Shown piece after piece: positions 1-64,000 of a stretch of DNA of 64,000 bases. A program made the translations under genes and the position numbers. Each line of letters begins with the position of its first letter. The first letter of the stretch is position 1. The notes under the pieces are model-generated. The model was given only the letters and a program-made list of their open reading frames with translations, was not told the DNA's origin and did not search any database. The stretch comes from Hymenobacter sp. DG01 (GTDB lineage Bacteria; Bacteroidota; Bacteroidia; Cytophagales; Hymenobacteraceae), in assembly GCF_006352025.1 (NCBI RefSeq), contig NZ_CP040936.1, forward strand, positions 3,598,001-3,662,000. Direction: 5' to 3'.

Positions 1-70
1 CCTTGGCGTGCGACACGATATCGGCCAGGGTGTTTTCGGCCGTGGCGGCGGGTTTCTGCTCGTTGCTCAT
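1..70 (-). CDS. Possible glycyl-tRNA synthetase, N-terminal fragment
   Basis: A minus-strand reading frame starts at an ATG at position 70 and runs off the left edge of the window. Only about 23 residues are visible, beginning MSNEQKPAATAENTLADIVS and followed by HAK. The run ADIVSHAK resembles the start of class II glycyl-tRNA synthetases of Bacteroidota, where a similar run precedes the motif YGFxFxSSEIYDGL. The conserved part lies outside the window, so the name is a guess from a short stretch. The reading frame and start are well supported. It would be divergent from the phosphate transporter at 454. Confidence 0.4.
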   Translation of the reverse strand, partial: MSNEQKPAATAENTLADIVSHAK

Positions 71-453
71 GAAGGAGGGTAGTAAGTAGAAGGTAGTAAG
101 CAGCAGGAACCGGCGGAAAGGCAGCCGGCAGGCAAAGGCCGTAAGGCAACAGGCCGCCGGCATTACCAGCGGCAGCTATCAACTTACTACCTTCTTCCTG
201 CTACTCAGTGGCAAAAGTAGCCAAAGCTAGAGCTTGCTACCTACCCCTACCCCCACAAATAGCCCCGAACCCTTGCCTTTCAATAAATTACTGAGCTCCA
301 GCGGCCGCGGCCTAACCCGGCGCTACTTCTTGCGTTTAGCGCCTCGATAGCCGGGCTTGTCGGTGGGTCCGGTAACAATTTCATAATCTTGCGCCCCCTT
401 TGGGCGGTCCTACCTTTGGTTACCGAAACTGAATCTTCACCAATCCCCCCTTT
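71..453. other. Intergenic region between divergent genes
   Basis: 383 bases between the edge gene and the phosphate transporter. The right part holds the transporter promoter (388-418). The left half carries CCTACCCC octamers near 240-260. A minus-strand run of 28 sense codons (326-409) lies between stops but has no ATG, GTG or TTG start, so it is not called as a gene. Nothing else was recognised. Confidence 0.6.
388..418 (+). promoter_or_regulatory. Bacteroidota-type promoter for the PiT gene
   Basis: CTTG at 388-391 and TACCTTTG at 411-418 are separated by 19 bases. This matches the Bacteroidota consensus TTG-N(17-23)-TAnnTTTG. The start codon is 36 bases downstream, giving a short leader. 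It is the best-spaced promoter in the window. Confidence 0.7.
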
Positions 454-1860
454 ATGTTTGGCTTAGAGCCTCATGTGCTGTTGCTGCTGATTGCCTGTTT
501 GGTAGCAGCCTGCGCGTTTGAATTTGTCAACGGTTTCCACGATACGGCCAACGCCGTGGCGACGGTGATTTACACCAACTCGCTGCGGCCGTGGGTAGCC
601 GTGGTGTGGTCGGCGTTCTGGAATTTCGTGGGCGTTATTGCCGGCGGTATCAGCGTGGCCATGAGCATCGTGTACCTGCTGCCCGTAGAAAGCCTCGTCG
701 ATCAGAACGTGTACCACGGCATTGCCATGGTCGGGGCCCTGATTGTGGCGGCCATCATCTGGAACGTAGGCACCTGGTACTACGGGCTCCCCTCTTCCTC
801 CTCGCACGCCCTTATCGGCTCCATCCTGGGGGTAGGCATTGCCTTCTCGCTGCTGCCCGGCAGCGGGGCCTCGGCCGTGAACTGGGGCAAGGCCGGCGAA
901 ACCGGCGCGGCCCTGCTCATCAGCCCCCTGTTCGGCTTTTCGCTGACCATTGTTCTGATGTTTCTGCTGCGGCGCTTCGTGCGCAACAAGGCCATCTTTA
1001 AGGAGCCCCACAAGCGCAAGCCCCCACCCATCTGGATTCGCCTGATTCTGATTGCGACCTGCACCCTGGTGAGCTACTTCCACGGCTCCAACGACGGGCA
1101 GAAGGGCGTAGGCCTGATTATGCTGATTCTGATTGGCATCGTGCCCGTGCACTTCGCCCTGAATCAGAAGCTCAATCCCCTGGATATGCGCGACTCGCTT
1201 ACGCGGGTGGAACAGGTAATGCAAAAGCTGAACCCGGCTGAACTGGGCGAGGCCGACCGGAAGCTGCTGGCCGAAGTGCGCACCCAAACCACTACCCTCG
1301 ACCAGATTTTCGCCGGCAAAACCGACGTGAAGCAGCTGCCCGAGCAATCCCGCTTTGAAATCCGGAAGGCTATCCTGCTGCTTTACACCCGGGCCAAGAA
1401 ACTCACGGCCAGCGAAAAGGTGCCCCTGAGCTCCGCTGACCGCAAGGTGTATGAAGACAGCATTGCCCAGATGCGCACCTTCACGGATTATGCCCCCTGG
1501 CAGGTTTCTCTGATGGTAGCTCTTTCTCTGGGCATCGGGACGATGATTGGCTGGCAGCGCATCGTGAAAACTATTGGGGAGCGGATCGGGAAGGAGCACC
1601 TGACGTATGCCCAAGGCGCTTCCTCGGAGCTGGTAGCCGCCGCCATGATTGGTGCTTCCACCGGCTTCGGCCTGCCCTCCTCCACTACCCACGTGCTGTC
1701 CTCGGCCATTGCGGGTAGTATGGTGGCCAACCGCGGCATCAAGAACCTCAACCCCCAGATGGTGCGCAACATTGCCCTGGCCTGGGTGCTGACCCTGCCC
1801 GTAACGATGGTGCTGGCCGGCGGTCTGTTTCTGCTGTTCCGCAGCATTATGCCTTCCTAA
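454..1860 (+). CDS. PiT family inorganic phosphate transporter
   Basis: A 468-residue inner-membrane protein of the PiT (PF01384) family, which moves inorganic phosphate with H+ or Na+. The two inverted family repeats are visible: GFHDTANAVAT near residue 27 and FHGSNDGQKGVG near 208, each followed later by a serine-rich hairpin (SSSSHALIG near 115, PSSTTHVLSS near 409). About ten hydrophobic segments flank a hydrophilic central loop (about 240-345), typical of PiT proteins. No PhoU gene is next to it. A well-spaced promoter lies upstream and a strong terminator follows. Confidence 0.93.
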   Translation: MFGLEPHVLLLLIACLVAACAFEFVNGFHDTANAVATVIYTNSLRPWVAVVWSAFWNFVGVIAGGISVAMSIVYLLPVESLVDQNVYHGIAMVGALIVAAIIWNVGTWYYGLPSSSSHALIGSILGVGIAFSLLPGSGASAVNWGKAGETGAALLISPLFGFSLTIVLMFLLRRFVRNKAIFKEPHKRKPPPIWIRLILIATCTLVSYFHGSNDGQKGVGLIMLILIGIVPVHFALNQKLNPLDMRDSLTRVEQVMQKLNPAELGEADRKLLAEVRTQTTTLDQIFAGKTDVKQLPEQSRFEIRKAILLLYTRAKKLTASEKVPLSSADRKVYEDSIAQMRTFTDYAPWQVSLMVALSLGIGTMIGWQRIVKTIGERIGKEHLTYAQGASSELVAAAMIGASTGFGLPSSTTHVLSSAIAGSMVANRGIKNLNPQMVRNIALAWVLTLPVTMVLAGGLFLLFRSIMPS

Positions 1861-1883
1861 GTTATTCTTGGAATAAAACAAAA

Positions 1884-1910
1884 AGACCGCTCCGGAGTCC
1901 GGAGCGGTCT
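1884..1910. terminator. Hairpin terminator after PiT gene
   Basis: Arms AGACCGCTCCGGA and TCCGGAGCGGTCT form a 13-bp perfect stem around a minimal loop, flanked by A-rich sequence before and TTTTTGTTTT after. It ends the phosphate transporter transcript and could work in both directions. Confidence 0.85.
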
Positions 1911-2004
1911 TTTTGTTTTCACCTAGAAATGAGGCAGTTTACTTGCTAGTTATTTTAGCTCTCAAAGTGGGACAAGCTGTTGAAAACTCCCGGTTATGAG
2001 CACC

Positions 2005-2047
2005 TTATCAACTTATCCACAGGGAAAACCCGGATTTTTGTGGATAA
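2005..2047. promoter_or_regulatory. Small DnaA-box cluster left of the main origin region
   Basis: Perfect TTATCCACA at 2013-2021 and perfect TGTGGATAA (the reverse form) at 2039-2047, with a degenerate TTATCAACT at 2005. They form a convergent pair just past the stop of the 2054-2536 gene. Together with the large cluster at 3160-3925 they suggest a bipartite origin with two small genes between the halves. Confidence 0.7.
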
Positions 2048-2053
2048 CTCAGG

Positions 2054-2536
2054 TTAAGCTGGCCACTGTACCTCCAAATCGTCGTTGATAAACACGCCGA
2101 AGTTGACGAACTGCAGTTCGTTTTCATCGAAGTACATATCAATCATTTCCTTCTCGTAGGAAAGACGCATCTCGCCGGTGTCCATTTTCTCCACCTCGCT
2201 TTGCTCGTGGCCGTGGCGCTTCATCAGGTCCTGAATTTCTTCAGGGCTCTTGCCATGAATGGCTTCGCCGTAGAGGCGGATGCCGGGGTGGTCCGTCTCG
2301 ATGCAGCTCAGGCGGTAGTCGTCTTCCCGGTCGAAGTACAGGGAGTAGCCTTCTTCGAGGTAGTTCCAGGCTTGGTGCTCGAACTCATCGTCGTCTTCCG
2401 ACTCCTCAATTTCCTCGGGCTCGCCCATCAGGGCCCGTACTTCGTCCATGGAGGCGCCAAACTTAAGGGGCCCCATGCCGATGCCGAGGGTGATTTCGTT
2501 TTCGTCGGTGCTGGAGGATTGGGCTGGTGTCTGCAT
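2054..2536 (-). CDS. Hypothetical acidic protein
   Basis: A 160-residue, very acidic soluble protein with no signal peptide or membrane segment. An early segment (GIGMGPLKFGASMDEVRALM, about 19-38) followed by an acidic run (EESEDDDEFEH) and WNYLEEGYSLYFD looks like a small globular fold. Its SmpA/BamE-like phrase 'G.s.deV..l.G.P' is only a resemblance. I do not recognise a family and assign no function. It lies inside the putative replication origin, between two DnaA-box clusters, which is a positional fact and does not imply a replication role. Confidence 0.8.
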   Translation of the reverse strand: MQTPAQSSSTDENEITLGIGMGPLKFGASMDEVRALMGEPEEIEESEDDDEFEHQAWNYLEEGYSLYFDREDDYRLSCIETDHPGIRLYGEAIHGKSPEEIQDLMKRHGHEQSEVEKMDTGEMRLSYEKEMIDMYFDENELQFVNFGVFINDDLEVQWPA

Positions 2537-2590
2537 AGCCGTTTTTAAAAGGGTAGAGGTTCAGGGAAAGTAAAGGTAGGCTTCTCGGAG

Positions 2591-3082
2591 TCATTTGCCG
2601 TAGCGGGCCTCAAACTCGGCGCGCTGGCGCACATACTCGGGGTGTTGCTTGGCCTTATCCCACAGCTGCTTGAAAATGGCAGCCGCGGCAGCTTTGGCAG
2701 GGTCCTCGGGGGTACGGGGTAATTCCTCCCGGCCGTGGGCGCCGCTCTGGCCTTTTTTGTCGTCAGGAACGGGACCATCGTACTTTTTGCCGCCCCGGTG
2801 GTTGGCGTAGCGCCGGGCCCGCGTGAAGCCCATCTGCAGGAACTTGCGCGCCATGTCGGCTCCTACAAAGTCGTGCGCTTTCAAATAGGCCTCAAACAGG
2901 CCGTAAATCTTCTCCCCCGACTCCTGGGCTACCTCCGGCGTCCGGAAGCGCCAGTGGGGCAGAATCTCGCCTTTATAGGGCTGTACCAGCAGCACACCCT
3001 GCTCGCCCTTGCCCACCCGGTACAGCTCGGGGTGCTGCCGGAAGTCAACGGTACGAAAATCGAGGCTGTAGTCGAAGGGCAT
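2591..3082 (-). CDS. DUF4385 family protein
   Basis: A 163-residue soluble protein matching DUF4385 as I remember it: FDYSLDFRTVDFRQHPELYRVGKGEQGVL at the start (residues 3-31), then ILPHWRFRTPEVA, DFVGADMARKFLQMGFTRARRYANH. The C-terminal 60 residues are charged and probably a helix. Function is unknown for the family, which occurs in bacteria, plants and some large viruses. It is 54 bp upstream of the acidic hypothetical gene on the same strand and may be cotranscribed. The main DnaA-box array begins just behind its start. Confidence 0.85.
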   Translation of the reverse strand: MPFDYSLDFRTVDFRQHPELYRVGKGEQGVLLVQPYKGEILPHWRFRTPEVAQESGEKIYGLFEAYLKAHDFVGADMARKFLQMGFTRARRYANHRGGKKYDGPVPDDKKGQSGAHGREELPRTPEDPAKAAAAAIFKQLWDKAKQHPEYVRQRAEFEARYGK

Positions 3083-3159
3083 GAGCGGGGAGGAGGCGCG
3101 GGTTGGCTCCTCTATACGCCGCCCACGCTGTAGCGGCCGTGCATTTTCCTGTCCGGAAG

Positions 3160-3925
3160 CCAGACCGGTGGATAAAGTGCCGCCTTGATGTGGATAACTC
3201 GTTAGTTATAAACAAGTAAGCGCCTTCCTATCCGTTTTCAGGCAACGCCCTTCTTTGGGCCTGCTCCGAAATTTGGCTGCCTGATGGCCTGCTCCTACCG
3301 GTTAAGCCCGCTGTCTTGCCTGGCTCCCCTGAAACCCGATGCGACCTGGGAGATGTGAGGACGACGATTCGGAGGCGTTCGGAAGAAACGGAAGTCGGTC
3401 CGCTTATCCACAGGTTAATAACTTTTAAAATTCTTTTTTTAAATAAATTCTCTTTTGTCACCCGTCGTTAGGGCTGTGTATAAGTGGATAAGATTTGAGA
3501 GTTATGCACAGCGGGGATAACATGTGCACAAGAATGGAGTTATACACCGCCTATCAACAGGGTATGTGGATAATAACTAATTGATTTACTAGAAGTTAAA
3601 CCAGTTTTTAACAATCCACATAGCTTATGCACAAATCCACAATTCACATCCACAAGGCTATGTGGATTGTATGATTTTCGGGGGATAGTTATCCACTCTT
3701 ATCCACCGTCGCGCTATCACTCCGGGAGGCTGCCAACGTGGGCAAAGCGCCAAAAAAACTTTTCCGCAAGTTCTCCACGAGTTATCCGCAGGTTTCCCCA
3801 CCGTTATCCACAGGTTATGCGCCCTGTGCGGTTTTTAGTGGAAAACTATGTGGATTTCGTTGGGCTGAAACAGAGAAAAAGCGCCTGGGTGCCCAGAAAG
3901 CCTGATTTCAATTGTGGATATCTTT
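3160..3925. other. oriC: Putative chromosomal replication origin (oriC)
   Basis: Perfect DnaA boxes (TTATCCACA or reverse) occur at 3189, 3404, 3565 and 3804. TTATNCACA forms occur at 3475, 3502 and 3625. One-mismatch forms occur at 3167, 3483, 3540, 3689, 3699, 3782 and 3913. An AT-rich stretch at 3416-3463 lies between boxes and is a candidate unwinding element. The region has no convincing gene. mnmG, a frequent origin neighbour in bacteria, is about 3.2 kb away. This density is far above chance for a 9-mer, and I regard the call as strong. GC-skew inversion here would confirm it. Confidence 0.85.
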
Positions 3926-4121
3926 ATGGGCCTGGTTCTATATAGAGGCAAATAGGACTTTAAGCAGGAAGCCACCCCTGCCGGCCCTACCCCGTAAGCC
4001 AAATCCCAAACCACGCCCAACAAGCCGGATAACACCGCTTGGCATCCTACCCTTCGGCCAGCACGGAGGGGTAGGAAACAGAGCACCCCAAGGGCAGGAG
4101 TGCCCTACCCCTGCAAACGAA
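3926..4121. other. Intergenic stretch right of oriC
   Basis: Non-coding bases between the last DnaA-like box and the terminator of the 4172 gene. It contains two or more CCTACCCC/GGGGTAGG octamers (near 3988, 4066 and 4104). No promoter or RNA gene was recognised. Confidence 0.5.
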
Positions 4122-4154
4122 AGCGCCTGGCTCCAGAGGCTGGAGCCAGGCGCT
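4122..4154 (-). terminator. Terminator of the Ig-like lipoprotein gene
   Basis: AGCGCCTGGCTCCA and TGGAGCCAGGCGCT make a 14-bp perfect stem with a 5-base loop, about 20 bases past the stop codon at 4172. On the minus strand the stem is followed by TTCGTTT. Confidence 0.8.
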
Positions 4155-4171
4155 GCTGCGGAAATAGGCTC

Positions 4172-5797
4172 TTAGAAGCTCAGGGTTTCCACGTTATCGA
4201 AGTTGGAGCGTATCTCAATGGCTTTGGGAAACAGAAACACAGGCTCTGGCTGCTGGCGCAGCTGCGGGTCGCCGCCCTGCCAGCGGCCATCCTGGTTGGC
4301 GTCAATTAATACCCGCAGGCGGTAGGTGCCGGGCGAGAGGTAGTCGAAGCGGTAGGTACCGCGGGGGGTATCGAGGGTTGTTTGCACCTGGCTACTGGCA
4401 TCCAGCAGTTGCACCCAGTAACGGGTAGCTTTGGTTTGTACCGGACCACTAAGCGAGCCGGTAGTGTTTTGCTCCGTAACCCGCAGGCGCAGCGGTTTCA
4501 GGCCCAGGCTCTGCCCCGTGATGCTCCCCACAACGCTGCTGTCAAGTAGAATGGTAATGTTGCGGCGGGCGTTGGTATTGAGGGCGAGGGCCAGCGTAGA
4601 GCGGTCGGCGGACAGGGCACCATCCTGGGGAAGGCGGAGGGGGCGGCGCTTCACCGAGTCCTCCACCAGCGTCCCGATGGACTTGTTCGAGACCAGGCGC
4701 ACGGGCTCCTTAAAGACAAACTTCACCTGTCCTTGCCGGTACACCTCCCGGGGGTTGCCCTCCACCACGTACGCCGAGCCTTTGCGGGCAGGCGCGTTGC
4801 CCTGGAAACGCACGCTCACCGTGTCGCGGCCCGTATTTCCCACGCTGTCGGTGGCCGTGAGCAGGTAGCGGCCCTCCGCCAGCGCGGGCGTGCGGTAGAG
4901 CACCACCGTCCGGCCCTGGTCCGCTGTCTGCACGGCTTCGGCGAGGGCCGGGACGGGGGCCGCGGTTCCCAGGGGCGCCAGGGCTACCTGGGCTACCCCC
5001 TCGTTGTACGACACCCGGAAATCGGTGGGGTTGGGTTTCTGGGTTGTGATAAGCGGCCGGCGCGTATCGGGGCGGGTAAGGCGAAAGTTCAGGCTGTCGG
5101 TGGTGGGGCCTATGGTCAGCAGGTCGGAGAGGTAGCCAATCCGCTCCCCTTCCTCGTAGCGGTTGCTCTGGTTTTTATCGGCCAGGGCAAAGGCCCGGTA
5201 GCGGCCTTCCTTGAGGTAGTTCAGCTCGAAGCGCCCCTGCTTATCGGTGCGGGCCAGGTAGTAAGGCTTGCCGCGCCGCACGTTGGCCGTGTCGGCTTCG
5301 GGATATAAAACCACCGAGGCATTTTCATAGGGTGCCTGCGTAAGTACATCAGTCACTACCCCCCGCACCGAGCCGGAGTCAAGCTGCGCCCCCGTGCTGA
5401 AGCTCACCATGGCCTTCTGGGCCGGGTTGCTCTCGGTAATGTCGCTGATGGAGTTGCCGAAGTTAAAGGAGTAGGTAGTGTTGGGAGCGAAGGGCTTGTC
5501 GAAGGTGAGCGTAATGGCCGTGCGGTCTTCCCGCACTTTGTAGGTGTTCTTCTCATCGAGCAGAGGCGCCACAATCAGGTTTTTCTGCAGGTCCTTGATC
5601 TGCACCTGCTCCGAAAACTCCAGCCGCACCGACTGGCCTGTGACGTTGCGGGCACCGTTGGCCGGCACGGTTCGCAACAGCTTGGGCGGAGTCGTGTCGC
5701 GCACCCCGCCCTCGGGCGAGCTGATGGCCGCGCAGCCGTGGAGCCCGGCGGCGCCTAGTAATAACAAGAGCACACTGGCTCGGGAAGGGAGAGGCAT
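4172..5797 (-). CDS. Lipoprotein with Ig-like domain
   Basis: A 541-residue lipoprotein. I start it at the ATG at 5797 because a signal peptide begins there (MPLPSRASVLLLLLGAAGLHGC) with a lipobox cysteine at residue 22; a longer frame upstream has no signal. After the cysteine comes TPPKLLRTVPANGARNV..VRLEFSEQV (about 35-60), typical of bacterial Ig-like Big_5/SbsA domains. A middle segment (about 145-230, VVTDVLTQAPYENASVVLY, RFELNYLKEGRYRAFA) looks like a carboxypeptidase-regulatory-like beta sandwich, and a similar one is at the C-terminus (DTPRGTYRFDYLSPGTYRL). It probably sits on the outer membrane. Such proteins are common in Cytophagales; the substrate is unknown. Confidence 0.85.
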   Translation of the reverse strand: MPLPSRASVLLLLLGAAGLHGCAAISSPEGGVRDTTPPKLLRTVPANGARNVTGQSVRLEFSEQVQIKDLQKNLIVAPLLDEKNTYKVREDRTAITLTFDKPFAPNTTYSFNFGNSISDITESNPAQKAMVSFSTGAQLDSGSVRGVVTDVLTQAPYENASVVLYPEADTANVRRGKPYYLARTDKQGRFELNYLKEGRYRAFALADKNQSNRYEEGERIGYLSDLLTIGPTTDSLNFRLTRPDTRRPLITTQKPNPTDFRVSYNEGVAQVALAPLGTAAPVPALAEAVQTADQGRTVVLYRTPALAEGRYLLTATDSVGNTGRDTVSVRFQGNAPARKGSAYVVEGNPREVYRQGQVKFVFKEPVRLVSNKSIGTLVEDSVKRRPLRLPQDGALSADRSTLALALNTNARRNITILLDSSVVGSITGQSLGLKPLRLRVTEQNTTGSLSGPVQTKATRYWVQLLDASSQVQTTLDTPRGTYRFDYLSPGTYRLRVLIDANQDGRWQGGDPQLRQQPEPVFLFPKAIEIRSNFDNVETLSF

Positions 5798-5938
5798 AGA
5801 AAACAGGTTCGCGGAGGTTACGGGGGGTAGGCCGGTAGCCCGAATATCGCTCTGGTGCCAGGCCAGGGGTAGTACCGGCCCGGGAGTCTGATTCGTGCGT
5901 CGAAGGTACAAGGCTGAACGCTGGAACGGCTAAAAACT

Positions 5939-6014
5939 GTCATTCCGGGCCGGGCGAAAAACCTGAGCGCCCCCGCAAAGGCTACCCCCGATTTCTCGCC
6001 CAACCCGGAATGAT
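5939..6014. repeat. GTCATTCC-type palindromic repeat
   Basis: TGTCATTCCGGGCCGGGCGA at 5939-5957 and its near complement TCGCCCAACCCGGAATGA at 5996-6013 form an imperfect stem around about 38 bases. The outer core GTCATTCC/GGAATGA is the same as in the repeats at 7090 and 10119, so the three belong to one dispersed class. Confidence 0.6.
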
Positions 6015-6047
6015 AATGCTTTGTAGGATAAACCAGTAGCCCCTCCC

Positions 6048-6956
6048 CTACCCCACCGGCTGACGTTTGCGGGCTACGTAAATCAGGCTGGAGTACTGGC
6101 CCTCGTGGCTGGCCGCGTATTGGTTTGATTTATAACCCGCCTTCAGCACCGTGAGCATGCCGCCGCCCCGCTCGGCGCGGTGCTTTTCGCTGAGCATACT
6201 CACATAATAAGCATCCAGGGGCATGGGCAACACCTCCCGTACCTGCAGCTTATGCTTTTTCAGCAGCTGGGTCATGGTTTTGGGGGTGAAATGGTACAAG
6301 TGACGCGGCACGTCGTAGGCGGCCCAGTCCTGGCGGTAGTGCTGGGCGTCGAGGCTGTCCACGTTGGGTACGGCAATAGCCAGGGTGCCATCGGGCTTCA
6401 ACAACCGGATGAGCTGCTGCAGGGTATCGTTCAGCTCGTGAACGTGTTCCAGTACGTGCCAAAGCGTGATGGCGTCGAACGATCCGGCCGGAAACCGGGT
6501 CAGGTCGGCCTGCAGCTCCAGGTTGTGGCCCACGCGCTGGGCGGCTTCCTGCCGGGCCCGCTCGTTGGGCTCCCAGCCCGCTACCTGCCAGCCGTTGCCC
6601 TTGGCCGCGGCCAGAAAATGACCGGTGCCGCAGCCGTAGTCGAAGAGGCGGCCCTTGCGCGGGGCCAGCTTGTTCACCAGGGCCACCTTGCGACGCATGG
6701 TAAAGAAGCGCGCCACCTTGTAGGCCTGGTTGATAACCCCCCCTGCCCCACTGTTGTGCGACACGTACTCATCGGACTCATAATACCGCCCGATATGGGC
6801 GGCGTCGGGCCGGGGGTTGGTAAACTGAAACGAGCAGGCCTCGCATTGCTGAATGGCAAAGCTTTCCTTGCTCACCGACTTATCTTCTACTACCAGCTTG
6901 TTGCGAAACTCTGTTTTCCCGCAGACCGGGCACTTCTCCAAACGCTCGTAAATCAC
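6048..6956 (-). CDS. Class I SAM-dependent methyltransferase
   Basis: About 302 residues from a GTG at 6956. The frame extends further upstream, but those residues read through intergenic repeats and are unlike coding sequence. An N-terminal zinc-ribbon-like region has CPVC near residue 9 and CEAC near 36. The SAM-binding motif LFDYGCGTGHFL is near residue 105, followed by the acidic end of strand 2 (GWEPNE) and LWHVLEHVHELNDTL. This is the Methyltransf_23 layout seen in enzymes that modify small molecules or sugars. The substrate is unknown. It lies downstream of mnmG on the same strand but a terminator-like hairpin separates them. Confidence 0.85.
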   Translation of the reverse strand: MIYERLEKCPVCGKTEFRNKLVVEDKSVSKESFAIQQCEACSFQFTNPRPDAAHIGRYYESDEYVSHNSGAGGVINQAYKVARFFTMRRKVALVNKLAPRKGRLFDYGCGTGHFLAAAKGNGWQVAGWEPNERARQEAAQRVGHNLELQADLTRFPAGSFDAITLWHVLEHVHELNDTLQQLIRLLKPDGTLAIAVPNVDSLDAQHYRQDWAAYDVPRHLYHFTPKTMTQLLKKHKLQVREVLPMPLDAYYVSMLSEKHRAERGGGMLTVLKAGYKSNQYAASHEGQYSSLIYVARKRQPVG

Positions 6957-7038
6957 AGATTTGCGCTGATTAATTTGATTACGCTGATTGCGGCCAATCT
7001 TTCGGCATAGCAACCCGCCGCAACACGAAAGTACGAAA

Positions 7039-7081
7039 CCAAACCGGCCGCAGAACCTGAGAGAATCTGCGGCCGGTTTGG
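7039..7081 (-). terminator. Hairpin downstream of mnmG
   Basis: CCAAACCGGCCGCAG and CTGCGGCCGGTTTGG make a perfect 15-bp stem with a 13-base loop, about 65 bases past the mnmG stop. On the minus strand it is followed by TTTCG. It is a likely terminator. Confidence 0.65.
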
Positions 7082-7089
7082 CTAACAGA

Positions 7090-7122
7090 AACGTCATTCC
7101 TCGTTCCACTCGGAATGACGTT
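7090..7122. repeat. Short GTCATTCC palindrome
   Basis: AACGTCATTCC and GGAATGACGTT flank an 11-base centre. The arms are identical to the outer ends of the long palindrome at 10119-10223, so this looks like an internally deleted copy. Confidence 0.65.
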
Positions 7123-7146
7123 CTAAGTGCTCAGCATGGCAAGGCT

Positions 7147-9012
7147 CTACCGCCCCAAGTACACCATGAGCACCGACACGTCGGCCGGGGACACGCCGCT
7201 GATGCGCGAAGCCTGGCCCAGAGTTTCGGGCTGAATCTTGAGCAGCTTCTCGCGGGCCTCGTGCGAGAGGGCGGGCATGGCATGGTAGTCGAGGCGGCCT
7301 CTGATCTGGAAATTTTCCAGCTCCTGCACGCGCGCGGCCTGTTGGTGCTCCTTCACGAGGTAGGACTCGTACTTCACCAGAATTTCGGCTTGCTCCAGAG
7401 CCTCGGGGCCATAGGGCGCCAGGGCCAGTGTGAGGCCAGGTAGTACACGGGCCAGGGCCGGCAGGTCCACGTTGGGGCGGCGCAGCAGGTTTACCGCGCG
7501 CGTTTTCTCATGGATAGTAGCCGAGCCAATTTCCGTGAGCCAGTCGTTGATTTCCTGGGGCTCGATGCCGAAGCTTTTCAGCAGCTCTACCACCTCAGCT
7601 GTCTGATTTTCCTTCTCGCGTACCCGCTCCATACGCTCTTCCGAGGCCAGGCCCAGGGCGTAGCCCAGCGGGGTAAGGCGTAAGTCGGCGTTGTCCTGGC
7701 GCAGCAGGAGGCGGTGCTCAGCCCGGCTCGTGAACATACGGTAGGGCTCGTCGGTGCCTTTGTTTACGAGGTCATCAATGAGCACGCCAATGTAGGCTTC
7801 GCTCCGCTTCAGGATGAAGGGCTCCTTGCCATGCACTTTGTTGTGAGCATTAATGCCGGCCATCAGGCCCTGGCAAGCCGCTTCCTCGTAGCCCGTGGTG
7901 CCGTTGATCTGGCCCGCGAAGTAAAGGTTGCTGATGCGTTTGGTTTCCAGAGTCAGCTGCAACTGGGTGGGCGGGAAGAAGTCGTACTCGATGGCGTAGC
8001 CCGGGCGGAACATCTTGGCATTCTCGAAGCCGGCAATTTTGCGCAGGGCGCGGTACTGCACGTCCTCGGGCAGGGAGCTGCTGAAGCCGTTTACGTACAC
8101 CTCCACCGTGCTCCAGCCCTCGGGCTCCACGAAAATCTGGTGGCGGTCCTTATCAGCGAAACGGTTGATTTTATCCTCCACCGAAGGGCAGTAGCGTGGC
8201 CCCAGGCCCTTGATGCGGCCCTGGAACATCGGCGACTTCTCGAAGCCTTCCTTCAGGATTTCGTGTACCTCGGGGTTGGTGTAGGTAATGTAACAGGGGC
8301 GCTGCTTCACTAGAGCCGGCGTATCGAGGTAGGAAAATTTGCTGGGCACCTCGTCGCCGGGCTGCTCCTCCATCTTGGAGTAGTCCAGGCTGCGGCCATC
8401 TACGCGGGGCGGGGTGCCGGTTTTCATGCGGCCGGCCTCAAAGCCTAGCTCCTTCAGCTGCTCCGTGATGCCGGTGCTGCGGCTTTCGGCGGCGCGCCCG
8501 CCCCCAAACTGCTTCTCCCCAATGTGGATGAGGCCGTTCAGAAACGTACCGTTGGTCAGCACTACGGCTTTGCCCCGAAACTCAATGCCGAGCTGGGTCT
8601 TCACCCCTACTACCGTGTCATTCTCCACCAAGATGCCCATTACGGCTTCCTGCCAGAAGTCCACGTTCAGGGTTTGCTCCAGGGTCAGGCGCCACTCTTC
8701 GGCAAAGCGCATCCGGTCACTCTGGGCCCGTGGGCTCCACATGGCGGGGCCTTTCGAGCGGTTCAGCATCCGGAACTGAATCATGGTTTTGTCGGTGATG
8801 ATGCCCGACTGCCCGCCCAGCGCGTCCACCTCGCGCACGATCTGGCCTTTGGCCACCCCGCCCATGGCCGGGTTGCACGACATTTGGGCGATGGTGTTCA
8901 TGTTCATCGTCACGAGCAGGACCTTGGAGCCCATGTTGGCGGCGGCCGCGGCGGCTTCACAGCCAGCGTGGCCGGCTCCTACTACAATAACGTCGTACTC
9001 TTCTTGCTGCAT
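7147..9012 (-). CDS. mnmG: tRNA uridine-5-carboxymethylaminomethyl(34) synthesis enzyme MnmG
   Basis: A 621-residue FAD enzyme that, with MnmE, adds the carboxymethylaminomethyl group to wobble U34 of several tRNAs. The FAD-binding motif [13 protein letters not shown] is near residues 10-22. The family signatures [17 protein letters not shown] (51-67) and [12 protein letters not shown] (about 272-283) and the C-terminal helical domain ([13 protein letters not shown]) are all present. Length is normal. The protein is intact with an ATG start. It is 3-5 kb from the putative origin, a common place for this gene. Confidence 0.97.
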
Positions 9013-9161
9013 GGCGGGGTAGGCTGTAGCACAACCGGGATAGGTCGCGCATCAATGAACTGGAAGCCAGCGGTGGCTGACTGATTCGTTCGGGGTAACA
9101 CAAGAAGCGTCCTCAGTCGTTCAACAAGCCCCGAAGCCGAAGCTTTGGACTTCTGCAAACA

Positions 9162-9187
9162 GAAAACGCCCGCGTTCGGGGCGGGCG
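9162..9187 (-). terminator. GC-rich hairpin with T-tract
   Basis: CGCCCGC at 9167-9173 pairs with GCGGGCG at 9181-9187 around a 7-base loop. On the minus strand TTTTCTGTTT follows. It could end the transferase transcript or a short RNA started at about 9235. Confidence 0.6.
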
Positions 9188-9241
9188 CTTGATCAGCAAT
9201 CCAAGGTCAGAAAGCAGCACGCAACACGCTCAAAACGTGTG

Positions 9242-9249
9242 CAAAGATA
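9242..9249 (-). promoter_or_regulatory. -7 promoter element TATCTTTG
   Basis: CAAAGATA on the plus strand reads TATCTTTG on the minus strand, a perfect TAnnTTTG. No clean TTG lies at 17-23 bases; GTTG is at 24. It points towards mnmG, 230 bases away. Confidence 0.4.
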
Positions 9250-9339
9250 CGCACTCCGCTTCTGTTTTGCGCGCAACGATGGGGTAGTGGCTGGCAGATG
9301 GCCCATGGCGGAAATCTTCACCAAGCACAGCTACCCAAC

Positions 9340-10068
9340 TTATTCGGTCAAGTCGTTATTCAAATAGTCAGTAGGCCAATCGGCCAGCAATTCAGCTGAT
9401 TGAGCAGCCACCGCCTCCCACGAAAACGGCAGCCATTGGCCTGTGGCAGCATCAAACACTTCCGTGGCAGCCAGACAGGGAAACAGCTTGTAATCGAACT
9501 TGGGGTAGCGATGCACCAGGTAGCCGGGGTAGTAGTAGGCTTTGTGCAGGTGTAAGGCCTGGTTTATTTTGAGCAGCATCAGGTACTTGCCCAGGCTGTG
9601 CTTGCGGTAGGCTGGGTGGTAGAAGTTCATGATGCCGGCAATGCTGCGGGCGCCGCTGTCAAAAATGCCCACCGCAATCAGCTGGCCTTCGTCGCGCACC
9701 TCAATCACCTCGGTAGTAAACACGTTGTGGGTGGCGCCGGCCAGCAGAAACGCTTCTACCGTTTCGGGCGCATCGAAGGTGATGGAGCTGCGGTAGAGGG
9801 CGTACAACTCCTCATATTCCTCTGTGAGCCGAAAGGGACGGATAACGGTGGTAAACCGCTCGTTGTAGCGCAGCAGGCGGCGCTGCTCCGGGCCGTACTG
9901 CACCTGACTGAGCATCAGCCGCAGCCAGTGCACGGTGTATAGGTCGTCGTCGAGGGGTAGGAAACGGCAGGTAAACAGGTCCTGGTGCATCCGGTAGTAA
10001 CCCTGGCTCAGGTAGAAATCCAGCGCATCGCCCCGGATGATAGGCAGGTAAGGAGGGGTAGCAGCCAT
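9340..10068 (-). CDS. Arginyl-tRNA--protein transferase-like protein
   Basis: A 242-residue protein resembling the C-terminal domain of ATE1/Bpt transferases, which attach an amino acid to the N-terminus of proteins in the N-end rule pathway. Visible signatures are GYYRMHQDLFTCRF (residues 18-31), RLTEEYEELYALYRSSITFD (about 79-98), GQLIAVGIFDSGARSIAGIMNFYHPAYRKHSLGKYLMLLKI and YYYPGY..YPKFDYKLFP. The block NFYHP..SLGKY is the hallmark I rely on. It lacks the N-terminal cysteine domain of ATE_N, as in short bacterial versions. The protein substrate is not known, and no clpS is nearby. Confidence 0.75.
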   Translation of the reverse strand: MAATPPYLPIIRGDALDFYLSQGYYRMHQDLFTCRFLPLDDDLYTVHWLRLMLSQVQYGPEQRRLLRYNERFTTVIRPFRLTEEYEELYALYRSSITFDAPETVEAFLLAGATHNVFTTEVIEVRDEGQLIAVGIFDSGARSIAGIMNFYHPAYRKHSLGKYLMLLKINQALHLHKAYYYPGYLVHRYPKFDYKLFPCLAATEVFDAATGQWLPFSWEAVAAQSAELLADWPTDYLNNDLTE

Positions 10069-10118
10069 TACGGAAAGATAGTAGAGTGCGTGCGGATAGG
10101 TAGCATTACATGTCTAAC

Positions 10119-10223
10119 AAGAACGTCATTCCGAGCTTGTCGAGGAATCTCGCGTGCTGATATATGAATAGCGTTGCAACATCAGCACGCGAGGTTCCTC
10201 GACAAGCTCGGAATGACGTTCTT
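10119..10223. repeat. Long palindromic element (43-bp arms)
   Basis: Arms at 10119-10161 and 10181-10223 are complementary at 42 of 43 positions around a 19-base AT-rich centre. The arms begin AAGAACGTCATTCCGAGC. It lies in an intergenic region of 306 bases and carries no gene. It is the most complete copy of the GTCATTCC class here and looks like a REPIN or MITE-like element. Transcribed, it would fold into a very stable hairpin. Confidence 0.85.
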
Positions 10224-10321
10224 TCTATAACAGCCGCGCCGACCGTGCCATTTATTGCATCATCCCTACCCCCTATATCTACCCAAATGTCAGTAACATC
10301 AACCGACCAGACACCTCACAA

Positions 10322-10348
10322 AAACGCCCACCTGAAGGGCGGGCGTTT
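10322..10348. terminator. Terminator of ybeY operon
   Basis: AAACGCCC at 10322-10329 pairs with GGGCGTTT at 10341-10348. It is 27 bases past the ybeY stop on the minus strand and has A/T runs on both sides. Confidence 0.7.
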
Positions 10349-10374
10349 CTTAGTATATCAGATGTCCTACCCCC

Positions 10375-10860
10375 TTAGAAGGTGCGCAACAGCAGGCAGT
10401 CGTCTTCTTTCTTGCGCATGGCGGTCTGGCTGAGCAAATCCTTATCGGCGTAGCCAAGCAGGTGCAGCACACCGTGAATCATCACGCGGTGCAGCTCGTC
10501 GCGGAACGAAACGCCGTGGATCTGGGCATTTTCGCGCACGCGCTCCACCGAAATAAAGATGTCGCCTTCAATGATGTCGGCGTCGTCGGCGTTATCGAAA
10601 GTGATGACGTCGGTGTAGGTGTCGTGCTCCAGGTACTCCATGTTTACCTTGTGCAGGTATTCATCGGAGCAGAAGATGTAGGTGAGCTGCACAATTTCAT
10701 GCTCGTGCACCTCCGCTACGCGCTCAATCCAGGAGGTCAGGTCCTGGGCGTCGGCCAGCTCGAAATCAACATCCTCTACCAGAAACTCAATACCTGGGCC
10801 TTCGTCGTGGCCGAAGTCATCGTGCTCCTGATCGTCGTACTCGGTGGGCAGGTCGCTCAT
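10375..10860 (-). CDS. ybeY: Endoribonuclease YbeY (16S rRNA maturation)
   Basis: 161 residues from the ATG at 10860 (a TTG three codons upstream is possible). YbeY is a zinc metalloprotein needed for 16S rRNA 3' processing and ribosome quality control. The signature HRVMIHGVLHLLGYADKD shows two metal histidines, but the third usual ligand (GYDH) is Asp/Lys here; I recall the same in other Bacteroidota YbeY proteins. The N-terminal 35 residues are acidic and look like a lineage extension. It is 12 bases downstream of the RsbW-like gene and about 520 bases from the DUF4175 gene, so the three are probably one operon. Confidence 0.93.
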   Translation of the reverse strand: MSDLPTEYDDQEHDDFGHDEGPGIEFLVEDVDFELADAQDLTSWIERVAEVHEHEIVQLTYIFCSDEYLHKVNMEYLEHDTYTDVITFDNADDADIIEGDIFISVERVRENAQIHGVSFRDELHRVMIHGVLHLLGYADKDLLSQTAMRKKEDDCLLLRTF

Positions 10861-10872
10861 TGCAAGCAAAAA

Positions 10873-11331
10873 CTAGTGGGTAGCGGTTTCGGCGCCGTTC
10901 ACGGCCGAGCCAGCTTCGGAGGCCGAAGGAGCGGGTAGCATGAAGGTGAGCTGCACATTGCGGCCATCCTTGGTGAACTCTACCTCATCGGCCAAGTGGC
11001 GGATCAGGAAGATGCCGCGGCCGCCGGGGTTTTCGAGGTTTTCGGGGGCCGTGGGGTCAATCAGGTTGGTGTAGTCGAAACCGGTGCCTTCATCCTCGAT
11101 TTCAAACTTCACCCGGTCCTGATCCACGAACAGAGAAAGGAAGACGTTCTTGTCTTTATCGAACTTATTGCCGTGCCGGATAGCGTTGTTTACCGCCTCC
11201 GTGACGGCCACCATAATGTTTCCGTAGATATCGTCTTCGATGTGAAACGTATCCTTCGAGTTGTCGATAAAGCTTTCCACCACGCGGATGTTCTCGACGA
11301 GCGAAGGAATCTGAATTTTAACCTGCTTCAT
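10873..11331 (-). CDS. RsbW-like ATP-binding protein (anti-sigma kinase fold)
   Basis: A 152-residue HATPase_c_2 protein. The N-box EAVNNAIRHGN is near residues 46-56, the G1 box EDEGTGFD near 78-85 and the G2 box GGRGIFLI near 103-110. The fold is that of RsbW/SpoIIAB serine kinases, which bind anti-sigma-factor antagonists, but no sigma factor or STAS partner is adjacent. It lies in an apparent operon with the DUF4175 gene upstream (50-base gap) and ybeY downstream. It may use a partner encoded elsewhere. The C-terminal tail of about 20 residues is Ala/Ser-rich. Confidence 0.87.
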   Translation of the reverse strand: MKQVKIQIPSLVENIRVVESFIDNSKDTFHIEDDIYGNIMVAVTEAVNNAIRHGNKFDKDKNVFLSLFVDQDRVKFEIEDEGTGFDYTNLIDPTAPENLENPGGRGIFLIRHLADEVEFTKDGRNVQLTFMLPAPSASEAGSAVNGAETATH

Positions 11332-11380
11332 AGAAAAGAAAAAGGGAAGACGGCGTTGGGGCGGTAAAAGTAGCTGAACG

Positions 11381-14300
11381 CTACTTCATTTTTTGAAAAT
11401 ATTCACTTACCTCCCGCTGATAGTACGGCGTGAGGGCCGGCGGCACGGTGCGGAGCAGCTCCGTCTGCCGGTTTTGCTGGCGTTTGTATTGCTGAAACGC
11501 CGGCGGAAACACAGGCGGGCGGTTCTGAGCCGTCTGCGCTTCGCGCTTATCATCTTGGTCCCGCTCCCGGGCCGACTTCTCGGCTTCCAGCAAACGAGTC
11601 AGGATTTGGCGCTGGCGCATGATAGTCTGCTCCGTCAGCCGCTTGTTTACGAGGTCGGTTTCGGTTTGTTCCATCATTTTTTTGACGTCGCCGAGGCCCC
11701 CGGCGCCGTCCTGGCCTTTCCCGTCTTTATTGTTTCCGGGTTTGCCGCCGCCTTTCTGCTGCATGCGCTCCAGCTCCTGCATAGCCTGCCGGAGCATTTG
11801 CTGCTGCCCAGCTAGTTTAGCCAGCTCTTCGGAGAGGGCCCGGCCTTGCTTACCGCTCTGCTGAAGCTGCTGAATCTGCTGGTTGAGCTGCTGCTGCATG
11901 CGGCCCAGTTGGCCTTCGCCGGCCGAGCTGCCTTTCTTCTTTTTGCGGCCCGGCTTACCGCCACCCTGTTGTTGCTGGCTCTGGCTTTGGCGCTGCTGTT
12001 CCTGCATTTGCTGGAGCGCATCGTTTAGCATAAGCGCCAAGTTGTTCATGCTGGTCATGGCCAGCTGCTGGGAGCTGGTAGCCCTACCCACGTTGCGCTG
12101 CCGAATCTGGTCGAGGCTTTCGTCCATGCGGCCGTTCATCTCGCCTACCTCACGCGTCACGAACGATTTGATCTGGAACACGCGCTTGGCCAAGGCATAC
12201 AGCGAGTCCTGCACCACCCGGGCATCGTCCTTGAGCTTGCGCTGGGTCTGGCCGAGCTGCACAAAGCGCGGGTCCGACTGATCCACGGTGCGGAACTGCT
12301 TCATCAGGTTTTCCTGATCGAAGGAGAGCTTGAGCAGGTTTTCGAGGATGTCGCGCAGGTCGTCGATGTTTTCCTGCTGCTGGTCCTGCTCTTCTTCGTT
12401 CATCTGCTGCTGCATCTTCTGGGCCATCTGCTGCATTTTCTGGGCGGCCTGCTTCTGGCTCTGGCTGGCCTTCTGGTTCTGATTTTTGCCCAGCTGCTCT
12501 TGGCTGTCCTGCTGCTGCTCATCTACCTGCTGCTGGTCCTGCTTCATCTCGTCGGCCTGGTTTTCGCCGCCGAGCTGCTGGTCCAACTCCTTCATGTCTT
12601 TGAGGTCCTGCTTCAGCTCGTCGAACTTCTGCTGCTGCTCGGCTTGCTGCTGCTTCAGGTCCTGCTGCTTTTGCTGCTGCTGGTCTTTGCTGAGGTTATT
12701 GTCAGGGTTGTTCTTGTCGTTCTTCTGAGTTTCGTCGGCCAGCTTCTGCTGCTCTTGGGCCAGCTGCTGGAGCTTTTCCAGGGCTTGGTCCTGCTTCTGC
12801 TCAAACTGCAGTTGCTTAAACATTTCCAGGGCCCGCTCCAGCTCTTTCTGCAGGGTATTCTCCTTGTTTTCGAGCTGCTGCATCAGGCGCTGCATCTCGG
12901 GCTGGTTTTGGTCTTGTTGTTGTTCCAGCAACTTCTGCAGCTCCTCATAGAGCTTCTTGGTCTCGGGGTCGAGCAGGGTTTCCATCAGCTTTTTCAGCTC
13001 CTCAGCTTTCTGGGCCAGCTCCTCATTCTTCTGCGGGTCCAGCTGGTTTTGCTGCTCCTGGAGCTGCTCAAACTGGCGCTTTAGCTCGTCGAGGGCTTGG
13101 TCCATCTGCTGCTTCTGGTCGAGCATGTCGCGCAGCTGCTTGCGGTCCTGGAAGTTCAGGTCGCGCTTTACTTTCAGCTTGTCCTCGGCCTTGGCTAGCT
13201 CCCGCTCCATCTTCTTGCTTTGCTGGGCGGCCTGACTGAGTTGGCTTTGCACAGCCTGACTTTGAGAAGCCAGCTGCTGGCGTAACTCAGTGCGCGAGGG
13301 CAGGCGGAACTCGGCGGTGCGGCTCCGCGCCGACTTCGGCCCGTGCACGCCATCATTGTCCCACACCTGCACGAAGTACTCCAGCCGGTCGCCGGGGCGC
13401 ATGTTCAAGGGGCGTACATCCCATTGGTAGGCGTAGCTCTGACTTGGGCCGCTGCCCAGGGGTAGGGCGCGGGTCTGGTAAGCAGCATTCGGGCGGCCCT
13501 TGCTCAGCACGCGGTAATGCAGCTGCAGGCGAGAAAGGCCATAATCGTCGCGCACGTTGCCGCCCAGGGCGAGGTAGCGCAAGGAGGTAGTATCCTGAAA
13601 CGCTTCCAGCGTCACGTCGGGCACCTGATCCGGAATGACGGTAATCTGGTATTCGATGGGGTCCCGGTTGAGGCTGTTGGCGTTGCGCAGGTGTACCGAA
13701 TACTGCTGGCTGCGCATGGCCCGGCGGGAAAGCAGAAATTGCTCGTCGTCGGGCTGGGCGCTTACTACCTCATCGGGGTTGCGGAACTTCAGCTGCAGCT
13801 GGTCGGTGGCTTCGGTCTGGAACTCCCAGCGCAGGTCTGAGCCCTCGGGCACCGTGAGGTTGCCGGAGTTGCGGATGGTTTCGGCGGGTTTGCCCAAGTA
13901 GGTGGGGTAGGAAACCCGCACGGTAAAGTCGCGCAGGTTGGGCCGGGCCTTCACGGTCAGGTCGTACTCCGGGGAGGTAAAGCCGGCGGCGACCAGCTGG
14001 AATTCCACGTTTTCGCGCAGCTGCCGGAAGTCGTAGCGGAAGCGGTTGCCGGTTTCGCGCACCAGGTGACGCTCCCGGCCGCCGTACACAATGCTGATTT
14101 CGTTGGGCAGGGCCTCGCCCTCTACCGTCACGTTCAAGGTAAAGTCTTCGCCTTTGAACGCCGTGAGGTTCCTGTTTTCCACCACGAAGCGGAATGGAGC
14201 AGGCGGACTATACTTCTGATTGTAGTTCAGAATCCGCTCGGTGCCCTGCACGAACAGGCTGGGGTACACCAGCAGCAGCAACACCACCACGGCTCCCGGA

Positions 14301-14803
14301 ATAGCCACGTACTTCCACAGGGGCTTGGTCTGGGCCTGAATGTTAATGCCCTGGCTGAACTCCACGCCGCGTAGCTGCCCGGCGCGCTGCTCCAGGCTGG
14401 CGGCCAGCAAAGCGTTTTCCTGGGCCTGGCCGCGCAGCTGCAGCGCGTTCAGGAGCTTGTCCTGCACATCCGGGAACAGCTCCCCTACCCTGCGGGCGGC
14501 TTGCTCATCGCTCAGCATACGGCGCAGGTTAGTCAGGGCCGCCAGGGGTTGCCAGATCCAACGCCCGAAGGCGTAAAGCATGCCCGCTACAAACCCGAAC
14601 AGCAGCCCGGCCCGCACCCAGGTGGGCAGGTACAGGAAGTATTCGAGCAGGTTGAACACCAGGAATAAGCTGAGCAGCAGGCCGCCAGCCACGAGGGCTC
14701 CGCGAACCAGCAGACTCAGGTAAAACTTGCGCTTAAAGGCATCGAGGCGGGCCAGTACATCGTCCAGGGCCCGGGTCGTTGCGGGGTCTTTCTCCACTAC
14801 CAT
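11381..14803 (-). CDS. DUF4175 family membrane protein with long Gln-rich coiled coil
   Basis: 1140 residues. Two or three membrane segments lie in the first 190 residues (SLLVRGALVAGGLLLSLFLV, GLLFGFVAGMLYAF, VAIPGAVVVLLLLVY). A periplasmic beta-rich part follows (about 200-510, FRFVVENRN, FTVRVSYPTYLGKPAE). From about 515 to 1060 it is a helical, extremely Gln/Lys/Glu-rich coiled coil with many QQQ runs. The family occurs mainly in Bacteroidota and alphaproteobacteria and has no proven role; a cell-envelope role is inferred. It heads the RsbW-like/ybeY operon. The repetitive glutamine codons could be prone to slippage, but the frame is intact. Confidence 0.9.
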   Translation of the reverse strand: MVVEKDPATTRALDDVLARLDAFKRKFYLSLLVRGALVAGGLLLSLFLVFNLLEYFLYLPTWVRAGLLFGFVAGMLYAFGRWIWQPLAALTNLRRMLSDEQAARRVGELFPDVQDKLLNALQLRGQAQENALLAASLEQRAGQLRGVEFSQGINIQAQTKPLWKYVAIPGAVVVLLLLVYPSLFVQGTERILNYNQKYSPPAPFRFVVENRNLTAFKGEDFTLNVTVEGEALPNEISIVYGGRERHLVRETGNRFRYDFRQLRENVEFQLVAAGFTSPEYDLTVKARPNLRDFTVRVSYPTYLGKPAETIRNSGNLTVPEGSDLRWEFQTEATDQLQLKFRNPDEVVSAQPDDEQFLLSRRAMRSQQYSVHLRNANSLNRDPIEYQITVIPDQVPDVTLEAFQDTTSLRYLALGGNVRDDYGLSRLQLHYRVLSKGRPNAAYQTRALPLGSGPSQSYAYQWDVRPLNMRPGDRLEYFVQVWDNDGVHGPKSARSRTAEFRLPSRTELRQQLASQSQAVQSQLSQAAQQSKKMERELAKAEDKLKVKRDLNFQDRKQLRDMLDQKQQMDQALDELKRQFEQLQEQQNQLDPQKNEELAQKAEELKKLMETLLDPETKKLYEELQKLLEQQQDQNQPEMQRLMQQLENKENTLQKELERALEMFKQLQFEQKQDQALEKLQQLAQEQQKLADETQKNDKNNPDNNLSKDQQQQKQQDLKQQQAEQQQKFDELKQDLKDMKELDQQLGGENQADEMKQDQQQVDEQQQDSQEQLGKNQNQKASQSQKQAAQKMQQMAQKMQQQMNEEEQDQQQENIDDLRDILENLLKLSFDQENLMKQFRTVDQSDPRFVQLGQTQRKLKDDARVVQDSLYALAKRVFQIKSFVTREVGEMNGRMDESLDQIRQRNVGRATSSQQLAMTSMNNLALMLNDALQQMQEQQRQSQSQQQQGGGKPGRKKKKGSSAGEGQLGRMQQQLNQQIQQLQQSGKQGRALSEELAKLAGQQQMLRQAMQELERMQQKGGGKPGNNKDGKGQDGAGGLGDVKKMMEQTETDLVNKRLTEQTIMRQRQILTRLLEAEKSARERDQDDKREAQTAQNRPPVFPPAFQQYKRQQNRQTELLRTVPPALTPYYQREVSEYFQKMK

Positions 14804-14962
14804 AGGTTTGCCGCCTAATATGGGCTTGGGAAAGATACGTATTTCGCCCCGGCGGCTGCATCTAGGCTACACGCGAAGCCGGGCAAGAGGTTCCGTGAGT
14901 GTTTTATGGCAGCCGGCATGGCGGTCAGTCGCCTGAGCCTGCCGCCAGGGGCGGCACCAGGT

Positions 14963-15394
14963 TTATGCCTTGGCGTAAACAAACTCTTTGTAGTGCAACA
15001 GCGCGAATATGCCCCCTAGTGCGGCGTACAGGCAGAGCAGAGAATACACTTCTTGTGTCCGCCAGGCTTGCAGCATGTTATTCGCCCAAAGCACTACTAA
15101 AGCCCACCCAAATCCATTCAGAATGCCAGCAATTACTCTGCGCCCCAGTGAAATGCCTTTGCGAGATATCAAAAGATATATGCCATAGGTGGCGCTTGCC
15201 AGAATATGCCAGATCCCAAAGAAGAAGAACTCAGCGGCAAAGTTCTGCGCTGCCGTCTTCATCCACAGCGTAATGGGTTTGCCGGCCAGTTCTTTCCAAC
15301 TCATCATCGATTGGGACTCACAAAAGATTCTGCCCCAGGCAGCCAGTGCCATACAGAGCAGAAGTATTCTAGCATAGGAGAGGATTGATTTCAT
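14963..15394 (-). CDS. Hypothetical four-helix membrane protein
   Basis: A 143-residue protein with about four hydrophobic segments: ILLLCMALAAWGRIF (8-22), FFFFGIWHILASATYGIYLLI (about 56-76), IAGILNGFGWALVVLWANNML (about 88-108) and LLCLYAALGGIFALLHY (about 118-134). No family is recognised. Base composition is less GC-rich than its neighbours and the codons are more mixed, which may point to recent arrival. It stands alone between the DUF4175 gene and the M16 peptidase gene. Confidence 0.75.
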   Translation of the reverse strand: MKSILSYARILLLCMALAAWGRIFCESQSMMSWKELAGKPITLWMKTAAQNFAAEFFFFGIWHILASATYGIYLLISRKGISLGRRVIAGILNGFGWALVVLWANNMLQAWRTQEVYSLLCLYAALGGIFALLHYKEFVYAKA

Positions 15395-15440
15395 AGAATA
15401 GGGCCCGGAAACGGTAGATAGAGGATTGCCATAAATACGA

Positions 15441-15471
15441 AAAAGCCTGAACCCACTGGGTTCAGGCTTTT
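15441..15471. terminator. Bidirectional terminator after M16 peptidase gene
   Basis: AAAAGCCTGAACC and GGTTCAGGCTTTT form a 13-bp stem with a tight loop. It lies 25 bases past the stop of the peptidase gene on the minus strand. Confidence 0.85.
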
Positions 15472-15495
15472 GCAGGGGGTAGGAAAACCTAGTGG

Positions 15496-18400
15496 TTACT
15501 TGGCGTCCTCTTTGTCTTTCTTGGCTTTGCGCTTCTCCTTTTTACCGTCGGCGTCTTTGGTCTTGATTTTCATCTTCTCATTCTCGGCCGGGGGCGTAAC
15601 GGAAGCAGCCGGGGCAGGGGCCGGAGCAGCGGCCGCCACGCGGTTGCCTTCGGCGTCCAGCTCTACTACTTCGTAGCCCAGCTCCGCGAGGCCGGGGAAA
15701 GCCTTGGCCCGGTCGCCAACCACTACAATGTACATCTTGTCGGCGGGCAGGTATTTCTGGGAAATGGTCTGCACGTCTTCCTTCTTCAGGGCTTTCAGGA
15801 TGTCGTTCTGCTGCTTCACGTAGTCGGTGCCCAAGTCGTACTCCAGCAAGCGCGAGAGGAAGGCGGCCTTCTGCTGGCCGGTTTCGTAGCGCAGGGCGTC
15901 GTTCTGGCCCACCGACGATTGCAGGAACTGCAGCTCCTCATCGGTAATACCGTTGCGGTAGTTCTGGATTTCCTTCATGAACTCCTTCACCGAGGCGGCC
16001 GTGGCATCGGCGCGCACGCCGGCGCTGGCCGTGTAAGGGCCTACGTAGCGCGTGGCCTGGAAGCCCGAACGGGCGCCATAAGTGTAGCCCTTGTCCTCAC
16101 GCAGGTTCAGGTTGATGCGCGAGTTAAAGGCCCCGCCCAGGATATAGTTCGAAAGGTAGGCACGGTAATAGTCGCCGGTAGCGTCGTAGGTAAGCGGCGT
16201 GAGGTACCCCACCCGGATTTCTGACTGAGCGGCCCCGTCCTTGTTCACGAAGTAGATGCGGGTTTTGTCGGGCTGGGCGGCGGTTTCGCCGGCCGGCAGG
16301 CTTACCTCTTTCTTCGTCCAGCCCTTCAGGAAGCCGAGCTGGTTGGTGAGCGTGGGCTGATCTACGTCGCCCACGGCTACCAGGTAGCTCACGTTGGGGG
16401 CGTAGTTCTGCTGGTAGAACTGCTTTACGTCGTCCAGAGTCAGGCTGGTAACGGAGGCCGTGGTGCCGCTGGCGGGCACGCTCATAATGTTGGCCGGGCC
16501 ATACACCAGCCGGTCGTAGGTTTTGTTGGCAATGACAACGGGCTGAGTGTTCTGGTTGGCAATGGCCTCCAGGGTCTGCTTCTTGAGGCGGGCGAAGTCG
16601 GCCTCATCGAAGCGGGGGCGCAGCAGGCGCTCCTCCAGCAGCTTCATGGTAGCGGGCAGGTTCTTGGTCAGGCTCTGCACGTAGATGGTTGTGTTATCAT
16701 CGCCGGCCGAAACCCGGATGGTGCTGCCCAGCTTGTCGAGCTCCGAGCTGAACTGCTCCCCGGTGTACTTCTGGGTGCCCTCGTTCAGCAGGCTGGCCGT
16801 GAGGGAGGCAATACCGGCCTTGCCGGGCATGGCCTGCTCCAGGCGGTGGCCGCCGCGGATGGTCAGCAGCATGGTCACCGTCGGGATTTCCGTGTTGCGC
16901 GAGCCCATCAGGCGCAGGCCATTATCCAGGGAAGCCTGCCACACCTGGGGCACCTGCACCACGGGGTTGGTGCCCGATTTGGGCTGCTGGCTCCGGTCGA
17001 AGCTGTCCTTGGCTTTCACGTAGGTCAGGCCGTCGTAGCCGTAGTTGGGAGCTTTGTAGCCCTCCTTCGATACGGTGTAGTTATCGGCCTTGGCGGGCTT
17101 CACGCTGCCGCTCTTGGGCACCACGCTCAGAATAACGGCGTGCTTGCCTTTGAGGTACTGGTTGTACACGCGGTTCACCTCGGCGGGCGTTACGGCGCGC
17201 AGGCGCTTGAGCTCCTCGGGCAGGCGGTTGGGGTTGCCGAAGAAGGTTTGGTTGGCGGCCAGCTGGCTAACCTTGCCGTTTACGCTGGCCAGGCTGTTTA
17301 CCACCTGGGCTTCGGTGCTGGCCTTGAAGCGGGCCACCTGCTCGGGGGTAGCGCCGGTGCGCTCAAACTCCAGCAGGCTGCGGCGCAGCTGGGTTTCCAG
17401 GCTGTCGAGGCCTTTGCCAGGGAAGGGCAGGGCAATAAGGGCAAACTCGCCGGCCAGCTCCGAGGAGCTGTTGTACGACTGAGCCTGAGCGGCCTGCTGG
17501 GTTTTAATCAGGTTTTTGTAGAGCAGCGAGTTTTTGCCCTGCCCGATGATTTCGGCCAGCGCATCGAGGGCGTACTCATCGGGGTGGCCGTTGGGCACCG
17601 TCGGGAACACCATCTGCAGCATGGGCAGGCGCACATTGTCCTGGTAGCTCACGTAGCGGTCCTGGCTGAGCTGGGGAGCGGCCAGCTTCTGGGCGGCTAC
17701 GGCCGGACCCTTGCTGATGGGGCCAAAGTACTTCTCGGCCAGGCGTACTACTTCCTGGGGCTTCACGTCGCCGCCCACGGTGAGGGTAGCGTTGTTGGGG
17801 CCGTACCAGCGCAGGAAGAAGTTCTTGAGGTCGTTTACGTCGGAGCGGTCCAGGTCTTCGAGGTAGCCGATGGTCAGCCAGCTATAGGGGTGGCCGTAGG
17901 GGTAAAGGGTGCGGGCCACGTTTTCCGAGGCCAGACCGTAGGGGCGGTTGTCGTAGTTCTGACCCCGCTCGTTTTTCACGGTGGAGCGCTGCACCTCAAA
18001 CTTCTGCTGGGTTACGGCATCCAGCAGGAAGCCCATGCGGTCGGCCTCCAGCCACAGGGCCGTTTCCAGCTGGTTGCTGGGCACCGTCTCAAAGTAGTTG
18101 GTCCGGTCGCGGTTGGTGGTGCCGTTGAGGGTACCGCCGGCGGCCGTTACGGTCTTGAAGTGCTGCTCGTCGGCTACGTTATCGGAGCCCTGGAACATCA
18201 TGTGCTCAAAGAAGTGGGCAAAGCCCGACTTGCCGATCTGCTCCCGGGCCGAGCCTACGTGGTAGGTTACGTCCACGTGCACCAGCGGATCAGAGTGGTC
18301 TTCGGTGATAATCAGGGTAAGGCCGTTGGGCAGCACGTACTTTTCGTACGGAATTACCAGCTCCGAGCCCTTGCGGGTTACTTTTTCTACCAGGCGGGCG

Positions 18401-18528
18401 CCGCCGGCGGTAGCAGTGGCCGCTTTGGTAACGGTAGCGGGCTTGGTAGCTGGTTTTTGCTGAGCCTGAGCGGGCTGGTATGCCAGCGAGGCTCCCAGGC
18501 CCAGCAGCAACAAGTGGTTGCGAGTCAT
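15496..18528 (-). CDS. M16 family zinc metallopeptidase (two-module, exported)
   Basis: 1010 residues from the ATG at 18528, where a signal peptide begins (MTRNHLLLLGLGASLAYQPAQAQQ); the frame continues upstream without signal-like sequence. The inverted zinc motif HFFEH is at residues 105-109, with a later glutamate in NERGQNYDNRPYG, as in pitrilysin-type peptidases. A second M16 module (from about residue 540, GLRLMGSRNTEIPTVTMLLTIRGGH) lacks the zinc motif, as usual for the C-terminal half. The tail is highly basic (KDADGKKEKRKAKKDKEDAK). It probably degrades peptides in the periplasm or at the outer membrane. Confidence 0.92.
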   Translation of the reverse strand: MTRNHLLLLGLGASLAYQPAQAQQKPATKPATVTKAATATAGGARLVEKVTRKGSELVIPYEKYVLPNGLTLIITEDHSDPLVHVDVTYHVGSAREQIGKSGFAHFFEHMMFQGSDNVADEQHFKTVTAAGGTLNGTTNRDRTNYFETVPSNQLETALWLEADRMGFLLDAVTQQKFEVQRSTVKNERGQNYDNRPYGLASENVARTLYPYGHPYSWLTIGYLEDLDRSDVNDLKNFFLRWYGPNNATLTVGGDVKPQEVVRLAEKYFGPISKGPAVAAQKLAAPQLSQDRYVSYQDNVRLPMLQMVFPTVPNGHPDEYALDALAEIIGQGKNSLLYKNLIKTQQAAQAQSYNSSSELAGEFALIALPFPGKGLDSLETQLRRSLLEFERTGATPEQVARFKASTEAQVVNSLASVNGKVSQLAANQTFFGNPNRLPEELKRLRAVTPAEVNRVYNQYLKGKHAVILSVVPKSGSVKPAKADNYTVSKEGYKAPNYGYDGLTYVKAKDSFDRSQQPKSGTNPVVQVPQVWQASLDNGLRLMGSRNTEIPTVTMLLTIRGGHRLEQAMPGKAGIASLTASLLNEGTQKYTGEQFSSELDKLGSTIRVSAGDDNTTIYVQSLTKNLPATMKLLEERLLRPRFDEADFARLKKQTLEAIANQNTQPVVIANKTYDRLVYGPANIMSVPASGTTASVTSLTLDDVKQFYQQNYAPNVSYLVAVGDVDQPTLTNQLGFLKGWTKKEVSLPAGETAAQPDKTRIYFVNKDGAAQSEIRVGYLTPLTYDATGDYYRAYLSNYILGGAFNSRINLNLREDKGYTYGARSGFQATRYVGPYTASAGVRADATAASVKEFMKEIQNYRNGITDEELQFLQSSVGQNDALRYETGQQKAAFLSRLLEYDLGTDYVKQQNDILKALKKEDVQTISQKYLPADKMYIVVVGDRAKAFPGLAELGYEVVELDAEGNRVAAAAPAPAPAASVTPPAENEKMKIKTKDADGKKEKRKAKKDKEDAK

Positions 18529-18770
18529 TCGGAATAAACTAGAGTGAGTGGAATGCAGCGGGAAGTTACGCGCCGAAAGACAAATACAATGCTCGGCGGC
18601 TGCATCAACCTGCCCCGCCCCGGGGCCGTACTGTGCACACACTGGTTTACCGCGCTCCGGCCCGCTCACACGGGCTGCCGCCTGCGGCGAATATCACCGG
18701 AAATCAGCTGTTTTGTAAAATAAAAACACTACGGTGGAGCTTACCGGTTTGCTGCTACTCTATTCTAAGA

Positions 18771-19175
18771 ATGTCTGCTTTTGACTCTGACTACCTGCGT
18801 ATTTCCTACCGCCCCGATTTGCACGTGCTGTTCATGCGCTGGACGCGGCCGGCCACCTCGGCCGAGCACCGCGCCGGCTACCTGGCTGCCCTGCAGTTGG
18901 CCGAACAGCAGCAGGCCCGGCAGTGGCTGATAGATTTGCGCAGCCGCGGCCTGGCCGATGTAGCCGATCTGCACTGGATTCTGCAGGAGTTTGCCACCGC
19001 GTTTCAGCAGGCGCTGCCCGGCCCCGACCGGCGGCTGGCGTACTTTACTACCCCCTACTATGCCGAGGTACTGGAGCCGCGCCTGGCTGAGTTCAACAAC
19101 AGCGGCAGTGGCCTGGCTATCCGGGTCTTTACCGAGGAAATGCCGGCCTACGCCTGGCTGCAAACCGGCCGGTAG
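18771..19175 (+). CDS. Hypothetical STAS/SpoIIAA-like small protein
   Basis: 134 residues from the ATG at 18771; upstream in-frame codons read through intergenic sequence, so they are excluded. The start (FDSDYLRISYRPDLHVLFMRWTRPAT) and the phrase ARQWLIDLRSRGLADVADLHWILQEF resemble the alpha/beta STAS-like or SpoIIAA-like proteins common in Hymenobacter. There is no signal peptide or membrane segment. It is divergent from the M16 gene and convergent with the glycosyltransferase gene, whose stop is only 4 bases away. Function unknown. Confidence 0.75.
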   Translation: MSAFDSDYLRISYRPDLHVLFMRWTRPATSAEHRAGYLAALQLAEQQQARQWLIDLRSRGLADVADLHWILQEFATAFQQALPGPDRRLAYFTTPYYAEVLEPRLAEFNNSGSGLAIRVFTEEMPAYAWLQTGR

Positions 19176-19179
19176 TTTC

Positions 19180-20277
19180 CTACCCCTCGGCCCAGCGGTA
19201 ACGCCGCTCCTTCCACTGAATGCCGGAGGGCCACCACGTATAAGCCAGCACCGCCAACGACATAAACAGCAGGTACACATCGTACACCAGCAGCACGGCC
19301 AGGTTTTCGCGGTGGCCGGCCTGGCGCAGGGTAATCAGCAGAAACAGCGTTTGGCAGGCTACTTTGGCTCCGTACAGCAGCCCAATGGTTTCGGGCGGCA
19401 GCAGACCGGGCCAGCCCAGAATGGTGTAGAAAATACTGTAGGAGCTGAACAGTAGGCTCAGCTGCCAGGGTAGCCGCACGGCACCTTTCATCCAGCGCTT
19501 ACGCTGCTGCAGCAGGCACTGCACCGTAGGCTGGGCCACCGAAATACCCAGGGCGCTGGGTGTGATGATGTTGCGGTACCCCCAGCCCTGGGCCACTACC
19601 TTCTCAAACAGCTGCAGGTCCTCGGTAATGCTGAAGGCCAGCGCCTCGTAGCCCCCAATCGACTCGTAGGCCTTGCGGGTCACCAGCATGTTGTTGCCGA
19701 CGGCCGTAATGGGCAGGCCCAGATCGGTCAGCATTCGGATCAGGCTGAGGCCAAACAGCCAGTCGAGGCCCTGGAGGCGGCCAAACAGGTTACCCTCGGC
19801 TGTGGTAATGCCCGTCACGATGCCTACCCCCTCGGGGGCAGCGGCCAGCATGGTCTGGACCCAATCGGGGTGGAGAGCCATGTCGGCGTCGGTGAACAGG
19901 AGGTACTCGGTGGTGGCGGCGCGGCAGAGGTGGGCCAGGGCGTTGCTCTTGCCCCGGGCCGTGCCCAGGCGCTGCCGGATGCTCAGGAGCCGGAACTGGG
20001 GCTTGTCCTGGATGAACTCCTCAACCAGCGCGGCCGTGTTGTCGGTGGAGGCATCGTCGCCGATGAGGATTTCCAGCTGCCCGGCAGGGTAGTTGAGCCT
20101 GGTCAGGGCCGTGAGGCAGCGGATGATAGTGGCTTCTTCGTTGCGCGCGGCAATCAGAATGCTCACGCGGGGCCGGATGTTAGTGGGCTGCAGGCGCCGC
20201 CGCGACACCACCAGCAACACGAGCACCACCAGAAAAATACCGAAGAACAGCCCGAAGAAAATCGTAGTAAACGCCAT
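19180..20277 (-). CDS. Membrane-bound family 2 glycosyltransferase
   Basis: A 365-residue GT2 enzyme. A membrane anchor is at residues 4-25 (TTIFFGLFFGIFLVVLVLLVV). The catalytic domain shows VSILIAARNEE, GDDASTDNT, the DxD-type FTDADM and the QxxRW motif as QQRKRW near residue 240. Two or three membrane segments follow. QxxRW together with C-terminal membrane helices suggests a processive or lipid-linked sugar transferase; the sugar and acceptor are unknown. It stands alone and overlaps no neighbour. Confidence 0.88.
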   Translation of the reverse strand: MAFTTIFFGLFFGIFLVVLVLLVVSRRRLQPTNIRPRVSILIAARNEEATIIRCLTALTRLNYPAGQLEILIGDDASTDNTAALVEEFIQDKPQFRLLSIRQRLGTARGKSNALAHLCRAATTEYLLFTDADMALHPDWVQTMLAAAPEGVGIVTGITTAEGNLFGRLQGLDWLFGLSLIRMLTDLGLPITAVGNNMLVTRKAYESIGGYEALAFSITEDLQLFEKVVAQGWGYRNIITPSALGISVAQPTVQCLLQQRKRWMKGAVRLPWQLSLLFSSYSIFYTILGWPGLLPPETIGLLYGAKVACQTLFLLITLRQAGHRENLAVLLVYDVYLLFMSLAVLAYTWWPSGIQWKERRYRWAEG

Positions 20278-20492
20278 AGAAAGCAGCTAAGCCAACGCAG
20301 GCCACGGTGTTTAGGATAAGGGAAAGCAGGAGCGTGGCGCGACTAAGAAATACGAGGAAGCAGGGGGTTGCCGTTGCCGGTTAAATGCTGATTTTCCAGC
20401 CAACTAACTGCGTAGAAATACGGAGCCTGATTTCGGTGCTGCCCGTGCCAGGGGGCGGTGCGGCATAGCCGGTAGCTACCCCATAAAAACGT

Positions 20493-20526
20493 GAAAACCC
20501 CGGCTGCAAAGGGGGCCGGGGTTTTC
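20493..20526. terminator. Terminator of MFS transporter gene
   Basis: GAAAACCCCGGC at 20493-20504 pairs with GCCGGGGTTTTC at 20515-20526, a 12-bp stem with T-run ends. It is 21 bases past the MFS stop. Confidence 0.85.
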
Positions 20527-20546
20527 GTACTCAAATGGGGGTAGGG

Positions 20547-22160
20547 TTATGCCCGCGGATTGGTGAGTACCGGGGTATCGTAGCCGGGGTTTTCCATGAC
20601 AGCTGCAGCGTGGGTATCGTCGTCGTCGCGGACGCGCAGGGTGAGCAGGCCGGCCAGGACCATGCTGGCCCCGCCCAACACCAGCGTATTCAGGGTGTTG
20701 CCCTGGAACAAGTTCACCGTAAACCAGCCCAGAATGGTGGCCGCTACAATCTGCGGAATCACAATAAAGAAGTTGAACACGCCCATGTAGTAGCCCATGC
20801 GGTTAGCCGGCAAAGAGCCCGCCAGGATGGCGTACGGCATGGAGAGGATGCTGGCCCAGGCAATGCCCACCAGGCTCATCGACACGATGATGTAGTCGGG
20901 GTTGGTGATAAACTTCAAGGACACCAGACCCAGGCCGCCGAGCAGCAGGCAGAGCATGTGGGTGCGGCGGCGGCTGGTGCGGGCCGCAATCAGCGGAATG
21001 ATAAAGGCGAAAACAGCCGCTACCCCGTTACGCACCGAAGAACACAGACTTAGCCAGTCGGCGCCGTCGTTGTACTGCTGCCGCACGCGCTTGGCCGTGG
21101 CTTTGTCCTGCTCCGTTAGCTGAGCTTTGTCCACGGCGTAGCTAGCCATATTCAGGCTAATCACTTTATCGGTTTTATCGGCTTGGAATTTATCGATTTC
21201 GGCTACGTCGCGCTTCAGTCCGTCCAGCTCCTTAGCATTGGCGTTAGCCGCCGGAGCGCCGGTTATCTGCGTCTTCAGTTTCTCATACAGCGGCGCGTCC
21301 ACGCGCATGTTGTAGATGTTGCTGGTTACGGCGTTGGTGGCGTAAATCCACATCGAGAACAGCGCAAACCAAGTGAAGAACTGCACCACGGCCAGCTGAC
21401 GCATGGCGGCCGGCATGTGGAAGATGCCGGCAAACGACTCGCGCAGGCCGTCCCACATACCTACCTTGGCGTTTTCGGCCCGGAACGCTTCCATGTCCTC
21501 AGGCGGCGTCTCGGTGCTGGTTACCACGGTGTAGATAACCGAGCTGAGAAAGGCTGCCGCCCCCACGTAGAAGGCCCATTTCACGGAGGGTGGAATCTCG
21601 CCGGCCGGGGCGGTATTGCTCATGCCCAGCCAGTTAGTAAATATCCAGGGCAGCAGGGCTGCTACCACCGAGCCTACCCCGATGAAAAAGCTCTGCATGG
21701 CAAAACCCGAAGTCCGTTGCTCCGAGGGCAGCTTGTCGCCCACGAAAGCGCGGAAGGGCTCCATGGAAATGTTTATGCTAGCATCCATAACCCAGAGCAT
21801 ACCGCCCGCCATCCATAAGGCCGAGGAGTTGGGCATCACCAGCAGGGCCAGCGAGGCCAGAATGGCTCCAATCAGGAAGAATGGCCGGCGCCGACCAAAG
21901 CGCGGGCTCCAGGTGCGGTCGGAGAGGTAGCCGATGATGGGCTGCACCAGCAGGCCAGTTACCGGGGCAGCAATCCACAGAATCGGAATGTCGTCCTTGT
22001 TGGCTCCCAGGGTTTCGAAGATGCGGCTGACGTTGGAGTTCTGCAGCTCGAAGCCAAATTGGATGCCCAGAAAGCCGAAGCTCATGTTCCAGATCTGCCA
22101 GAAGCTCAGGCGGGGTTTTTCGCGGGTGCTGGTGGGCGCAGCCGCTGCACTAATTGCCAT
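20547..22160 (-). CDS. MFS sugar transporter (maltose/oligosaccharide type)
   Basis: A 537-residue permease with about twelve membrane segments. The MFS signature GYLSDRTWSPRFGRRRPFF is near residues 76-94. The layout and the opening phrase (LSFWQIWNMSFGFLGIQFGFELQNSNVSRIFETLGA) fit the GPH/maltose-sucrose group that stands beside amylase genes in Bacteroidota. A hydrophilic loop of about 90 residues in the middle (about 275-345) is longer than usual. It is followed upstream by an alpha-amylase gene on the same strand, so it probably imports malto-oligosaccharides. The substrate is inferred from context. Confidence 0.85.
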   Translation of the reverse strand: MAISAAAAPTSTREKPRLSFWQIWNMSFGFLGIQFGFELQNSNVSRIFETLGANKDDIPILWIAAPVTGLLVQPIIGYLSDRTWSPRFGRRRPFFLIGAILASLALLVMPNSSALWMAGGMLWVMDASINISMEPFRAFVGDKLPSEQRTSGFAMQSFFIGVGSVVAALLPWIFTNWLGMSNTAPAGEIPPSVKWAFYVGAAAFLSSVIYTVVTSTETPPEDMEAFRAENAKVGMWDGLRESFAGIFHMPAAMRQLAVVQFFTWFALFSMWIYATNAVTSNIYNMRVDAPLYEKLKTQITGAPAANANAKELDGLKRDVAEIDKFQADKTDKVISLNMASYAVDKAQLTEQDKATAKRVRQQYNDGADWLSLCSSVRNGVAAVFAFIIPLIAARTSRRRTHMLCLLLGGLGLVSLKFITNPDYIIVSMSLVGIAWASILSMPYAILAGSLPANRMGYYMGVFNFFIVIPQIVAATILGWFTVNLFQGNTLNTLVLGGASMVLAGLLTLRVRDDDDTHAAAVMENPGYDTPVLTNPRA

Positions 22161-22195
22161 GGGTTGGTGGGAAGTTAGGGGGTAGGAAGGTCGGG

Positions 22196-22340
22196 TGATG
22201 AGGTAAAAGGTGATGAAGTGAAGAGGTGATGGGGTGATGAGGTGAACTGTTTGTCATCCTGAGCCTAAGCGAAGGATGACAGTTACCTTATTCTCTCCTG
22301 TCACTTCTTACCTCATCTCCTCATCTCCTCCTCACTCTTT
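22196..22340. repeat. Compound inverted repeat, copy 1
   Basis: Plus-strand GGTGATGAAG/GGTGATGGGGTGATGAGG units at about 22196-22246 are mirrored by CCTCATCTCCTCATCTCC at about 22313-22331. In the centre TGTCATCCT (22252-22260) pairs with AGGATGACA (22273-22281). The right arm runs to the amylase stop codon, whose TGA (22332-22334) is read from CTCCTCACT. The left arm lies before the MFS start. Confidence 0.7.
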
Positions 22341-24179
22341 CGGCTTGATTTCGAAGATGTAGGCGCTTTGGGGAGCCAGCGTGAGGTTGAGGGTTTCTAC
22401 GGCCGGGGCCTGGCTGAGCAGTTCGGTGTAGGTGTGGAACTGAGTGGGGTCCAAGCCCATCAGCTGCATCACTTCCTTCGGGATGCGGATGGTGGGGCGG
22501 TAGGTTTTATCGGGGCTGAAGTTGGCTACGATGAGCAGGCGCTGCTTGTCGGTGAAGCGCAGGTAGGTGTACAGCTGGCGCTGGTTGTACTGGCTGCCCA
22601 GGTTGTTGGCATCCTGTAGCTCATAGAAACGACCCCGGCGGATGGCCTCGTTCTGGCTGCTGAGGTTGAGTAGCCGGGAGTAAAATGCTTGCAACTGCTT
22701 CTGCTCCTCGCTGAGCTTGCCACCGTCGAACTTACCCCCATTCATCCACTTCTGGTGCTCCGGCACGCCCCAGTAATCGAAGATGGTCGTGCGGCCGTCC
22801 TCACCCGAGAAGCCCTCGGAGCCGTGGGCCGGCTCGCCTACGTCCTGCCCGAAGTACAACATTACGGGGCCGGTACCGAGGGTGGCAGAAACCGTCATGG
22901 CCGGAATGGCGGCGCGGGGGTTGCCGGCAAAGTCTTTGGAGGTAATGCGCTGCTCGTCATGGTTTTCCAGGAAGCGCAGCATGTGGCCCGAGAAGCCGCG
23001 GCTTTCCTCACTCCACACCTTGGTAATATCCTCGGTGGTACCCTCCCCGCGCATCAGGCGGCGCAGCCCGTCGTAGAGGCCTACCTTGTCGTAGAGGTAG
23101 TCGAAGTGGCCCTGCTCGATGTACATCTTGTAGGTTTTGGCGTCGTAGGCTTCGCCGATGAAGATGAGGTCGGGCTTTACCTTCTTGAGCTCCGGAATCA
23201 CCCAGGCCCAGAACTCCACGGGCACCATTTCGGCCATGTCGCAGCGGAAGCCGTCCACGTCCTTCTTGGTCCAAAACACCAGAATGTCGCGCATTTTCAG
23301 CCAGGTATCCGGAATGGGCTCGAAGTGCTTGGCGCGCCCACTCTGGTAATCGACGCCGTAGTTGAGCTTGATGGTTTCAAACCAGTCGTCCACCTTGGGC
23401 GCTTCCGAAAACACGTCGTTGCCGGTGGCCTTGGCGGGCACTTCCTGAAACTTCTTGTCCTCGCGCGGGCCGGTTAGCGGCCCCAGCGGGTTGTAGCCCG
23501 CCGGCACCACAAACGACTTGCCGGGCAGGTAGTAGAAGTTGTTGTTGGGCGCGAAGGCCTTGGTTTTGTTGTCCTTCTCGCCCAGGTCCACTACCCCCGC
23601 CGGCCGCGCATCCGACTTGTAGGTGCGGGCTACGTGGTTGGGAATGAAGTCGATGATGACTTTGAGGTTGTTGTCGTGGGTGCGCTTTACCAGAGCCTCA
23701 AACTCCTGCATGCGGCTCTTCACGTTCACGGCCAGGTCGGGGTCCACGTCGTAGTAGTCCTTTACGGCGTAGGGCGAGCCAGCGCGGCCTTTTACTACAT
23801 CGGCATCATCGAGGGCAATGCCGTGCTTGGTGTAGTCCGTCATGGTGGCGTGCTCCAGCACGCCGGTGTACCATACGTGCGAGGCCCCCATGCGGCGGAT
23901 GGCCTGCAGGGCGGTGTTGCTGATGTCGTTGAACTTGCCTACCCCATTCTCCTGGAGCGTACCGTAGGGCTTGTTCAGGGCCGTTTTGTTACCGAATAGG
24001 CGGGTCATCATCTGGTAGATCACCAGCTTATGGTCCTGGGGCTGCTCGTCGGTGGTGTTGGGGTCCGAGGAAAAAGCGGTTTCGGCCACGGGCACGGAAG
24101 GTTGCGAAGTCAGAAGAGAAGAGGAAAACGAAGCCAGCCCCAGAGAGAGGGCCGCTGCGGGAAGTAGCAGGTACTTCAT
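22332..24179 (-). CDS. Exported GH13 alpha-amylase
   Basis: A 615-residue glycoside hydrolase family 13 enzyme that cuts alpha-1,4-glucans. A signal peptide is at residues 1-25. The four conserved regions are present: DFIPNH (about 178), GFRCDMAEM with the nucleophile Asp (about 318), FIGEAYD with the acid/base Glu (about 350) and ENHDEQR with the transition-state Asp (about 420). The C-terminal beta domain ends normally. It is periplasmic or surface exposed and feeds the MFS transporter downstream. The stop codon falls in a compound inverted repeat. Confidence 0.93.
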   Translation of the reverse strand: MKYLLLPAAALSLGLASFSSSLLTSQPSVPVAETAFSSDPNTTDEQPQDHKLVIYQMMTRLFGNKTALNKPYGTLQENGVGKFNDISNTALQAIRRMGASHVWYTGVLEHATMTDYTKHGIALDDADVVKGRAGSPYAVKDYYDVDPDLAVNVKSRMQEFEALVKRTHDNNLKVIIDFIPNHVARTYKSDARPAGVVDLGEKDNKTKAFAPNNNFYYLPGKSFVVPAGYNPLGPLTGPREDKKFQEVPAKATGNDVFSEAPKVDDWFETIKLNYGVDYQSGRAKHFEPIPDTWLKMRDILVFWTKKDVDGFRCDMAEMVPVEFWAWVIPELKKVKPDLIFIGEAYDAKTYKMYIEQGHFDYLYDKVGLYDGLRRLMRGEGTTEDITKVWSEESRGFSGHMLRFLENHDEQRITSKDFAGNPRAAIPAMTVSATLGTGPVMLYFGQDVGEPAHGSEGFSGEDGRTTIFDYWGVPEHQKWMNGGKFDGGKLSEEQKQLQAFYSRLLNLSSQNEAIRRGRFYELQDANNLGSQYNQRQLYTYLRFTDKQRLLIVANFSPDKTYRPTIRIPKEVMQLMGLDPTQFHTYTELLSQAPAVETLNLTLAPQSAYIFEIKPKE

Positions 24180-24312
24180 AGGTGTCAGTGGTCAGTTGCC
24201 GGTTATGAGTTGCCAGAGCCAGCCAGCCGGAATCGGTGAAAAATAAACAAAGCGTACTCGCCTACCCCCTCCAACCCGGCAAACCAACAATGCATAACGG
24301 GCAATGGAGCCC

Positions 24313-25020
24313 TTACCACTCCTGGGTAAGCGGGTGCAGCATCAGCTCATCTACTACCACGTGGGCGGGGGCTTCCAGCACGTAGCGCACGGCCTGGGCC
24401 ACGTCGGAGGGTTTGAGGTGGGTTTTCTCGGCCTCCGTGCCACCCGGCTTCGATTCGTTGAAGTAGGTATCCACCATGCCGGGGTAAATGGTGCTGACTT
24501 TCACGCCGTAGGGCCGCACTTCCTTGCGCAGGGAGCCCAGCAGGGCATCCTGGGCGTACTTGCTGGCTCCGTACACGGTGCCGTGCTCAAAAGTGCGCTT
24601 GCTCACGTCGGAGGCAATGCCCACAATGTGGCCGTGGCCCTGGGCCTTCAGGTGGGGTACCATGGCCTTGCACAGCAGGAAGGTGCCCTTCACATTCACG
24701 TCGAAAATCCGGTCCCACTCGGCGGCCTCAAAGTTTTCGAGCAGGTTGAAGGAGCCTACCCCCGCATTGCACACCAGAATGTCGAGGCGGCCAAAGCGGC
24801 TGAGCGTTTCGGCCACGATGAACTCCGCGTCGGCTTCATCGGCTACGTCGGCGGGAATGGCGAGGCCCTGGGTTTTCAGGGTGAGCTCCTCTAGTTCTTC
24901 GGCGGTGCGGGCTACGGCTACCACTTTGGCGCCCTGCATAGCCAGTAATAAGGCAATGGCTTTCCCGATGCCGCGGCTGGCACCGGTTACAATGGCTACT
25001 TTATCGGTTAGGTCGGTCAT
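24313..25020 (-). CDS. Short-chain dehydrogenase/reductase
   Basis: A 235-residue classical SDR. The cofactor motif TGASRGIGKAIAL is at about 13-25, NAGVGSFN at about 86-93, and the catalytic YGASKYA (Tyr and Lys) at about 149-155. It is most like 3-oxoacyl-ACP reductase (FabG-type) proteins, but no fatty-acid genes are near, so the substrate is unknown. The start codon is only two bases from the left arm of the GxxExxY cassette, so its promoter probably lies within the cassette or it depends on transcription through it. Confidence 0.9.
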   Translation of the reverse strand: MTDLTDKVAIVTGASRGIGKAIALLLAMQGAKVVAVARTAEELEELTLKTQGLAIPADVADEADAEFIVAETLSRFGRLDILVCNAGVGSFNLLENFEAAEWDRIFDVNVKGTFLLCKAMVPHLKAQGHGHIVGIASDVSKRTFEHGTVYGASKYAQDALLGSLRKEVRPYGVKVSTIYPGMVDTYFNESKPGGTEAEKTHLKPSDVAQAVRYVLEAPAHVVVDELMLHPLTQEW

Positions 25021-25022
25021 GG

Positions 25023-25515
25023 TCGTTCTATCGGGTTTAGCCCGCAGAGGGCGCTGAGTTTTTCGCAGAAGGCGCAGTGTTCTTATAGCCCGTTCACTTT
25101 CCTGAAAATTCCGGACTTGATAGCAGGAACGTTGAAGTTAATCAATAAGCCAAGTTTGTGGCCTGAGAGTTTTAGGTAGGTAATGAGCTGCATATGATGT
25201 ACTTCAAGCAAAACTTCTACGGATTTTAGCTCTACTACTACCTTGTTTTCCACCAACAGATCCATACGGAAGCCGTTTTCCAGTCGCAACCCATCGTACA
25301 CAACCGGCAGGGCAACCTGAGATTTAACTTCCAGGCCACTCTTGCGCAGCTCGTGGCACATAGCGTCTCATACACCGATTCCAGCAGCCCCGGCCCCAAT
25401 GCCGTGTGAATTGTAAACGCCGCCTTCCGAATCAAAAAGGAAATATCGTTCTCCTGCATTCTGCGTCCTCTGCGAAAAACTCAGCGCCCTCTGCGGGCTA
25501 AAACCGATAGAACGA
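25023..25515. mobile_element. Inverted-repeat cassette carrying a GxxExxY gene
   Basis: A 55-base left arm (25023-25077) and right arm (25461-25515) are inverted repeats matching at 52 of 55 positions. Between them is only the GxxExxY reading frame. Its start codon is one base from the right arm and its stop is five bases from the left arm. The arm core is CGCAGAGGGCGCTGAGTTTT. No transposase is encoded and no clear target duplication is seen. The cassette sits between the SDR start and the end of the GH13 gene with almost no spare bases. It looks like a non-autonomous mobile cassette. Confidence 0.8.
25083..25459 (-). pseudogene. GxxExxY family gene, frameshifted
   Basis: The first part (ATG at 25459) reads MQENDISFLIRKAAFTIHTA then LGPGLLESVYETLC, the family N-terminus with the GLLESVY core. 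The frame then goes wrong. The rest continues in another frame from about 25361 as CHELRKSGLEVKSQVALPVV, then MDLLVENKVVVELKSVE and HHMQLITYLKLSGHKLGLLINF, the family C-terminus. A single-base insertion or deletion near 25361-25370 explains both. The family looks nuclease-like (PD-(D/E)XK fold proposed) and its role is unsettled. It could be a real mutation, a sequencing error or a recoding site. Confidence 0.85.
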
Positions 25516-25519
25516 AACC

Positions 25520-27424
25520 CTACTTTTTCAGCTCCACCACCCAGGCCGTACGCCCCGGAATCTTGAAGGATTTCAAATCCGATAGCGCGGCACCCGTGGT
25601 AACCTCGGTGCCGGAGCTAAACCCGGTAAACCGCTCCGCAAACCGGGCACCATCCACGGTCTTCTCTTCCTTGTTGCCGTTGAGCATCACCATCACCGTG
25701 CCTGCATCTGAGTACCGGAAGTAGGTGTACACTCCGTCCTGCGGAATGAACTGCATGAGCTTGCCAGTAGCCAGCACCGGGTTAGCCTTGCGGTACAGGG
25801 CCAGCTTGCTGAGGTAGTTGAACGCCTCGCCGGCCTGACCCGTACGGCCGGCCGCCGTGAAGTAGTTCTGCTTATCACCGGCAAAGCCGCCGGGGAAATC
25901 CTCGCGCACCTTACCGTCGGGGTTCGATAAGTTCTTCATCAATACCTCGGTGCCGTAGTAAAGCTGCGGAATGCCGCGCGAGGTGAGCAGCCAGGTAACG
26001 CCCAGCTTGTACTTGCCGAAGTCCTCCCCTATCACGGAGTAGAAGCGGCTCATGTCGTGGTTGTCGAGGAAGGTGACGTTGCGGGAAGCATCCTCGTACA
26101 TCCAGTCGCCCTGCAGGGCTTCGTAGAGGCGGTTCATGTTGGGCTGGTCGCCGCGCAGGGCATCATGAAGGGCGCCCTGCGACTGGAAGTCGAACACCGA
26201 TTCCAGGTTGGACTTAAACCCATCGACGGGCTGGAAGATGTTGCGGGCAAAGAAAGCCTGCTGAGCCGTGCTACCCACCCAAGCCTCGCCAAACAGAAAC
26301 AGCCGCGGAAACTCTTCCTGCATGGCCTGGCCCCACTGCATCAGAAACTTGGGGTCGGAGTAAGGGTAGGTATCAATGCGGTAGGCATCGAGGCCGGTGT
26401 ACTCAACCCACCACAGGAAGTTCTGAATCAGGTAGTTGGCTACCAGCGGGTTGCTCTGGTTCACGTCGGGCATGGTGGTGTCAAACCAGCCTTTGTTGTA
26501 CAGCTTGCGGTCCAGCTCCGAGCCGTAGGGGTCGTTGAGGGCCGAGGAGTTGTAGTTGCTGCGCGTGAACTGCGGCCACTGGTTAAACCAGTCCTTGGCC
26601 GGCTGATCCAGGAACAGATAATTTTTGCTGCCCATGTGGTTGAGCACCACGTCGTGCACCACTTTCAGGCCGTTTTTATGCGCCTTTTCTACAAACTGCC
26701 GATATTCCTCTAGGGTGCCGTAGCGGCGGTCGGTGTTGTAGTAATCGGTGAGGGCGTAGCCGTGGTAGCTGGCCTTGGGCATGTCGTTTTCCGTGACGGG
26801 CGTCATCCACAGGGCTGTGGCTCCCAGGCTCTTGAAGTAGTCGAAGTGGTTTTCGATGCCCTTCAGGTCGCCGCCGTGGCGGGAGTACATCGAGTCGCGG
26901 GCCACCTGGGGGGCGCGCATGCCTTTGATATAGTCGTTTTTCGGGTCGCCGTTCGAGAAGCGGTCCGGCATCAGGAAGTAAATGAAATCCTGCTGGGTCA
27001 GGCCCTGCACCTTCTGCTGGTCGCCGGGGGTAGTGCGCTGGCGCAGCTCGTAGCTGTAGGTCGTTTTCTTGTCGCCCTTAAACTCCAGCTGCAGCTTGCC
27101 CGGCTTGGCTGTGGGTCTGATGGTGAGGTTGAGCAGCAGGTAGTTGGGGCTTTCCAGCTTCTGCACCCCGTCCAGGGTCACGCCCTCATAGGCCCGCAGG
27201 GTTGCGGTGCTGTTGGCAATGCCCGGGCCGTGCACCAGCAGCTGCAGCTTGGGGTTCTTCATGCCCACCCACCAGAAAGTAGGGTCGATGCGCTGAATAC
27301 CGGCGGGCTTGGCGGCCGGAGCCGGGGTAGCAGCGGTAACAGCAGAAGCAGAAACGGCAGCGGCGGGCGAGGCGGTAGCTAACACGGCACCGGCCAACAG
27401 AGGCAGAAAACGGGCAGAAATCAT
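25520..27424 (-). CDS. GH13 neopullulanase/cyclomaltodextrinase-type enzyme (SusA-like)
   Basis: A 634-residue exported enzyme with an Ala-rich signal peptide (1-25). An N-terminal beta domain (about 45-130, FWWVGMKNPKLQLLVHGPGI) matches cyclomaltodextrinase N domains. The catalytic barrel has VVHDVVLNHMG, GLDAYRIDTYPY (nucleophile Asp), LFGEAWVG (acid/base Glu) and FLDNHDMSRF. A C-terminal beta domain (about 555-634) follows. It should cleave maltodextrins, cyclodextrins or pullulan in the periplasm, before import by the MFS protein. The cassette separates it from the SDR gene. It is divergent from the GT35-like gene. Confidence 0.93.
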   Translation of the reverse strand: MISARFLPLLAGAVLATASPAAAVSASAVTAATPAPAAKPAGIQRIDPTFWWVGMKNPKLQLLVHGPGIANSTATLRAYEGVTLDGVQKLESPNYLLLNLTIRPTAKPGKLQLEFKGDKKTTYSYELRQRTTPGDQQKVQGLTQQDFIYFLMPDRFSNGDPKNDYIKGMRAPQVARDSMYSRHGGDLKGIENHFDYFKSLGATALWMTPVTENDMPKASYHGYALTDYYNTDRRYGTLEEYRQFVEKAHKNGLKVVHDVVLNHMGSKNYLFLDQPAKDWFNQWPQFTRSNYNSSALNDPYGSELDRKLYNKGWFDTTMPDVNQSNPLVANYLIQNFLWWVEYTGLDAYRIDTYPYSDPKFLMQWGQAMQEEFPRLFLFGEAWVGSTAQQAFFARNIFQPVDGFKSNLESVFDFQSQGALHDALRGDQPNMNRLYEALQGDWMYEDASRNVTFLDNHDMSRFYSVIGEDFGKYKLGVTWLLTSRGIPQLYYGTEVLMKNLSNPDGKVREDFPGGFAGDKQNYFTAAGRTGQAGEAFNYLSKLALYRKANPVLATGKLMQFIPQDGVYTYFRYSDAGTVMVMLNGNKEEKTVDGARFAERFTGFSSGTEVTTGAALSDLKSFKIPGRTAWVVELKK

Positions 27425-28016
27425 ACGCGAGTGGGATGAGAAAACAGAAGTGGCAAGGTACGCACCCCCACGCCTGAAACGCTACTGTTGAATGCGGCCT
27501 CAATGATGATGTATTGACCGATTTATAATTCGGTATTGACAGATTTACTTATCCGCCTGGTTTCAGCAGGCTAATAAGGTTGCAGTAACTACATTCCGGA
27601 CGCTCCGCCTAAGCCTGGCCGCCAGGCGGGCCTCTCTTCTGGAAGCAAAGCAGGGAATGCCGGAAAAAACCTATTTGCCGGCGGCCCCGGCCCGCTCTGC
27701 CGCCGTCTGGCTGCCGCCCGCTTCTTACTAGTGGGCTCTGAGGTAGTTAGCTGCCCAGTCGCTTATTACGCTGAGTTAACCATTGGTTAAAGCCGCGCTA
27801 GCAATGGTAGCACTAGTCGGGCCGAGGTTCAGGCTTCGGTGAAGCGTATGATGATGCTGATTTGTCTTTTGCTGGTGTCAGGTTTGCATTTTAGGCTCCT
27901 GGCAGCCAGCGGCCTGGTAGAGTCTGCACTTTTCCGCTTTTTTTGAGTCTGAATTCGTAGGTGAATTCAATTAGCGAGCATACCGTCCGCACATTCATTT
28001 TGTCCTACCCCCTCTT
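27425..28016. other. Divergent regulatory region of the alpha-glucan genes
   Basis: 592 bases between two divergent genes. The main structure is a pair of direct repeats, TATTGACCGATTTA at 27512 and TATTGACAGATTTA at 27534. The rest shows a repeated GAATTC near 27950-27970 and a T-run near 27940. No perfect TAnnTTTG promoter was found for either gene, and no small gene was recognised. Confidence 0.5.
27512..27547. promoter_or_regulatory. Direct-repeat operator candidate
   Basis: Two 14-base direct repeats, TATTGACnGATTTA, start 22 bases apart, about two helical turns. They lie 88 bases upstream of the GH13 start on the minus strand. Same-face spacing suggests a regulator binding as a dimer. 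The binding protein is unknown. Confidence 0.4.
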
Positions 28017-29669
28017 ATGGCTTTTGACCTTCAGATGTACACGCCCGCTCCGGAATTCAGCACCCCGGCGGCTTATTTTTCCATGGAATTTGCGCTCGAC
28101 CAAGCGCTGAAAACATACTCCGGCGGCCTGGGCTTCCTAGCTGGCTCGCACATGCGCTCAGTTTATGAGCTGAAGCAGAACTTGGTGGGTATCAGTATTC
28201 TGTGGTCGTTTGGCTATTATGACCAGGGCCGCAACGAAGACCAGAGCATGCGCGCCGACTTCCGCCTGAAGCACTACAGCTTCCTGCAAGACACGGGCCT
28301 GGTGTTCCCCATCGAAATTCACAACGCCCAGGTGCTGGTGAAGGCCCTGTACCTGGCTCCCGACACGTTCGGGACGGCCCCCATGTTTTTCCTGACCACC
28401 GACATTCCGGAAAACGACTACCTCTCGCGCACCATCTCTCATCACCTGTATGATGCTGATACGGCGGCCCGCGTGGCCCAGAGCATTCTGCTAGGGGTAG
28501 GCGGCGGCAAGCTGCTGGATGTATTGGGCCGCCAGACCGACATCTACCACCTCAACGAAGGCCACGGCCTACCCCTGGCGTTCTACCTCTACGACAAGCA
28601 CGGCCGCAACCTGGAGGAGGTAAAGAAGCGCCTAGTGTTCACGACCCATACGCCTGAGCTGGCCGGCAACGAAGAGCACCCCGTAAAGCTGCTGCACAAG
28701 ATGTCGTTCTTCGGTAATGTGCCGCTGGAAGAGGTGCACCGCTTAGGCCTAGTGGAAAACGAGAGCCTGAACTACACACTCACGGCCCTGCGTTTTTCGC
28801 GCATCAGCAACGGCGTGTCCAAGGTGCACGGCGAGGTAGCCAACGACATGTGGGGGCACTACGCCGGCATCAGCCCCATTATTGCCATTACCAACTCCCA
28901 GAACGGCACCTACTGGCGCGACAAGCAACTGCATGCCGCCCTGGAAGCCGGCGACGACAAGGCCCTGAAGGCCCGGAAGCGGGAGCTGAAAAAGCAGCTC
29001 TTCGACATCGTGGCCGACCAGACCGGTACCCTCCTCGACCCCGAGGTCCTGACCGTGGTGTGGGCCCGCCGCTTTGCCGGCTACAAGCGCGCCGACCTGA
29101 TTCTGCGCCACTTCGAGCGGTTCCTGGAAATCGTAAATAACTCGGAGCGCCCCGTGCAGGTGATTTGGGCGGGTAAGCCCTACCCCAAGGATTTCGGTGC
29201 TATTGGGCTGTTCAACAGCATCATCGAGAAAACCAAAAATCTGAAAAATTGCGCCGTACTAACGGGCTACGAGTTGGCGTTGTCGGCGGCCCTGAAGAAA
29301 GGCTCCGACATTTGGCTGAACACCCCGCGCTACCCCCGCGAGGCGTCCGGAACCTCGGGCATGACGGCCGCCATGAACGCCTCGGCCTCCCTGAGCATTG
29401 CCGATGGCTGGATTCCGGAGTTTGTGCGCCACGGCGAAAACGGCTTCATCATCGGGCACACCGACATTACCAAGCCCGACGAAGAAAAGGACGACATCGA
29501 GGCCACGAACGTGCTGGATGTGCTCGAAAACGAAATTGTTCCGCTCTATTACGGCCAGCCTGAGAAGTTCCTGGAGCTGGTAAAAACCGGCATGCGCGAA
29601 GTGGAGCCCGAGTTCGAGTCGCACCGCATGGCCACCGAGTACTACGAGCGGATGTACAAGGTGAAATAG
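28017..29669 (+). CDS. GT35-like alpha-glucan phosphorylase family protein (PLP lysine replaced)
   Basis: A 550-residue protein of the short alpha-glucan phosphorylase type. Clear family blocks are AAYFSMEFAL..YSGGLGFLAGSH (residues 18-43), YHLNEGHGLPLAF (about 178), FTTHTPELAGNEEH, RFAGYKRADLIL and IWAGKPYP. The block EASGTSGMTAAMN (about 442) aligns with the phosphorylase EASGTSGxKAAxNG, where Lys carries pyridoxal phosphate; here it is Thr (codon ACG). It may be a distinct subfamily without phosphorolysis, or a glycosyltransferase. Context with amylases fits intracellular alpha-glucan metabolism. The start is the ATG at 28017. Confidence 0.8.
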   Translation: MAFDLQMYTPAPEFSTPAAYFSMEFALDQALKTYSGGLGFLAGSHMRSVYELKQNLVGISILWSFGYYDQGRNEDQSMRADFRLKHYSFLQDTGLVFPIEIHNAQVLVKALYLAPDTFGTAPMFFLTTDIPENDYLSRTISHHLYDADTAARVAQSILLGVGGGKLLDVLGRQTDIYHLNEGHGLPLAFYLYDKHGRNLEEVKKRLVFTTHTPELAGNEEHPVKLLHKMSFFGNVPLEEVHRLGLVENESLNYTLTALRFSRISNGVSKVHGEVANDMWGHYAGISPIIAITNSQNGTYWRDKQLHAALEAGDDKALKARKRELKKQLFDIVADQTGTLLDPEVLTVVWARRFAGYKRADLILRHFERFLEIVNNSERPVQVIWAGKPYPKDFGAIGLFNSIIEKTKNLKNCAVLTGYELALSAALKKGSDIWLNTPRYPREASGTSGMTAAMNASASLSIADGWIPEFVRHGENGFIIGHTDITKPDEEKDDIEATNVLDVLENEIVPLYYGQPEKFLELVKTGMREVEPEFESHRMATEYYERMYKVK

Positions 29670-30003
29670 GGTGATGAGGTGATGAGGTAAATGGTGACAG
29701 GTGAACGGTGTCATGGCGAGGCGGAGCCGACGCCATCCTTCCTGACTGAAGCCCCTACCCCCTGAAACGTGACAAATCCTTCTCGTGTGGTGCGGGAAGG
29801 GTTTGTTGTGTTTCAGGGGGTAGGGAATTTTAAGTCACCGTCCAGAGACGAAGAGGGTTTGTCACGTTTCAGGGGGTAGGGCGCTGGTCAGGACGAATGG
29901 CGTCGGCTCCGCCTCGCCATGACACGTCTCACCTGTCACCTGCCACTTGTCACCTCATCACCTCATCACTTCCTCACCTCATCACCTCATCACCTCATCA
30001 CTT
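29669..30003. repeat. Compound inverted repeat, copy 2 (nested)
   Basis: The outer left arm of GGTGATGAGGTGATGAGG units (29671-29708) mirrors a longer right arm of CACCTCATCACCTCATC units (29925-30003). Inside them 28-base perfect arms (29709-29736 and 29897-29924, beginning TGTCATGGCGAGGCGG) face each other. The centre has CCCTACCCCCTGAAACGTGA near 29751 and two inverted partners near 29800 and 29855. The right arm ends in the stop codon of the SGNH gene. The left begins at the stop codon of the GT35-like gene. Confidence 0.8.
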
Positions 30004-30585
30004 CAACACCCCCTGCAGCACCGCCCATACGTTGCTGGCCAGAATCTTCTGGCCCTCGGCGTTGGGGTGCACACCGTCGGGTAGGTTGAGGTGGCGCTGG
30101 CCGATGACACCCTGAAGCAGGAAAGGCACGAAGGCTACCTCGTTTTTTTCGGCGAGCTGGCGGAACAACGCCTTGAACTCCTGGGCATAGTGGCCCATGC
30201 GGCCCCCGCCCAGGGTGGCCAGGGGCCCCAGATCAAAAGGGAACTCCAGGCCCACCAGCACCACGCGCGCCTCGGGGTGGGCGCGGCGGACCTCGTCCAG
30301 AATAAACTGCAGGTTCTGGGTGGTTTCGCGGACCGGAATGCCACGCAGACCATCGTTAGCGCCTAGCTCCAGTACAAACACATCAATCTGCTCAAAACGG
30401 CCCAGCACCGAGCTGATGCGCTGACGACCCCCGGCCGTGGTTTCGCCGCTAACACCGTAGTTGTACGCTTTGTAAGGCAGAGCCAGGGCGTCGATTTTTT
30501 CTTGAATACGGGCCGGAAACGACTCGCTGGCGCGTAGCTGGTAGCCGGCCGTAAGCGAGTCGCCGAAGAACACTATAGACTGCAT
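29998..30585 (-). CDS. SGNH/GDSL hydrolase (TesA/arylesterase-like)
   Basis: A 195-residue esterase-type protein. Block I is IVFFGDSLTAGY with the nucleophile Ser (about 4-15), block II NYGVSGETTAGG with the oxyanion Gly, block III LGANDGL with the Asn, and block V DGVHPNAEG with the catalytic Asp and His (about 169-177). Length and blocks match the TesA group of multifunctional lysophospholipase/arylesterases. No signal peptide is obvious, so it may be cytoplasmic. Its stop codon lies inside the compound repeat. Confidence 0.9.
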   Translation of the reverse strand: MQSIVFFGDSLTAGYQLRASESFPARIQEKIDALALPYKAYNYGVSGETTAGGRQRISSVLGRFEQIDVFVLELGANDGLRGIPVRETTQNLQFILDEVRRAHPEARVVLVGLEFPFDLGPLATLGGGRMGHYAQEFKALFRQLAEKNEVAFVPFLLQGVIGQRHLNLPDGVHPNAEGQKILASNVWAVLQGVLK

Positions 30586-30696
30586 AGAGGGGCAGGAAGT
30601 AAGAAGGAAGTAGGTAGCTAACGAAGTTATCAGGGCTTGGTTTCTGGACAGAGAATGAGGTAGATAATAGTATAGTAATTCTATAATATATAATTT

Positions 30697-30724
30697 TTTG
30701 TTGCCGCCTTACTCCTTACCTTTG
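30697..30724 (+). promoter_or_regulatory. Promoter of the fibre/collar operon
   Basis: TTTG at 30697-30700 and TACCTTTG at 30717-30724, spacing 16, follow an AT-rich stretch (30661-30696) that may act as an UP-like element. The first gene starts 61 bases downstream. Confidence 0.6.
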
Positions 30725-30784
30725 ATAGAGCTGCGGTAGGCAGACTTGCTCCGTTACCCTTCTTTTCCACACCTATTTTCTTGC

Positions 30785-31852
30785 ATGAAAACACCGCTAC
30801 GCTATGCTTTGCTGGCTGGGCTCATTACTATGGCCGGCACCGTCCGGGCCCAAACCGGCAGCGTAGGAATCGGCGTTGCCGTTCCCAATGCCTCCGCTGC
30901 GCTCGACATCAGCAGCACCAGCAAAGGCCTGCTACCCCCGCGCCTGACGCTGGCCCAGCGCGACGCCATTGTAACCCCCGCCGAGGGCCTGATTGTGTAT
31001 CAGACCGACAACACACCTGGCATTTACCAGCGTACGGCCACCAGCTGGGTGCGCATGGTGGCCGATAACCTCGGCGACCATACGGCCACCCAAAACCTGA
31101 ACCTGAACGGCAAGCTTCTCACCGGCTCAGCCTCCGCTACCTCCGGGCTGGGCGTAGATGCCTCCGGCAACGTGAATGTGGCTACCGCCGCCCGCACAGG
31201 CACGCATTCCAGCGCCCGGCCCCTGTACGTAACCGGGCCACTTACCACAACCAGCGGCGCCGAGTTCCGGACTTCGGATGCTTCGCTGGGGGTAGGCATT
31301 GGGTCTAACTCGGTGTACGCGGCCGGCTCCGGTGCCAACCAGGATCTGATTTTGCAGCCCAAGGGCACAGGAGCCGTGAGTGTGGGCAGCGCCCCCACGG
31401 CCACTTCGGCCTTGCTGGAAATAAACAGCACCAGCAAAGGCCTGCTGCCGCCGCGCATGAGCCAGGACCAGCGCAACAGCATCAGCAGCCCGGCCGTGGG
31501 TCTGCTCATTATCCAGACGGACAATACGCCGGGCCTGTACCAATACACCACCTCGGGCTGGGCTACGGTAGGCGCCGGCAACTACACCGCCGAAAGCAAC
31601 TCTGTGGCGGCGGCTCCTACCACTGCCGTAACCGTGAACCCGGGGGTAACCAACATCGTGTACACCAATAATAACAGCGCCACCATTGGTGCCGTAACGC
31701 TGGGGACGGGCACGGAGGGCCAGCGCCTGGTTATCGTCAACAGCGACAATGAGTACCTGCCAATAACCTCGGGCAGCGGCACGGGCAATATTCTGCCGAA
31801 GTATGCGGCCCGCTACATCTATACCAACGGGGCCTGGCGCCGCGAGTCGTAA
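30785..31852 (+). CDS. Exported fibre-like protein with two internal repeats
   Basis: 355 residues from the ATG at 30785, where a signal peptide starts (MKTPLRYALLAGLITMAGTV, cleavage near RAQ). Two copies of a domain of about 55 residues are visible: ALDISSTSKGLLPPRLTLAQ...NTPGIYQRTATSW near 37-90 and LLEINSTSKGLLPPRMSQDQ...NTPGLYQYTTSGW near 210-262. This module is common in Bacteroidota surface proteins and resembles tail-fibre shafts. The middle and C-terminal parts are Gly/Ser/Thr rich. It heads five co-directional genes; three of the others carry tail-collar domains. Confidence 0.8.
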   Translation: MKTPLRYALLAGLITMAGTVRAQTGSVGIGVAVPNASAALDISSTSKGLLPPRLTLAQRDAIVTPAEGLIVYQTDNTPGIYQRTATSWVRMVADNLGDHTATQNLNLNGKLLTGSASATSGLGVDASGNVNVATAARTGTHSSARPLYVTGPLTTTSGAEFRTSDASLGVGIGSNSVYAAGSGANQDLILQPKGTGAVSVGSAPTATSALLEINSTSKGLLPPRMSQDQRNSISSPAVGLLIIQTDNTPGLYQYTTSGWATVGAGNYTAESNSVAAAPTTAVTVNPGVTNIVYTNNNSATIGAVTLGTGTEGQRLVIVNSDNEYLPITSGSGTGNILPKYAARYIYTNGAWRRES

Positions 31853-31896
31853 GCGGCTGTTTCCTTCGTTGTTCTCCTTCGGGTTCCGCTAGTTTT

Positions 31897-32553
31897 ATGG
31901 CTGACTTCACTTCTTCCGCGTCCGGCCAGGCCGGTACGCGCCGCTCGCTTTTTCAACGCTTTCAAAGCTGGCTGCGGCCCGCTACCTCAAACCCACCCCA
32001 GGCGCTGGTGTCCATGCGCACCAGCGCTAGTGCGCCCTACATAGGCGAAATAGCCATTTTCGCTGGCAATTTCGCTCCGGCTGGTTGGGAGTTTTGTGAT
32101 GGCCGGCAGATGCCCATCTCTGAAAATGAGTCCTTATATCAGCTGATTGGTACTACCTACGGCGGCGACGGGCAGAAAACCTTCTGCTTACCCAACCTGC
32201 AGGGGCGGGTACCGCTACATCAGGGCCTAGGTCCGGGCCTGAGTACAGGCTACACGATGGGAGAAATGGTGGGAGTAGAAACCGTGACGCTCACGACCCT
32301 GCAGATTCCAGTGCATAGCCATACGCCGGGGGCCAGCACGGCTCCCGGCACCACGGCCTCGCCGGTGGGCGCCGTGCCTGCCAACAGCGGTACGGGCTCG
32401 GCTCAGTACACGCAGGCCACCACCAACCTGGTCGTGCAACCCACCCAGACCCTGGGGGTAGTGGGTGGCAGCCAGCCCCACGAGAATATGCAGCCTTACC
32501 TGGCCGTCAACTACATCATTTCGCTGTACGGGGTTTTTCCTTCCCAGACCTAA
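31897..32553 (+). CDS. Phage tail collar domain protein (MdpB-like)
   Basis: 218 residues. The collar domain (PF07484) is visible as YIGEIAIFAGNFAPAGWEFC, DGRQMPISENESLYQLIGTTYGGDGQ and TFCLPNLQGRVPLHQG (residues 49-109), with a C-terminal GGSQPHENMQPYLAVNYIIS. Such microcystin-dependent-protein-like genes often occur in small bacterial clusters outside prophages. The first 45 residues are basic and lack a clear signal peptide, unlike the two paralogues that follow. It belongs to the same operon as its neighbours. Confidence 0.85.
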   Translation: MADFTSSASGQAGTRRSLFQRFQSWLRPATSNPPQALVSMRTSASAPYIGEIAIFAGNFAPAGWEFCDGRQMPISENESLYQLIGTTYGGDGQKTFCLPNLQGRVPLHQGLGPGLSTGYTMGEMVGVETVTLTTLQIPVHSHTPGASTAPGTTASPVGAVPANSGTGSAQYTQATTNLVVQPTQTLGVVGGSQPHENMQPYLAVNYIISLYGVFPSQT

Positions 32554-32565
32554 GCCTTCCACACC

Positions 32566-33252
32566 ATGTCTGTATTACCTACTATACCAGCCGGCGGCTC
32601 TTCCCGGCGGAGCTGGCTTAAAAAGCTGGGCGGGGTGCTGGGCGGCAGCTTGCTGCTAGGCAAAAGCCAGGCGGCGGCCGGCGCCCAGCGTGTCGCTTCC
32701 GTTCAGGGCACCGAGCCCTTTCTGTCGGAGATTATGCTGGTTTCCTTCAACTTCGCCCCTAAAGGCTGGGCCCTGTGCCATGGTCAGCTGCTACCCATTA
32801 ACCAAAATCAGGCCCTGTTTGCCCTGTTGGGTACTACCTACGGCGGGAACGGACAAACCAACTTTGCCCTTCCCGACCTGCGGGGTCGGGTTATTGTCAG
32901 CGCTGGAGAAGGTCTGACGCTGGGTCAGAGAGGCGGCGAGCAGGCGCATACGCTCCTGGCCACGGAGATTCCGGCCCACATACACGCCATGAAAGCCAGC
33001 CCCGCCACCGGCACTACGCCGCTTTCGGGTGCCTCGGGCCCCACTGTACATCATTACTTGGCCGATAACGGCGGTGGGGCTCCCCAGTTTGGCTACGATG
33101 TTAACACGGCGCTGGCCAGCTCCTCGGTGGCAACTCCTCCCGTCAACGTTTCGAGTATGGCAGGGGGTAGCCAGGCGCATACCAACATGCAGCCCAGCAT
33201 ATGCCTCAACTACATCATCAGCCTTCAGGGCATTTTCCCCAGTCCTAACTAG
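32566..33252 (+). CDS. Phage tail collar domain protein with Tat-like signal
   Basis: 228 residues. The N-terminus has SSRRSWLKKLGGVLGGSLLL, a twin-arginine motif followed by a hydrophobic run, then a probable cleavage after SQAAAGA. The collar domain follows: EIMLVSFNFAPKGWALCHGQ, QNQALFALLGTTYGGNGQTN, FALPDLRGRV, ending GGSQAHTNMQPSICLNYIIS. It is a paralogue of its two neighbours. Export of a folded collar protein by the Tat system is inferred from the motif. Confidence 0.85.
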   Translation: MSVLPTIPAGGSSRRSWLKKLGGVLGGSLLLGKSQAAAGAQRVASVQGTEPFLSEIMLVSFNFAPKGWALCHGQLLPINQNQALFALLGTTYGGNGQTNFALPDLRGRVIVSAGEGLTLGQRGGEQAHTLLATEIPAHIHAMKASPATGTTPLSGASGPTVHHYLADNGGGAPQFGYDVNTALASSSVATPPVNVSSMAGGSQAHTNMQPSICLNYIISLQGIFPSPN

Positions 33253-33254
33253 TC

Positions 33255-33926
33255 ATGCCATCCTCACCTACGCCTTATTCTACCACCCAGCCTACCCGCC
33301 GGAGCTGGCTTAAGCGCCTGTCCGGAGTAGTGGCCGGCAGCTTCCTGGCTGGGCCCCTGCAGGCGCTGCTGGGTAAGGCCACGCCGGCGGCGGCCGGCAC
33401 GCTCTCCGGGGGCAGTGGAGTGTTTTTGGGGGAGATAATTGCGGTGCCCTTCAACTTCGTACCCGTCGGCTATGCCCGCTGCGACGGCCAGCTGCTGCCG
33501 CTTTCGCAGAATACGGCCTTGTTTGCCTTGCTGGGCACAACCTATGGCGGCAATGGCAAAACCAACTTTGCGCTGCCTGACCTGAACGGGCGGGTTGCCG
33601 TTGGGGCCGGCCAGGGGGCTGGCCTCAGCAACTACGACCTGGGTCATATGGGTGGCGAGAGCGCCGTGGCCCTGCAAGTCCAGGAAGTGCCGGCGCACAC
33701 GCATACCCTGGCCCTAACCTACAGCACGGAGCTGGGCACCACGGGCTCCCCCGAAAACGCCTACCTGGCCAGCAACGGCTCCGGCGAGCCCCAGTACAAC
33801 GCCTCCGGCACAGGCTTCACGGCCAACGGAGCGGTTGGGGCCGCCGCCGGGCACAACAATATGCAGCCCTACCTTACCCTTCATTACCTGATTGCCATGC
33901 AGGGAATTTTTCCACCGCGCCAGTAG
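33255..33926 (+). CDS. Phage tail collar domain protein with Tat-like signal (paralogue)
   Basis: 223 residues, starting 2 bases after the previous stop, so translation may be coupled. The N-terminus TRRSWLKRLSGVVAGSFLAG again has a twin-arginine motif and hydrophobic run, with a likely cleavage near AAAG. The collar region is GEIIAVPFNFVPVGYARCDG, QNTALFALLGTTYGGNGKTN and FALPDLNGRVAVGAG, and the end is GHNNMQPYLTLHYLIAMQG. Closest relative in the window is the preceding gene. Confidence 0.85.
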   Translation: MPSSPTPYSTTQPTRRSWLKRLSGVVAGSFLAGPLQALLGKATPAAAGTLSGGSGVFLGEIIAVPFNFVPVGYARCDGQLLPLSQNTALFALLGTTYGGNGKTNFALPDLNGRVAVGAGQGAGLSNYDLGHMGGESAVALQVQEVPAHTHTLALTYSTELGTTGSPENAYLASNGSGEPQYNASGTGFTANGAVGAAAGHNNMQPYLTLHYLIAMQGIFPPRQ

Positions 33927-33944
33927 CAGCTTCCGGCTTTTTCT

Positions 33945-35462
33945 ATGAAACACTTTCTACCCATTGGAGGGCTTTTACTACTGTTTGCCTTACCTGGTGC
34001 CAGCCAGGGCCTGACTAACCAGGGCGCCGTTATTGCCATTCAGGCTGGGGCGCAGGTGGCAGTAGTCGGCGACGTAAGCATCAGTGGCAGTGGCACCATC
34101 AACAACGCGGGCACGCTAAGCCTAACCGGTAACTGGGAAAACAATGCCGCCAGGCCGGCGCTTTCCGCCGCTACTGGTACGGTACAGCTTGTGGGCACGG
34201 CGGACCAGCAGATAGGAGGCAGTAGCCCTACCCTGTTTCACGACCTGAACGTGAGCGGCGCAGCCGGTCCGGTAAAGCTAACCTCCGATATGTCGGTGGG
34301 TAGCAGCGGGGGCGTGCTTACCCTCGGCGCCACGCAGTTGCAGCTGAACTCGCGCACGCTCACGCTCGATAACGGCGCCGCATCGGCCCTGAGCCGCACA
34401 ACTGGCGCCTTGGTGGCTGAAACCAACGGCACCACTGGCTACGGCCGGCTGGTTTGGGTTATCGGCTCGAATACCGGCACGTACTACGCGCCCATGAGCA
34501 GCGGCACCACGAGCCTGCCGATGAGTGCAACCATTACGGCCGCCGGTAGCGGCAGTGGCAGCCTCACATTCACTACCTATCCCGCGGCCGGCAATCTGCC
34601 CCTGCCAATGGGGGTTACTTCGCTGCAGGGCAATGCCGCCTACGCCCTCGACCGGTACTGGATAGTGCAGCCCGCCAACTACACCGTGGCCCCCACCGCC
34701 ACCCTCACCTTCGGGTACCAGGAGGCGGAGTGGAGTGCGCTGCCCAACACTATTATGGAAAGCCGCCTGCGCCTGCAGCGCTGGAGCGGTGCAGGCTGGG
34801 AGGGCTCCCAGGGGAGCGTAAATACCCTGGATAATACCCTGACCACGGAAGCGCGAAACACCTACGGAATCTTCGCGGCGGCCGATATTATCCGCCCCTT
34901 GCCGGTGCAGCTTAACCTGTTTGCCGCCGTGGCCCAGGGCCGCAATGCCGTGCTTACCTGGGCCACGGCCCAGGAACTGAACAACAAAGGATTTGAGGTA
35001 GAAGTAAGCACCGATGGCCGCAGCTTTCAGCGCGTAGGCTTTGTGGCGGGCCACGGTACCACGGCCACCGCCCAGCAGTACCGCTACACCGATGCAGGAG
35101 CTGCTGCCCGTGGCCACCAGCAGTATTACCGCCTGCGCCAGCTTGACCTCGATGGCACGGCCAGCTATTCGCCCGTGAAGCCCGTTGTTTTTGATGCCGC
35201 GCCGGCTGTTGCTACCCTCTCGGCCCACCCAAACCCCGCGCACGACGCCTACACTATCGTCCTGACGGCTGCTCATGCCCAGACCGCACAACTGGCTATA
35301 TATGATGCAGTTGGCCGGCAGGTAGGTCAGCTTTTCGTGCCACTGCAGGTAGGAGAAAACCGCCTGCCCGCCGCCTTCACGGCTACCCAGCCCACGGGGG
35401 TATATATGCTGGCTGCTACGGTAGATGGGCAGGTGCTCCGGACCCGGTTGGTACGCGAATAG
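33945..35462 (+). CDS. T9SS type A sorting domain surface protein
   Basis: 505 residues. The signal peptide is MKHFLPIGGLLLLFALPGAS. The N-terminal half is Gly/Ser/Thr rich and beta-like (AVIAIQAGAQVAVVGDVSIS, then LSLTGNWENNA), a pattern of secreted Bacteroidota surface proteins. Residues 318-410 (VQLNLFAAVAQGRNAVLTWA, then ELNNKGFEVEVSTDGRSF) are a fibronectin-like linker usual before the T9SS tail. The C-terminal sorting domain has HPNPAHDAY, LAIYDAVGRQV and GVYMLAATVDG. It is the last gene of the collar operon and is probably surface attached. Confidence 0.88.
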   Translation: MKHFLPIGGLLLLFALPGASQGLTNQGAVIAIQAGAQVAVVGDVSISGSGTINNAGTLSLTGNWENNAARPALSAATGTVQLVGTADQQIGGSSPTLFHDLNVSGAAGPVKLTSDMSVGSSGGVLTLGATQLQLNSRTLTLDNGAASALSRTTGALVAETNGTTGYGRLVWVIGSNTGTYYAPMSSGTTSLPMSATITAAGSGSGSLTFTTYPAAGNLPLPMGVTSLQGNAAYALDRYWIVQPANYTVAPTATLTFGYQEAEWSALPNTIMESRLRLQRWSGAGWEGSQGSVNTLDNTLTTEARNTYGIFAAADIIRPLPVQLNLFAAVAQGRNAVLTWATAQELNNKGFEVEVSTDGRSFQRVGFVAGHGTTATAQQYRYTDAGAAARGHQQYYRLRQLDLDGTASYSPVKPVVFDAAPAVATLSAHPNPAHDAYTIVLTAAHAQTAQLAIYDAVGRQVGQLFVPLQVGENRLPAAFTATQPTGVYMLAATVDGQVLRTRLVRE

Positions 35463-35489
35463 CCCCGGTAAGAGCAAAGAGTAAACTTT

Positions 35490-35515
35490 TTTGTCGTTTT
35501 CGGGCTTTACCTTTG
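35490..35515 (+). promoter_or_regulatory. Promoter of thioredoxin/DUF6952 operon
   Basis: TACCTTTG at 35508-35515 is a perfect -7 element. TTTG at 35490-35493 lies only 14 bases upstream of it, shorter than usual. The Fur-like palindrome starts at the next base after the -7 element. Confidence 0.55.
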
Positions 35516-35546
35516 TCGGCAGATAAGAATAATTCTTATCTGCCGA
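35516..35546. promoter_or_regulatory. 31-bp perfect palindrome, Fur/PerR-like operator candidate
   Basis: Arms of 15 bases (TCGGCAGATAAGAAT) are perfect complements around one central A at 35531. The core GATAAGAATAATTCTTATC matches the classic 19-bp Fur box at 15 of 19 positions. It overlaps the expected transcription start, so a bound repressor would block the promoter. As RNA it would also form a hairpin just before the start codon. Confidence 0.6.
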
Positions 35547-35576
35547 TTGCGTTTTATCAACCAACTTCAACAGATA

Positions 35577-35888
35577 ATGCCCGTAACGAAAGCCACCGAC
35601 GCTGATTTCCAACAACTACTGCAGGACAACGAGAAAGTAGTAGTGAAATACTACGCCGACTGGTGCGGTAACTGCCGCCTGTTTTCGCCCAAGTTCAAGC
35701 GCCTCGCTGAGGCCCACGAGGGCATTGCCTTTCTGGATGTAAACGCCGAGACCAGCCCCGAAGCCCGCAAGCTGGCCAGCGTAACCAACCTGCCCTTCTT
35801 TGCCGTGTTCCGCAATGGCGAGCTGGTAGAAACCGTGGCCGCCAGCAAGGAAGAGGCCGTGGCCAGCCTGATTTCCCGCCTCAACTAA
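35577..35888 (+). CDS. Thioredoxin family protein
   Basis: 103 residues from the ATG at 35577; an upstream TTG would start inside the operator palindrome. The thioredoxin active site is ADWCGNC (about 27-33) with the variant CGNC for the usual CGPC. The cis-proline loop is TNLPFFAVFRNGE (about 69-81). It is a cytoplasmic disulfide or peroxide-defence protein by family. The gene following is DUF6952-like; in relatives this pair often accompanies a peroxiredoxin, but none is seen here. The Fur-like palindrome upstream suggests control by iron or peroxide. Confidence 0.88.
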   Translation: MPVTKATDADFQQLLQDNEKVVVKYYADWCGNCRLFSPKFKRLAEAHEGIAFLDVNAETSPEARKLASVTNLPFFAVFRNGELVETVAASKEEAVASLISRLN

Positions 35889-35900
35889 GTCGCTCCGCCC

Positions 35901-36143
35901 ATGAAAATGCCCGTTATCAAGCGCCTGGTGGAAACCCAGACGCTGGAAAGCCTGGTAGCTGCCGAAGAGGCCCTGCTGGAAGAGCAGACGCCGGCTTTCG
36001 AGGTGGAAGGTGAGGATGAGGGCGAGCAGCTAACCCATGTGTTTGCCGCCATTTTCATCCTCAACCACATGAAAGACCACGGCTCCGATTTCAAGACGGC
36101 TCTGCGCGAATACACCGCCAAGGTGCGCGTGTCCATCAGCTAA
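35901..36143 (+). CDS. DUF6952-like small protein
   Basis: 80 residues, acidic, with no signal peptide. The ordered parts are MKMPVIKRLVETQTLESLVA (1-20), a Glu-rich middle and FAAIFILNHMKDHGSDFKTA. I place it in DUF6952 from memory of genes paired with thioredoxin in Bacteroidota. It begins 12 bases after the thioredoxin stop, so the two are one operon. Function unknown, possibly tied to redox stress. Confidence 0.75.
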   Translation: MKMPVIKRLVETQTLESLVAAEEALLEEQTPAFEVEGEDEGEQLTHVFAAIFILNHMKDHGSDFKTALREYTAKVRVSIS

Positions 36144-36192
36144 AGTCTCCGGCTGGCCCGGCCCCGGCGGGGCCTCCCAGAGTAGAAACAGC

Positions 36193-36225
36193 AAGCCCCT
36201 ACCTTCCGCCGGAAGGTAGGGGCTT
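36193..36225. terminator. Bidirectional terminator
   Basis: AAGCCCCTACCTTCC and GGAAGGTAGGGGCTT form a 15-bp perfect stem with a 3-base loop, between convergent genes (DUF6952 on plus, carotenoid gene on minus). Confidence 0.85.
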
Positions 36226-36256
36226 GTCGCGTAGCAGAGGGTAGGCGGGCAGGTGC

Positions 36257-36940
36257 TTAGAGCATCATCCCGAGGCCGAAAAAGAACAGCAGCTGCAGCA
36301 GGTACACGAATGGTACCAGGGGGTTACGCTTGATAAACTCTACCCGATTGAAGTACACCTGTAAGATCAGGCTGACCAGAAACCAGCCCTTGAAGTTAAG
36401 CAGTGGAATGACATCATACTGCCAGCTCCAGAAGTCGTAGCGCACGGCCACCGGCTCCAGGCACACATCCAGGCCCACGAGCAGCCCGGCTCCCACCACG
36501 GCCCGCAGAAAGCCGGGCAGGGGCAGGTAGCGCGCCAGGATGCCGGCCGAGTAGCTAAGCATAAGCCAGTTGACGCCAATCATGAGGGGCGTGTCCAGCC
36601 ACTTGGTACCCAGGGCCCCACCGTAAGTATAGCGCCCGAACAGCAGGCCCGTGCGCACGCCCACCACCTCCACGAAAAAGCCCACCATCATGGTTACAAT
36701 GCAGAAGCTCCAGAAAGCCGGGGTGCGGCGGGGCTGAAAAGCCAGCAGCAATACCAGGGTCAGGAGCAGATTCAGGGGTACGAACTGCAGGTAGAAGCTG
36801 GGGTCGTCGGAAAAGCCCAGGCCCAGAAAGCCGGTTACGTGAAACAGCAGCAACACGCCCTGGGCCCAGCGCAAACGGCGCCGGTACGCCTCGGTGCTGA
36901 CAAGGGGAGCCGTAGGAAGTTGTTGCGTGGTATCGGTCAT
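36257..36940 (-). CDS. Carotenoid biosynthesis protein (CruF/DUF422-type)
   Basis: 227 residues from the ATG at 36940. Six or seven membrane segments are visible, with VGFFVEVVGVRTGLLFGRYTYG and GLDVCLEPVAVRYDFWSW (about 65-90 and 150-170), the signatures of the DUF422/CruF family of carotenoid 1,2-hydratases. The enzyme would add water to the end group of an acyclic or monocyclic carotenoid in the inner membrane. It is 59 bases downstream of a phytoene-desaturase-type gene and probably cotranscribed. The precise reaction is inferred from the family. Confidence 0.83.
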   Translation of the reverse strand: MTDTTQQLPTAPLVSTEAYRRRLRWAQGVLLLFHVTGFLGLGFSDDPSFYLQFVPLNLLLTLVLLLAFQPRRTPAFWSFCIVTMMVGFFVEVVGVRTGLLFGRYTYGGALGTKWLDTPLMIGVNWLMLSYSAGILARYLPLPGFLRAVVGAGLLVGLDVCLEPVAVRYDFWSWQYDVIPLLNFKGWFLVSLILQVYFNRVEFIKRNPLVPFVYLLQLLFFFGLGMML

Positions 36941-36999
36941 AAGCAGAGGGGTAGGCCGCGGGCCGGTCGGGGACAAAAAAGGGCGCCGACCAGGGGCAG

Positions 37000-38493
37000 C
37001 TAGTTATCAATCAGGTCGGAAACAATACGGGCCGAAAGCAGGCACAGCGGAATACCGCCGCCCGGATGCACCGAGCCGCCGCAAAAGTACAGGCCTTCCA
37101 GCTTCCGGGAGAAGTTGGGGTGGCGCAGGAAAGCGGCCAGCGTGTTGTTGCTGGAGCTGCCATATAAGGCCCCCCCGAACGAGGACGTACGCGCCTCAAT
37201 GCCAGGCGGGTCCCAGACGTGCTCGGCCCGGATGAGGGGCGCTACCTCGGTGCCCAGGGCCTGGCTCACGCGCCGCAGCACGGCCTGCCGGGTGCGCTCC
37301 ACCAGGGCGGGCCAGTCCTGGCCCTGGTCGTGGGGTACGTTCACCATCACAAACCAGTTTTCGTGGCCGGGGGGCGCGTCGGTGGGCGTGTGGCCCGAGG
37401 TGATGTTGACGTACACCGTGGGGTCGTCGGCAATAGTCTGCTCCCGGAAAATGGCGTCGAACTCGCGCCTGTAATCCTTAGAAAAGAAGATGTTGTGCAC
37501 GCCCAGCTCGGGAAAGCGCCGCCCGATGCCCCAGTAAAAAATAAGCGCCGAAGACGAGCGGGGCTGCTGAAGGGTGCGCTCCGGGGCGGGCTGCCCGGGT
37601 AGCAGGCGGCGGTAGGTGGGCACCACATCCATGTTGCTTACTACCTGGCTGAAATCGTACACTTCCCGGGGCGTCCGCAGGCCGGTTACCCGCCCGTCGG
37701 CCGTCAGGATTTCCAGTACCGGCTCCTGGTAGCGAAACGTTACGCCCAGCTCCTCGGCCAGCCGCACCAGGCTTTGCGCTATGGCATAGATGCCGCCCTC
37801 GGGGTAGTATGCGCCCAGCCCATGCTCCAGGTGCGGAATCAGGGAGAGGGTGGCAGGGGCCTGGTAGGGGTCGGAGCCGTTGTAGGTGGCAAACCGGTCG
37901 AAGAGCTGCACTAGGCGCGCATCCCCGAACGCGGTGGCGTGGCGCTGGTGCATGGTGCTGGTGAGGCCTAGCTGAGGCAGGGCTGCCAGGGCCTTCAGCA
38001 CGTCGGGGCTGAGGTAGGTACCGGCCTTGTGCAAGGATTTTTGCAGGAAAGTAGCGGCCGTACCCTCGTAGGCGCGGCGGCTGCTGTTTAAAAACCGCAG
38101 CACCTCCCGGGCCGGTACGCCCAGCTTTTCTTCTATCTCCTGGGCAAACCGGGGTTCATCGGCCCAGGCCGTCAGGCGGGTGCCGTCGGCAAAGAAATAC
38201 TGAGTAATCGGGTCGAGGCGCTGGTAGCGGAAGTAGTCCTGGGGGCGGCGGCCGGCCAGCGCGAACAGCTCATCTACCAGGTGAGGCAGAGTAAACAGCG
38301 AGGGGCCACCATCGAAGCGGTAGCCGCCAGGCAGCTCCAGCTGGTGCATCTTGCCCCCAAACGACTCCTGCGCCTCAAATACCGTTACGCGGTGCCCGCG
38401 TACGGCCAGGCGCACGGCAGTAGCAATGCCCCCAATGCCGGCCCCAATAACGGCTACGGGTTGGGCAGGAGCAACAAGGTGGGAAGGCGGCAC
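37000..38493 (-). CDS. Phytoene desaturase family protein (CrtI/CrtD-type)
   Basis: About 497 residues from a GTG at 38493; the open frame upstream begins at a TTG inside a palindrome and is unlikely. The FAD-binding motif VAVIGAGIGGIATAVRLA follows about 13 residues after the start, then GHRVTVFEAQESFGGKM. The C-terminal CrtI signature is YFCGGSVHPGGGIPLCLLSA. The enzyme introduces double bonds into carotenoid backbones. Whether it is the phytoene desaturase or the 3,4-desaturase that works next to a CruF hydratase cannot be decided here; the pairing with CruF favours the latter type. Confidence 0.87.
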   Translation of the reverse strand: MPPSHLVAPAQPVAVIGAGIGGIATAVRLAVRGHRVTVFEAQESFGGKMHQLELPGGYRFDGGPSLFTLPHLVDELFALAGRRPQDYFRYQRLDPITQYFFADGTRLTAWADEPRFAQEIEEKLGVPAREVLRFLNSSRRAYEGTAATFLQKSLHKAGTYLSPDVLKALAALPQLGLTSTMHQRHATAFGDARLVQLFDRFATYNGSDPYQAPATLSLIPHLEHGLGAYYPEGGIYAIAQSLVRLAEELGVTFRYQEPVLEILTADGRVTGLRTPREVYDFSQVVSNMDVVPTYRRLLPGQPAPERTLQQPRSSSALIFYWGIGRRFPELGVHNIFFSKDYRREFDAIFREQTIADDPTVYVNITSGHTPTDAPPGHENWFVMVNVPHDQGQDWPALVERTRQAVLRRVSQALGTEVAPLIRAEHVWDPPGIEARTSSFGGALYGSSSNNTLAAFLRHPNFSRKLEGLYFCGGSVHPGGGIPLCLLSARIVSDLIDN

Positions 38494-38544
38494 AGCTAGG
38501 AAAGCGGAAAGAAAGCGCCGAAGCGCGAAAAACAATGAAAACAG

Positions 38545-38598
38545 ACCTTGTGTAGAAAGGCGCGCCCGCCCGAGCCGGCCCGCGTTTCTACACAAGGT
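38545..38598. repeat. Inverted repeat upstream of the desaturase gene
   Basis: ACCTTGTGTAGAAA (38545-38558) and TTTCTACACAAGGT (38585-38598) are perfect 14-base arms around 26 GC-rich bases. It lies 52 bases upstream of the desaturase start on the minus strand. It may be an operator, a 5' leader hairpin or a small mobile repeat. Confidence 0.55.
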
Positions 38599-38739
38599 AC
38601 AGCACGGAAATGTTTATCGGGCCCCAAACTGCTAACAACCCGGCTACCTCCAGGAATATTTCCCGGACTAGCCGGTTTTTTGGTTGTTGCCTAACCGAAG
38701 CTACCCTGCCGGGGCTTACCGCCGCAAACCCCAAGCGTG

Positions 38740-38858
38740 GTTTTTTACGTGTGCGGTAGGTGTATAGCAAGGCGTGTGTACTAGCGTAAAAACAGATTTT
38801 ATAGGCTGAAAACGCATTTTTTACACTTGTTTTTATCCGCCGCCGGCTGATATATTTG
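38740..38858 (+). promoter_or_regulatory. Regulatory module 1 and promoter, GH5/regulator operon
   Basis: GTGTGCGGTAGGTGTATA at 38749-38766 is followed by a further GTGTG at 38774. TTG at 38827-38829 and TATATTTG at 38851-38858 (spacer 21) form the promoter. The 18-mer starts 102 bases before TATATTTG. The same module is found before susC at 43500-43608. The bases GTTTTTTACGTGT just upstream (38740) recur at 43425. Confidence 0.7.
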
Positions 38859-39152
38859 ATGACAGCCCCGCCGGAAAACGCCTCCCGGGCTCCGGAGCCT
38901 TGGCGCCTTTGCCCCACGCAACCGAGCCCCTACCCCCCGAAAGGCAGCCAACCCACCGAGGCCCAGAGCCCCACCGGCCCGCCTACCCCCCGCGCGGCTG
39001 CCAAAAGCGGATGGCGCGCATAAAACCCGGAGTTGCCGCGGCGCCTCTCCCCATGACCCGGAAACCAGCCCCTACTGGTACAGCTCCGGTTGGCCTTGGG
39101 TTCCCCGCGAGGGGTAGCATCCAGATAAAAAAGAGTGAGAAAATCGGAAAAG

Positions 39153-39178
39153 GGGCGGGGTATCTCCGCCCTGTTTTT
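39153..39178 (+). terminator. Terminator-like hairpin in the GH5 leader
   Basis: GGGCGG (39153-39158) and CCGCCC (39166-39171) with a 7-base loop are followed by TGTTTTT. It lies between the promoter at 38851 and the GH5 start at 39213, so it could attenuate transcription of the leader. Confidence 0.45.
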
Positions 39179-39212
39179 CTCATTCCACCACCTCTCTTTA
39201 ACCTTTCCGCAC

Positions 39213-41090
39213 ATGAGTTGCCAACTTACGCGGCTACGCTGGAGCCCAGCAGCGGCCCGGCGCGGCCTGGGGCTGCTATTGATGGCTTGCCTGAGCGCCG
39301 GTCCCCATCTGGGCTTCGGGCAGGAGCTTACCGCACTTCGGGCATCGGGGCCCAGAATAGTGAACACCCAGGGACAGGAAGTGGTGCTGCGGGGCTACAA
39401 TGTGGGCGGGTGGCTGCTGCAGGAAAGCTACATTCTGCAAACCGATACGCTGAACAGCCAGTGGCGCATCTGGCAGGGGCTGCTGCGCACCATGCCTGAG
39501 GCTCAGGTAGAAGAGTTCTACCGCCAGTATCGTCAGAACTTTATCACTAAAGCAGATATTGATTTTCTGGGTCAACAGGGGTTCAATGCCGTGCGCCTGC
39601 CTTTCCATTACGACCTGTTTCTGACCCCGGAGCAGCGCCGCGCCCGTACTGCCGTCATCCGCGACCCGCACAACGACCAGAAGCTGGCGGCCTACGTGGA
39701 GCAGCTTAGCGGCTGGTACGACCAGGGCCGCCTGTTCGCGGATACGAAAAACCTGGAGGGGTTCCGGCTGATTGACCAGGTAGTAAAGTGGTGCGCTGCC
39801 AACCGCATGTACGTTATTCTGGACCTGCACGCGGCTCCCGGCGGCCAGGGCACCGACCGCAACATCAACGACAACTTCCGGCCCCTAGACCTGTGGAAGC
39901 GCCGCGACGCGAAAGGCCGCCTGATTTACCAGGACCTGACGGTGCGCCTCTGGGAAAAGCTGGCCGCCCGCTACCGGCAGGAGCCCCGCATTGCCATGTA
40001 CGACCTGATCAATGAGCCGCATAACCTCAACGCGTCCAATGGTTTGTCGGCCGATAACCAGGAGCTAGCCGCCCTGTACGCCCGCCTGATTACGGCCGTG
40101 CGCGCCCAGCGCGACGAGCACCTGCTGCTGCTGGAAGGCAACGGCTACGGCAACGAGTACACCAACCTCACCCCCGATAAGCTGGCTACCCCCGACAAGC
40201 GCAACCTGGTGTACAACGCCCACCGCTACTGGTGCCCCAACACGCCAGAAGCCGCCGACCCCAACCCCAATCAAATCAATCTGTTGCATAACCTGGCGGC
40301 TTTCCGGGAGCGGTGGCAGGTGCCGGTGTGGGTAGGCGAAACCGGCGAAAACTCCAATGAGTGGTTTGCCGCCGCCGTGCAGGGTCTCAATAGCCTGGGC
40401 ATCGGCTGGGGCCACTGGAACCTGAAGCGCGTTGATTCAGGGGCGGGCCTGTTGCGCGTCAGGCCCTACGGCAACCTTCTCACGCCCGAGGGGCGGGCCA
40501 ACCTGCTGCGCAACGTGCAGTTTGCCAACTGCCAGATAAACACCGATGTACTGGCGGCTCTTACTCAACCGGCCGGGGCCCGGACGCCGTTTGCTTCCCT
40601 CTCCATTCCCGGCACCATTCCGGCCACCGACTACGACCTGGGCCGCGACGGCGTAGCCTACCACGACGAGTTTTCGGCCCGCACCGATTTTCGGGACCTG
40701 ACTCCGCCCAACCAGGGCGGCGCCTACCGCAACGATGGGGTAGATATTACGGCCTGCCCGGAAGCTCCGAACGGGTTTGCCGTCAGTAAGTTGGCAACCG
40801 GCGAGTGGCTTGCCTACACCGTAACCGTTGCCAAGCCAGGTGCTTATAGGGCCGAGGTGCGGCTGCAGCCCGGGACGGCGCAGGGCCGCCTGGCCCTGCG
40901 CCTGGGCGACCTGGACGTGGGTACGGCCACCGTAGCGCCCGGGCAGGACTGGGTGACGGTGGCCCTGACTACCCCCACCCTGCCCGCCGGGCAGCATACC
41001 CTGCGCGTGCTGGTGGAGCAGCCCCTTGGGCAGCTGGGCTGGCTACGCTTTGCGCCGGCCCCGAATGGCGGTGGCGCGGGCGGCCAGTAG
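39213..41090 (+). CDS. Exported GH5-family glucanase with CBM6-like domain
   Basis: 625 residues from the ATG at 39213, followed by a signal peptide (cleavage near GFGQ). The (beta/alpha)8 domain has VLRGYNVGGWLLQESYI, VILDLHAAPGGQGTDRN and LINEPHN (acid/base Glu), and WVGETGENSNEW (nucleophile Glu) near residue 385. The C-terminal 130 residues (DYDLGRDGVAYHD, FAVSKLATGEWLAYTVTVAK, GAYRAEVRLQ) form a CBM6-type carbohydrate-binding domain. Subfamily is not certain; exo- or endo-acting beta-1,3/1,6-glucanase would fit the GH16 gene in the locus. It is 35 bases before the regulator gene. Confidence 0.88.
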   Translation: MSCQLTRLRWSPAAARRGLGLLLMACLSAGPHLGFGQELTALRASGPRIVNTQGQEVVLRGYNVGGWLLQESYILQTDTLNSQWRIWQGLLRTMPEAQVEEFYRQYRQNFITKADIDFLGQQGFNAVRLPFHYDLFLTPEQRRARTAVIRDPHNDQKLAAYVEQLSGWYDQGRLFADTKNLEGFRLIDQVVKWCAANRMYVILDLHAAPGGQGTDRNINDNFRPLDLWKRRDAKGRLIYQDLTVRLWEKLAARYRQEPRIAMYDLINEPHNLNASNGLSADNQELAALYARLITAVRAQRDEHLLLLEGNGYGNEYTNLTPDKLATPDKRNLVYNAHRYWCPNTPEAADPNPNQINLLHNLAAFRERWQVPVWVGETGENSNEWFAAAVQGLNSLGIGWGHWNLKRVDSGAGLLRVRPYGNLLTPEGRANLLRNVQFANCQINTDVLAALTQPAGARTPFASLSIPGTIPATDYDLGRDGVAYHDEFSARTDFRDLTPPNQGGAYRNDGVDITACPEAPNGFAVSKLATGEWLAYTVTVAKPGAYRAEVRLQPGTAQGRLALRLGDLDVGTATVAPGQDWVTVALTTPTLPAGQHTLRVLVEQPLGQLGWLRFAPAPNGGGAGGQ

Positions 41091-41125
41091 GCAAACCCGC
41101 CCGCGTTTTGTACCTTAAGCGCACC

Positions 41126-43132
41126 ATGAAGCTCGTGAATTCCCACCTCCCACCGCGTCGGGCTATCTGGTTTTCTTTCCTGACGCTGAGCACCCCCCTG
41201 CTCCTGTGCCTCCTGTTTGTTGGCTCCCTGGCCCAGGCACGCCCCGCCGATACCCTGCGGGTGCATGCCGGCCTAGAGGAGCTATTCGTTGATCCTGGCC
41301 AGTACAGTGTGCTGGAAGACCCCTCCGGCCACTTAACTCTGGCCCAAGTGCAGGAGCCGGCGTGGGCCGCCAGGTTCCGGCCCGGCAGCACCCTGCCCAC
41401 CACCATGGACCACCCGGGCTCGGCCTACTGGCTGCGCCTGGTGGTGCAGGCACAGGGCAGCCTGAGCCAGCACTGGTACCTGGAAATGTTTGACTCCCAC
41501 CTGAATAGCGTGGAGTTTTACCCGGTTGATGGCTCCGCTCCTACCTTCACGGGGTCCGATTTGCCCCTGGCTACCCGGAAGTTTCCCTACAAGAACTTCC
41601 TGTTCCGCCTTCCCCTACCCCCCAACCAGGCCCAAACCTACTACCTGCGCCTGACCTCCAACTCCAAAACCACCTTCCTCAGCCGCCTGCGCACCGAGCA
41701 AACCCTGGCCGTGCACTTCCAGACGGAGTACGGGCTGCTGGGTGGCTTCTATGGAGTGCTCCTGATTATGGTGGTGTACAACCTGTGCCTCTACCTGTTC
41801 ATCGGGGAGCAAACCTACCTGCGCTACGTGCTGTACGTGCTCAGCTGCAGCCTGGTATTTATGTCGGAAGATGGGCTGGGGTTTCAGTATCTGTGGCCGG
41901 GACACCCGGTGCTGAACCAGATAATTACGGCTGGTTCGCCTATTCTGCTGCTGCTCACCTTCAGCTACTACGCCCGGCAGTTTCTGGATACCGCCCAGCG
42001 CTTGCCTTCCTACGACCCCTGGATCAGGGCGGTGGTGCTGCTAAGCGTGGCCGGGCTGCTGATTGATGCCGTTTGGCTGAGCTCGGGCTGGGGCTTCTGG
42101 TTTTACCTGCTGCCCTACTGCATGATTTATTACGCGGCCTACCGGGTGTGGCAGCGGGGGCAGCGCACGGCCCGCTTCTTTCTGCTGGCCCACGTGATGG
42201 TAGCCATCAGCGTGGTATTCATGATTTTACGCAAGCTGGGCATTAACACTTTCACCAACACGGCCACAGTGTACAGCATGAACGCGGCTTTCGTGGTGGA
42301 AGTGGTGGTGCTGTCTTATGCGCTGGGCGAGAAAATCAAGGGGATTAAGGATGCTACCATCCGGGCCCAGGGCAAGCTGGTAAAGCAGCTGCGCAAGAAG
42401 CACCAGGTGCAGGAGCAGTTAGTAGAGCAGCTGCAGCGCAACCAGGAGCTGAAAGACCAGCTGAACTCTGAGCTGGAGGGCTTAGTGGCCCAGCGCACCG
42501 ATGAGCTGCGCCTGCAAAGCGACACCATTGCGGCCCAAAACCGGGAGCTGCTGCAAGCCAACGGGTTGCTGGCCCTGCAGTCGGCGGCCATTGAAAAGCT
42601 GAACGCCGAGCTGCAGCGCGACCTGCAGGAGGTAAAAACGGCCCGGGTTCTGTCGAAGGAAGTAAACTTCGGCGAGTTCAGCCAGATCTATCCCGACAAG
42701 GACGCCTGTTTGGTGTATCTGGCCAACCTGAAGTGGTCTGAGGGCTACCAGTGCCGCAAATGCGGGCACGAGAAGTACTGCGACGGCCGGGAGCCTCATT
42801 CGCGCCGGTGCACCAAGTGTCGGTACGTGGAGTCGGCCACGGCCTACACCTTGCTCCAGAAGTGTAAGTTCCCGATTATTAAGGCCTTCTATGCGGTATT
42901 TTTGATTTATACGCACAAAGGCAACTACTCTTCCCAGGAGCTTTCCCGCGTGCTTGATCTGCGTCAGGGCACCTGCTGGAGCTTCAGTCAGAAGGTGCTG
43001 GAAGCCATGCGCCGCCGCCGCCGGGCTCCCGACTTCGATGAAAACGAAGGCTGGACCCACATCCTGCTGGATGCCTCCGGCCTGGAGCCCGAGGAAGCAG
43101 GCGCCGCCGAGGAAGCTACCGTCAGAGCGTAA
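41126..43132 (+). CDS. 7TMR-DISM membrane sensor fused to IS1595-type transposase zinc-ribbon domain
   Basis: 668 residues from the ATG at 41126. A signal peptide (to about 38) precedes a periplasmic 7TMR-DISMED2-like domain (about 50-190, SAYWLRLVVQAQG, HWYLEMFDSHLNSVEFY). Seven membrane segments follow (about 200-400), then a coiled coil (about 415-520). The C-terminus (about 525-640, FGEFSQIYPDKDACLVYLAN, then WSEGYQCRKCG and RRCTKCRY) is the Zn_Tnp_IS1595 zinc ribbon of IS1595 transposases, with CxxC pairs and the following helical part. The DDE catalytic domain is missing. I infer a membrane-bound transcription regulator for the glucan locus; it precedes susC and follows the GH5 gene. 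Confidence 0.85.
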   Translation: MKLVNSHLPPRRAIWFSFLTLSTPLLLCLLFVGSLAQARPADTLRVHAGLEELFVDPGQYSVLEDPSGHLTLAQVQEPAWAARFRPGSTLPTTMDHPGSAYWLRLVVQAQGSLSQHWYLEMFDSHLNSVEFYPVDGSAPTFTGSDLPLATRKFPYKNFLFRLPLPPNQAQTYYLRLTSNSKTTFLSRLRTEQTLAVHFQTEYGLLGGFYGVLLIMVVYNLCLYLFIGEQTYLRYVLYVLSCSLVFMSEDGLGFQYLWPGHPVLNQIITAGSPILLLLTFSYYARQFLDTAQRLPSYDPWIRAVVLLSVAGLLIDAVWLSSGWGFWFYLLPYCMIYYAAYRVWQRGQRTARFFLLAHVMVAISVVFMILRKLGINTFTNTATVYSMNAAFVVEVVVLSYALGEKIKGIKDATIRAQGKLVKQLRKKHQVQEQLVEQLQRNQELKDQLNSELEGLVAQRTDELRLQSDTIAAQNRELLQANGLLALQSAAIEKLNAELQRDLQEVKTARVLSKEVNFGEFSQIYPDKDACLVYLANLKWSEGYQCRKCGHEKYCDGREPHSRRCTKCRYVESATAYTLLQKCKFPIIKAFYAVFLIYTHKGNYSSQELSRVLDLRQGTCWSFSQKVLEAMRRRRRAPDFDENEGWTHILLDASGLEPEEAGAAEEATVRA

Positions 43133-43154
43133 GCTCCCTGGCTGGCCCCACAGA

Positions 43155-43196
43155 CACAAGGCCCCCGGGTACCCACGGGTATCCGGGGGCCTTGTG
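43155..43196 (+). terminator. Terminator of the GH5/regulator operon
   Basis: CACAAGGCCCCCGG and CCGGGGGCCTTGTG form a 14-bp stem; the loop has its own GTACCC/GGGTAT pairing. It lies 22 bases past the regulator stop and separates the two transcription units of the locus. Confidence 0.8.
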
Positions 43197-43499
43197 GTAT
43201 TTACCGGGGGTAGGCCTCGGGCGGAAGCGGCGGCTTGGCCGGCTCAGTGGCGGGCCAGCGGGCAAAGCCGTGGGAGCCAGCCAGGCTAAAATGAGCGGCG
43301 GTATAATCTGGCACCTCTCCTATATAGAACTGGAATTTTGGATGTGAATCTGTGGGTTCGTAAGTCAACACTTACCTGCCCCGATTATGAAAAAAAGTTG
43401 ATCAGAGTGGGTATTTTTTTGATTGTTTTTTACGTGTTGACCCTCGCTCCTCAAAACGTTGACAGCGGCCATAGAAAGGCCTAAAGTGCTTTCCGTGGC

Positions 43500-43608
43500 G
43501 TGTGCAGTAAGTGTATAATATAATTGTGTGCTAAGCTCAAAAATGCCCCGCACGGCGTTTTAAGGCGTTTTTTGTGTTGCTTTTCCAAAACACGGACGGA
43601 TATATTTG
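43500..43608 (+). promoter_or_regulatory. Regulatory module 2 and promoter, susCD operon
   Basis: GTGTGCAGTAAGTGTATA at 43500-43517 matches module 1 at 16 of 18 bases. A further GTGTG is at 43526. TTG at 43577-43579 and TATATTTG at 43601-43608 have a 21-base spacer, the same as module 1. The 18-mer begins 101 bases before TATATTTG. The leader to susC is about 300 bases. Confidence 0.72.
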
Positions 43609-43909
43609 GGCATCGCTGCATGCTGCTCCTTGCCTTCTCCACTGTTTGCGTCCCCTGGGTAATGAAGCGCCGCCAGTTACCGGCTTCCAACCTGACCGGT
43701 TTTGTGCCTGCTTCAGCCCCACGGCGGGGTACTGGTTTTCTTCTTCCGCCGAGGCTGTGTTTCGCCTGCCTGCGTTGCCTTCCAGAGTTTCAGAGTAGGC
43801 CCCAGGAGCTTGTATTCGCTTATGCTTTTCAGATAGTCGGGCCTTCCCAGGGCCCGGTAGTAAGCCCAACCGCTTACTGGTCCATACTTCCCTCAATTCC
43901 CACAGATCA

Positions 43910-46900
43910 ATGAACCAACACCTCTACACTCAGGCGCTGCTGCGCCGGGCTTTGTGGTTGGCGGCTTGCGGCCTGCCTGCCCTTCCTTCCCTGGCAGCAG
44001 CCCCCTCCACGGCGGCCGGACTTCCCGGTCCAGCCGCTACCCCCCGCCTGCTCGCCGATGTGCCAGTGTCGGGCCGCGTTACCCAGAGCAACGGTGAGCC
44101 GCTGCCGGGGGTAACCATTATTGTGAAAGGAACCACCCTGGGCACCACCACCGACGCCGACGGCCGCTTCTCTCTGAACGCGCCCGAAAACTCGACCCTG
44201 GTGGTAAGCTACGTGGGCTTTACCCGCCGCGAAGTGCCCATTACGGGAGCTTCATCTTCCCTGAGCATTACGCTGGCCGAAGACACCCGTGCCCTCAGTG
44301 AGGTAGTGGTAGTGGGCTACGGTACCCAGGAGCGGGGTAGCGTAACGGGCGCCGTTTCGTCGGTATCGGCGCGGGAAATTGCCACCCAGCCCGTGGCCGA
44401 TGCTACCCAGGCCCTGCAAGGCCGGGCAGCGGGCGTTACGGTTACCTCAAACGGTGGAGCCCCTGGCGGAGCCGCTGGTACCTCCATCCGCATCCGGGGT
44501 CTTACGTCGGCGGGCAACAACAACCCTCTGTTCGTAGTGGACGGGTTCCCGCTGCCCGATGGCAACGAAAACCAGCTAAACGCCATCAACCCCAACGACA
44601 TTGAAACCATTGACATCCTGAAGGATGCCTCGGCCACGGCTATCTACGGGGTACGGGCTGCCAACGGGGTAGTGATTATCACCACCAAGCGGGGCAAAAC
44701 CGGTACCTCCACCATTAACCTGGATGCCTACCGCGGGGTGCAGCAGGTGTGGCGCAAGCTGGACCTGCTCAACGCCGAGGAGTACGCCGTTATCAACAAC
44801 GAAGGCCGCCTGGCGGGCGGTGCCCCCATTGTGGTGGACCGCCTGCGCAACCCGCAAGGGCTGGGCGAGGGCACTGACTGGCAAGACGAGGTGTTCCGCC
44901 GGGCTGCCATCCAGAACTACTCGCTTTCGGCTACGGGCGGCAGCGAAAAGGCTCGCTACGCTGTGTCGGCCAGCTACTTCCAGCAGGATGGTACCATTGT
45001 AGGCTCAGACTTTGAGCGCTTTACGCTGCGGGCTAACGGCGACGTGCAGGTAAACAAGATTCTAAAGCTGGGCAATAACATTTCGCTGACCCACCTCAGC
45101 GACCGGCAAATTACCTCCAACAGCGGGGAGTATGGCACCGTGCAGCAAACGCTGCGCATTCCGGCCATTATTCCGGTGTACCGGCCCGATGGCTACTACT
45201 ACGAGCCCCGCGGCGCCCAGGACAACTTCATTGAGGAAAACCCGCTGGCTTCGGCTACCATCACCAACCAGCGCTTCTACCGCAACCGCGCCCTGACTAC
45301 CTTCTTTGCCGAGCTGGAGCCGGTACGGGGCCTGCGCTTCCGCACCAACGTAGGCGCCGACTTCGTGTTCGACAACTTCAATGCCTTCCGGCCCGGGGTG
45401 CCCGAGCTGCAGGCCGACGGCCAGACCTACACCAGCCGCTACACCCAGGCTACGGCCGGGGCTACGGCTACGGCCTCCTACGCCCCCAGCTACCTGATTG
45501 AGAACACGGCTACCTTCGACCGCCTCATTGCTGATAAGCACCAGGTAACCGTGCTGGTGGGCCAGTCGGCGCAGCAGTTCAACTACAGCAACGTGGAGGC
45601 CTACCGCACCGGCTACCTACGCAACGACTTGCAGGTAATCAACTCGGGCCCCATTAACACCCAGATCGGCAACGCGGGTACCATCAACCGGCCCTCGCGT
45701 TTGCTCAGCTACTTCGGCCGCGTTAACTACGAGTTTGCCGGCAAGTACCTGTTCCAGGCCATTGCGCGCTACGACGGCTCGGGCAGCTTCCCGCCCGGCG
45801 ACAAGTTTGGCTTCTTCCCCGGCGTTTCGGCGGGCTGGCGCATCTCGGAGGAGGATTTCCTGAAGGGCAACCGCGTGATCAGCAACCTGAAGCTGCGCGT
45901 GGGCTACGGCAAGGTGGGTAACCCCAACAACGCCGGCCGCTTCGCCTACCTCTACGCCATCAACTCGGGCATCCGCTACCCCTTCGGGCCTAACGGCGGC
46001 ACTCTGCAGACGGGTGCGGCGCCTACCCGCCAGGCCAACCCCGACCTGCGCTGGGAAACCAACAACCAGACCAACGTTGGTATTGACCTGGGCTTCCTGG
46101 ACAACCGGTTTGAGGCTACCATTGACCTCTACAACCGTAGCTCGCCCAACCTGATTGCGCCCGTGCCGGTTTCCCTGGTGTCGGGTACCTACGAAACGGT
46201 AAACCGCAACGCGGCTTCGGCCTACAACCGGGGTATCGACTTTTCCTTCACCTCGCACAACGTGCGGGGCACGGGCCGCGGCCTGAACTGGACCACGACC
46301 CTGAACTTGTCGGCCTATAAGTCGGAGCTGGAGTCACTGGGGGTAGGGCAGCCCTACAACGGCCTGAGCGCCCTGAGCGGTGTAATTGTGCGTTACGATG
46401 AGGGCCAGGCCTTTGGCTCGTTCTACGGGTTTGTGGCCGACGGCCTGTTCCAGACCCCCGAGGACGTGCAGAACCACGCCACCCAGCAAAGCGGCACCGC
46501 CCCCGGCGACATTCGCTTCAAGGACCTGAACAACGATGGCGTGATTAACGCCGAGGACCGGACCTTCATTGGCAACCCCAACCCCGACTTTACCTACGGC
46601 CTGAACAACACAGTAACCTGGGGCGGCTTCGATCTGAACATCTTCCTGCAGGGCTCCCAGGGCAACGACATCTACAACCAGAACCGCTACATTCTGGAAA
46701 GCCCCCTCTACGGCACCAGCAGCGGCAGCACCCGCGTACTGGGCCGCTGGACGGGCCCCGGCACCAGCAACGACGTGCCCCGGGCCTTCGCCGGCGACAA
46801 TGCCGACCCCAACCAGAACCTGCGGGTTTCCACGTATTTTGTGGAGGATGGCTCCTACATGCGCATCAAAACCCTCACGCTGGGCTACTCCCTGCCCCAG

Positions 46901-47074
46901 AGCATTATGGAGCGCATTGCCGCCAAGCAGGTGCGCGTGTACGCCAGTGCCCAGAACCTGCTGACCCTGACCAAGTACTCCGGCTATGACCCCGAGGTAG
47001 GCTCCCGTGGCATTGACCTGGGCGTGTACCCGCAGCCCCGGGTGTTCTTGCTCGGCCTCAACATTGGTTTCTAA
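43910..47074 (+). CDS. SusC/RagA family TonB-linked outer membrane protein
   Basis: A 1054-residue TonB-dependent receptor that takes up oligosaccharides with its SusD partner. A long leader (1-48) precedes the carboxypeptidase-regulatory domain (VSGRVTQSNGEPLPGVTIIV, about 51-110). The TonB box area is SEVVVVGYGTQERG (about 128-141), then the plug (IRIRGLTSAGNNNPLFVVDG) and the beta barrel ending in VFLLGLNIGF. No N-terminal extension for an anti-sigma partner (STN domain) is visible, so regulation by an ECF sigma system is unlikely. The glucan target is inferred from the GH5 and GH16 neighbours. Confidence 0.95.
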   Translation: MNQHLYTQALLRRALWLAACGLPALPSLAAAPSTAAGLPGPAATPRLLADVPVSGRVTQSNGEPLPGVTIIVKGTTLGTTTDADGRFSLNAPENSTLVVSYVGFTRREVPITGASSSLSITLAEDTRALSEVVVVGYGTQERGSVTGAVSSVSAREIATQPVADATQALQGRAAGVTVTSNGGAPGGAAGTSIRIRGLTSAGNNNPLFVVDGFPLPDGNENQLNAINPNDIETIDILKDASATAIYGVRAANGVVIITTKRGKTGTSTINLDAYRGVQQVWRKLDLLNAEEYAVINNEGRLAGGAPIVVDRLRNPQGLGEGTDWQDEVFRRAAIQNYSLSATGGSEKARYAVSASYFQQDGTIVGSDFERFTLRANGDVQVNKILKLGNNISLTHLSDRQITSNSGEYGTVQQTLRIPAIIPVYRPDGYYYEPRGAQDNFIEENPLASATITNQRFYRNRALTTFFAELEPVRGLRFRTNVGADFVFDNFNAFRPGVPELQADGQTYTSRYTQATAGATATASYAPSYLIENTATFDRLIADKHQVTVLVGQSAQQFNYSNVEAYRTGYLRNDLQVINSGPINTQIGNAGTINRPSRLLSYFGRVNYEFAGKYLFQAIARYDGSGSFPPGDKFGFFPGVSAGWRISEEDFLKGNRVISNLKLRVGYGKVGNPNNAGRFAYLYAINSGIRYPFGPNGGTLQTGAAPTRQANPDLRWETNNQTNVGIDLGFLDNRFEATIDLYNRSSPNLIAPVPVSLVSGTYETVNRNAASAYNRGIDFSFTSHNVRGTGRGLNWTTTLNLSAYKSELESLGVGQPYNGLSALSGVIVRYDEGQAFGSFYGFVADGLFQTPEDVQNHATQQSGTAPGDIRFKDLNNDGVINAEDRTFIGNPNPDFTYGLNNTVTWGGFDLNIFLQGSQGNDIYNQNRYILESPLYGTSSGSTRVLGRWTGPGTSNDVPRAFAGDNADPNQNLRVSTYFVEDGSYMRIKTLTLGYSLPQSIMERIAAKQVRVYASAQNLLTLTKYSGYDPEVGSRGIDLGVYPQPRVFLLGLNIGF

Positions 47075-47098
47075 TTCCCACCCCTAACATTTCAGCGC

Positions 47099-48592
47099 AT
47101 GCTACCCCTACATAAGTACAGAACCACCTACGGCGCCTGGCTCCTGACGCTGGGCCTGCTCAGCGGGTGCGGCGAGAAGTTTCTGGAAGAAACTCCCACC
47201 GACCAGGTAACCGACGCCAACTTCTACCGCACTACCACCGACGCCATTCAGGCCACCAACGCCGTGTATGGTGAGTTGATTACGGCTGGCCAGTACAACG
47301 CCGCCCTCTGGGGCCTGGGTGACATTGCCTCCGATATTTCTACTACCGGCGGCGGTGGCGGCGGCGACGGTATCGAGTACCAGCAGCTCGACTTCTTCAA
47401 CATCCCGAGCACCAACCTGGTGACTAACCGCCTGTGGGGCAGCTGCTACGTGGGCATCGGGCGGGCCAACATCGTGCTGCAGAAAGTGCCGGGCATGAGC
47501 ATTGATCCGGCCATTCAGAAGCGCAGCATCGGGGAGGCGCAGTTCCTGCGCGCCAAGTACTACTTTGACCTGGTGCGGGCCTACGGTGACGTGCCCCTGC
47601 TCACGACGCCTCCCGCTACCCTGGCCGATGTGAACGTACCCCGGACCCCGGTCGCGCAGGTGTACGCTCAGATTGAGAAAGACCTGACGGATGCCATTGG
47701 CAACCTGCCGGGCTCTTACAGCGGCGAAGACCTGGGCCGAGCCACCAAGTGGGCCGCCACCGGCCTGCTGGCCAAGGTGTACCTCACGGAAGGCAAGTTG
47801 CCCGAGGCCGCCACGCGAGCCCGCGAGGTAATTAGCGGCAGCGGTAAAACCCTGTGGGACAACTACGCCGATAACTTTAAGGTAGCCAACGAGAACGGCA
47901 AGGAGTCGTTGTTTGAGGCCCAGTTCCTCTCGGGCCGCAACACCTGGGACCAGAATGGCCCCGGCTTCAGCGGCAACGAGTTCTTCGGCCCCCGCGGCCA
48001 GGGCGTAGTGCCCCAGGGCGGCTACGGCTTCAATATTCCCGAGGCCGATTTTGTGGCTGGCTACGAAGCCGGCGACCTGCGCCGTGATGCCACCATCTGG
48101 ATGCCCGGCGATGTGTACCCCGATGGCCGCAAGCAGCCGGACCGCCTGCCCGGCTCCCCGAACGGCTATGGCTGCAAGAAGTGGTTTGTGGGCAAAGTCA
48201 ACACCAACATCTGGGACTCGGAGCTGAACATTCCGGTGATGCGCCTGGCCGAGGTGTACCTGATTCTGGCCGAAGCTGTGGGCACTACCTCTGAAGGCTA
48301 CGAGGCCATCAACAAAGTGCGCCGCCGTGCCTTCGGTCTGCCCATCAACGCTACCAGCGCCAAAGACCTCTCCGGCCTGGGCGCCGACGCCTTCAAGCAG
48401 GCCGTGTGGCGGGAGCGGAAGTACGAGTTGGCCTTTGAAATGGACCGGTGGTTTGACATGAAGCGTACCGGGGAGCTGCTCACCTCGCCCCAGCTGCGGG
48501 CCAAGGGCATCAAGCCCTTCAACGTAGTGCTGCCCATTCCGCAGTCGGAGCTGGATGTAAACACCGGCCTGCGTCAAAACCCTGGTTACTAA
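47099..48592 (+). CDS. RagB/SusD family glycan-binding lipoprotein
   Basis: 497 residues. The lipobox LLSGC puts the acylated Cys near residue 24, followed by GEKFLEETPTDQVTDANFY, typical of SusD. TPR-like helices (AQFLRAKYYFDLVRAYGDVP near 140, ATKWAATGLLAKVYL near 218) and the C-terminal RERKYELAFEMDRWFDMKRTG and NPGY end fit the family. It forms the lid of the SusC channel on the cell surface. It starts 25 bases after the susC stop. Confidence 0.95.
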   Translation: MLPLHKYRTTYGAWLLTLGLLSGCGEKFLEETPTDQVTDANFYRTTTDAIQATNAVYGELITAGQYNAALWGLGDIASDISTTGGGGGGDGIEYQQLDFFNIPSTNLVTNRLWGSCYVGIGRANIVLQKVPGMSIDPAIQKRSIGEAQFLRAKYYFDLVRAYGDVPLLTTPPATLADVNVPRTPVAQVYAQIEKDLTDAIGNLPGSYSGEDLGRATKWAATGLLAKVYLTEGKLPEAATRAREVISGSGKTLWDNYADNFKVANENGKESLFEAQFLSGRNTWDQNGPGFSGNEFFGPRGQGVVPQGGYGFNIPEADFVAGYEAGDLRRDATIWMPGDVYPDGRKQPDRLPGSPNGYGCKKWFVGKVNTNIWDSELNIPVMRLAEVYLILAEAVGTTSEGYEAINKVRRRAFGLPINATSAKDLSGLGADAFKQAVWRERKYELAFEMDRWFDMKRTGELLTSPQLRAKGIKPFNVVLPIPQSELDVNTGLRQNPGY

Positions 48593-48694
48593 CCCGTAGC
48601 GGCGGCTGCCTAGCGCAGGGCTACCCTTCAGGCCACGGGCCGGGGTAGCCCTGCCCGGCCCGGCCGCCTCCACCCTATTCCCCCGCCAATTCCC

Positions 48695-49957
48695 ATGCAT
48701 ACTATGTTTACGCGCCTGGCCGTCCTTGGCCTGTTGGCTGCCCCGCTCCTCCTGGCTTCCTGCGACAAGGACGCCAAAGACTACGAGCTGGAGGGCGCCG
48801 TGCCCACCTCCTCTTTTTCCTACCAGGTAAGCACCACCGAGTACCCCGCTACCGTAACGTTTACCAGCACCGGACAGGACGGGTTCCTCTACCAGTGGAA
48901 CTTCGGCGACAACTCCCGCGGCTCGGGCAACAGCGTCACGCACACGTACACCCGCCCCGGCACCTACCAGGTAGAGCTGATTACGGCTGGCCGTGGCGGT
49001 ACGGGCATTTCGGCCAAGCAGGCGGTGGTTATTCCCGATGTCTGCACTAATGCGGCCTTCAGCAAGCTGGTAGACTGCGCCGGCAGCGGCACCCGGGTGT
49101 GGTCCTTCTCCACCGAGCCCGGCGCCATCGTGCGGGAGTCGGCTACCGGCACCCAGCTTTCCAGCTCCACTACCCTGAACAACTGCCAGCTCGACGACCA
49201 GTTCTCGTTCAGCAATAGCTACACGGTGAACTACGAAAGTGCCGGCCAGACCTACACGGGTACTACCTGCGGCGCTTCCCTGAACCGCGGCGGTAGCTTC
49301 GTGTACCGGCCCACCAGCAACGGCCTGGGTCAGATTGTTCTGAAGGGGAAAGGCGGCTTTATTGGCCTGCCTGACTCGGTAGCCAACAAAACCTACGACA
49401 TTCTGGAGGCATCTGACACCAAGCTGCGCCTGCGCGGGACCAACCCCGATGGCACGCGCACCGTCGTGACCCTGATGCCCTTCGATGCCACGGCCCCCAT
49501 CAAGCGCCTGCTCACGGGTGGTACCTCCAAAACCTGGATGATTGACAACAAGGCCGATGCCCCGATTACGGTAGGCACCGAAGCCAACCCCCTGGAGTAC
49601 TTTGCCGGCGTAAAGGCCGGGGAGCTGCCCGCCTGCCAGTCTGACGATGAGTACACCTTCTCGATGAGCAACGTCTTCACCTACGATGCCAAAGGCGAGA
49701 CCTTCTCGGCGGCGGCCGGCTACACCTGCAAGGCCCCGGAGTCGGGCACCTCGCCCATGGTGTTCGGCCCCTCGGCCGGCGCCGGGCTGGCGCAGTTCAC
49801 CCTGTCGCGGGCTGGCTCCTTCATTGCCGCCACCGATGCCTCGCCCACTGAGCGCGTGTACCGGATTATGGAAATCGACGACAAACACATGGTACTCCGG
49901 GCCGGCAGCGGCCAGAACGGCGGTACGGTGTTCACCATCAAAATGGTACCAAAGTAG
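48695..49957 (+). CDS. PKD-domain surface lipoprotein (SusE/F-position)
   Basis: 420 residues. The signal peptide with lipobox LLLASC puts the Cys near residue 23. A PKD domain follows (about 40-110: FTSTGQDGFLYQWNFGDNSR, then VTHTYTRPGTYQVEL). The rest has two similar beta-rich halves, each opening with a tryptophan motif (TRVWSFSTEPGAI near 142, SKTWMIDNKADA near 278) and a DDxF/Y phrase (CQLDDQFSFSNSY, CQSDDEYTFSMSN). Position after susD and the lipoprotein signal suggest a glycan-binding partner on the cell surface. The duplicated halves are my observation; I know no name for them. Confidence 0.85.
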   Translation: MHTMFTRLAVLGLLAAPLLLASCDKDAKDYELEGAVPTSSFSYQVSTTEYPATVTFTSTGQDGFLYQWNFGDNSRGSGNSVTHTYTRPGTYQVELITAGRGGTGISAKQAVVIPDVCTNAAFSKLVDCAGSGTRVWSFSTEPGAIVRESATGTQLSSSTTLNNCQLDDQFSFSNSYTVNYESAGQTYTGTTCGASLNRGGSFVYRPTSNGLGQIVLKGKGGFIGLPDSVANKTYDILEASDTKLRLRGTNPDGTRTVVTLMPFDATAPIKRLLTGGTSKTWMIDNKADAPITVGTEANPLEYFAGVKAGELPACQSDDEYTFSMSNVFTYDAKGETFSAAAGYTCKAPESGTSPMVFGPSAGAGLAQFTLSRAGSFIAATDASPTERVYRIMEIDDKHMVLRAGSGQNGGTVFTIKMVPK

Positions 49958-49991
49958 CCGCTACCGGCGGGCTACCCCGTTCAGTAAGCTT

Positions 49992-50025
49992 AACTCAGGG
50001 CCGGCCCGGTTGCCGGTCCTGAGTT
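49992..50025 (+). terminator. Terminator after PKD lipoprotein gene
   Basis: AACTCAGG (49992-49999) and CCTGAGTT (50018-50025) with internal CCGG/CCGG pairing form a hairpin about 35 bases past the stop. It separates the susCD transcript from the GH16 gene. Confidence 0.65.
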
Positions 50026-50142
50026 ATGGTTTGCCGCCCGCAGAGCACTCTGGCCAGGCGGGCACCCTTACATACCGGTGGCTACGCGGCGGGCCTGCTC
50101 CGGCAGCGCCCCGCTCGCGAACCGGGCCGGTCCTTTAGATGT

Positions 50143-50158
50143 CTGTTAGCTATAACAG
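50143..50158. promoter_or_regulatory. Small palindrome upstream of GH16
   Basis: CTGTTA and TAACAG flank four bases, 34 bases before the GH16 start codon. It is a possible operator. No TAnnTTTG element is visible nearby. Confidence 0.3.
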
Positions 50159-50191
50159 CTCATCTTTCCTCATAGTAAGTACTTGTAGTTC

Positions 50192-51076
50192 ATGAAAAAT
50201 CAATTTTTACCCGGGCAACGGCGTCAGTGGTTTGGGGCGGGCCTTTTGCTTACCCTGAGTTTACTTTCCTGCACCGAAACCAAAACCAAGAACGTACCGG
50301 CTCCCACGCCGCCTACCCCCACTACCCCGGTCGTAAACGAAGAAGCCCGCGAATACGCCCAGTACACGGAGCTGGTCTGGAAGGACGAGTTTGACGGGGG
50401 CACCATTGACCAGACCAAATGGACCCACGAGCTGGGCGCCAGCGGCTGGGGCAACAACGAGCTGCAGAACTACACTAACTCCACCGACAACTCCTACCTG
50501 CGCAACGGCATGCTGGTCATTCAGGCCCAGAAGCAGACCACGGGTAGCAACGCCTACACCTCGGCCCGCCTGATTACCAAGGGCAAGCAGAGCTTCCAGT
50601 ACGGCCGCATTGATGTGCGCGCCAAAATTCCCAAGGGCAAAGGCGTGTGGCCGGCCATCTGGATGCTGGGTGCCGACATCGACCAGAACAACTGGCCCAA
50701 GTGCGGCGAAATTGACATTATGGAGCTGCGGGGCAGCCGCCCCACAGAGTTGCTCTCCACCATGCACTACGCCAACAGCATGGGCGTGCACGAGTACAAA
50801 GGCACTACCCAGAACCTGAGCGAAGACCTCTCGGCCGACTTCCACACCTACAGCGTGGTGCGCAGTAAAAACCTGACGCGCTTCTACCTCGATGGCAGCG
50901 CTACACCCTACTACACCTACTCCGCCACCGACGCCAGCCCTTTCCCGTTCAATAACCCCTTCTTCGTGATTCTGAACGTGGCCGTGGGCGGCAACTTTGA
51001 TGGCAACCCCGACGGTAGCACCACCTTTCCCCAGCAGATGCAGGTGGATTACGTGCGCTACTACCAGTACAAATAA
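50192..51076 (+). CDS. GH16 laminarinase-type lipoprotein
   Basis: 294 residues. The lipobox (LLTLSLLSC) puts the Cys near residue 28, then a Pro/Thr linker (VPAPTPPTPTTPVV). The catalytic domain has LVWKDEFDGGTIDQTKW near 61 and the GH16 active site GEIDIMELRG (residues 171-180), with nucleophile and acid/base glutamates as E-I-D-I-M-E, the bulged form found in laminarinases. The end VDYVRYYQYK is typical. It probably hydrolyses beta-1,3-glucan at the cell surface for the SusCD pair. Confidence 0.94.
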   Translation: MKNQFLPGQRRQWFGAGLLLTLSLLSCTETKTKNVPAPTPPTPTTPVVNEEAREYAQYTELVWKDEFDGGTIDQTKWTHELGASGWGNNELQNYTNSTDNSYLRNGMLVIQAQKQTTGSNAYTSARLITKGKQSFQYGRIDVRAKIPKGKGVWPAIWMLGADIDQNNWPKCGEIDIMELRGSRPTELLSTMHYANSMGVHEYKGTTQNLSEDLSADFHTYSVVRSKNLTRFYLDGSATPYYTYSATDASPFPFNNPFFVILNVAVGGNFDGNPDGSTTFPQQMQVDYVRYYQYK

Positions 51077-51349
51077 GCACCAGGCACAAGCCAGTACAGC
51101 AGCCCGCCATTGGGGGTGGGAAACGAACCAGCAGCGGCTGCAGTTTCCGGGAGATGTTCCCGGCTGGCACGGGCGGGGGCGATGCGCAGTTGTGGTTTTC
51201 TGTGCGCCGCCACCCCCGAAAAACCGGAAGGTACCCGCTGTACTTTCCGCTGCATACCTCCGTCGGTTTTCGTTGGCCGCAGGGGGCTTCCGGGGCCGGT
51301 CCGCCATGTTAGGGGTGCGGGCCGGCCTTCGGTTTTCTGTATAAGGCCC

Positions 51350-51409
51350 ACGCAAAAGCCCGAGGCTCTGGCCGGAACACGTTCCGGCCAGAGCCTCGGG
51401 CTTTTGCGT
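51350..51409. terminator. Very long perfect hairpin between convergent genes
   Basis: 29-base arms beginning ACGCAAAAGCCCGAGG are perfect complements around two bases. It lies between the GH16 gene (plus) and the rRNA methyltransferase gene (minus) and has A/T runs that suit both directions. The stem is about twice the usual terminator length. Confidence 0.85.
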
Positions 51410-51432
51410 GCCAGCAGGGGTAGGCAGCCAGG

Positions 51433-52623
51433 CTACTCTACGGCCAGCACCAAGCCTTTCAGGTACTCCCCTTCGGGGTGGAATAGGCTCACGGGGTGGT
51501 CGGCGGGCTGGGTGAGGCGGTGCAGGATGCGGGCCGGCCGGCCGGCCTCAATGGCGGCGGCGAGTACGGCCCCTTCGAAGAGCTCCATGCTTACTACCTG
51601 GGAGCAGCTGAAGGTGAACAGCAGCCCGCCGGGGGCAATCTGCCGGATGCCGGCTGCATTCAGGCGCTTGTAGCCCATCAGGGCGTTGTGGCGGGCCGAG
51701 AGGTGCTTGGCGAAGGCCGGCGGGTCCAGCACAATCAGGTCGTACTGGTTGTGGCGGTCTTTCAGGAAAGTAAATACATCCTGGGCGTACGCCTTGTGGC
51801 GGTCCGTCAGGCCAGTCAGCTCGGCGTTGCGGTTGGTCAGCTCAATGGCTTTCTTGCTTGAATCGACGGAGTGCACCAGCTCGGCACCGGCCATGAGGGC
51901 GTAGGAGCTGAAGCCGCCGGTGTAGCAGAAGGTGTTGAGCACGCGGCGGCCGGGGGCGTAGCGGGCCAGCAGGCTGCGGTTGTCGCGCTGATCGATGAAG
52001 AAGCCGGTTTTCTGGCCTGTCTCCCAATCTACGGCGAAAGGGTGGCCGTTTTCCTGCACAATGTGCTCGGCGCCGGTGCTTTCGCCCAGCAGGTAGCCGT
52101 TGCGGGCATCCGGGGCGGCCTTGGCGGGCACCGTTTCGGAGCTCTTGTCATAGATGGCACGCAGGCCGGGAATCACTGTCTGCAGGGCCTGCGCAATCAG
52201 GGGGCGGGCCTTGTACATGCCGGCGCTGTGCGCCTGCACTACGGCCACATCCCCGTACACATCAATAATAAGGCCCGGCAGCCCGTCGCCCTCGGCGTGG
52301 GCCAGGCGGTACACGTTGGTGTTGCCCTGGCCCGTCAGGCCCAGGCCCTGCCGAAGCTGGTAGGCATTACGGATTTTCTCTTCCCAGAAAGCCGCGTCAG
52401 GCAGTTGGGCATCGGGCCCGAAAGCCAGCATGCGCACGGCAATAGAGCCCGGGGCGTAATGGCCTACCCCCAGCAGCTCGCCGCTGGCGGCGTGTACTGC
52501 CACTACTTCGCCCTCTACCACTTCGCCCTGCATGCGGCCAATGGCGCCCGAAAACACCCAGGGGTGCAGGCGGCGGAGTGACTGGTCTTTACCAGGCTTG
52601 AGCGTGACGGTAGCAGGGTTCAT
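51433..52623 (-). CDS. RlmI-like 23S rRNA (cytosine-C5) methyltransferase
   Basis: 396 residues. An N-terminal PUA domain (RRLHPWVFSGAIGRMQGEV, about 17-35, VAVHAASGELLGVGHYAPG) leads to a central EEHEE-like part and a Rossmann methyltransferase. SAM motif VLNTFCYTGGFSSYA is near 232 and VHSVDSSKKAIELTNRN near 255. The catalytic region LIVLDPPAFAKH is near 300. The C-terminal CSQVVSMELFE holds a conserved Cys. This is the RlmI/RlmK-type family that makes m5C in 23S rRNA; the target base is inferred. A TACCTTTG element is 27 bases upstream. Confidence 0.9.
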   Translation of the reverse strand: MNPATVTLKPGKDQSLRRLHPWVFSGAIGRMQGEVVEGEVVAVHAASGELLGVGHYAPGSIAVRMLAFGPDAQLPDAAFWEEKIRNAYQLRQGLGLTGQGNTNVYRLAHAEGDGLPGLIIDVYGDVAVVQAHSAGMYKARPLIAQALQTVIPGLRAIYDKSSETVPAKAAPDARNGYLLGESTGAEHIVQENGHPFAVDWETGQKTGFFIDQRDNRSLLARYAPGRRVLNTFCYTGGFSSYALMAGAELVHSVDSSKKAIELTNRNAELTGLTDRHKAYAQDVFTFLKDRHNQYDLIVLDPPAFAKHLSARHNALMGYKRLNAAGIRQIAPGGLLFTFSCSQVVSMELFEGAVLAAAIEAGRPARILHRLTQPADHPVSLFHPEGEYLKGLVLAVE

Positions 52624-52649
52624 AAGCAGCAGATTCAGGAAATGGACAA

Positions 52650-52657
52650 CAAAGGTA
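52650..52657 (-). promoter_or_regulatory. -7 promoter element TACCTTTG
   Basis: CAAAGGTA on the plus strand reads TACCTTTG on the minus strand, a perfect TAnnTTTG, 27 bases upstream of the rRNA methyltransferase start. A clear TTG at the right distance is not seen. Confidence 0.45.
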
Positions 52658-52732
52658 GCCTAACTGCCGGGGATACCCCGCACCCCAGCCCACTCGGCTG
52701 GCCCGAATTCCTGCTTACTACCCCCGCCGGCC

Positions 52733-53275
52733 TCAGGCAAACGGGTCGAGGTAGGCAACGAGAACAGCCAAGGCCGCCAGTCCGCCCAAAATAGCCCACA
52801 CCGGTCCGCCCCAGATCAGCAGACCCAGCAGCGCGACGGGCAGCACCACCAGCCCCAGTACGCCCAGTACCGTAGTACCCAGTCCTACCTCCGTCTGGTG
52901 CCTGGGGCCCGCTACGCGCAGGATGGCCTGCGCCGCGGGGCGGGAGTGTGTCAGCCGTACAGGTGCCTTCTCAACCCGGGCAGCCACCCGCGCCAGCAGC
53001 CGCTCCGCTTGCCGCCACTGACGGAGCTTTGGGCCGGTGGTCCGCGAGTGGGGCCGCGCCGCTGCTTTCAGGGCAGAATGCGGCACCGCCAGTGGCCCGG
53101 AGGAAACGGCGGTATCGGGGGAGCTGGCCTCTGCCACCGGGCTGCTACCGGGTCGGAAGCGGTAGGCCGTTTGGCTGCTGCGGCAGCCGGCAGCCAGCAC
53201 CAGCAGGAGGCAGGCGGCAACTAACGCGGAAAGAGAGGGTAGGCGGCCGGAAAGTAAGACTGCAGGCATGGGCAA
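52733..53275 (-). CDS. Hypothetical lipoprotein with C-terminal membrane hairpin
   Basis: 180 residues. The signal peptide ends in a lipobox (LLLVLAAGC, Cys near 31). The middle is basic and Ser/Pro rich (ALKAAARPHSRTTGPKLRQW, RQAERLLARV). Two close hydrophobic segments at the C-terminus (VLGVLGLVVLPVALLGLLIW and GPVWAILGGLAALAVLVAYL) resemble small YqaE- or TMEM-like hairpins. No function is assigned. The region is GC rich and otherwise ordinary. Confidence 0.65.
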   Translation of the reverse strand: MPMPAVLLSGRLPSLSALVAACLLLVLAAGCRSSQTAYRFRPGSSPVAEASSPDTAVSSGPLAVPHSALKAAARPHSRTTGPKLRQWRQAERLLARVAARVEKAPVRLTHSRPAAQAILRVAGPRHQTEVGLGTTVLGVLGLVVLPVALLGLLIWGGPVWAILGGLAALAVLVAYLDPFA

Positions 53276-53315
53276 GGGCTACGAGGAACGGCAAGATACA
53301 CGGCTTGCCAGGACT

Positions 53316-53822
53316 CTATACGGCAGGAGGCGCCCCGGCGCTGCCCGCAACGGGTTGGCTCGTTCCGGCCGGCTGACCGGGTGCGCCAAACCAGCGGCGG
53401 TAAATAGGGCGGCGCCAGGCAAACTGCGCCCACATGACGGGGTAAAGCAGCGCATCCAGGGCGCGCAGGCCGCTGCGATACTCCAGGTCTTCTACAATGT
53501 ACGTGCCCCCGCCGGGCGCGGGCTGCAGCAGGTGGCGGTGGCGCCAGAACCGGAGTGGCGGTGGCAGGCGGCGGCCTTCATCCACAAAGTAGTGCGTGCC
53601 GTCGGGCAGGGTGCCGTGGTCGGTAATGAGGGAGGTCCAGGGGTAGCGCAGAGGGCCGGCGCCCAGCTCAATGTGTACCTCGTCGCCGCGGTAGCACCCA
53701 TCAAAGCGCAGCAGCCGGAAGGGCGGGAAAGGTGGGGCCAGGGCCAGAAACAGCTCGCGCGTGAAGCCGGCCCACACCTGCCCGGGGCCAGCCGCTACAT
53801 GAGTACGAAGGTAGAGGTGCAT
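53316..53822 (-). CDS. SRPBCC-like ligand-binding protein
   Basis: 168 residues. The opening MHLYLRTHVAAGPGQVWAGF with FTRELFLALAPPFPPFRLLRFDG, and later TYIVEDLEYRSG, fit the START/SRPBCC fold found in bacterial polyketide-cyclase-like and cell-division-inhibitor-like proteins. No signal peptide. The last 25 residues are Pro/Ala rich and probably disordered. It is 40 bases upstream of the membrane-hairpin lipoprotein gene on the same strand. Ligand unknown. Confidence 0.72.
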   Translation of the reverse strand: MHLYLRTHVAAGPGQVWAGFTRELFLALAPPFPPFRLLRFDGCYRGDEVHIELGAGPLRYPWTSLITDHGTLPDGTHYFVDEGRRLPPPLRFWRHRHLLQPAPGGGTYIVEDLEYRSGLRALDALLYPVMWAQFAWRRPIYRRWFGAPGQPAGTSQPVAGSAGAPPAV

Positions 53823-54030
53823 GCAGGCACTACCCGGGCCGCCGGGCTTTTGTTCAGAAGCCTACCCGAAAGCAGCCGCCAAGCCCACCCGGGCGGCCGT
53901 GCCCGGAGTGGGAGCTTGGGCGTAAGATGCTCATCTAATACTGTGAATAACAAATATTTAATTATATTAATGTAAGGTCTGCTTCTGGTCGAAGCATCGG
54001 CTCGGCCTTTACCGCTACCTGCCCTACCCC

Positions 54031-54474
54031 ATGAAAAACCCCGCGCTAACTGTTGCCCTCGGATGCCTGGCGGTAGGGGCCGCCTTCCTTACCCTGCCAC
54101 CTCGCAGGCGAGGGGATGCTGATCGGAACAAAGGCCCGAAAAAGCCCTTCGACCCCAAAGCCGGCAACCCCATACCAGAAGCGCAGGCTGCCGAGCACGC
54201 CAAAAAGTACAAGAAGAAGTACAAGGATAACACCAGCTCGAACTACTGCGCCGAGGAACCTATCCGCAAGCTTCTCGACCAGCCCGACTGTGTGGGCATC
54301 CGGATGTACCGCGCTCTGAACCCCGATGATGATCGGCACAGCATCATACTGGTAGGGGTAAATGAGCAGGGCTACGACCTGCTTCCCGGCAAACAGCAGG
54401 CAGTGGCCTACCTGTTAATTGAGAGCTACGAGAAATGCCCCTCGAACTGCGACGGAAACACGCTCACCAAGTAA
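54031..54474 (+). CDS. Hypothetical exported small protein with Cys pairs
   Basis: 147 residues. The N-terminus MKNPALTVALGCLAVGAAFL is a signal peptide or anchor. A basic Lys-rich part follows (AKKYKKKYKDNT), then an acidic globular part with Cys residues at NYCAEE, QPDCVG, EKCPSN and NCDGN, which could form two disulfides in the periplasm. The phrase VGIRMYRALNPDDDRHSIIL, LVGVNEQGYDL suggests a compact mixed fold. I recall similar orphans in Hymenobacter but no named family. A terminator follows. Confidence 0.7.
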   Translation: MKNPALTVALGCLAVGAAFLTLPPRRRGDADRNKGPKKPFDPKAGNPIPEAQAAEHAKKYKKKYKDNTSSNYCAEEPIRKLLDQPDCVGIRMYRALNPDDDRHSIILVGVNEQGYDLLPGKQQAVAYLLIESYEKCPSNCDGNTLTK

Positions 54475-54506
54475 GCAAGCGCTACAGGGCTGCTCTATTA
54501 ACGCAA

Positions 54507-54539
54507 CTACCCCGCAGTAGCCAAGCCACTGCGGGGTAG
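54507..54539. terminator. Bidirectional terminator
   Basis: CTACCCCGCAGT and ACTGCGGGGTAG form a 12-bp stem with a 9-base loop, between convergent genes ending at 54474 and 54565. Both arms contain the abundant CTACCCC/GGGGTAG core. Confidence 0.75.
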
Positions 54540-54564
54540 GGTGAGGGGTAGTAAACCCGGGTGG

Positions 54565-56259
54565 CTACTCCACTACCAGGCGCTGGGCAGCTTCCCCGAT
54601 CCGGACTACGTACAGCCCGGCCGTCAGGCCGTTCAGGTTCAGGCTGGTCCGGGTTGCCTGGGCCGGCAGCACTTGCCGCCGCACTTCGCGCCCCAGACCA
54701 TCAAGAAGTACCACGAGTAGGGCCCTGGCTTCCGGCTTTACCCAGGTAAGCTCTACCTGGCCGCGGGCCGGGTTGGGCACCACGCCCAGCGTCGCCGACA
54801 GACGGGCCGCCGTGGTTTTGGTTGTCAGGCCCATGAGCTTGGCAATGAAGGCCGAGCCTGAGCTGTTCATGCTGATTGTGCCGAAGGTGGCCGGCGAGCT
54901 GCTGAGGTTGCCGCCCACGGCCGCGTTGCCGCTGGCATCCAGGGCCAGGGCGTTGGTATAGTCGTCGCCGATGCCGCCGGCGCGCAGGGCCAGGTTCCAG
55001 ACGCCGGCGCTGCTCAGGCGGGCCACCAGTATGTCGGAGGTAGCACCCGTCGGGTCGGCGTTGGTCAGGGGGATGTTGCCGAAAGTAGAGGTAAGCCCCT
55101 GAAACAAGCCGCCCACGCTCACGCTGCCGTTGCCATCCACGGCCATGGTGTTGGCGTAGTCGTTGCTGGCACCACCCGCCCGGGCAGCCAGGGTCCAGGC
55201 GTTGGCGCTACTCAGGCGGGCCACAAAAATATCCGAGGTGTTGCCGCTGGCATCGGCGTTGGTGAGGGCCGTAGTGCCAAAGCTGACCGTAGGGCTGGCA
55301 AAGTTACCAGCTACATAAGCGTTGCCGCTGGCGTCAATGCCTACCCCGCGGCCGTAGTCGTTGCCGGGGCCGCCGGCCTGCAGGGCCTGGGTCCAGGTGC
55401 CGGCGCTGCTCAGGCGGGCCACGTACACGTCGCTGCTGTACTGACCGGGGTTGGCATTGTTGAGCACAATGGTACCGAAGGTGACTGTGGCGCGGGCGAA
55501 GTGGCCGGCAATGGTTACGTTGCCGCTGCCATCCAGGGCCAGAGCCTGCACGAAATCGTCGCCGGAGCCGCCACCCCGCACCACCTGGCTCCAGGTACCA
55601 TCGGTGGCCAGGCGGGCCACAAACACGTCGTTGCTACGGTCGGTGTTGCCGTTGGTGAGGGTAGTGCCCCCGAAAGCTGCCGTGTTACTGGAGAAGTTAC
55701 CGGCCACTACCACCGTGCCGTCGCTGCCCAGGGCTAAGCCCATGGCGCCATCATTGTCAGAGCCGCCCATGCGCACGGCCTGGGTCCAGGTGCCGGCGCT
55801 GCTCAGGCGGGCTACAAAGGCATCAGAGGTATTACCGGTATTGTCGGCGTTGGTAAGGGTAGTGCCCCCAAAGGCCGCCGTGGCCCCCCGGAATGAGCCG
55901 GCCGCAACAATATTGCCGGCCGCATCTACCCCTATGCCCAGTGCCACATCATCGGCGGGGCCCCCGGCCCGGGCAGCCTGCAGCCACGCTCCGGTAGGGC
56001 TGAGCCGCCCAACGAACACATCCTCGCCACCGGCGCTGGTGAGGGTAGTGCTGCCAAAGGTAGTAGTACCTGAAAAGCGGCCCGCTACCACCGTGTTACC
56101 GGCCGCATCTACCGCCGCCGCGTGTATCACCGAGGAGCCCGTGCTACCTGCCGCGTGGGCCGAAGCCCATTGCCAGGTTTGGGCGTGTAAGCTGGCCGGT
56201 AGGGCAAGACCCAGTGTTAAAATGCCGGCACGTAGCCAGGGAGTAGTCTTTGTCATCAT
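54565..56259 (-). CDS. T9SS-exported SBBP-type repeat protein
   Basis: 564 residues. A signal peptide (to about HAQ, 27) precedes seven repeats of about 62-65 residues. Each has a core such as DGSGNVTIAGHFARATVTFG, then a short linker and DVYVARLSSAGTWTQALQAG. The pattern is that of SBBP beta-propeller repeats. A T9SS C-terminal domain ends it (VVPNPARGQVELTWV, LDGLGREVRRQVL, GLYVVRIGE). It is a secreted or surface protein with no catalytic sign. Repeats differ enough that they are unlikely to recombine easily. Confidence 0.88.
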   Translation of the reverse strand: MMTKTTPWLRAGILTLGLALPASLHAQTWQWASAHAAGSTGSSVIHAAAVDAAGNTVVAGRFSGTTTFGSTTLTSAGGEDVFVGRLSPTGAWLQAARAGGPADDVALGIGVDAAGNIVAAGSFRGATAAFGGTTLTNADNTGNTSDAFVARLSSAGTWTQAVRMGGSDNDGAMGLALGSDGTVVVAGNFSSNTAAFGGTTLTNGNTDRSNDVFVARLATDGTWSQVVRGGGSGDDFVQALALDGSGNVTIAGHFARATVTFGTIVLNNANPGQYSSDVYVARLSSAGTWTQALQAGGPGNDYGRGVGIDASGNAYVAGNFASPTVSFGTTALTNADASGNTSDIFVARLSSANAWTLAARAGGASNDYANTMAVDGNGSVSVGGLFQGLTSTFGNIPLTNADPTGATSDILVARLSSAGVWNLALRAGGIGDDYTNALALDASGNAAVGGNLSSSPATFGTISMNSSGSAFIAKLMGLTTKTTAARLSATLGVVPNPARGQVELTWVKPEARALLVVLLDGLGREVRRQVLPAQATRTSLNLNGLTAGLYVVRIGEAAQRLVVE

Positions 56260-56366
56260 AGCTGCATTAAAGAATGGATTTCACGAGTACGAGTTCAAGA
56301 TTCATAATAGCTAATTTTTTATAAATAAAGTTATAAAAATCATAAATTTATACGCCGACTTAAACT
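56260..56366. other. AT-rich upstream region of T9SS repeat gene
   Basis: About 100 bases much richer in A/T than the surrounding DNA (TTTTTTATAAATAAAG, then AAATTTATACG). It contains the promoter region of the minus-strand gene, but no perfect TAnnTTTG was found. Confidence 0.4.
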
Positions 56367-56404
56367 GAAAAAGCTGCTGAACCATAGGCATCAGCAGCTT
56401 TTTC
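56367..56404 (-). terminator. Terminator of SNF2 helicase gene
   Basis: GAAAAAGCTGCTGA (56367-56380) and TCAGCAGCTTTTTC (56391-56404) form a 14-bp stem with a 10-base loop and T-run, 24 bases past the helicase stop. Confidence 0.85.
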
Positions 56405-56428
56405 AGGCTTGTCTATCCGGCATGTTCC

Positions 56429-59401
56429 CTACCCCAGCAACTCCTCAATATCCTCCTTAGTCAGGCTCTTGATGATGGCCTCGTCGGTGGTAATCAAGTC
56501 CGTAACCAGCTGAATTTTCTTGTTCTGCAGGGCCAGGATTTTCTCCTCTACCGTGTTCTGGGTGATGAACTTGTAGGTGAATACCGTGCGCTGCTGCCCG
56601 ATGCGGTGGGCGCGGTCCACGGCCTGGGCCTCCACGGCGGGGTTCCACCAGGGGTCCAGAATGAACACGTAGTCGGCGGCCGTGAGGTTGAGGCCTACCC
56701 CTCCGGCTTTCAGCGAGATGAGAAACACGCGCAGGTCTTCCGTTTCCTGGAAGCGGGCTACCTCCTTGTGTCGGTCGCGGGTGTTGCCGTCGAGGTAGGC
56801 GTAGGCAATCTGGCGCTCATCCAGGGAAGCCCGCACAATGTCGAGGTGCTTCACAAACTGACTGAACACCAGTACCTTGTGGCCTTCGGATACCACGCTT
56901 TTAATCATGCGCACCACTTCCCGAAGCTTGCCCGACTCGTGGGCGTACTCCTCATCGGCCATGCGGGGGTGGTTGGCAATCTGGCGGAGCTTGGTCAGGC
57001 CCTGCAGCAGCATAAACTGGGTGCTGGCCGTGCCGTGCTCCTCTATGCTCTGCAGAATCTTGTTGCGGTAAAAGCTCTTGGTTTCCTCGTAGCACTGCTG
57101 CTGCTCCTCCGTCATGGGGCAGTAGCTCAGGTTCTCAATCTTCTCGGGCAGCTCACGGGCCACCTGGGCCTTGTGGCGGCGCAGAATAAAGGGCTTGATG
57201 AGCGTGTGCAGGCGGCGGGTTTTGGCTTCGTCCTTGCCCTTCTCAATGGGCTTCAGAAACTCCTTTCGGAAGAAGGCCTGGGTGCCCAGCAAGCCGGGGT
57301 TAATGAACGACATCTGCGACCATAAATCCATGGTGCTGTTCTCCACCGGCGTGCCCGTTAGGATCAGGCGGTGGCGGGAGTGCAGGCCGCGCACGGCCTG
57401 GGAGGTAGTAGAGCCCGGGTTCTTGATGGCCTGCGACTCGTCCAGAATCACGTAGTCGAACTTGTACGTCCGGAGCAGGTCGGCGTCGAGGCGCACGATG
57501 CCGTAGGAGGTCAGCACCACGTCGTAGTCGGCAAACTGCTCTACGTTTTTGTCGCGGTAAGTGCCGGTATAGATGAGCAGGCGCAGGGTAGGCGTAAACT
57601 TGAAGGCCTCCGTCATCCAGTTGTACACCAGCGAGGTAGGCATTACCAGCAGCGAAGCGGCTCCCTTCGCGGCCCCGCTTTCCTTGCGTTGCAGCAACAT
57701 GGCCAGGGTCTGCACGGTCTTGCCCAGACCCATATCGTCGGCCAGGCAGCCCCCGAACTGGTAGTCCTGCACGAAGTGAAGCCAGTTGTAGCCAGCTTTC
57801 TGGTAGGGGCGTAGCTCACCGCGGAACGAGGGGGGTAGGGGGCGGTCCTCCACGGCCTCAAACTCGCGCAGCTTCTCCAGCTTCCGGCTCATGACCACGG
57901 TAGCCAGGTTGCCATTCTGCAGGTCCGACACCAGGGCCAGGTGGTGCTTGCGCAGCGTGAGGGCCTGGTTGTGCTCCTCCGAGAAGGCAAACAGCTCCAG
58001 GTACTGCGTAAACCACTCCTCCGGAATAATGGCAATCTGGCCGTTGGGCAGCCGGAACTCGTGGCGCTTGTTCAGGATGTAGGGCCGCAGCTTGATGAAG
58101 GGCACCTCAAACTCCCCGAAGCGAACGGTGCCGTGCACATCAAACCAGTCGTTAGTTTCCGTGATGCCCACCTGTACCGTCACGGACCCGATAAAGTAAT
58201 CTTTGCCGGAGGTGGGGCCCTGCTGCACCGTAAAGCCCATACGGGCCAGCTCATCGGCGTGGTGATGGAGCCAGCGGAAGGCAGTGGCTTTTTCCAGCAC
58301 GGCGCGGCCCCCCTGTACCTCCAGGGCCCGGTCGCGCAGCTCACTAATGATTTCCTGCTCCCGGTCGAGGTTGCGGATCAGGCGGTGGAAGATGTAGTTG
58401 TCTTCCTTCTTTTCCAGCTTCACGCACACCCGTTTGTTGTGGGCCGTGTGTACGGTATGGTCGCCGTAGCGGAAGCTCAGGTCGAAATGAATGTGCTCCG
58501 ATACTGTCGCCTCGGCCGTAGCGGTAAGGTGGGCAGCGGCCGGGCTACCCCGGCGGGCAGGCACCACAGCGCGGGCCGGGGCGGCTACCACTGTAGCGCC
58601 CGGCGCGTCGGAGAAGGTCAGCTGGGGCCGGGCCACGTAGCGCTCCGAGCGGATGTCGAAGCCGCGGGCATGCACATCAAACGACTCGACCAAGGGCGCT
58701 ACGAAGCGCTGGAAGTAGCTGTCCTCTACCTGCCGCGGAATAACAATGAATTTCTTGTTCAGGAAGGGCTTCAGCTTCTTGCCGTCCACGTCGTTATGGA
58801 AGTTGTGGAGCGTGTCGCCCAGCAGCAGCCAGGCCGGCTGCTCGCACACAATCACGGCGTTCTTGTACTGAAACTCCAGCTTCTGACCCTGGTACTGAAT
58901 GGTGGGGAAGTAGTGGGTGCTGTCTTCGTTGCGGCGGAAGTGAAACAACACCGAGGCCCGCTCCGGAGCTACCCCAATCTCGCGCCAGGTAGGCTCCCCA
59001 TCCTTGCCCATGATAAACACCTGCTTGCCCTGCAGGCGCTCCAGAATCTGACCCATGCGGTCCTGCACGTAGGTGCAAATAGCTTCCTGCAGGCCTTTGT
59101 CGCCCTTCTCAGGGTCGTAAATCTTCAGAAAGAAATCGGCCGGCGTGGTCTTCTTCGACCAGAACTCTTTGATAACCGCGTCCTGCTGAATCTGGTCGGT
59201 GAGGGCAATCAGCTCAAAATCGGTTTCATCCAGGCCATCGGCAAACTCCGGGGCGTTTTTGGCCGATACCGTCTGGTGCTGAAGGGTAAGCTGCCCCCGC
59301 TGGTTTCGCTGCACCACATACGATTCAAACAAGTATCCCAGGTACTCGTGCTCGAGCAATGAATATACTATTTGAAAGGGCTGTGAAGTGGAAACCTTCA
59401 T
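56429..59401 (-). CDS. SNF2/RapA-type DEAD/DEAH helicase
   Basis: 990 residues from the ATG at 59401 (a TTG four codons upstream is possible). The N-terminal 480 residues hold a beta-rich domain seen in bacterial SNF2 proteins. The ATPase core has CLADDMGLGKTVQTLAML (Walker A, near 558), VILDESQAIKNPGS (motif II, DESQ), LILTGTPVENSTMDLWSQM, and the C-terminal RHIGQ-type motif DRAHRIGQQRTVFTYKF near 945. It is a cytoplasmic DNA translocase that may remodel protein-DNA complexes. The gene stands alone; no methylase or other defence gene is beside it. Confidence 0.93.
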   Translation of the reverse strand: MKVSTSQPFQIVYSLLEHEYLGYLFESYVVQRNQRGQLTLQHQTVSAKNAPEFADGLDETDFELIALTDQIQQDAVIKEFWSKKTTPADFFLKIYDPEKGDKGLQEAICTYVQDRMGQILERLQGKQVFIMGKDGEPTWREIGVAPERASVLFHFRRNEDSTHYFPTIQYQGQKLEFQYKNAVIVCEQPAWLLLGDTLHNFHNDVDGKKLKPFLNKKFIVIPRQVEDSYFQRFVAPLVESFDVHARGFDIRSERYVARPQLTFSDAPGATVVAAPARAVVPARRGSPAAAHLTATAEATVSEHIHFDLSFRYGDHTVHTAHNKRVCVKLEKKEDNYIFHRLIRNLDREQEIISELRDRALEVQGGRAVLEKATAFRWLHHHADELARMGFTVQQGPTSGKDYFIGSVTVQVGITETNDWFDVHGTVRFGEFEVPFIKLRPYILNKRHEFRLPNGQIAIIPEEWFTQYLELFAFSEEHNQALTLRKHHLALVSDLQNGNLATVVMSRKLEKLREFEAVEDRPLPPSFRGELRPYQKAGYNWLHFVQDYQFGGCLADDMGLGKTVQTLAMLLQRKESGAAKGAASLLVMPTSLVYNWMTEAFKFTPTLRLLIYTGTYRDKNVEQFADYDVVLTSYGIVRLDADLLRTYKFDYVILDESQAIKNPGSTTSQAVRGLHSRHRLILTGTPVENSTMDLWSQMSFINPGLLGTQAFFRKEFLKPIEKGKDEAKTRRLHTLIKPFILRRHKAQVARELPEKIENLSYCPMTEEQQQCYEETKSFYRNKILQSIEEHGTASTQFMLLQGLTKLRQIANHPRMADEEYAHESGKLREVVRMIKSVVSEGHKVLVFSQFVKHLDIVRASLDERQIAYAYLDGNTRDRHKEVARFQETEDLRVFLISLKAGGVGLNLTAADYVFILDPWWNPAVEAQAVDRAHRIGQQRTVFTYKFITQNTVEEKILALQNKKIQLVTDLITTDEAIIKSLTKEDIEELLG

Positions 59402-59503
59402 AGTCGACGACAATAATGCAGCGTTGAAAGTAGTAACAAATGCTAAATACTTATTTTTTTACCAAAAAGTAAAATTAAATCCAAAAATAGTCATATTATA
59501 AAG

Positions 59504-59593
59504 ATGAACATGTCAGAAAAGGCTGCCCAAACAGGCTTTACGGTCTACGAAGGTAATAGTCTGTACTTACCAGAATTATACTTTATGAGCTAA
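59504..59593 (+). CDS. Possible small protein (29 residues)
   Basis: An ATG at 59504 opens 29 codons (MNMSEKAAQTGFTVYEGNSL, then YLPELYFMS) ending TAA, followed within 12 bases by a terminator-like hairpin. No homology is known to me. It is the only reading frame in this AT-rich interval with a terminator right behind it. It could be chance. Confidence 0.3.
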   Translation: MNMSEKAAQTGFTVYEGNSLYLPELYFMS

Positions 59594-59604
59594 GCACAAA
59601 GAAG

Positions 59605-59635
59605 TCCGGCCGCACTACTGGGTAGAACGGCCGGA
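59605..59635 (+). terminator. Hairpin after small ORF
   Basis: TCCGGCCG (59605-59612) and CGGCCGGA (59628-59635) with a 15-base loop. The following bases TCAAACAAAA have no T-run, so it is a weak terminator candidate on the plus strand. Confidence 0.4.
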
Positions 59636-59724
59636 TCAAACAAAATAAGCAGGGTGTAATAATCTGAACTCGTGCTGGTTACGATTTTTCCAGGATTGGG
59701 AAGCAGCTATAGGCCACTTAAGCG

Positions 59725-60954
59725 CTACAGGTTCTCGCGCAAGTCCAGGCTGGCGGCGTTCAGGGCCGGGCGGATGGAAACCGCAATGGTGATGAAGATG
59801 ATAGCTACCCCCGTCAGGGCAATGTCCGAGAACTGCATTTTGACGGGATAGGAATCGACGACACTGGTAGCCATACCCATGCCCACCAAGTGGAACGTCT
59901 GCTGGGCCCAGCAGATGCCTACCCCCAGCACCAGCCCGGTAAAGGCCCCCACTTGGGCCACAATGGCACCTTCCAGCAGAAAAATGTTGCGGATAGTACG
60001 CGAGCTGGCCCCCATGGCCATCAGCACGGCAATGTCCTTGTGCTTGTCAATGACCAGCATAGACAAGGAGAAGAAGATGTTGATGCTGGCAATCAGCAGG
60101 ATAAAGGCAAAGGTGATAAACACAAACATCTTCTCCACCTTAATGGCTTTCAGCAGGCTCAGGTGCTGCTCATCGGAGTCCAGCACTTTGAAGCTGGCGC
60201 CCAGCCGCTGCTTCAGGGCCTCCTTTACCTGCCCAATCTCCTGGTCCTGCTGCACCTTGACCTCCAGGGCCGTGCGGCGGTTTTCGTAGTGCAGCAGGGT
60301 GCGGGCAAACTCCAGGGGCACGAAGATGTAGCTGTCGTCCACGTGCTGCTCAATCAGGAAAACGCCGCCGGCCAGAATATTCTGCTCGTTGAAAGCCGTC
60401 TCGGGGTTCATTGAGAGCGTTTTGCGGCCCGTGTTGCGCGGATAAAGCAGGCGCATCGGCGAGAAGCGGTTGTCGAGGGCAATGCTGAGCTCGTGCTGCA
60501 CGCCGGCCCCGAGCAGGGCGTAGTCCATTCCGTCGCGGTGAAGCTGGGAGCTGCCTTCCACCAGGGCCGAGTCGATGTTGCTTTGGCGGTAGTAGTTGTC
60601 GGATACGCCCTTCATCTTCACTACCATCTGCCGGTCGCGGTACTGGAGCAGGGCATTGTCCTCGATGACCTCCGTTACCAGGGCCACGCCGGGCAAGCCC
60701 TTGATCTGCTTGATGAAGGCCGGGCTCACCTCAAACGACTTGCCCTGGACGGCCGTAATCATCAGATCAGGGTCCGACTTACCGTAGAGGCTGCGCGCTA
60801 CCTCTTCCAGCCCGTTGAACACGGACAGCACAATAATCAGCGCCATCGTGCCTATCGCCACGCCTACCATGGAGATATTGGAGATGATGCTGATGATGTT
60901 GCGCTTCTTCTTCGAGAGAAAATAACGCCGGGCAATGAGCAGGGATACGTTCAC
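59725..60954 (-). CDS. FtsX-like ABC transporter permease (LolC/E type)
   Basis: 409 residues from the GTG at 60954, chosen because family members start MNVSLxIARRYFLSKK and the upstream frame begins with a TTG. The first membrane segment is ISNISMVGVAIGTMALIIVL (about 24-43); three more are at the C-terminus (FVFITFAFILLIASINIFF, ILLEG-like GAIVAQVGAFTGLVLGVG, IALTGVAIIFITIAV). A large periplasmic domain sits between them. In Bacteroidota such proteins beside rbfA are annotated as lipoprotein-releasing permeases; no ATPase is adjacent. Confidence 0.87.
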   Translation of the reverse strand: MNVSLLIARRYFLSKKKRNIISIISNISMVGVAIGTMALIIVLSVFNGLEEVARSLYGKSDPDLMITAVQGKSFEVSPAFIKQIKGLPGVALVTEVIEDNALLQYRDRQMVVKMKGVSDNYYRQSNIDSALVEGSSQLHRDGMDYALLGAGVQHELSIALDNRFSPMRLLYPRNTGRKTLSMNPETAFNEQNILAGGVFLIEQHVDDSYIFVPLEFARTLLHYENRRTALEVKVQQDQEIGQVKEALKQRLGASFKVLDSDEQHLSLLKAIKVEKMFVFITFAFILLIASINIFFSLSMLVIDKHKDIAVLMAMGASSRTIRNIFLLEGAIVAQVGAFTGLVLGVGICWAQQTFHLVGMGMATSVVDSYPVKMQFSDIALTGVAIIFITIAVSIRPALNAASLDLRENL

Positions 60955-61050
60955 GTGCGGGGCGCGGAGGGGCGAAACGGGTGGAAAAGCGGAGGTATGA
61001 GGCAGCAATACGGTTCAGGAGCCAAGATACGCCGCCAACGGAAAAAAGGT

Positions 61051-61860
61051 CTATTTCCAGGCTTTCACAATCAGGCCGGTACCGGAATCGTGCTTGGTAT
61101 TGGCGTCGAACCAGTTCAGAATAAGGCAGAACGGGAACGTTACCAAGTAGTAGAAGGGTAACAGTAGAAAGAACAGCTTGGATTTGCCCAGCATCAGAAT
61201 GGGGTACTTCATGCTCAAGCGCCAGGACACCTGGCCTGGCTCGCCGTAGCTGTAGCGGGCCTCAATGCGCTCAAAGCCGGCCGTGCGCAGCTTCTGCTGA
61301 ATCTCGTGGATGTTGTAGCCGTCGCGGACGTGCTCCTCAATAAAGGAAGTTTCGCCATCGGCGTGCACATCGGAGCCGCCCTGGTCGGAGGGGGTAGAGA
61401 TAAGCAGCATGCCGCCGTCCTTGAGGGAGGCGTGGATGTTGCGGAACACCTCCACGTCTTCCAGAATGTGCTCCATCACATCCACCGACAAGGCCAGATC
61501 AAAGGAGTTGGGCTGCTGGTAAAGCACCAGATCCTGCACGGCAAACTGAGCGTTGGTACGCCCAATCTGGCGGAAGAACTGATTGGAGTCGGCTACCTGT
61601 TCATCCTTGACATCTACGGCCAGAATCTGCCACTTGCGGCTCAGTCCGCTCATCCAGTAGGTGTACTGCCCGTAGCCCGAGCCGGCGTCGAGGATGTTCA
61701 GCGCCTCGCTGGTGCGGCCTTTGGCCCACTGGCGCAGCTCGCGGTGAACGTGCCAGGTGCGCAGCAGCAGCAAATCGAGCAGGTGGTAGAAGAGGCGGCG
61801 CAGCAAGGGCGTGCGGTTGAACACTTCGCCGAGCGACTTCTTAATCGGATCGTAGTACAA
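61051..61860 (-). CDS. Class I SAM-dependent methyltransferase
   Basis: 269 residues starting at a TTG at 61860, as there is no ATG near; the frame upstream runs into a repeat. The SAM motif is ILDAGSGYGQYTYWM (about 54-68), followed by ILAVDVKDEQVADS, DLALSVDVMEHIL and GGMLLISTPSD. Two hydrophobic stretches near the C-terminus (KSKLFFLLLPFYYLVTFPFC) suggest membrane association, so the substrate may be a lipid or quinone precursor. Not assignable further. It lies between the permease and rbfA genes on the same strand. Confidence 0.82.
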   Translation of the reverse strand: MYYDPIKKSLGEVFNRTPLLRRLFYHLLDLLLLRTWHVHRELRQWAKGRTSEALNILDAGSGYGQYTYWMSGLSRKWQILAVDVKDEQVADSNQFFRQIGRTNAQFAVQDLVLYQQPNSFDLALSVDVMEHILEDVEVFRNIHASLKDGGMLLISTPSDQGGSDVHADGETSFIEEHVRDGYNIHEIQQKLRTAGFERIEARYSYGEPGQVSWRLSMKYPILMLGKSKLFFLLLPFYYLVTFPFCLILNWFDANTKHDSGTGLIVKAWK

Positions 61861-61861
61861 G

Positions 61862-61960
61862 GGGTGAGATAGTGAAATGGTGAAATGGTGAGCTGGATGT
61901 TCTGATGGCGTAGTAGTCAGCAGGATAACTCACTATTTCACCATCTCACCACCTCATTAC
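61862..61960. repeat. Compound inverted repeat, copy 3
   Basis: GTGAGATAGTGAAATGGTGA units (61864-61892) mirror CTCACTATTTCACCATCTCA (61929-61957). The right arm supplies the TAA stop of rbfA (61957-61959). The left arm abuts the TTG start of the methyltransferase. Between them are about 36 bases with a GTAGTAGTCAG core. It resembles copies at 22196 and 29669 in layout. Confidence 0.65.
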
Positions 61961-62403
61961 TCGTCTTCGTCGGCGAAGAGTTTGGGGCGTTTGGGCGCGG
62001 TGCCTTCGGCATCAGAGCCGGCCTCGGGCTCCGCTGAGGGGGCTGGCGGAATGTGCAGGTCGCCGAAGACTTTATCCATGTGAGCGGCGTAGGCGGCCGA
62101 GTCATCGAGGAAGAAAACCAGGTCGGGCACGATGCGCAGCTGCTGGCGCACGCGCTTGGCCAGGGCCTGCCGGATGGCCTTGAGGTTGTCCTGCACCAGG
62201 GCCAGCTGCTGCTCACCGGCGGTGTTGCTCTGGGCCATCAGCAGGCTCAGATACACGCGGGCCACGCCCAGGTCGGGCGATACGCGCACCAAGCTGATAC
62301 CGGGCGGCAGGCTCGGAAACAGGTGGGGCAGGTCGCGCTGGAATACGGCGGCCAACTCCTGCTGGAGCAGGCTGGCTACTTTTTGCTGTCGTTTGCTTTC
62401 CAT
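61957..62403 (-). CDS. rbfA: 30S ribosome-binding factor RbfA
   Basis: 148 residues from the ATG at 62403, matching the start MESKRQQKVASLLQQELAAV of Bacteroidota RbfA. The KH-type core GISLVRVSPDLGVARVYLSL (about 35-54) and RQALAKRVRQQLRIVPDLVFFLDDS (about 78-102) are clear. RbfA helps late maturation of the 30S subunit and 16S rRNA 5' end. The C-terminal 35 residues are acidic and disordered, longer than in E. coli. TATCTTTG lies 10 bases upstream, so the transcript may be almost leaderless. The stop codon is in a repeat. Confidence 0.92.
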   Translation of the reverse strand: MESKRQQKVASLLQQELAAVFQRDLPHLFPSLPPGISLVRVSPDLGVARVYLSLLMAQSNTAGEQQLALVQDNLKAIRQALAKRVRQQLRIVPDLVFFLDDSAAYAAHMDKVFGDLHIPPAPSAEPEAGSDAEGTAPKRPKLFADEDE

Positions 62404-62742
62404 AAGAATCCGCAAAGATACCGGTTGAAGAGGATTAAGTAAGTAGGTAATTGGGGGTGAGGGAAGAAGAGTTCGAGAATACCCCTTGGCTGGTAGCCCG
62501 CCGCTAACGTTGGGCCCCGCGGGTGGGGTAGCAGGCCAAACGGGCCGGAATAAGCCGGGAGCAAAAGCGGGTAGGCCGCCCCGGGCGGGACAGGGTGAGC
62601 GGCACCCAGCCGGCGGCCGCTGGCTTTGGGGCGTCAGGGGCCCCAGCCGTCTGATCACGGGCGCCTTCGCAAAGGGGCCTAGATGCTGTACTTTTACAAC
62701 TGCCTGACGCCGGTTGTCGGCTGTTTCTCACTTGCTACTTCC
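62404..62742. other. Intergenic region between rbfA and the DUF6427-like gene
   Basis: 339 bases of divergent regulatory DNA. TATCTTTG (62413-62420, minus) is the rbfA -7 element. GC-rich runs such as GGGCCCCGCGGG are at about 62513. The last 60 bases are also open in the frame of the next gene from an ATG at 62683. No other feature was recognised. Confidence 0.5.
62413..62420 (-). promoter_or_regulatory. rbfA -7 promoter element TATCTTTG
   Basis: CAAAGATA on the plus strand is TATCTTTG on the minus strand, a perfect TAnnTTTG ending 10 bases before the rbfA ATG. No TTG is visible at 17-23 bases. Confidence 0.5.
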
Positions 62743-64000
62743 TTGCTGCAATTTTTCAAAAGCTCCCTGCCCACCCGCCTGTTTGCGCTGCTGCTGTTGC
62801 TGCTGGCCCTGCGGCTGCCGCTGCTGTGGCTAGGCATTGCCCTCACGCCGGTAGAGTTGCGGGCCCTGCTGGTGGGGGAGCGGCTCCACGAAGGCGCCCT
62901 GCTCTACCGCGACCTGTACGACAGCACCGCGCCCTTGTCGGCGGCTTTATTTGGGGCCCTCGATGTGGCCGCCAGCCGACCGATCTGGCTCTACCGCATT
63001 CTGGCGCTGGTGCTGCTGGCGTTTCAGGCCCTGCGCTTCAACTTCGTGCTCAACCGGGCCGATGTGCACCCCGAGCGAGGCTACGTGGGGGCGCTTACGT
63101 TCCTGCTCATCGGTAGCCTCACCACCGACCTGGATACACTCTCGCCCCTGCTGCTGGGGCACACCTTCCTGATTGCGGCCCTCAGTGCCCTACTGCCTAC
63201 CTCCCGGGAGGGCTACGATAACCGCCGCCTATTCCGGGCCGGATTTCTGATAGGGGTAGGGGCCCTGTGCTATCTGCCGCTGGCTTTGTTTCTGCTGGTA
63301 GGGCTGTTTGCCGTGATTGTATTTGCGGCCAACTCCTTTCGCAGCTTTCTGCTACTGGTGTGCGGGTTTCTGTTTCCATATTCGGTGGTTATTACCTTCT
63401 TTCTCTATACGGAGTCGTTGCCTGGTTTTGCCCAGTTTCACCTGACGCCTACCCTGCAGGGCATTGTGAACGAAACCGACGGCCTGCCGCTGTGGGTGCT
63501 GCTACGGCTGCTGATTCTGCCGGGGGTACTGCTGCTGCTGGGCGTCGGGCGCAGCTTTACTACCTCCCTGGGACTGGTGTTTCAGGTGAAATTCCAGCAG
63601 CTGATGCTGGTGTGGGTGCTGGTGGCGGTAGGCATTGCGGCCGTAGGTCGGGGCATGGCCACCGGTACACTGGTACTGCTGCTACCCCCGCTCACGTATT
63701 TCAGTTTGTTTCTGTGGCAGAAAGCCCAGCGGGCCTGGGTACCCGAGGTGCTGCTGCTGCTGGTTATAGGGGCCGTAGTGGCGGTGCGCTACCGGGCCGT
63801 CCTGCACCTGGAGCAGGTACTCCAGATTCCGGCCGAGCATCATTACGCCGTGCAGCCCAACCCACGCTATGCCTTCCTGCAGGGGCAGCGTTTGCTGGTG
63901 CTGGGCCCCGATCAGCGCCCCTACCTGCACAATCGTCTGGCAACTCCCTACCTCGACTGGCGCCTAGCCGGAACCGATTTCGGCCACCTGCGGGAGTACA
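62743..64000 (+). CDS. DUF6427-like polytopic membrane protein (partial)
   Basis: The frame runs off the right edge; 419 codons are in the window from the TTG at 62743. That start gives LLQFFKSSLPTRLFALLLLL, like the family N-terminus; the ATG at 62683 would add 20 residues. About ten membrane segments follow, e.g. LFALLLLLLALRLPLLWLGI, YVGALTFLLIGSL, LIGVGALCYLPLALFLLVGL. LYRDLYDSTAPLSAALFG (about 53-70) is the kind of periplasmic loop seen in membrane glycosyltransferases of the GT39/83 type. I recall DUF6427 in this class. The substrate is unknown. Confidence 0.72.
   Translation, partial: MLQFFKSSLPTRLFALLLLLLALRLPLLWLGIALTPVELRALLVGERLHEGALLYRDLYDSTAPLSAALFGALDVAASRPIWLYRILALVLLAFQALRFNFVLNRADVHPERGYVGALTFLLIGSLTTDLDTLSPLLLGHTFLIAALSALLPTSREGYDNRRLFRAGFLIGVGALCYLPLALFLLVGLFAVIVFAANSFRSFLLLVCGFLFPYSVVITFFLYTESLPGFAQFHLTPTLQGIVNETDGLPLWVLLRLLILPGVLLLLGVGRSFTTSLGLVFQVKFQQLMLVWVLVAVGIAAVGRGMATGTLVLLLPPLTYFSLFLWQKAQRAWVPEVLLLLVIGAVVAVRYRAVLHLEQVLQIPAEHHYAVQPNPRYAFLQGQRLLVLGPDQRPYLHNRLATPYLDWRLAGTDFGHLREY

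Follow-up and report, generated by a model that had tools for sequence, protein, structure and literature searches.

The question raised by this locus is which protein controls it. The window (the whole stretch analysed, 64,000 nucleotides of Hymenobacter sp. DG01 DNA) carries on its + strand a gene for a GH5 cellulase-family enzyme with CBM6/35 (39135..41090, start codon uncertain), ending 35 bp before a gene that joins a membrane receptor to a putative transposase DNA-binding domain (41126..43132; the fusion). On the same strand follow genes for a SusC-like TonB-dependent receptor (43910..47074; PF07715, PF00593), a SusD-like protein (47099..48592; PF07980, PF14322), a PKD-domain protein (48695..49957) and a GH16 glucanase-family enzyme (50192..51076), all assigned with Pfam. 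With adjacent susC and susD genes accompanied by GH5 and GH16, this is a SusC/SusD polysaccharide utilization locus. An earlier note on this DNA had reported that HTCS, SusR and ECF sigma/anti-sigma pairs are absent; a scan of 27 of the 41 listed window proteins likewise turned up nothing of the HTCS, SusR-like or sigma/anti-sigma kind. Elsewhere in the window, 20547-29669 holds a starch-type cluster (alpha-amylase, cyclomaltodextrinase, MFS transporter, short-chain dehydrogenase and a phosphorylase-like gene), and 31897-33926 holds three tandem phage tail Collar-domain genes with two adjoining genes that have no Pfam match.

The fusion ORF starts with ATG at 41126, its stop ends at 43132 and it encodes 668 residues; coordinates and frame are exact. 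Both sensor domains claimed earlier are matched well above their Pfam cut-offs, the periplasmic 7TMR-DISMED2 domain at residues 59-184 (41300..41677, + strand; 93.9 bits, cut-off 22) and the 7TMR-DISM_7TM membrane domain (PF07695) at residues 202-402 (41729..42331, + strand; 142.6 bits, cut-off 29), a predicted transmembrane region. The protein is thus a 7TMR-DISM receptor, and the PF07695 match together with a reading of the sequence points to seven membrane helices. The linker that follows (residues 403-504; 42332..42637, + strand) reads as a probable coiled coil. No kinase, receiver or AraC domain was found in the fusion by the Pfam scan, so it is not a hybrid two-component protein. The genome has a single copy; a second 7TMR-DISM gene matches in the receptor part only.

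The IS1595 zinc ribbon (Zn_ribbon_IS1595, PF12760) is matched at residues 524-567 (42695..42826, + strand; zinc cysteines 543, 546, 562 and 565) with 23.1 bits and E 7e-5. The ribbon proposed earlier is therefore present in the C-terminus, although its score lies slightly below the cut-off of 25.4. The post-ribbon segment (residues 580-638; 42863..43039, + strand) matches the start of the NCBIfam model NF033547 'IS1595 family transposase' (model positions 2-61 of 215) with 32.3 bits and E 9e-8; the cut-off of 75 is missed, as expected if the remainder of the transposase is absent. Across the domain the fusion is 51-52% identical to L067 and L068, true IS1595 transposases from the same order (PF12760 + PF12762), and it lacks all of their sequence from VDVDETYVGG onward, where the DDE domain starts. 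The DDE nuclease PF12762, found by Pfam in the true transposases L067, L068 and L064, has no match in the fusion, so that the claimed loss of this domain holds. By homology, then, the C-terminus of the fusion is the zinc ribbon of an IS1595 transposase with the helices that follow it, without the DDE nuclease. In the PDB profile search a solved relative was obtained for neither the fusion domain (best E 0.36) nor the transposase. Zinc ribbons are multi-functional and the weak PDB matches, none of them significant, include ribosomal zinc proteins, so the domain might bind RNA or protein instead of DNA; this we regard as very improbable, since the transposase segment behind the ribbon is retained and the genes accompany a conserved promoter site (described below).

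The receptor-domain fusion is widespread. In a draw from the genus it was found in 61 of 71 genomes at E 1e-60. One of these copies (G776, C1:3524439-3525926) is matched only up to residue 501 and may lack the DNA-binding domain. In the order draw the domain was matched in 108 of 291 genomes at E 1e-10, a single genome yielding as many as 13 matches; among the matches listed, about 80 of the 108 genomes have theirs in an open frame of at least 590 residues, and the non-fusion matches are transposases of ~300 residues or short frames. In the phylum draw, matches came from 44 of 395 genomes. In 11 of these the matching frame has at least 600 residues; nine are Cytophagales, and the remaining two belong to families elsewhere in the class. 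PF07695 was found in all 120 relatives among the matches listed of 241 and all 120 of those listed of 629, and PF12760 in 91 of the 120 (of 241). The closest relative among the matches listed, from Hymenobacter luteus, is 99% identical in the domain. Family members are currently named hypothetical protein, receptor, transposase, histidine kinase LadS or chromosome partitioning protein.

Several members depart from the usual arrangement. In L171 and L172 the frames are ~1,000-1,070 residues long and the domain lies some 400 residues further from the start; L169 has a tandem pair of fusion paralogues on a single contig; in L024 (11831-14230) and L031 (6032-8038) the fusion has beside it another 7TMR-DISM gene, one that lacks the transposase domain; and in L069 (8053-9976) receptor and domain occupy separate, overlapping ORFs of 199 and 475 aa, possibly because of a frameshift in the gene or the assembly.

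Every one of the 241 sequences compared retains the four zinc cysteines, the set being made up of the window protein, the best 120 of 241 matches and the best 120 of 629 matches. When the window gene is paired with each of six close relatives (NG86, some dS values approaching saturation), dN/dS comes to 0.009-0.037 for the domain, against 0.099-0.222 for the sensor and membrane part. This conservation rejects a recent IS insertion, and it bears on the reading that the C-terminal domain is a functionless, degenerate remnant of an IS1595 element inserted in a receptor gene. Such a remnant would also be homologous to transposase N-termini, as the domain is, yet the intact cysteines, the low dN/dS and the single frame shared by receptor and domain in 20 of 20 hand-picked loci from other families (L018-L037) leave it a negligible probability. 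On this comparative evidence the fusion is a conserved Cytophagales family. In a tree of 82 domain rows, made by a short search on few columns, one branch (SH-aLRT 94) separates 54 fusions from 28 transposases, and this single split fits one capture of the domain. The two non-Cytophagales fusions (L163 and L164, from two genomes of the class) are nested among the Cytophagales fusions, possibly through horizontal transfer; in L164 SusC adjoins the fusion.

Neighbourhoods were compared with genes called by a longest-ORF script and SusC/SusD detected by HMMs built for the analysis. Among 20 loci, each from a different genome (17 from the same genus, three from a sister genus), GH5 lies directly upstream of the fusion in 18, and SusC-SusD lies downstream on the same strand in 19, at a fusion-susC distance of 2.7-2.8 kb in three of them (L048, L049, L052); the one locus without SusC-SusD in this position is L057, whose genome, G149, holds a second copy. 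In L042 (2337-6800), L043 (2232-6710) and L053 (13237-17667) a gene of ~1,400-1,490 residues, partly similar to the GH16 of the window, precedes GH5. In other Cytophagales (20 hand-picked loci, one per genome) the gene directly after the fusion, on the same strand, encodes SusC in 11 cases and not in nine. A larger named set of 80 loci, three of them repeated from the order sample, includes 78 with a downstream gene, and this gene is SusC in 68; in three of the remaining 10 nothing but a tiny called ORF separates fusion and SusC. This set is biased, because an alignment of eight proteins, five of them from SusC-adjacent loci, served as query and the best 80 were kept. Among nine further fusions SusC is next in two and not in seven. 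As a control, SusC is the next gene after none of 20 7TMR-DISM genes without the domain in genomes of the same family. The neighbouring enzymes point to beta-glucans: besides GH5 and GH16 there are PF10091 with GH3 in L075 and L114, PF10091 in L127, GH3 with a GH16-like gene (in-house HMM) in L021 and L022, and GH30 in L018. The PF10091 family, 'putative glucoamylase', includes beta-1,2-glucanases.

An 18-bp motif at 38749 and 43500, first pointed out in the earlier note, proved real, with two matches in the window against none in 100 shuffles and no others at up to three mismatches. The first operator-like site (GTGTGCGGTAGGTGTATA; 38749..38766, + strand) precedes the GH5-fusion operon with the -7 element TATATTTG 102 bp downstream, and the second (GTGTGCAGTAAGTGTATA; 43500..43517, + strand) precedes susC with the same element 101 bp downstream. 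Right after the fusion stop lies a terminator-like inverted repeat (43155-43196; 20-nt arms, 95% complementary, 2-nt loop), and this hairpin, together with the site and promoter before susC, suggests two transcription units, GH5-fusion and susC. In relatives, too, the coding strand carries the site ahead of susC and of GH5; where another gene lies ahead of GH5 (L042, L043, L050, L053, L055) the site precedes that first gene, which in L042, L043 and L053 is the long gene mentioned above. A scripted count gives 34 sites (up to two mismatches) in 20 of 21 sequences (the window and 20 related loci). A strict promoter, defined as TTG, 20-22 bp and TANNTTTG (-33/-7), follows 28 of the 34, the distance from site to -7 element being 80 bp (one), 90 bp (five) or 101-103 bp (22), in bins chosen after seeing the data; 34 random positions have such a promoter in 0.15 cases on average. 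The steps between ~80, 90 and 102 bp are about one helical turn each. A second half-site was considered and rejected: several loci show a weaker direct repeat at an offset of 24-25 bp downstream, but its average match is barely above that at other offsets (3.9 vs 2.5 of 10 in locus sites, and in other sites not above other offsets).

The position usual for an activator is upstream of the -33 element. The sites lie there, at distances in roughly helical-turn steps, which speaks against the reading that the fusion binds the site and represses, or serves as an anti-activator; the direction of control is not readable from sequence alone, and we consider repression very improbable.

The predicted regulon of the putative activator extends beyond the locus. 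The genome has six sites at up to two mismatches, against one for the backwards pattern. The four outside the window stand before three tandem GH30 genes, before a sugar-isomerase cluster that also holds GMC, Gfo/Idh and keto-disaccharide-hydrolase genes, and before GH3-like and GH16-like genes, both assigned by their sequence. Across 71 genomes of the genus the site (up to one mismatch) occurs in 46, with 106 matches against five for the reversed pattern. With GH5 and susC promoters excluded, 46 of these 106 sites and the four from the window's own genome form a set of 50 outside-locus sites; four of the 46 (in G044, G783, G798 and G804) are less than 15 kb from the fusion. An ORF of at least 220 residues lies behind 49 of the 50. 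By Pfam these first ORFs are GH16 (18), xylose-isomerase-like TIM barrel (nine), MFS (five), GH30 (four), GH5 (four) and GH3 (three), that is, carbohydrate families in 43 of 49 if none is counted twice; the other six include DNA polymerase III alpha twice. The strict promoter is found at 10 of the 50 sites, always 79-81 or 89-91 bp away, and not at the other 40.

Site and fusion also occur together. The site was found in 46 of 61 fusion genomes and in none of the 10 that have no fusion (Fisher 7e-6, a value that ignores kinship), and these fusion-less genomes may have lost the entire locus. Fifteen genomes have the fusion but no site at up to one mismatch; the two inspected among them, G143 (L048) and G135 (L049), have sites with two to three mismatches near the fusion or GH5. 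The linkage suggests that the protein binding the 18-bp site is the fusion. A different factor might bind it, the fusion being a membrane regulator that acts otherwise or on other genes, and motif and gene might merely share locus and ancestry; such a factor is unlikely, as the 10 fusion-less genomes are devoid of the site, fusion genomes have many sites far from the locus and the scan of 27 window proteins revealed no other regulator. The earlier proposal of the fusion as controller of this locus thus gains support from linkage, site and co-occurrence, but not as something peculiar to the locus, the family being Cytophagales-wide and the predicted regulon wider.

In other Cytophagales the fusion-susC gaps contain a motif like ATGTTTTTTAAGYGYAAAA, with an EM log-likelihood of 496 vs 63 for base-shuffled gaps. 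Its consensus is matched at 13 or more of 20 positions in 72 of 78 gaps, a count made on an A/T-rich motif without a shuffled control, and the strict -33/-7 pattern occurs in one of the 78. The exact core TAAGYGY, present in 16 of 16 in the Hymenobacter group, occurs in 13 of these 78 gaps on the coding strand and five on the other (shuffled mean 3.9, maximum 8), which makes a link between the Hymenobacter and Cytophagales motifs possible.

Both ends of the close IS1595 copies L067, L068 and L058 read TTGAAYTAGGCACTT. That the operator is the transposon terminal repeat was rejected in the plain Hymenobacter comparison, which is not significant (8/10 matched; 34% of shuffles equal). Against the operator profile from other Cytophagales, seven of nine transposon ends align in one register at an AAGYGC-like core (single p 0.03-0.12) and the remaining two fall out of register (p 0.06 and 0.64), in a test whose ends are mutually related and whose shuffles preserve single-base content only. 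The likeness of operator and transposon ends is thus suggestive only.

Taken together, we think it quite likely that the fusion acts as a transmembrane one-component activator whose output domain was captured from a transposase and whose targets form a beta-glucan regulon. The periplasmic 7TMR-DISMED2 domain would sense a beta-glucan breakdown product, and the signal would cross the seven-helix domain and the coiled coil to the cytoplasmic zinc ribbon and helical domain. This IS1595-derived domain would bind the 18-bp site GTGTGYNGTARGYGTATA in Hymenobacter, where site and spacing are observed and binding is predicted. The bound fusion would then switch on the GH5-regulator operon, susC-susD-PKD-GH16 and the distant GH30, GH3, GH16 and keto-sugar genes. 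That a transposase DNA-binding end serves as regulator output, as first proposed, agrees with the indirect tests (homology, DDE loss, conservation, tree, linkage and promoter site). The clade-wide conserved fusion is real, and the comparative case for its control of Hymenobacter beta-glucan genes is strong. More broadly, it seems probable on balance that one ancient event, in which a membrane receptor acquired the DNA-binding domain of an IS1595 transposase, gave rise to a new class of Cytophagales transmembrane regulators. Many of these adjoin SusC/SusD loci; in some families the class would have expanded to several paralogues, and its operators may keep the TAAGYG core of related transposon ends.

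If true, this would be a bacterial transposase capture that yielded a transcription-factor family, and it would supply a class of regulator for Cytophagales sugar-polymer loci, the usual ones not being found among the scanned window genes. The predicted site and regulon make the proposal directly testable. The open literature searched gave no paper joining 7TMR-DISM with IS1595, with a Bacteroidetes transposase or with SusC, and none joining IS1595 transposase with zinc ribbon; among the matches listed for domesticated transposases there was no bacterial regulator of this kind.

The fusion resembles IS1595 transposases in the zinc ribbon and the part that follows (45-52% identity in the closest ones) and differs from them in lacking the DDE nuclease, in being joined to a receptor and in being present as a single copy in the DG01 genome. 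Eukaryotic transposase captures and bacterial TnpB-derived regulators are cases in which the DNA-binding part of a mobile element has become a regulator; in the fusion, by contrast, this part comes from an IS1595 DDE transposase and is joined to a bacterial membrane receptor. ChiS controls chitin use. Proteins of the ChiS family combine a C-terminal DNA-binding domain with sensory domains, including a 7TMR-DISM architecture, but the ChiS domain is a cryptic HTH of proteobacteria (PMC8092284), neither a zinc ribbon nor transposase-derived. With the hybrid two-component and SusR-like regulators of Bacteroides, as outlined in PMC3878776, the fusion would share the control of polysaccharide loci, whereas it has no kinase, receiver or AraC domain. 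The wider kind to which it would belong is that of the transmembrane transcription regulators (TTRs) defined by a survey (PMC10269533) that describes Bacteroidota as rich in them and whose main text does not mention transposase, 7TM or zinc. From the TTRs described there the fusion differs in that its output is transposase-derived and its membrane part is a seven-helix receptor.
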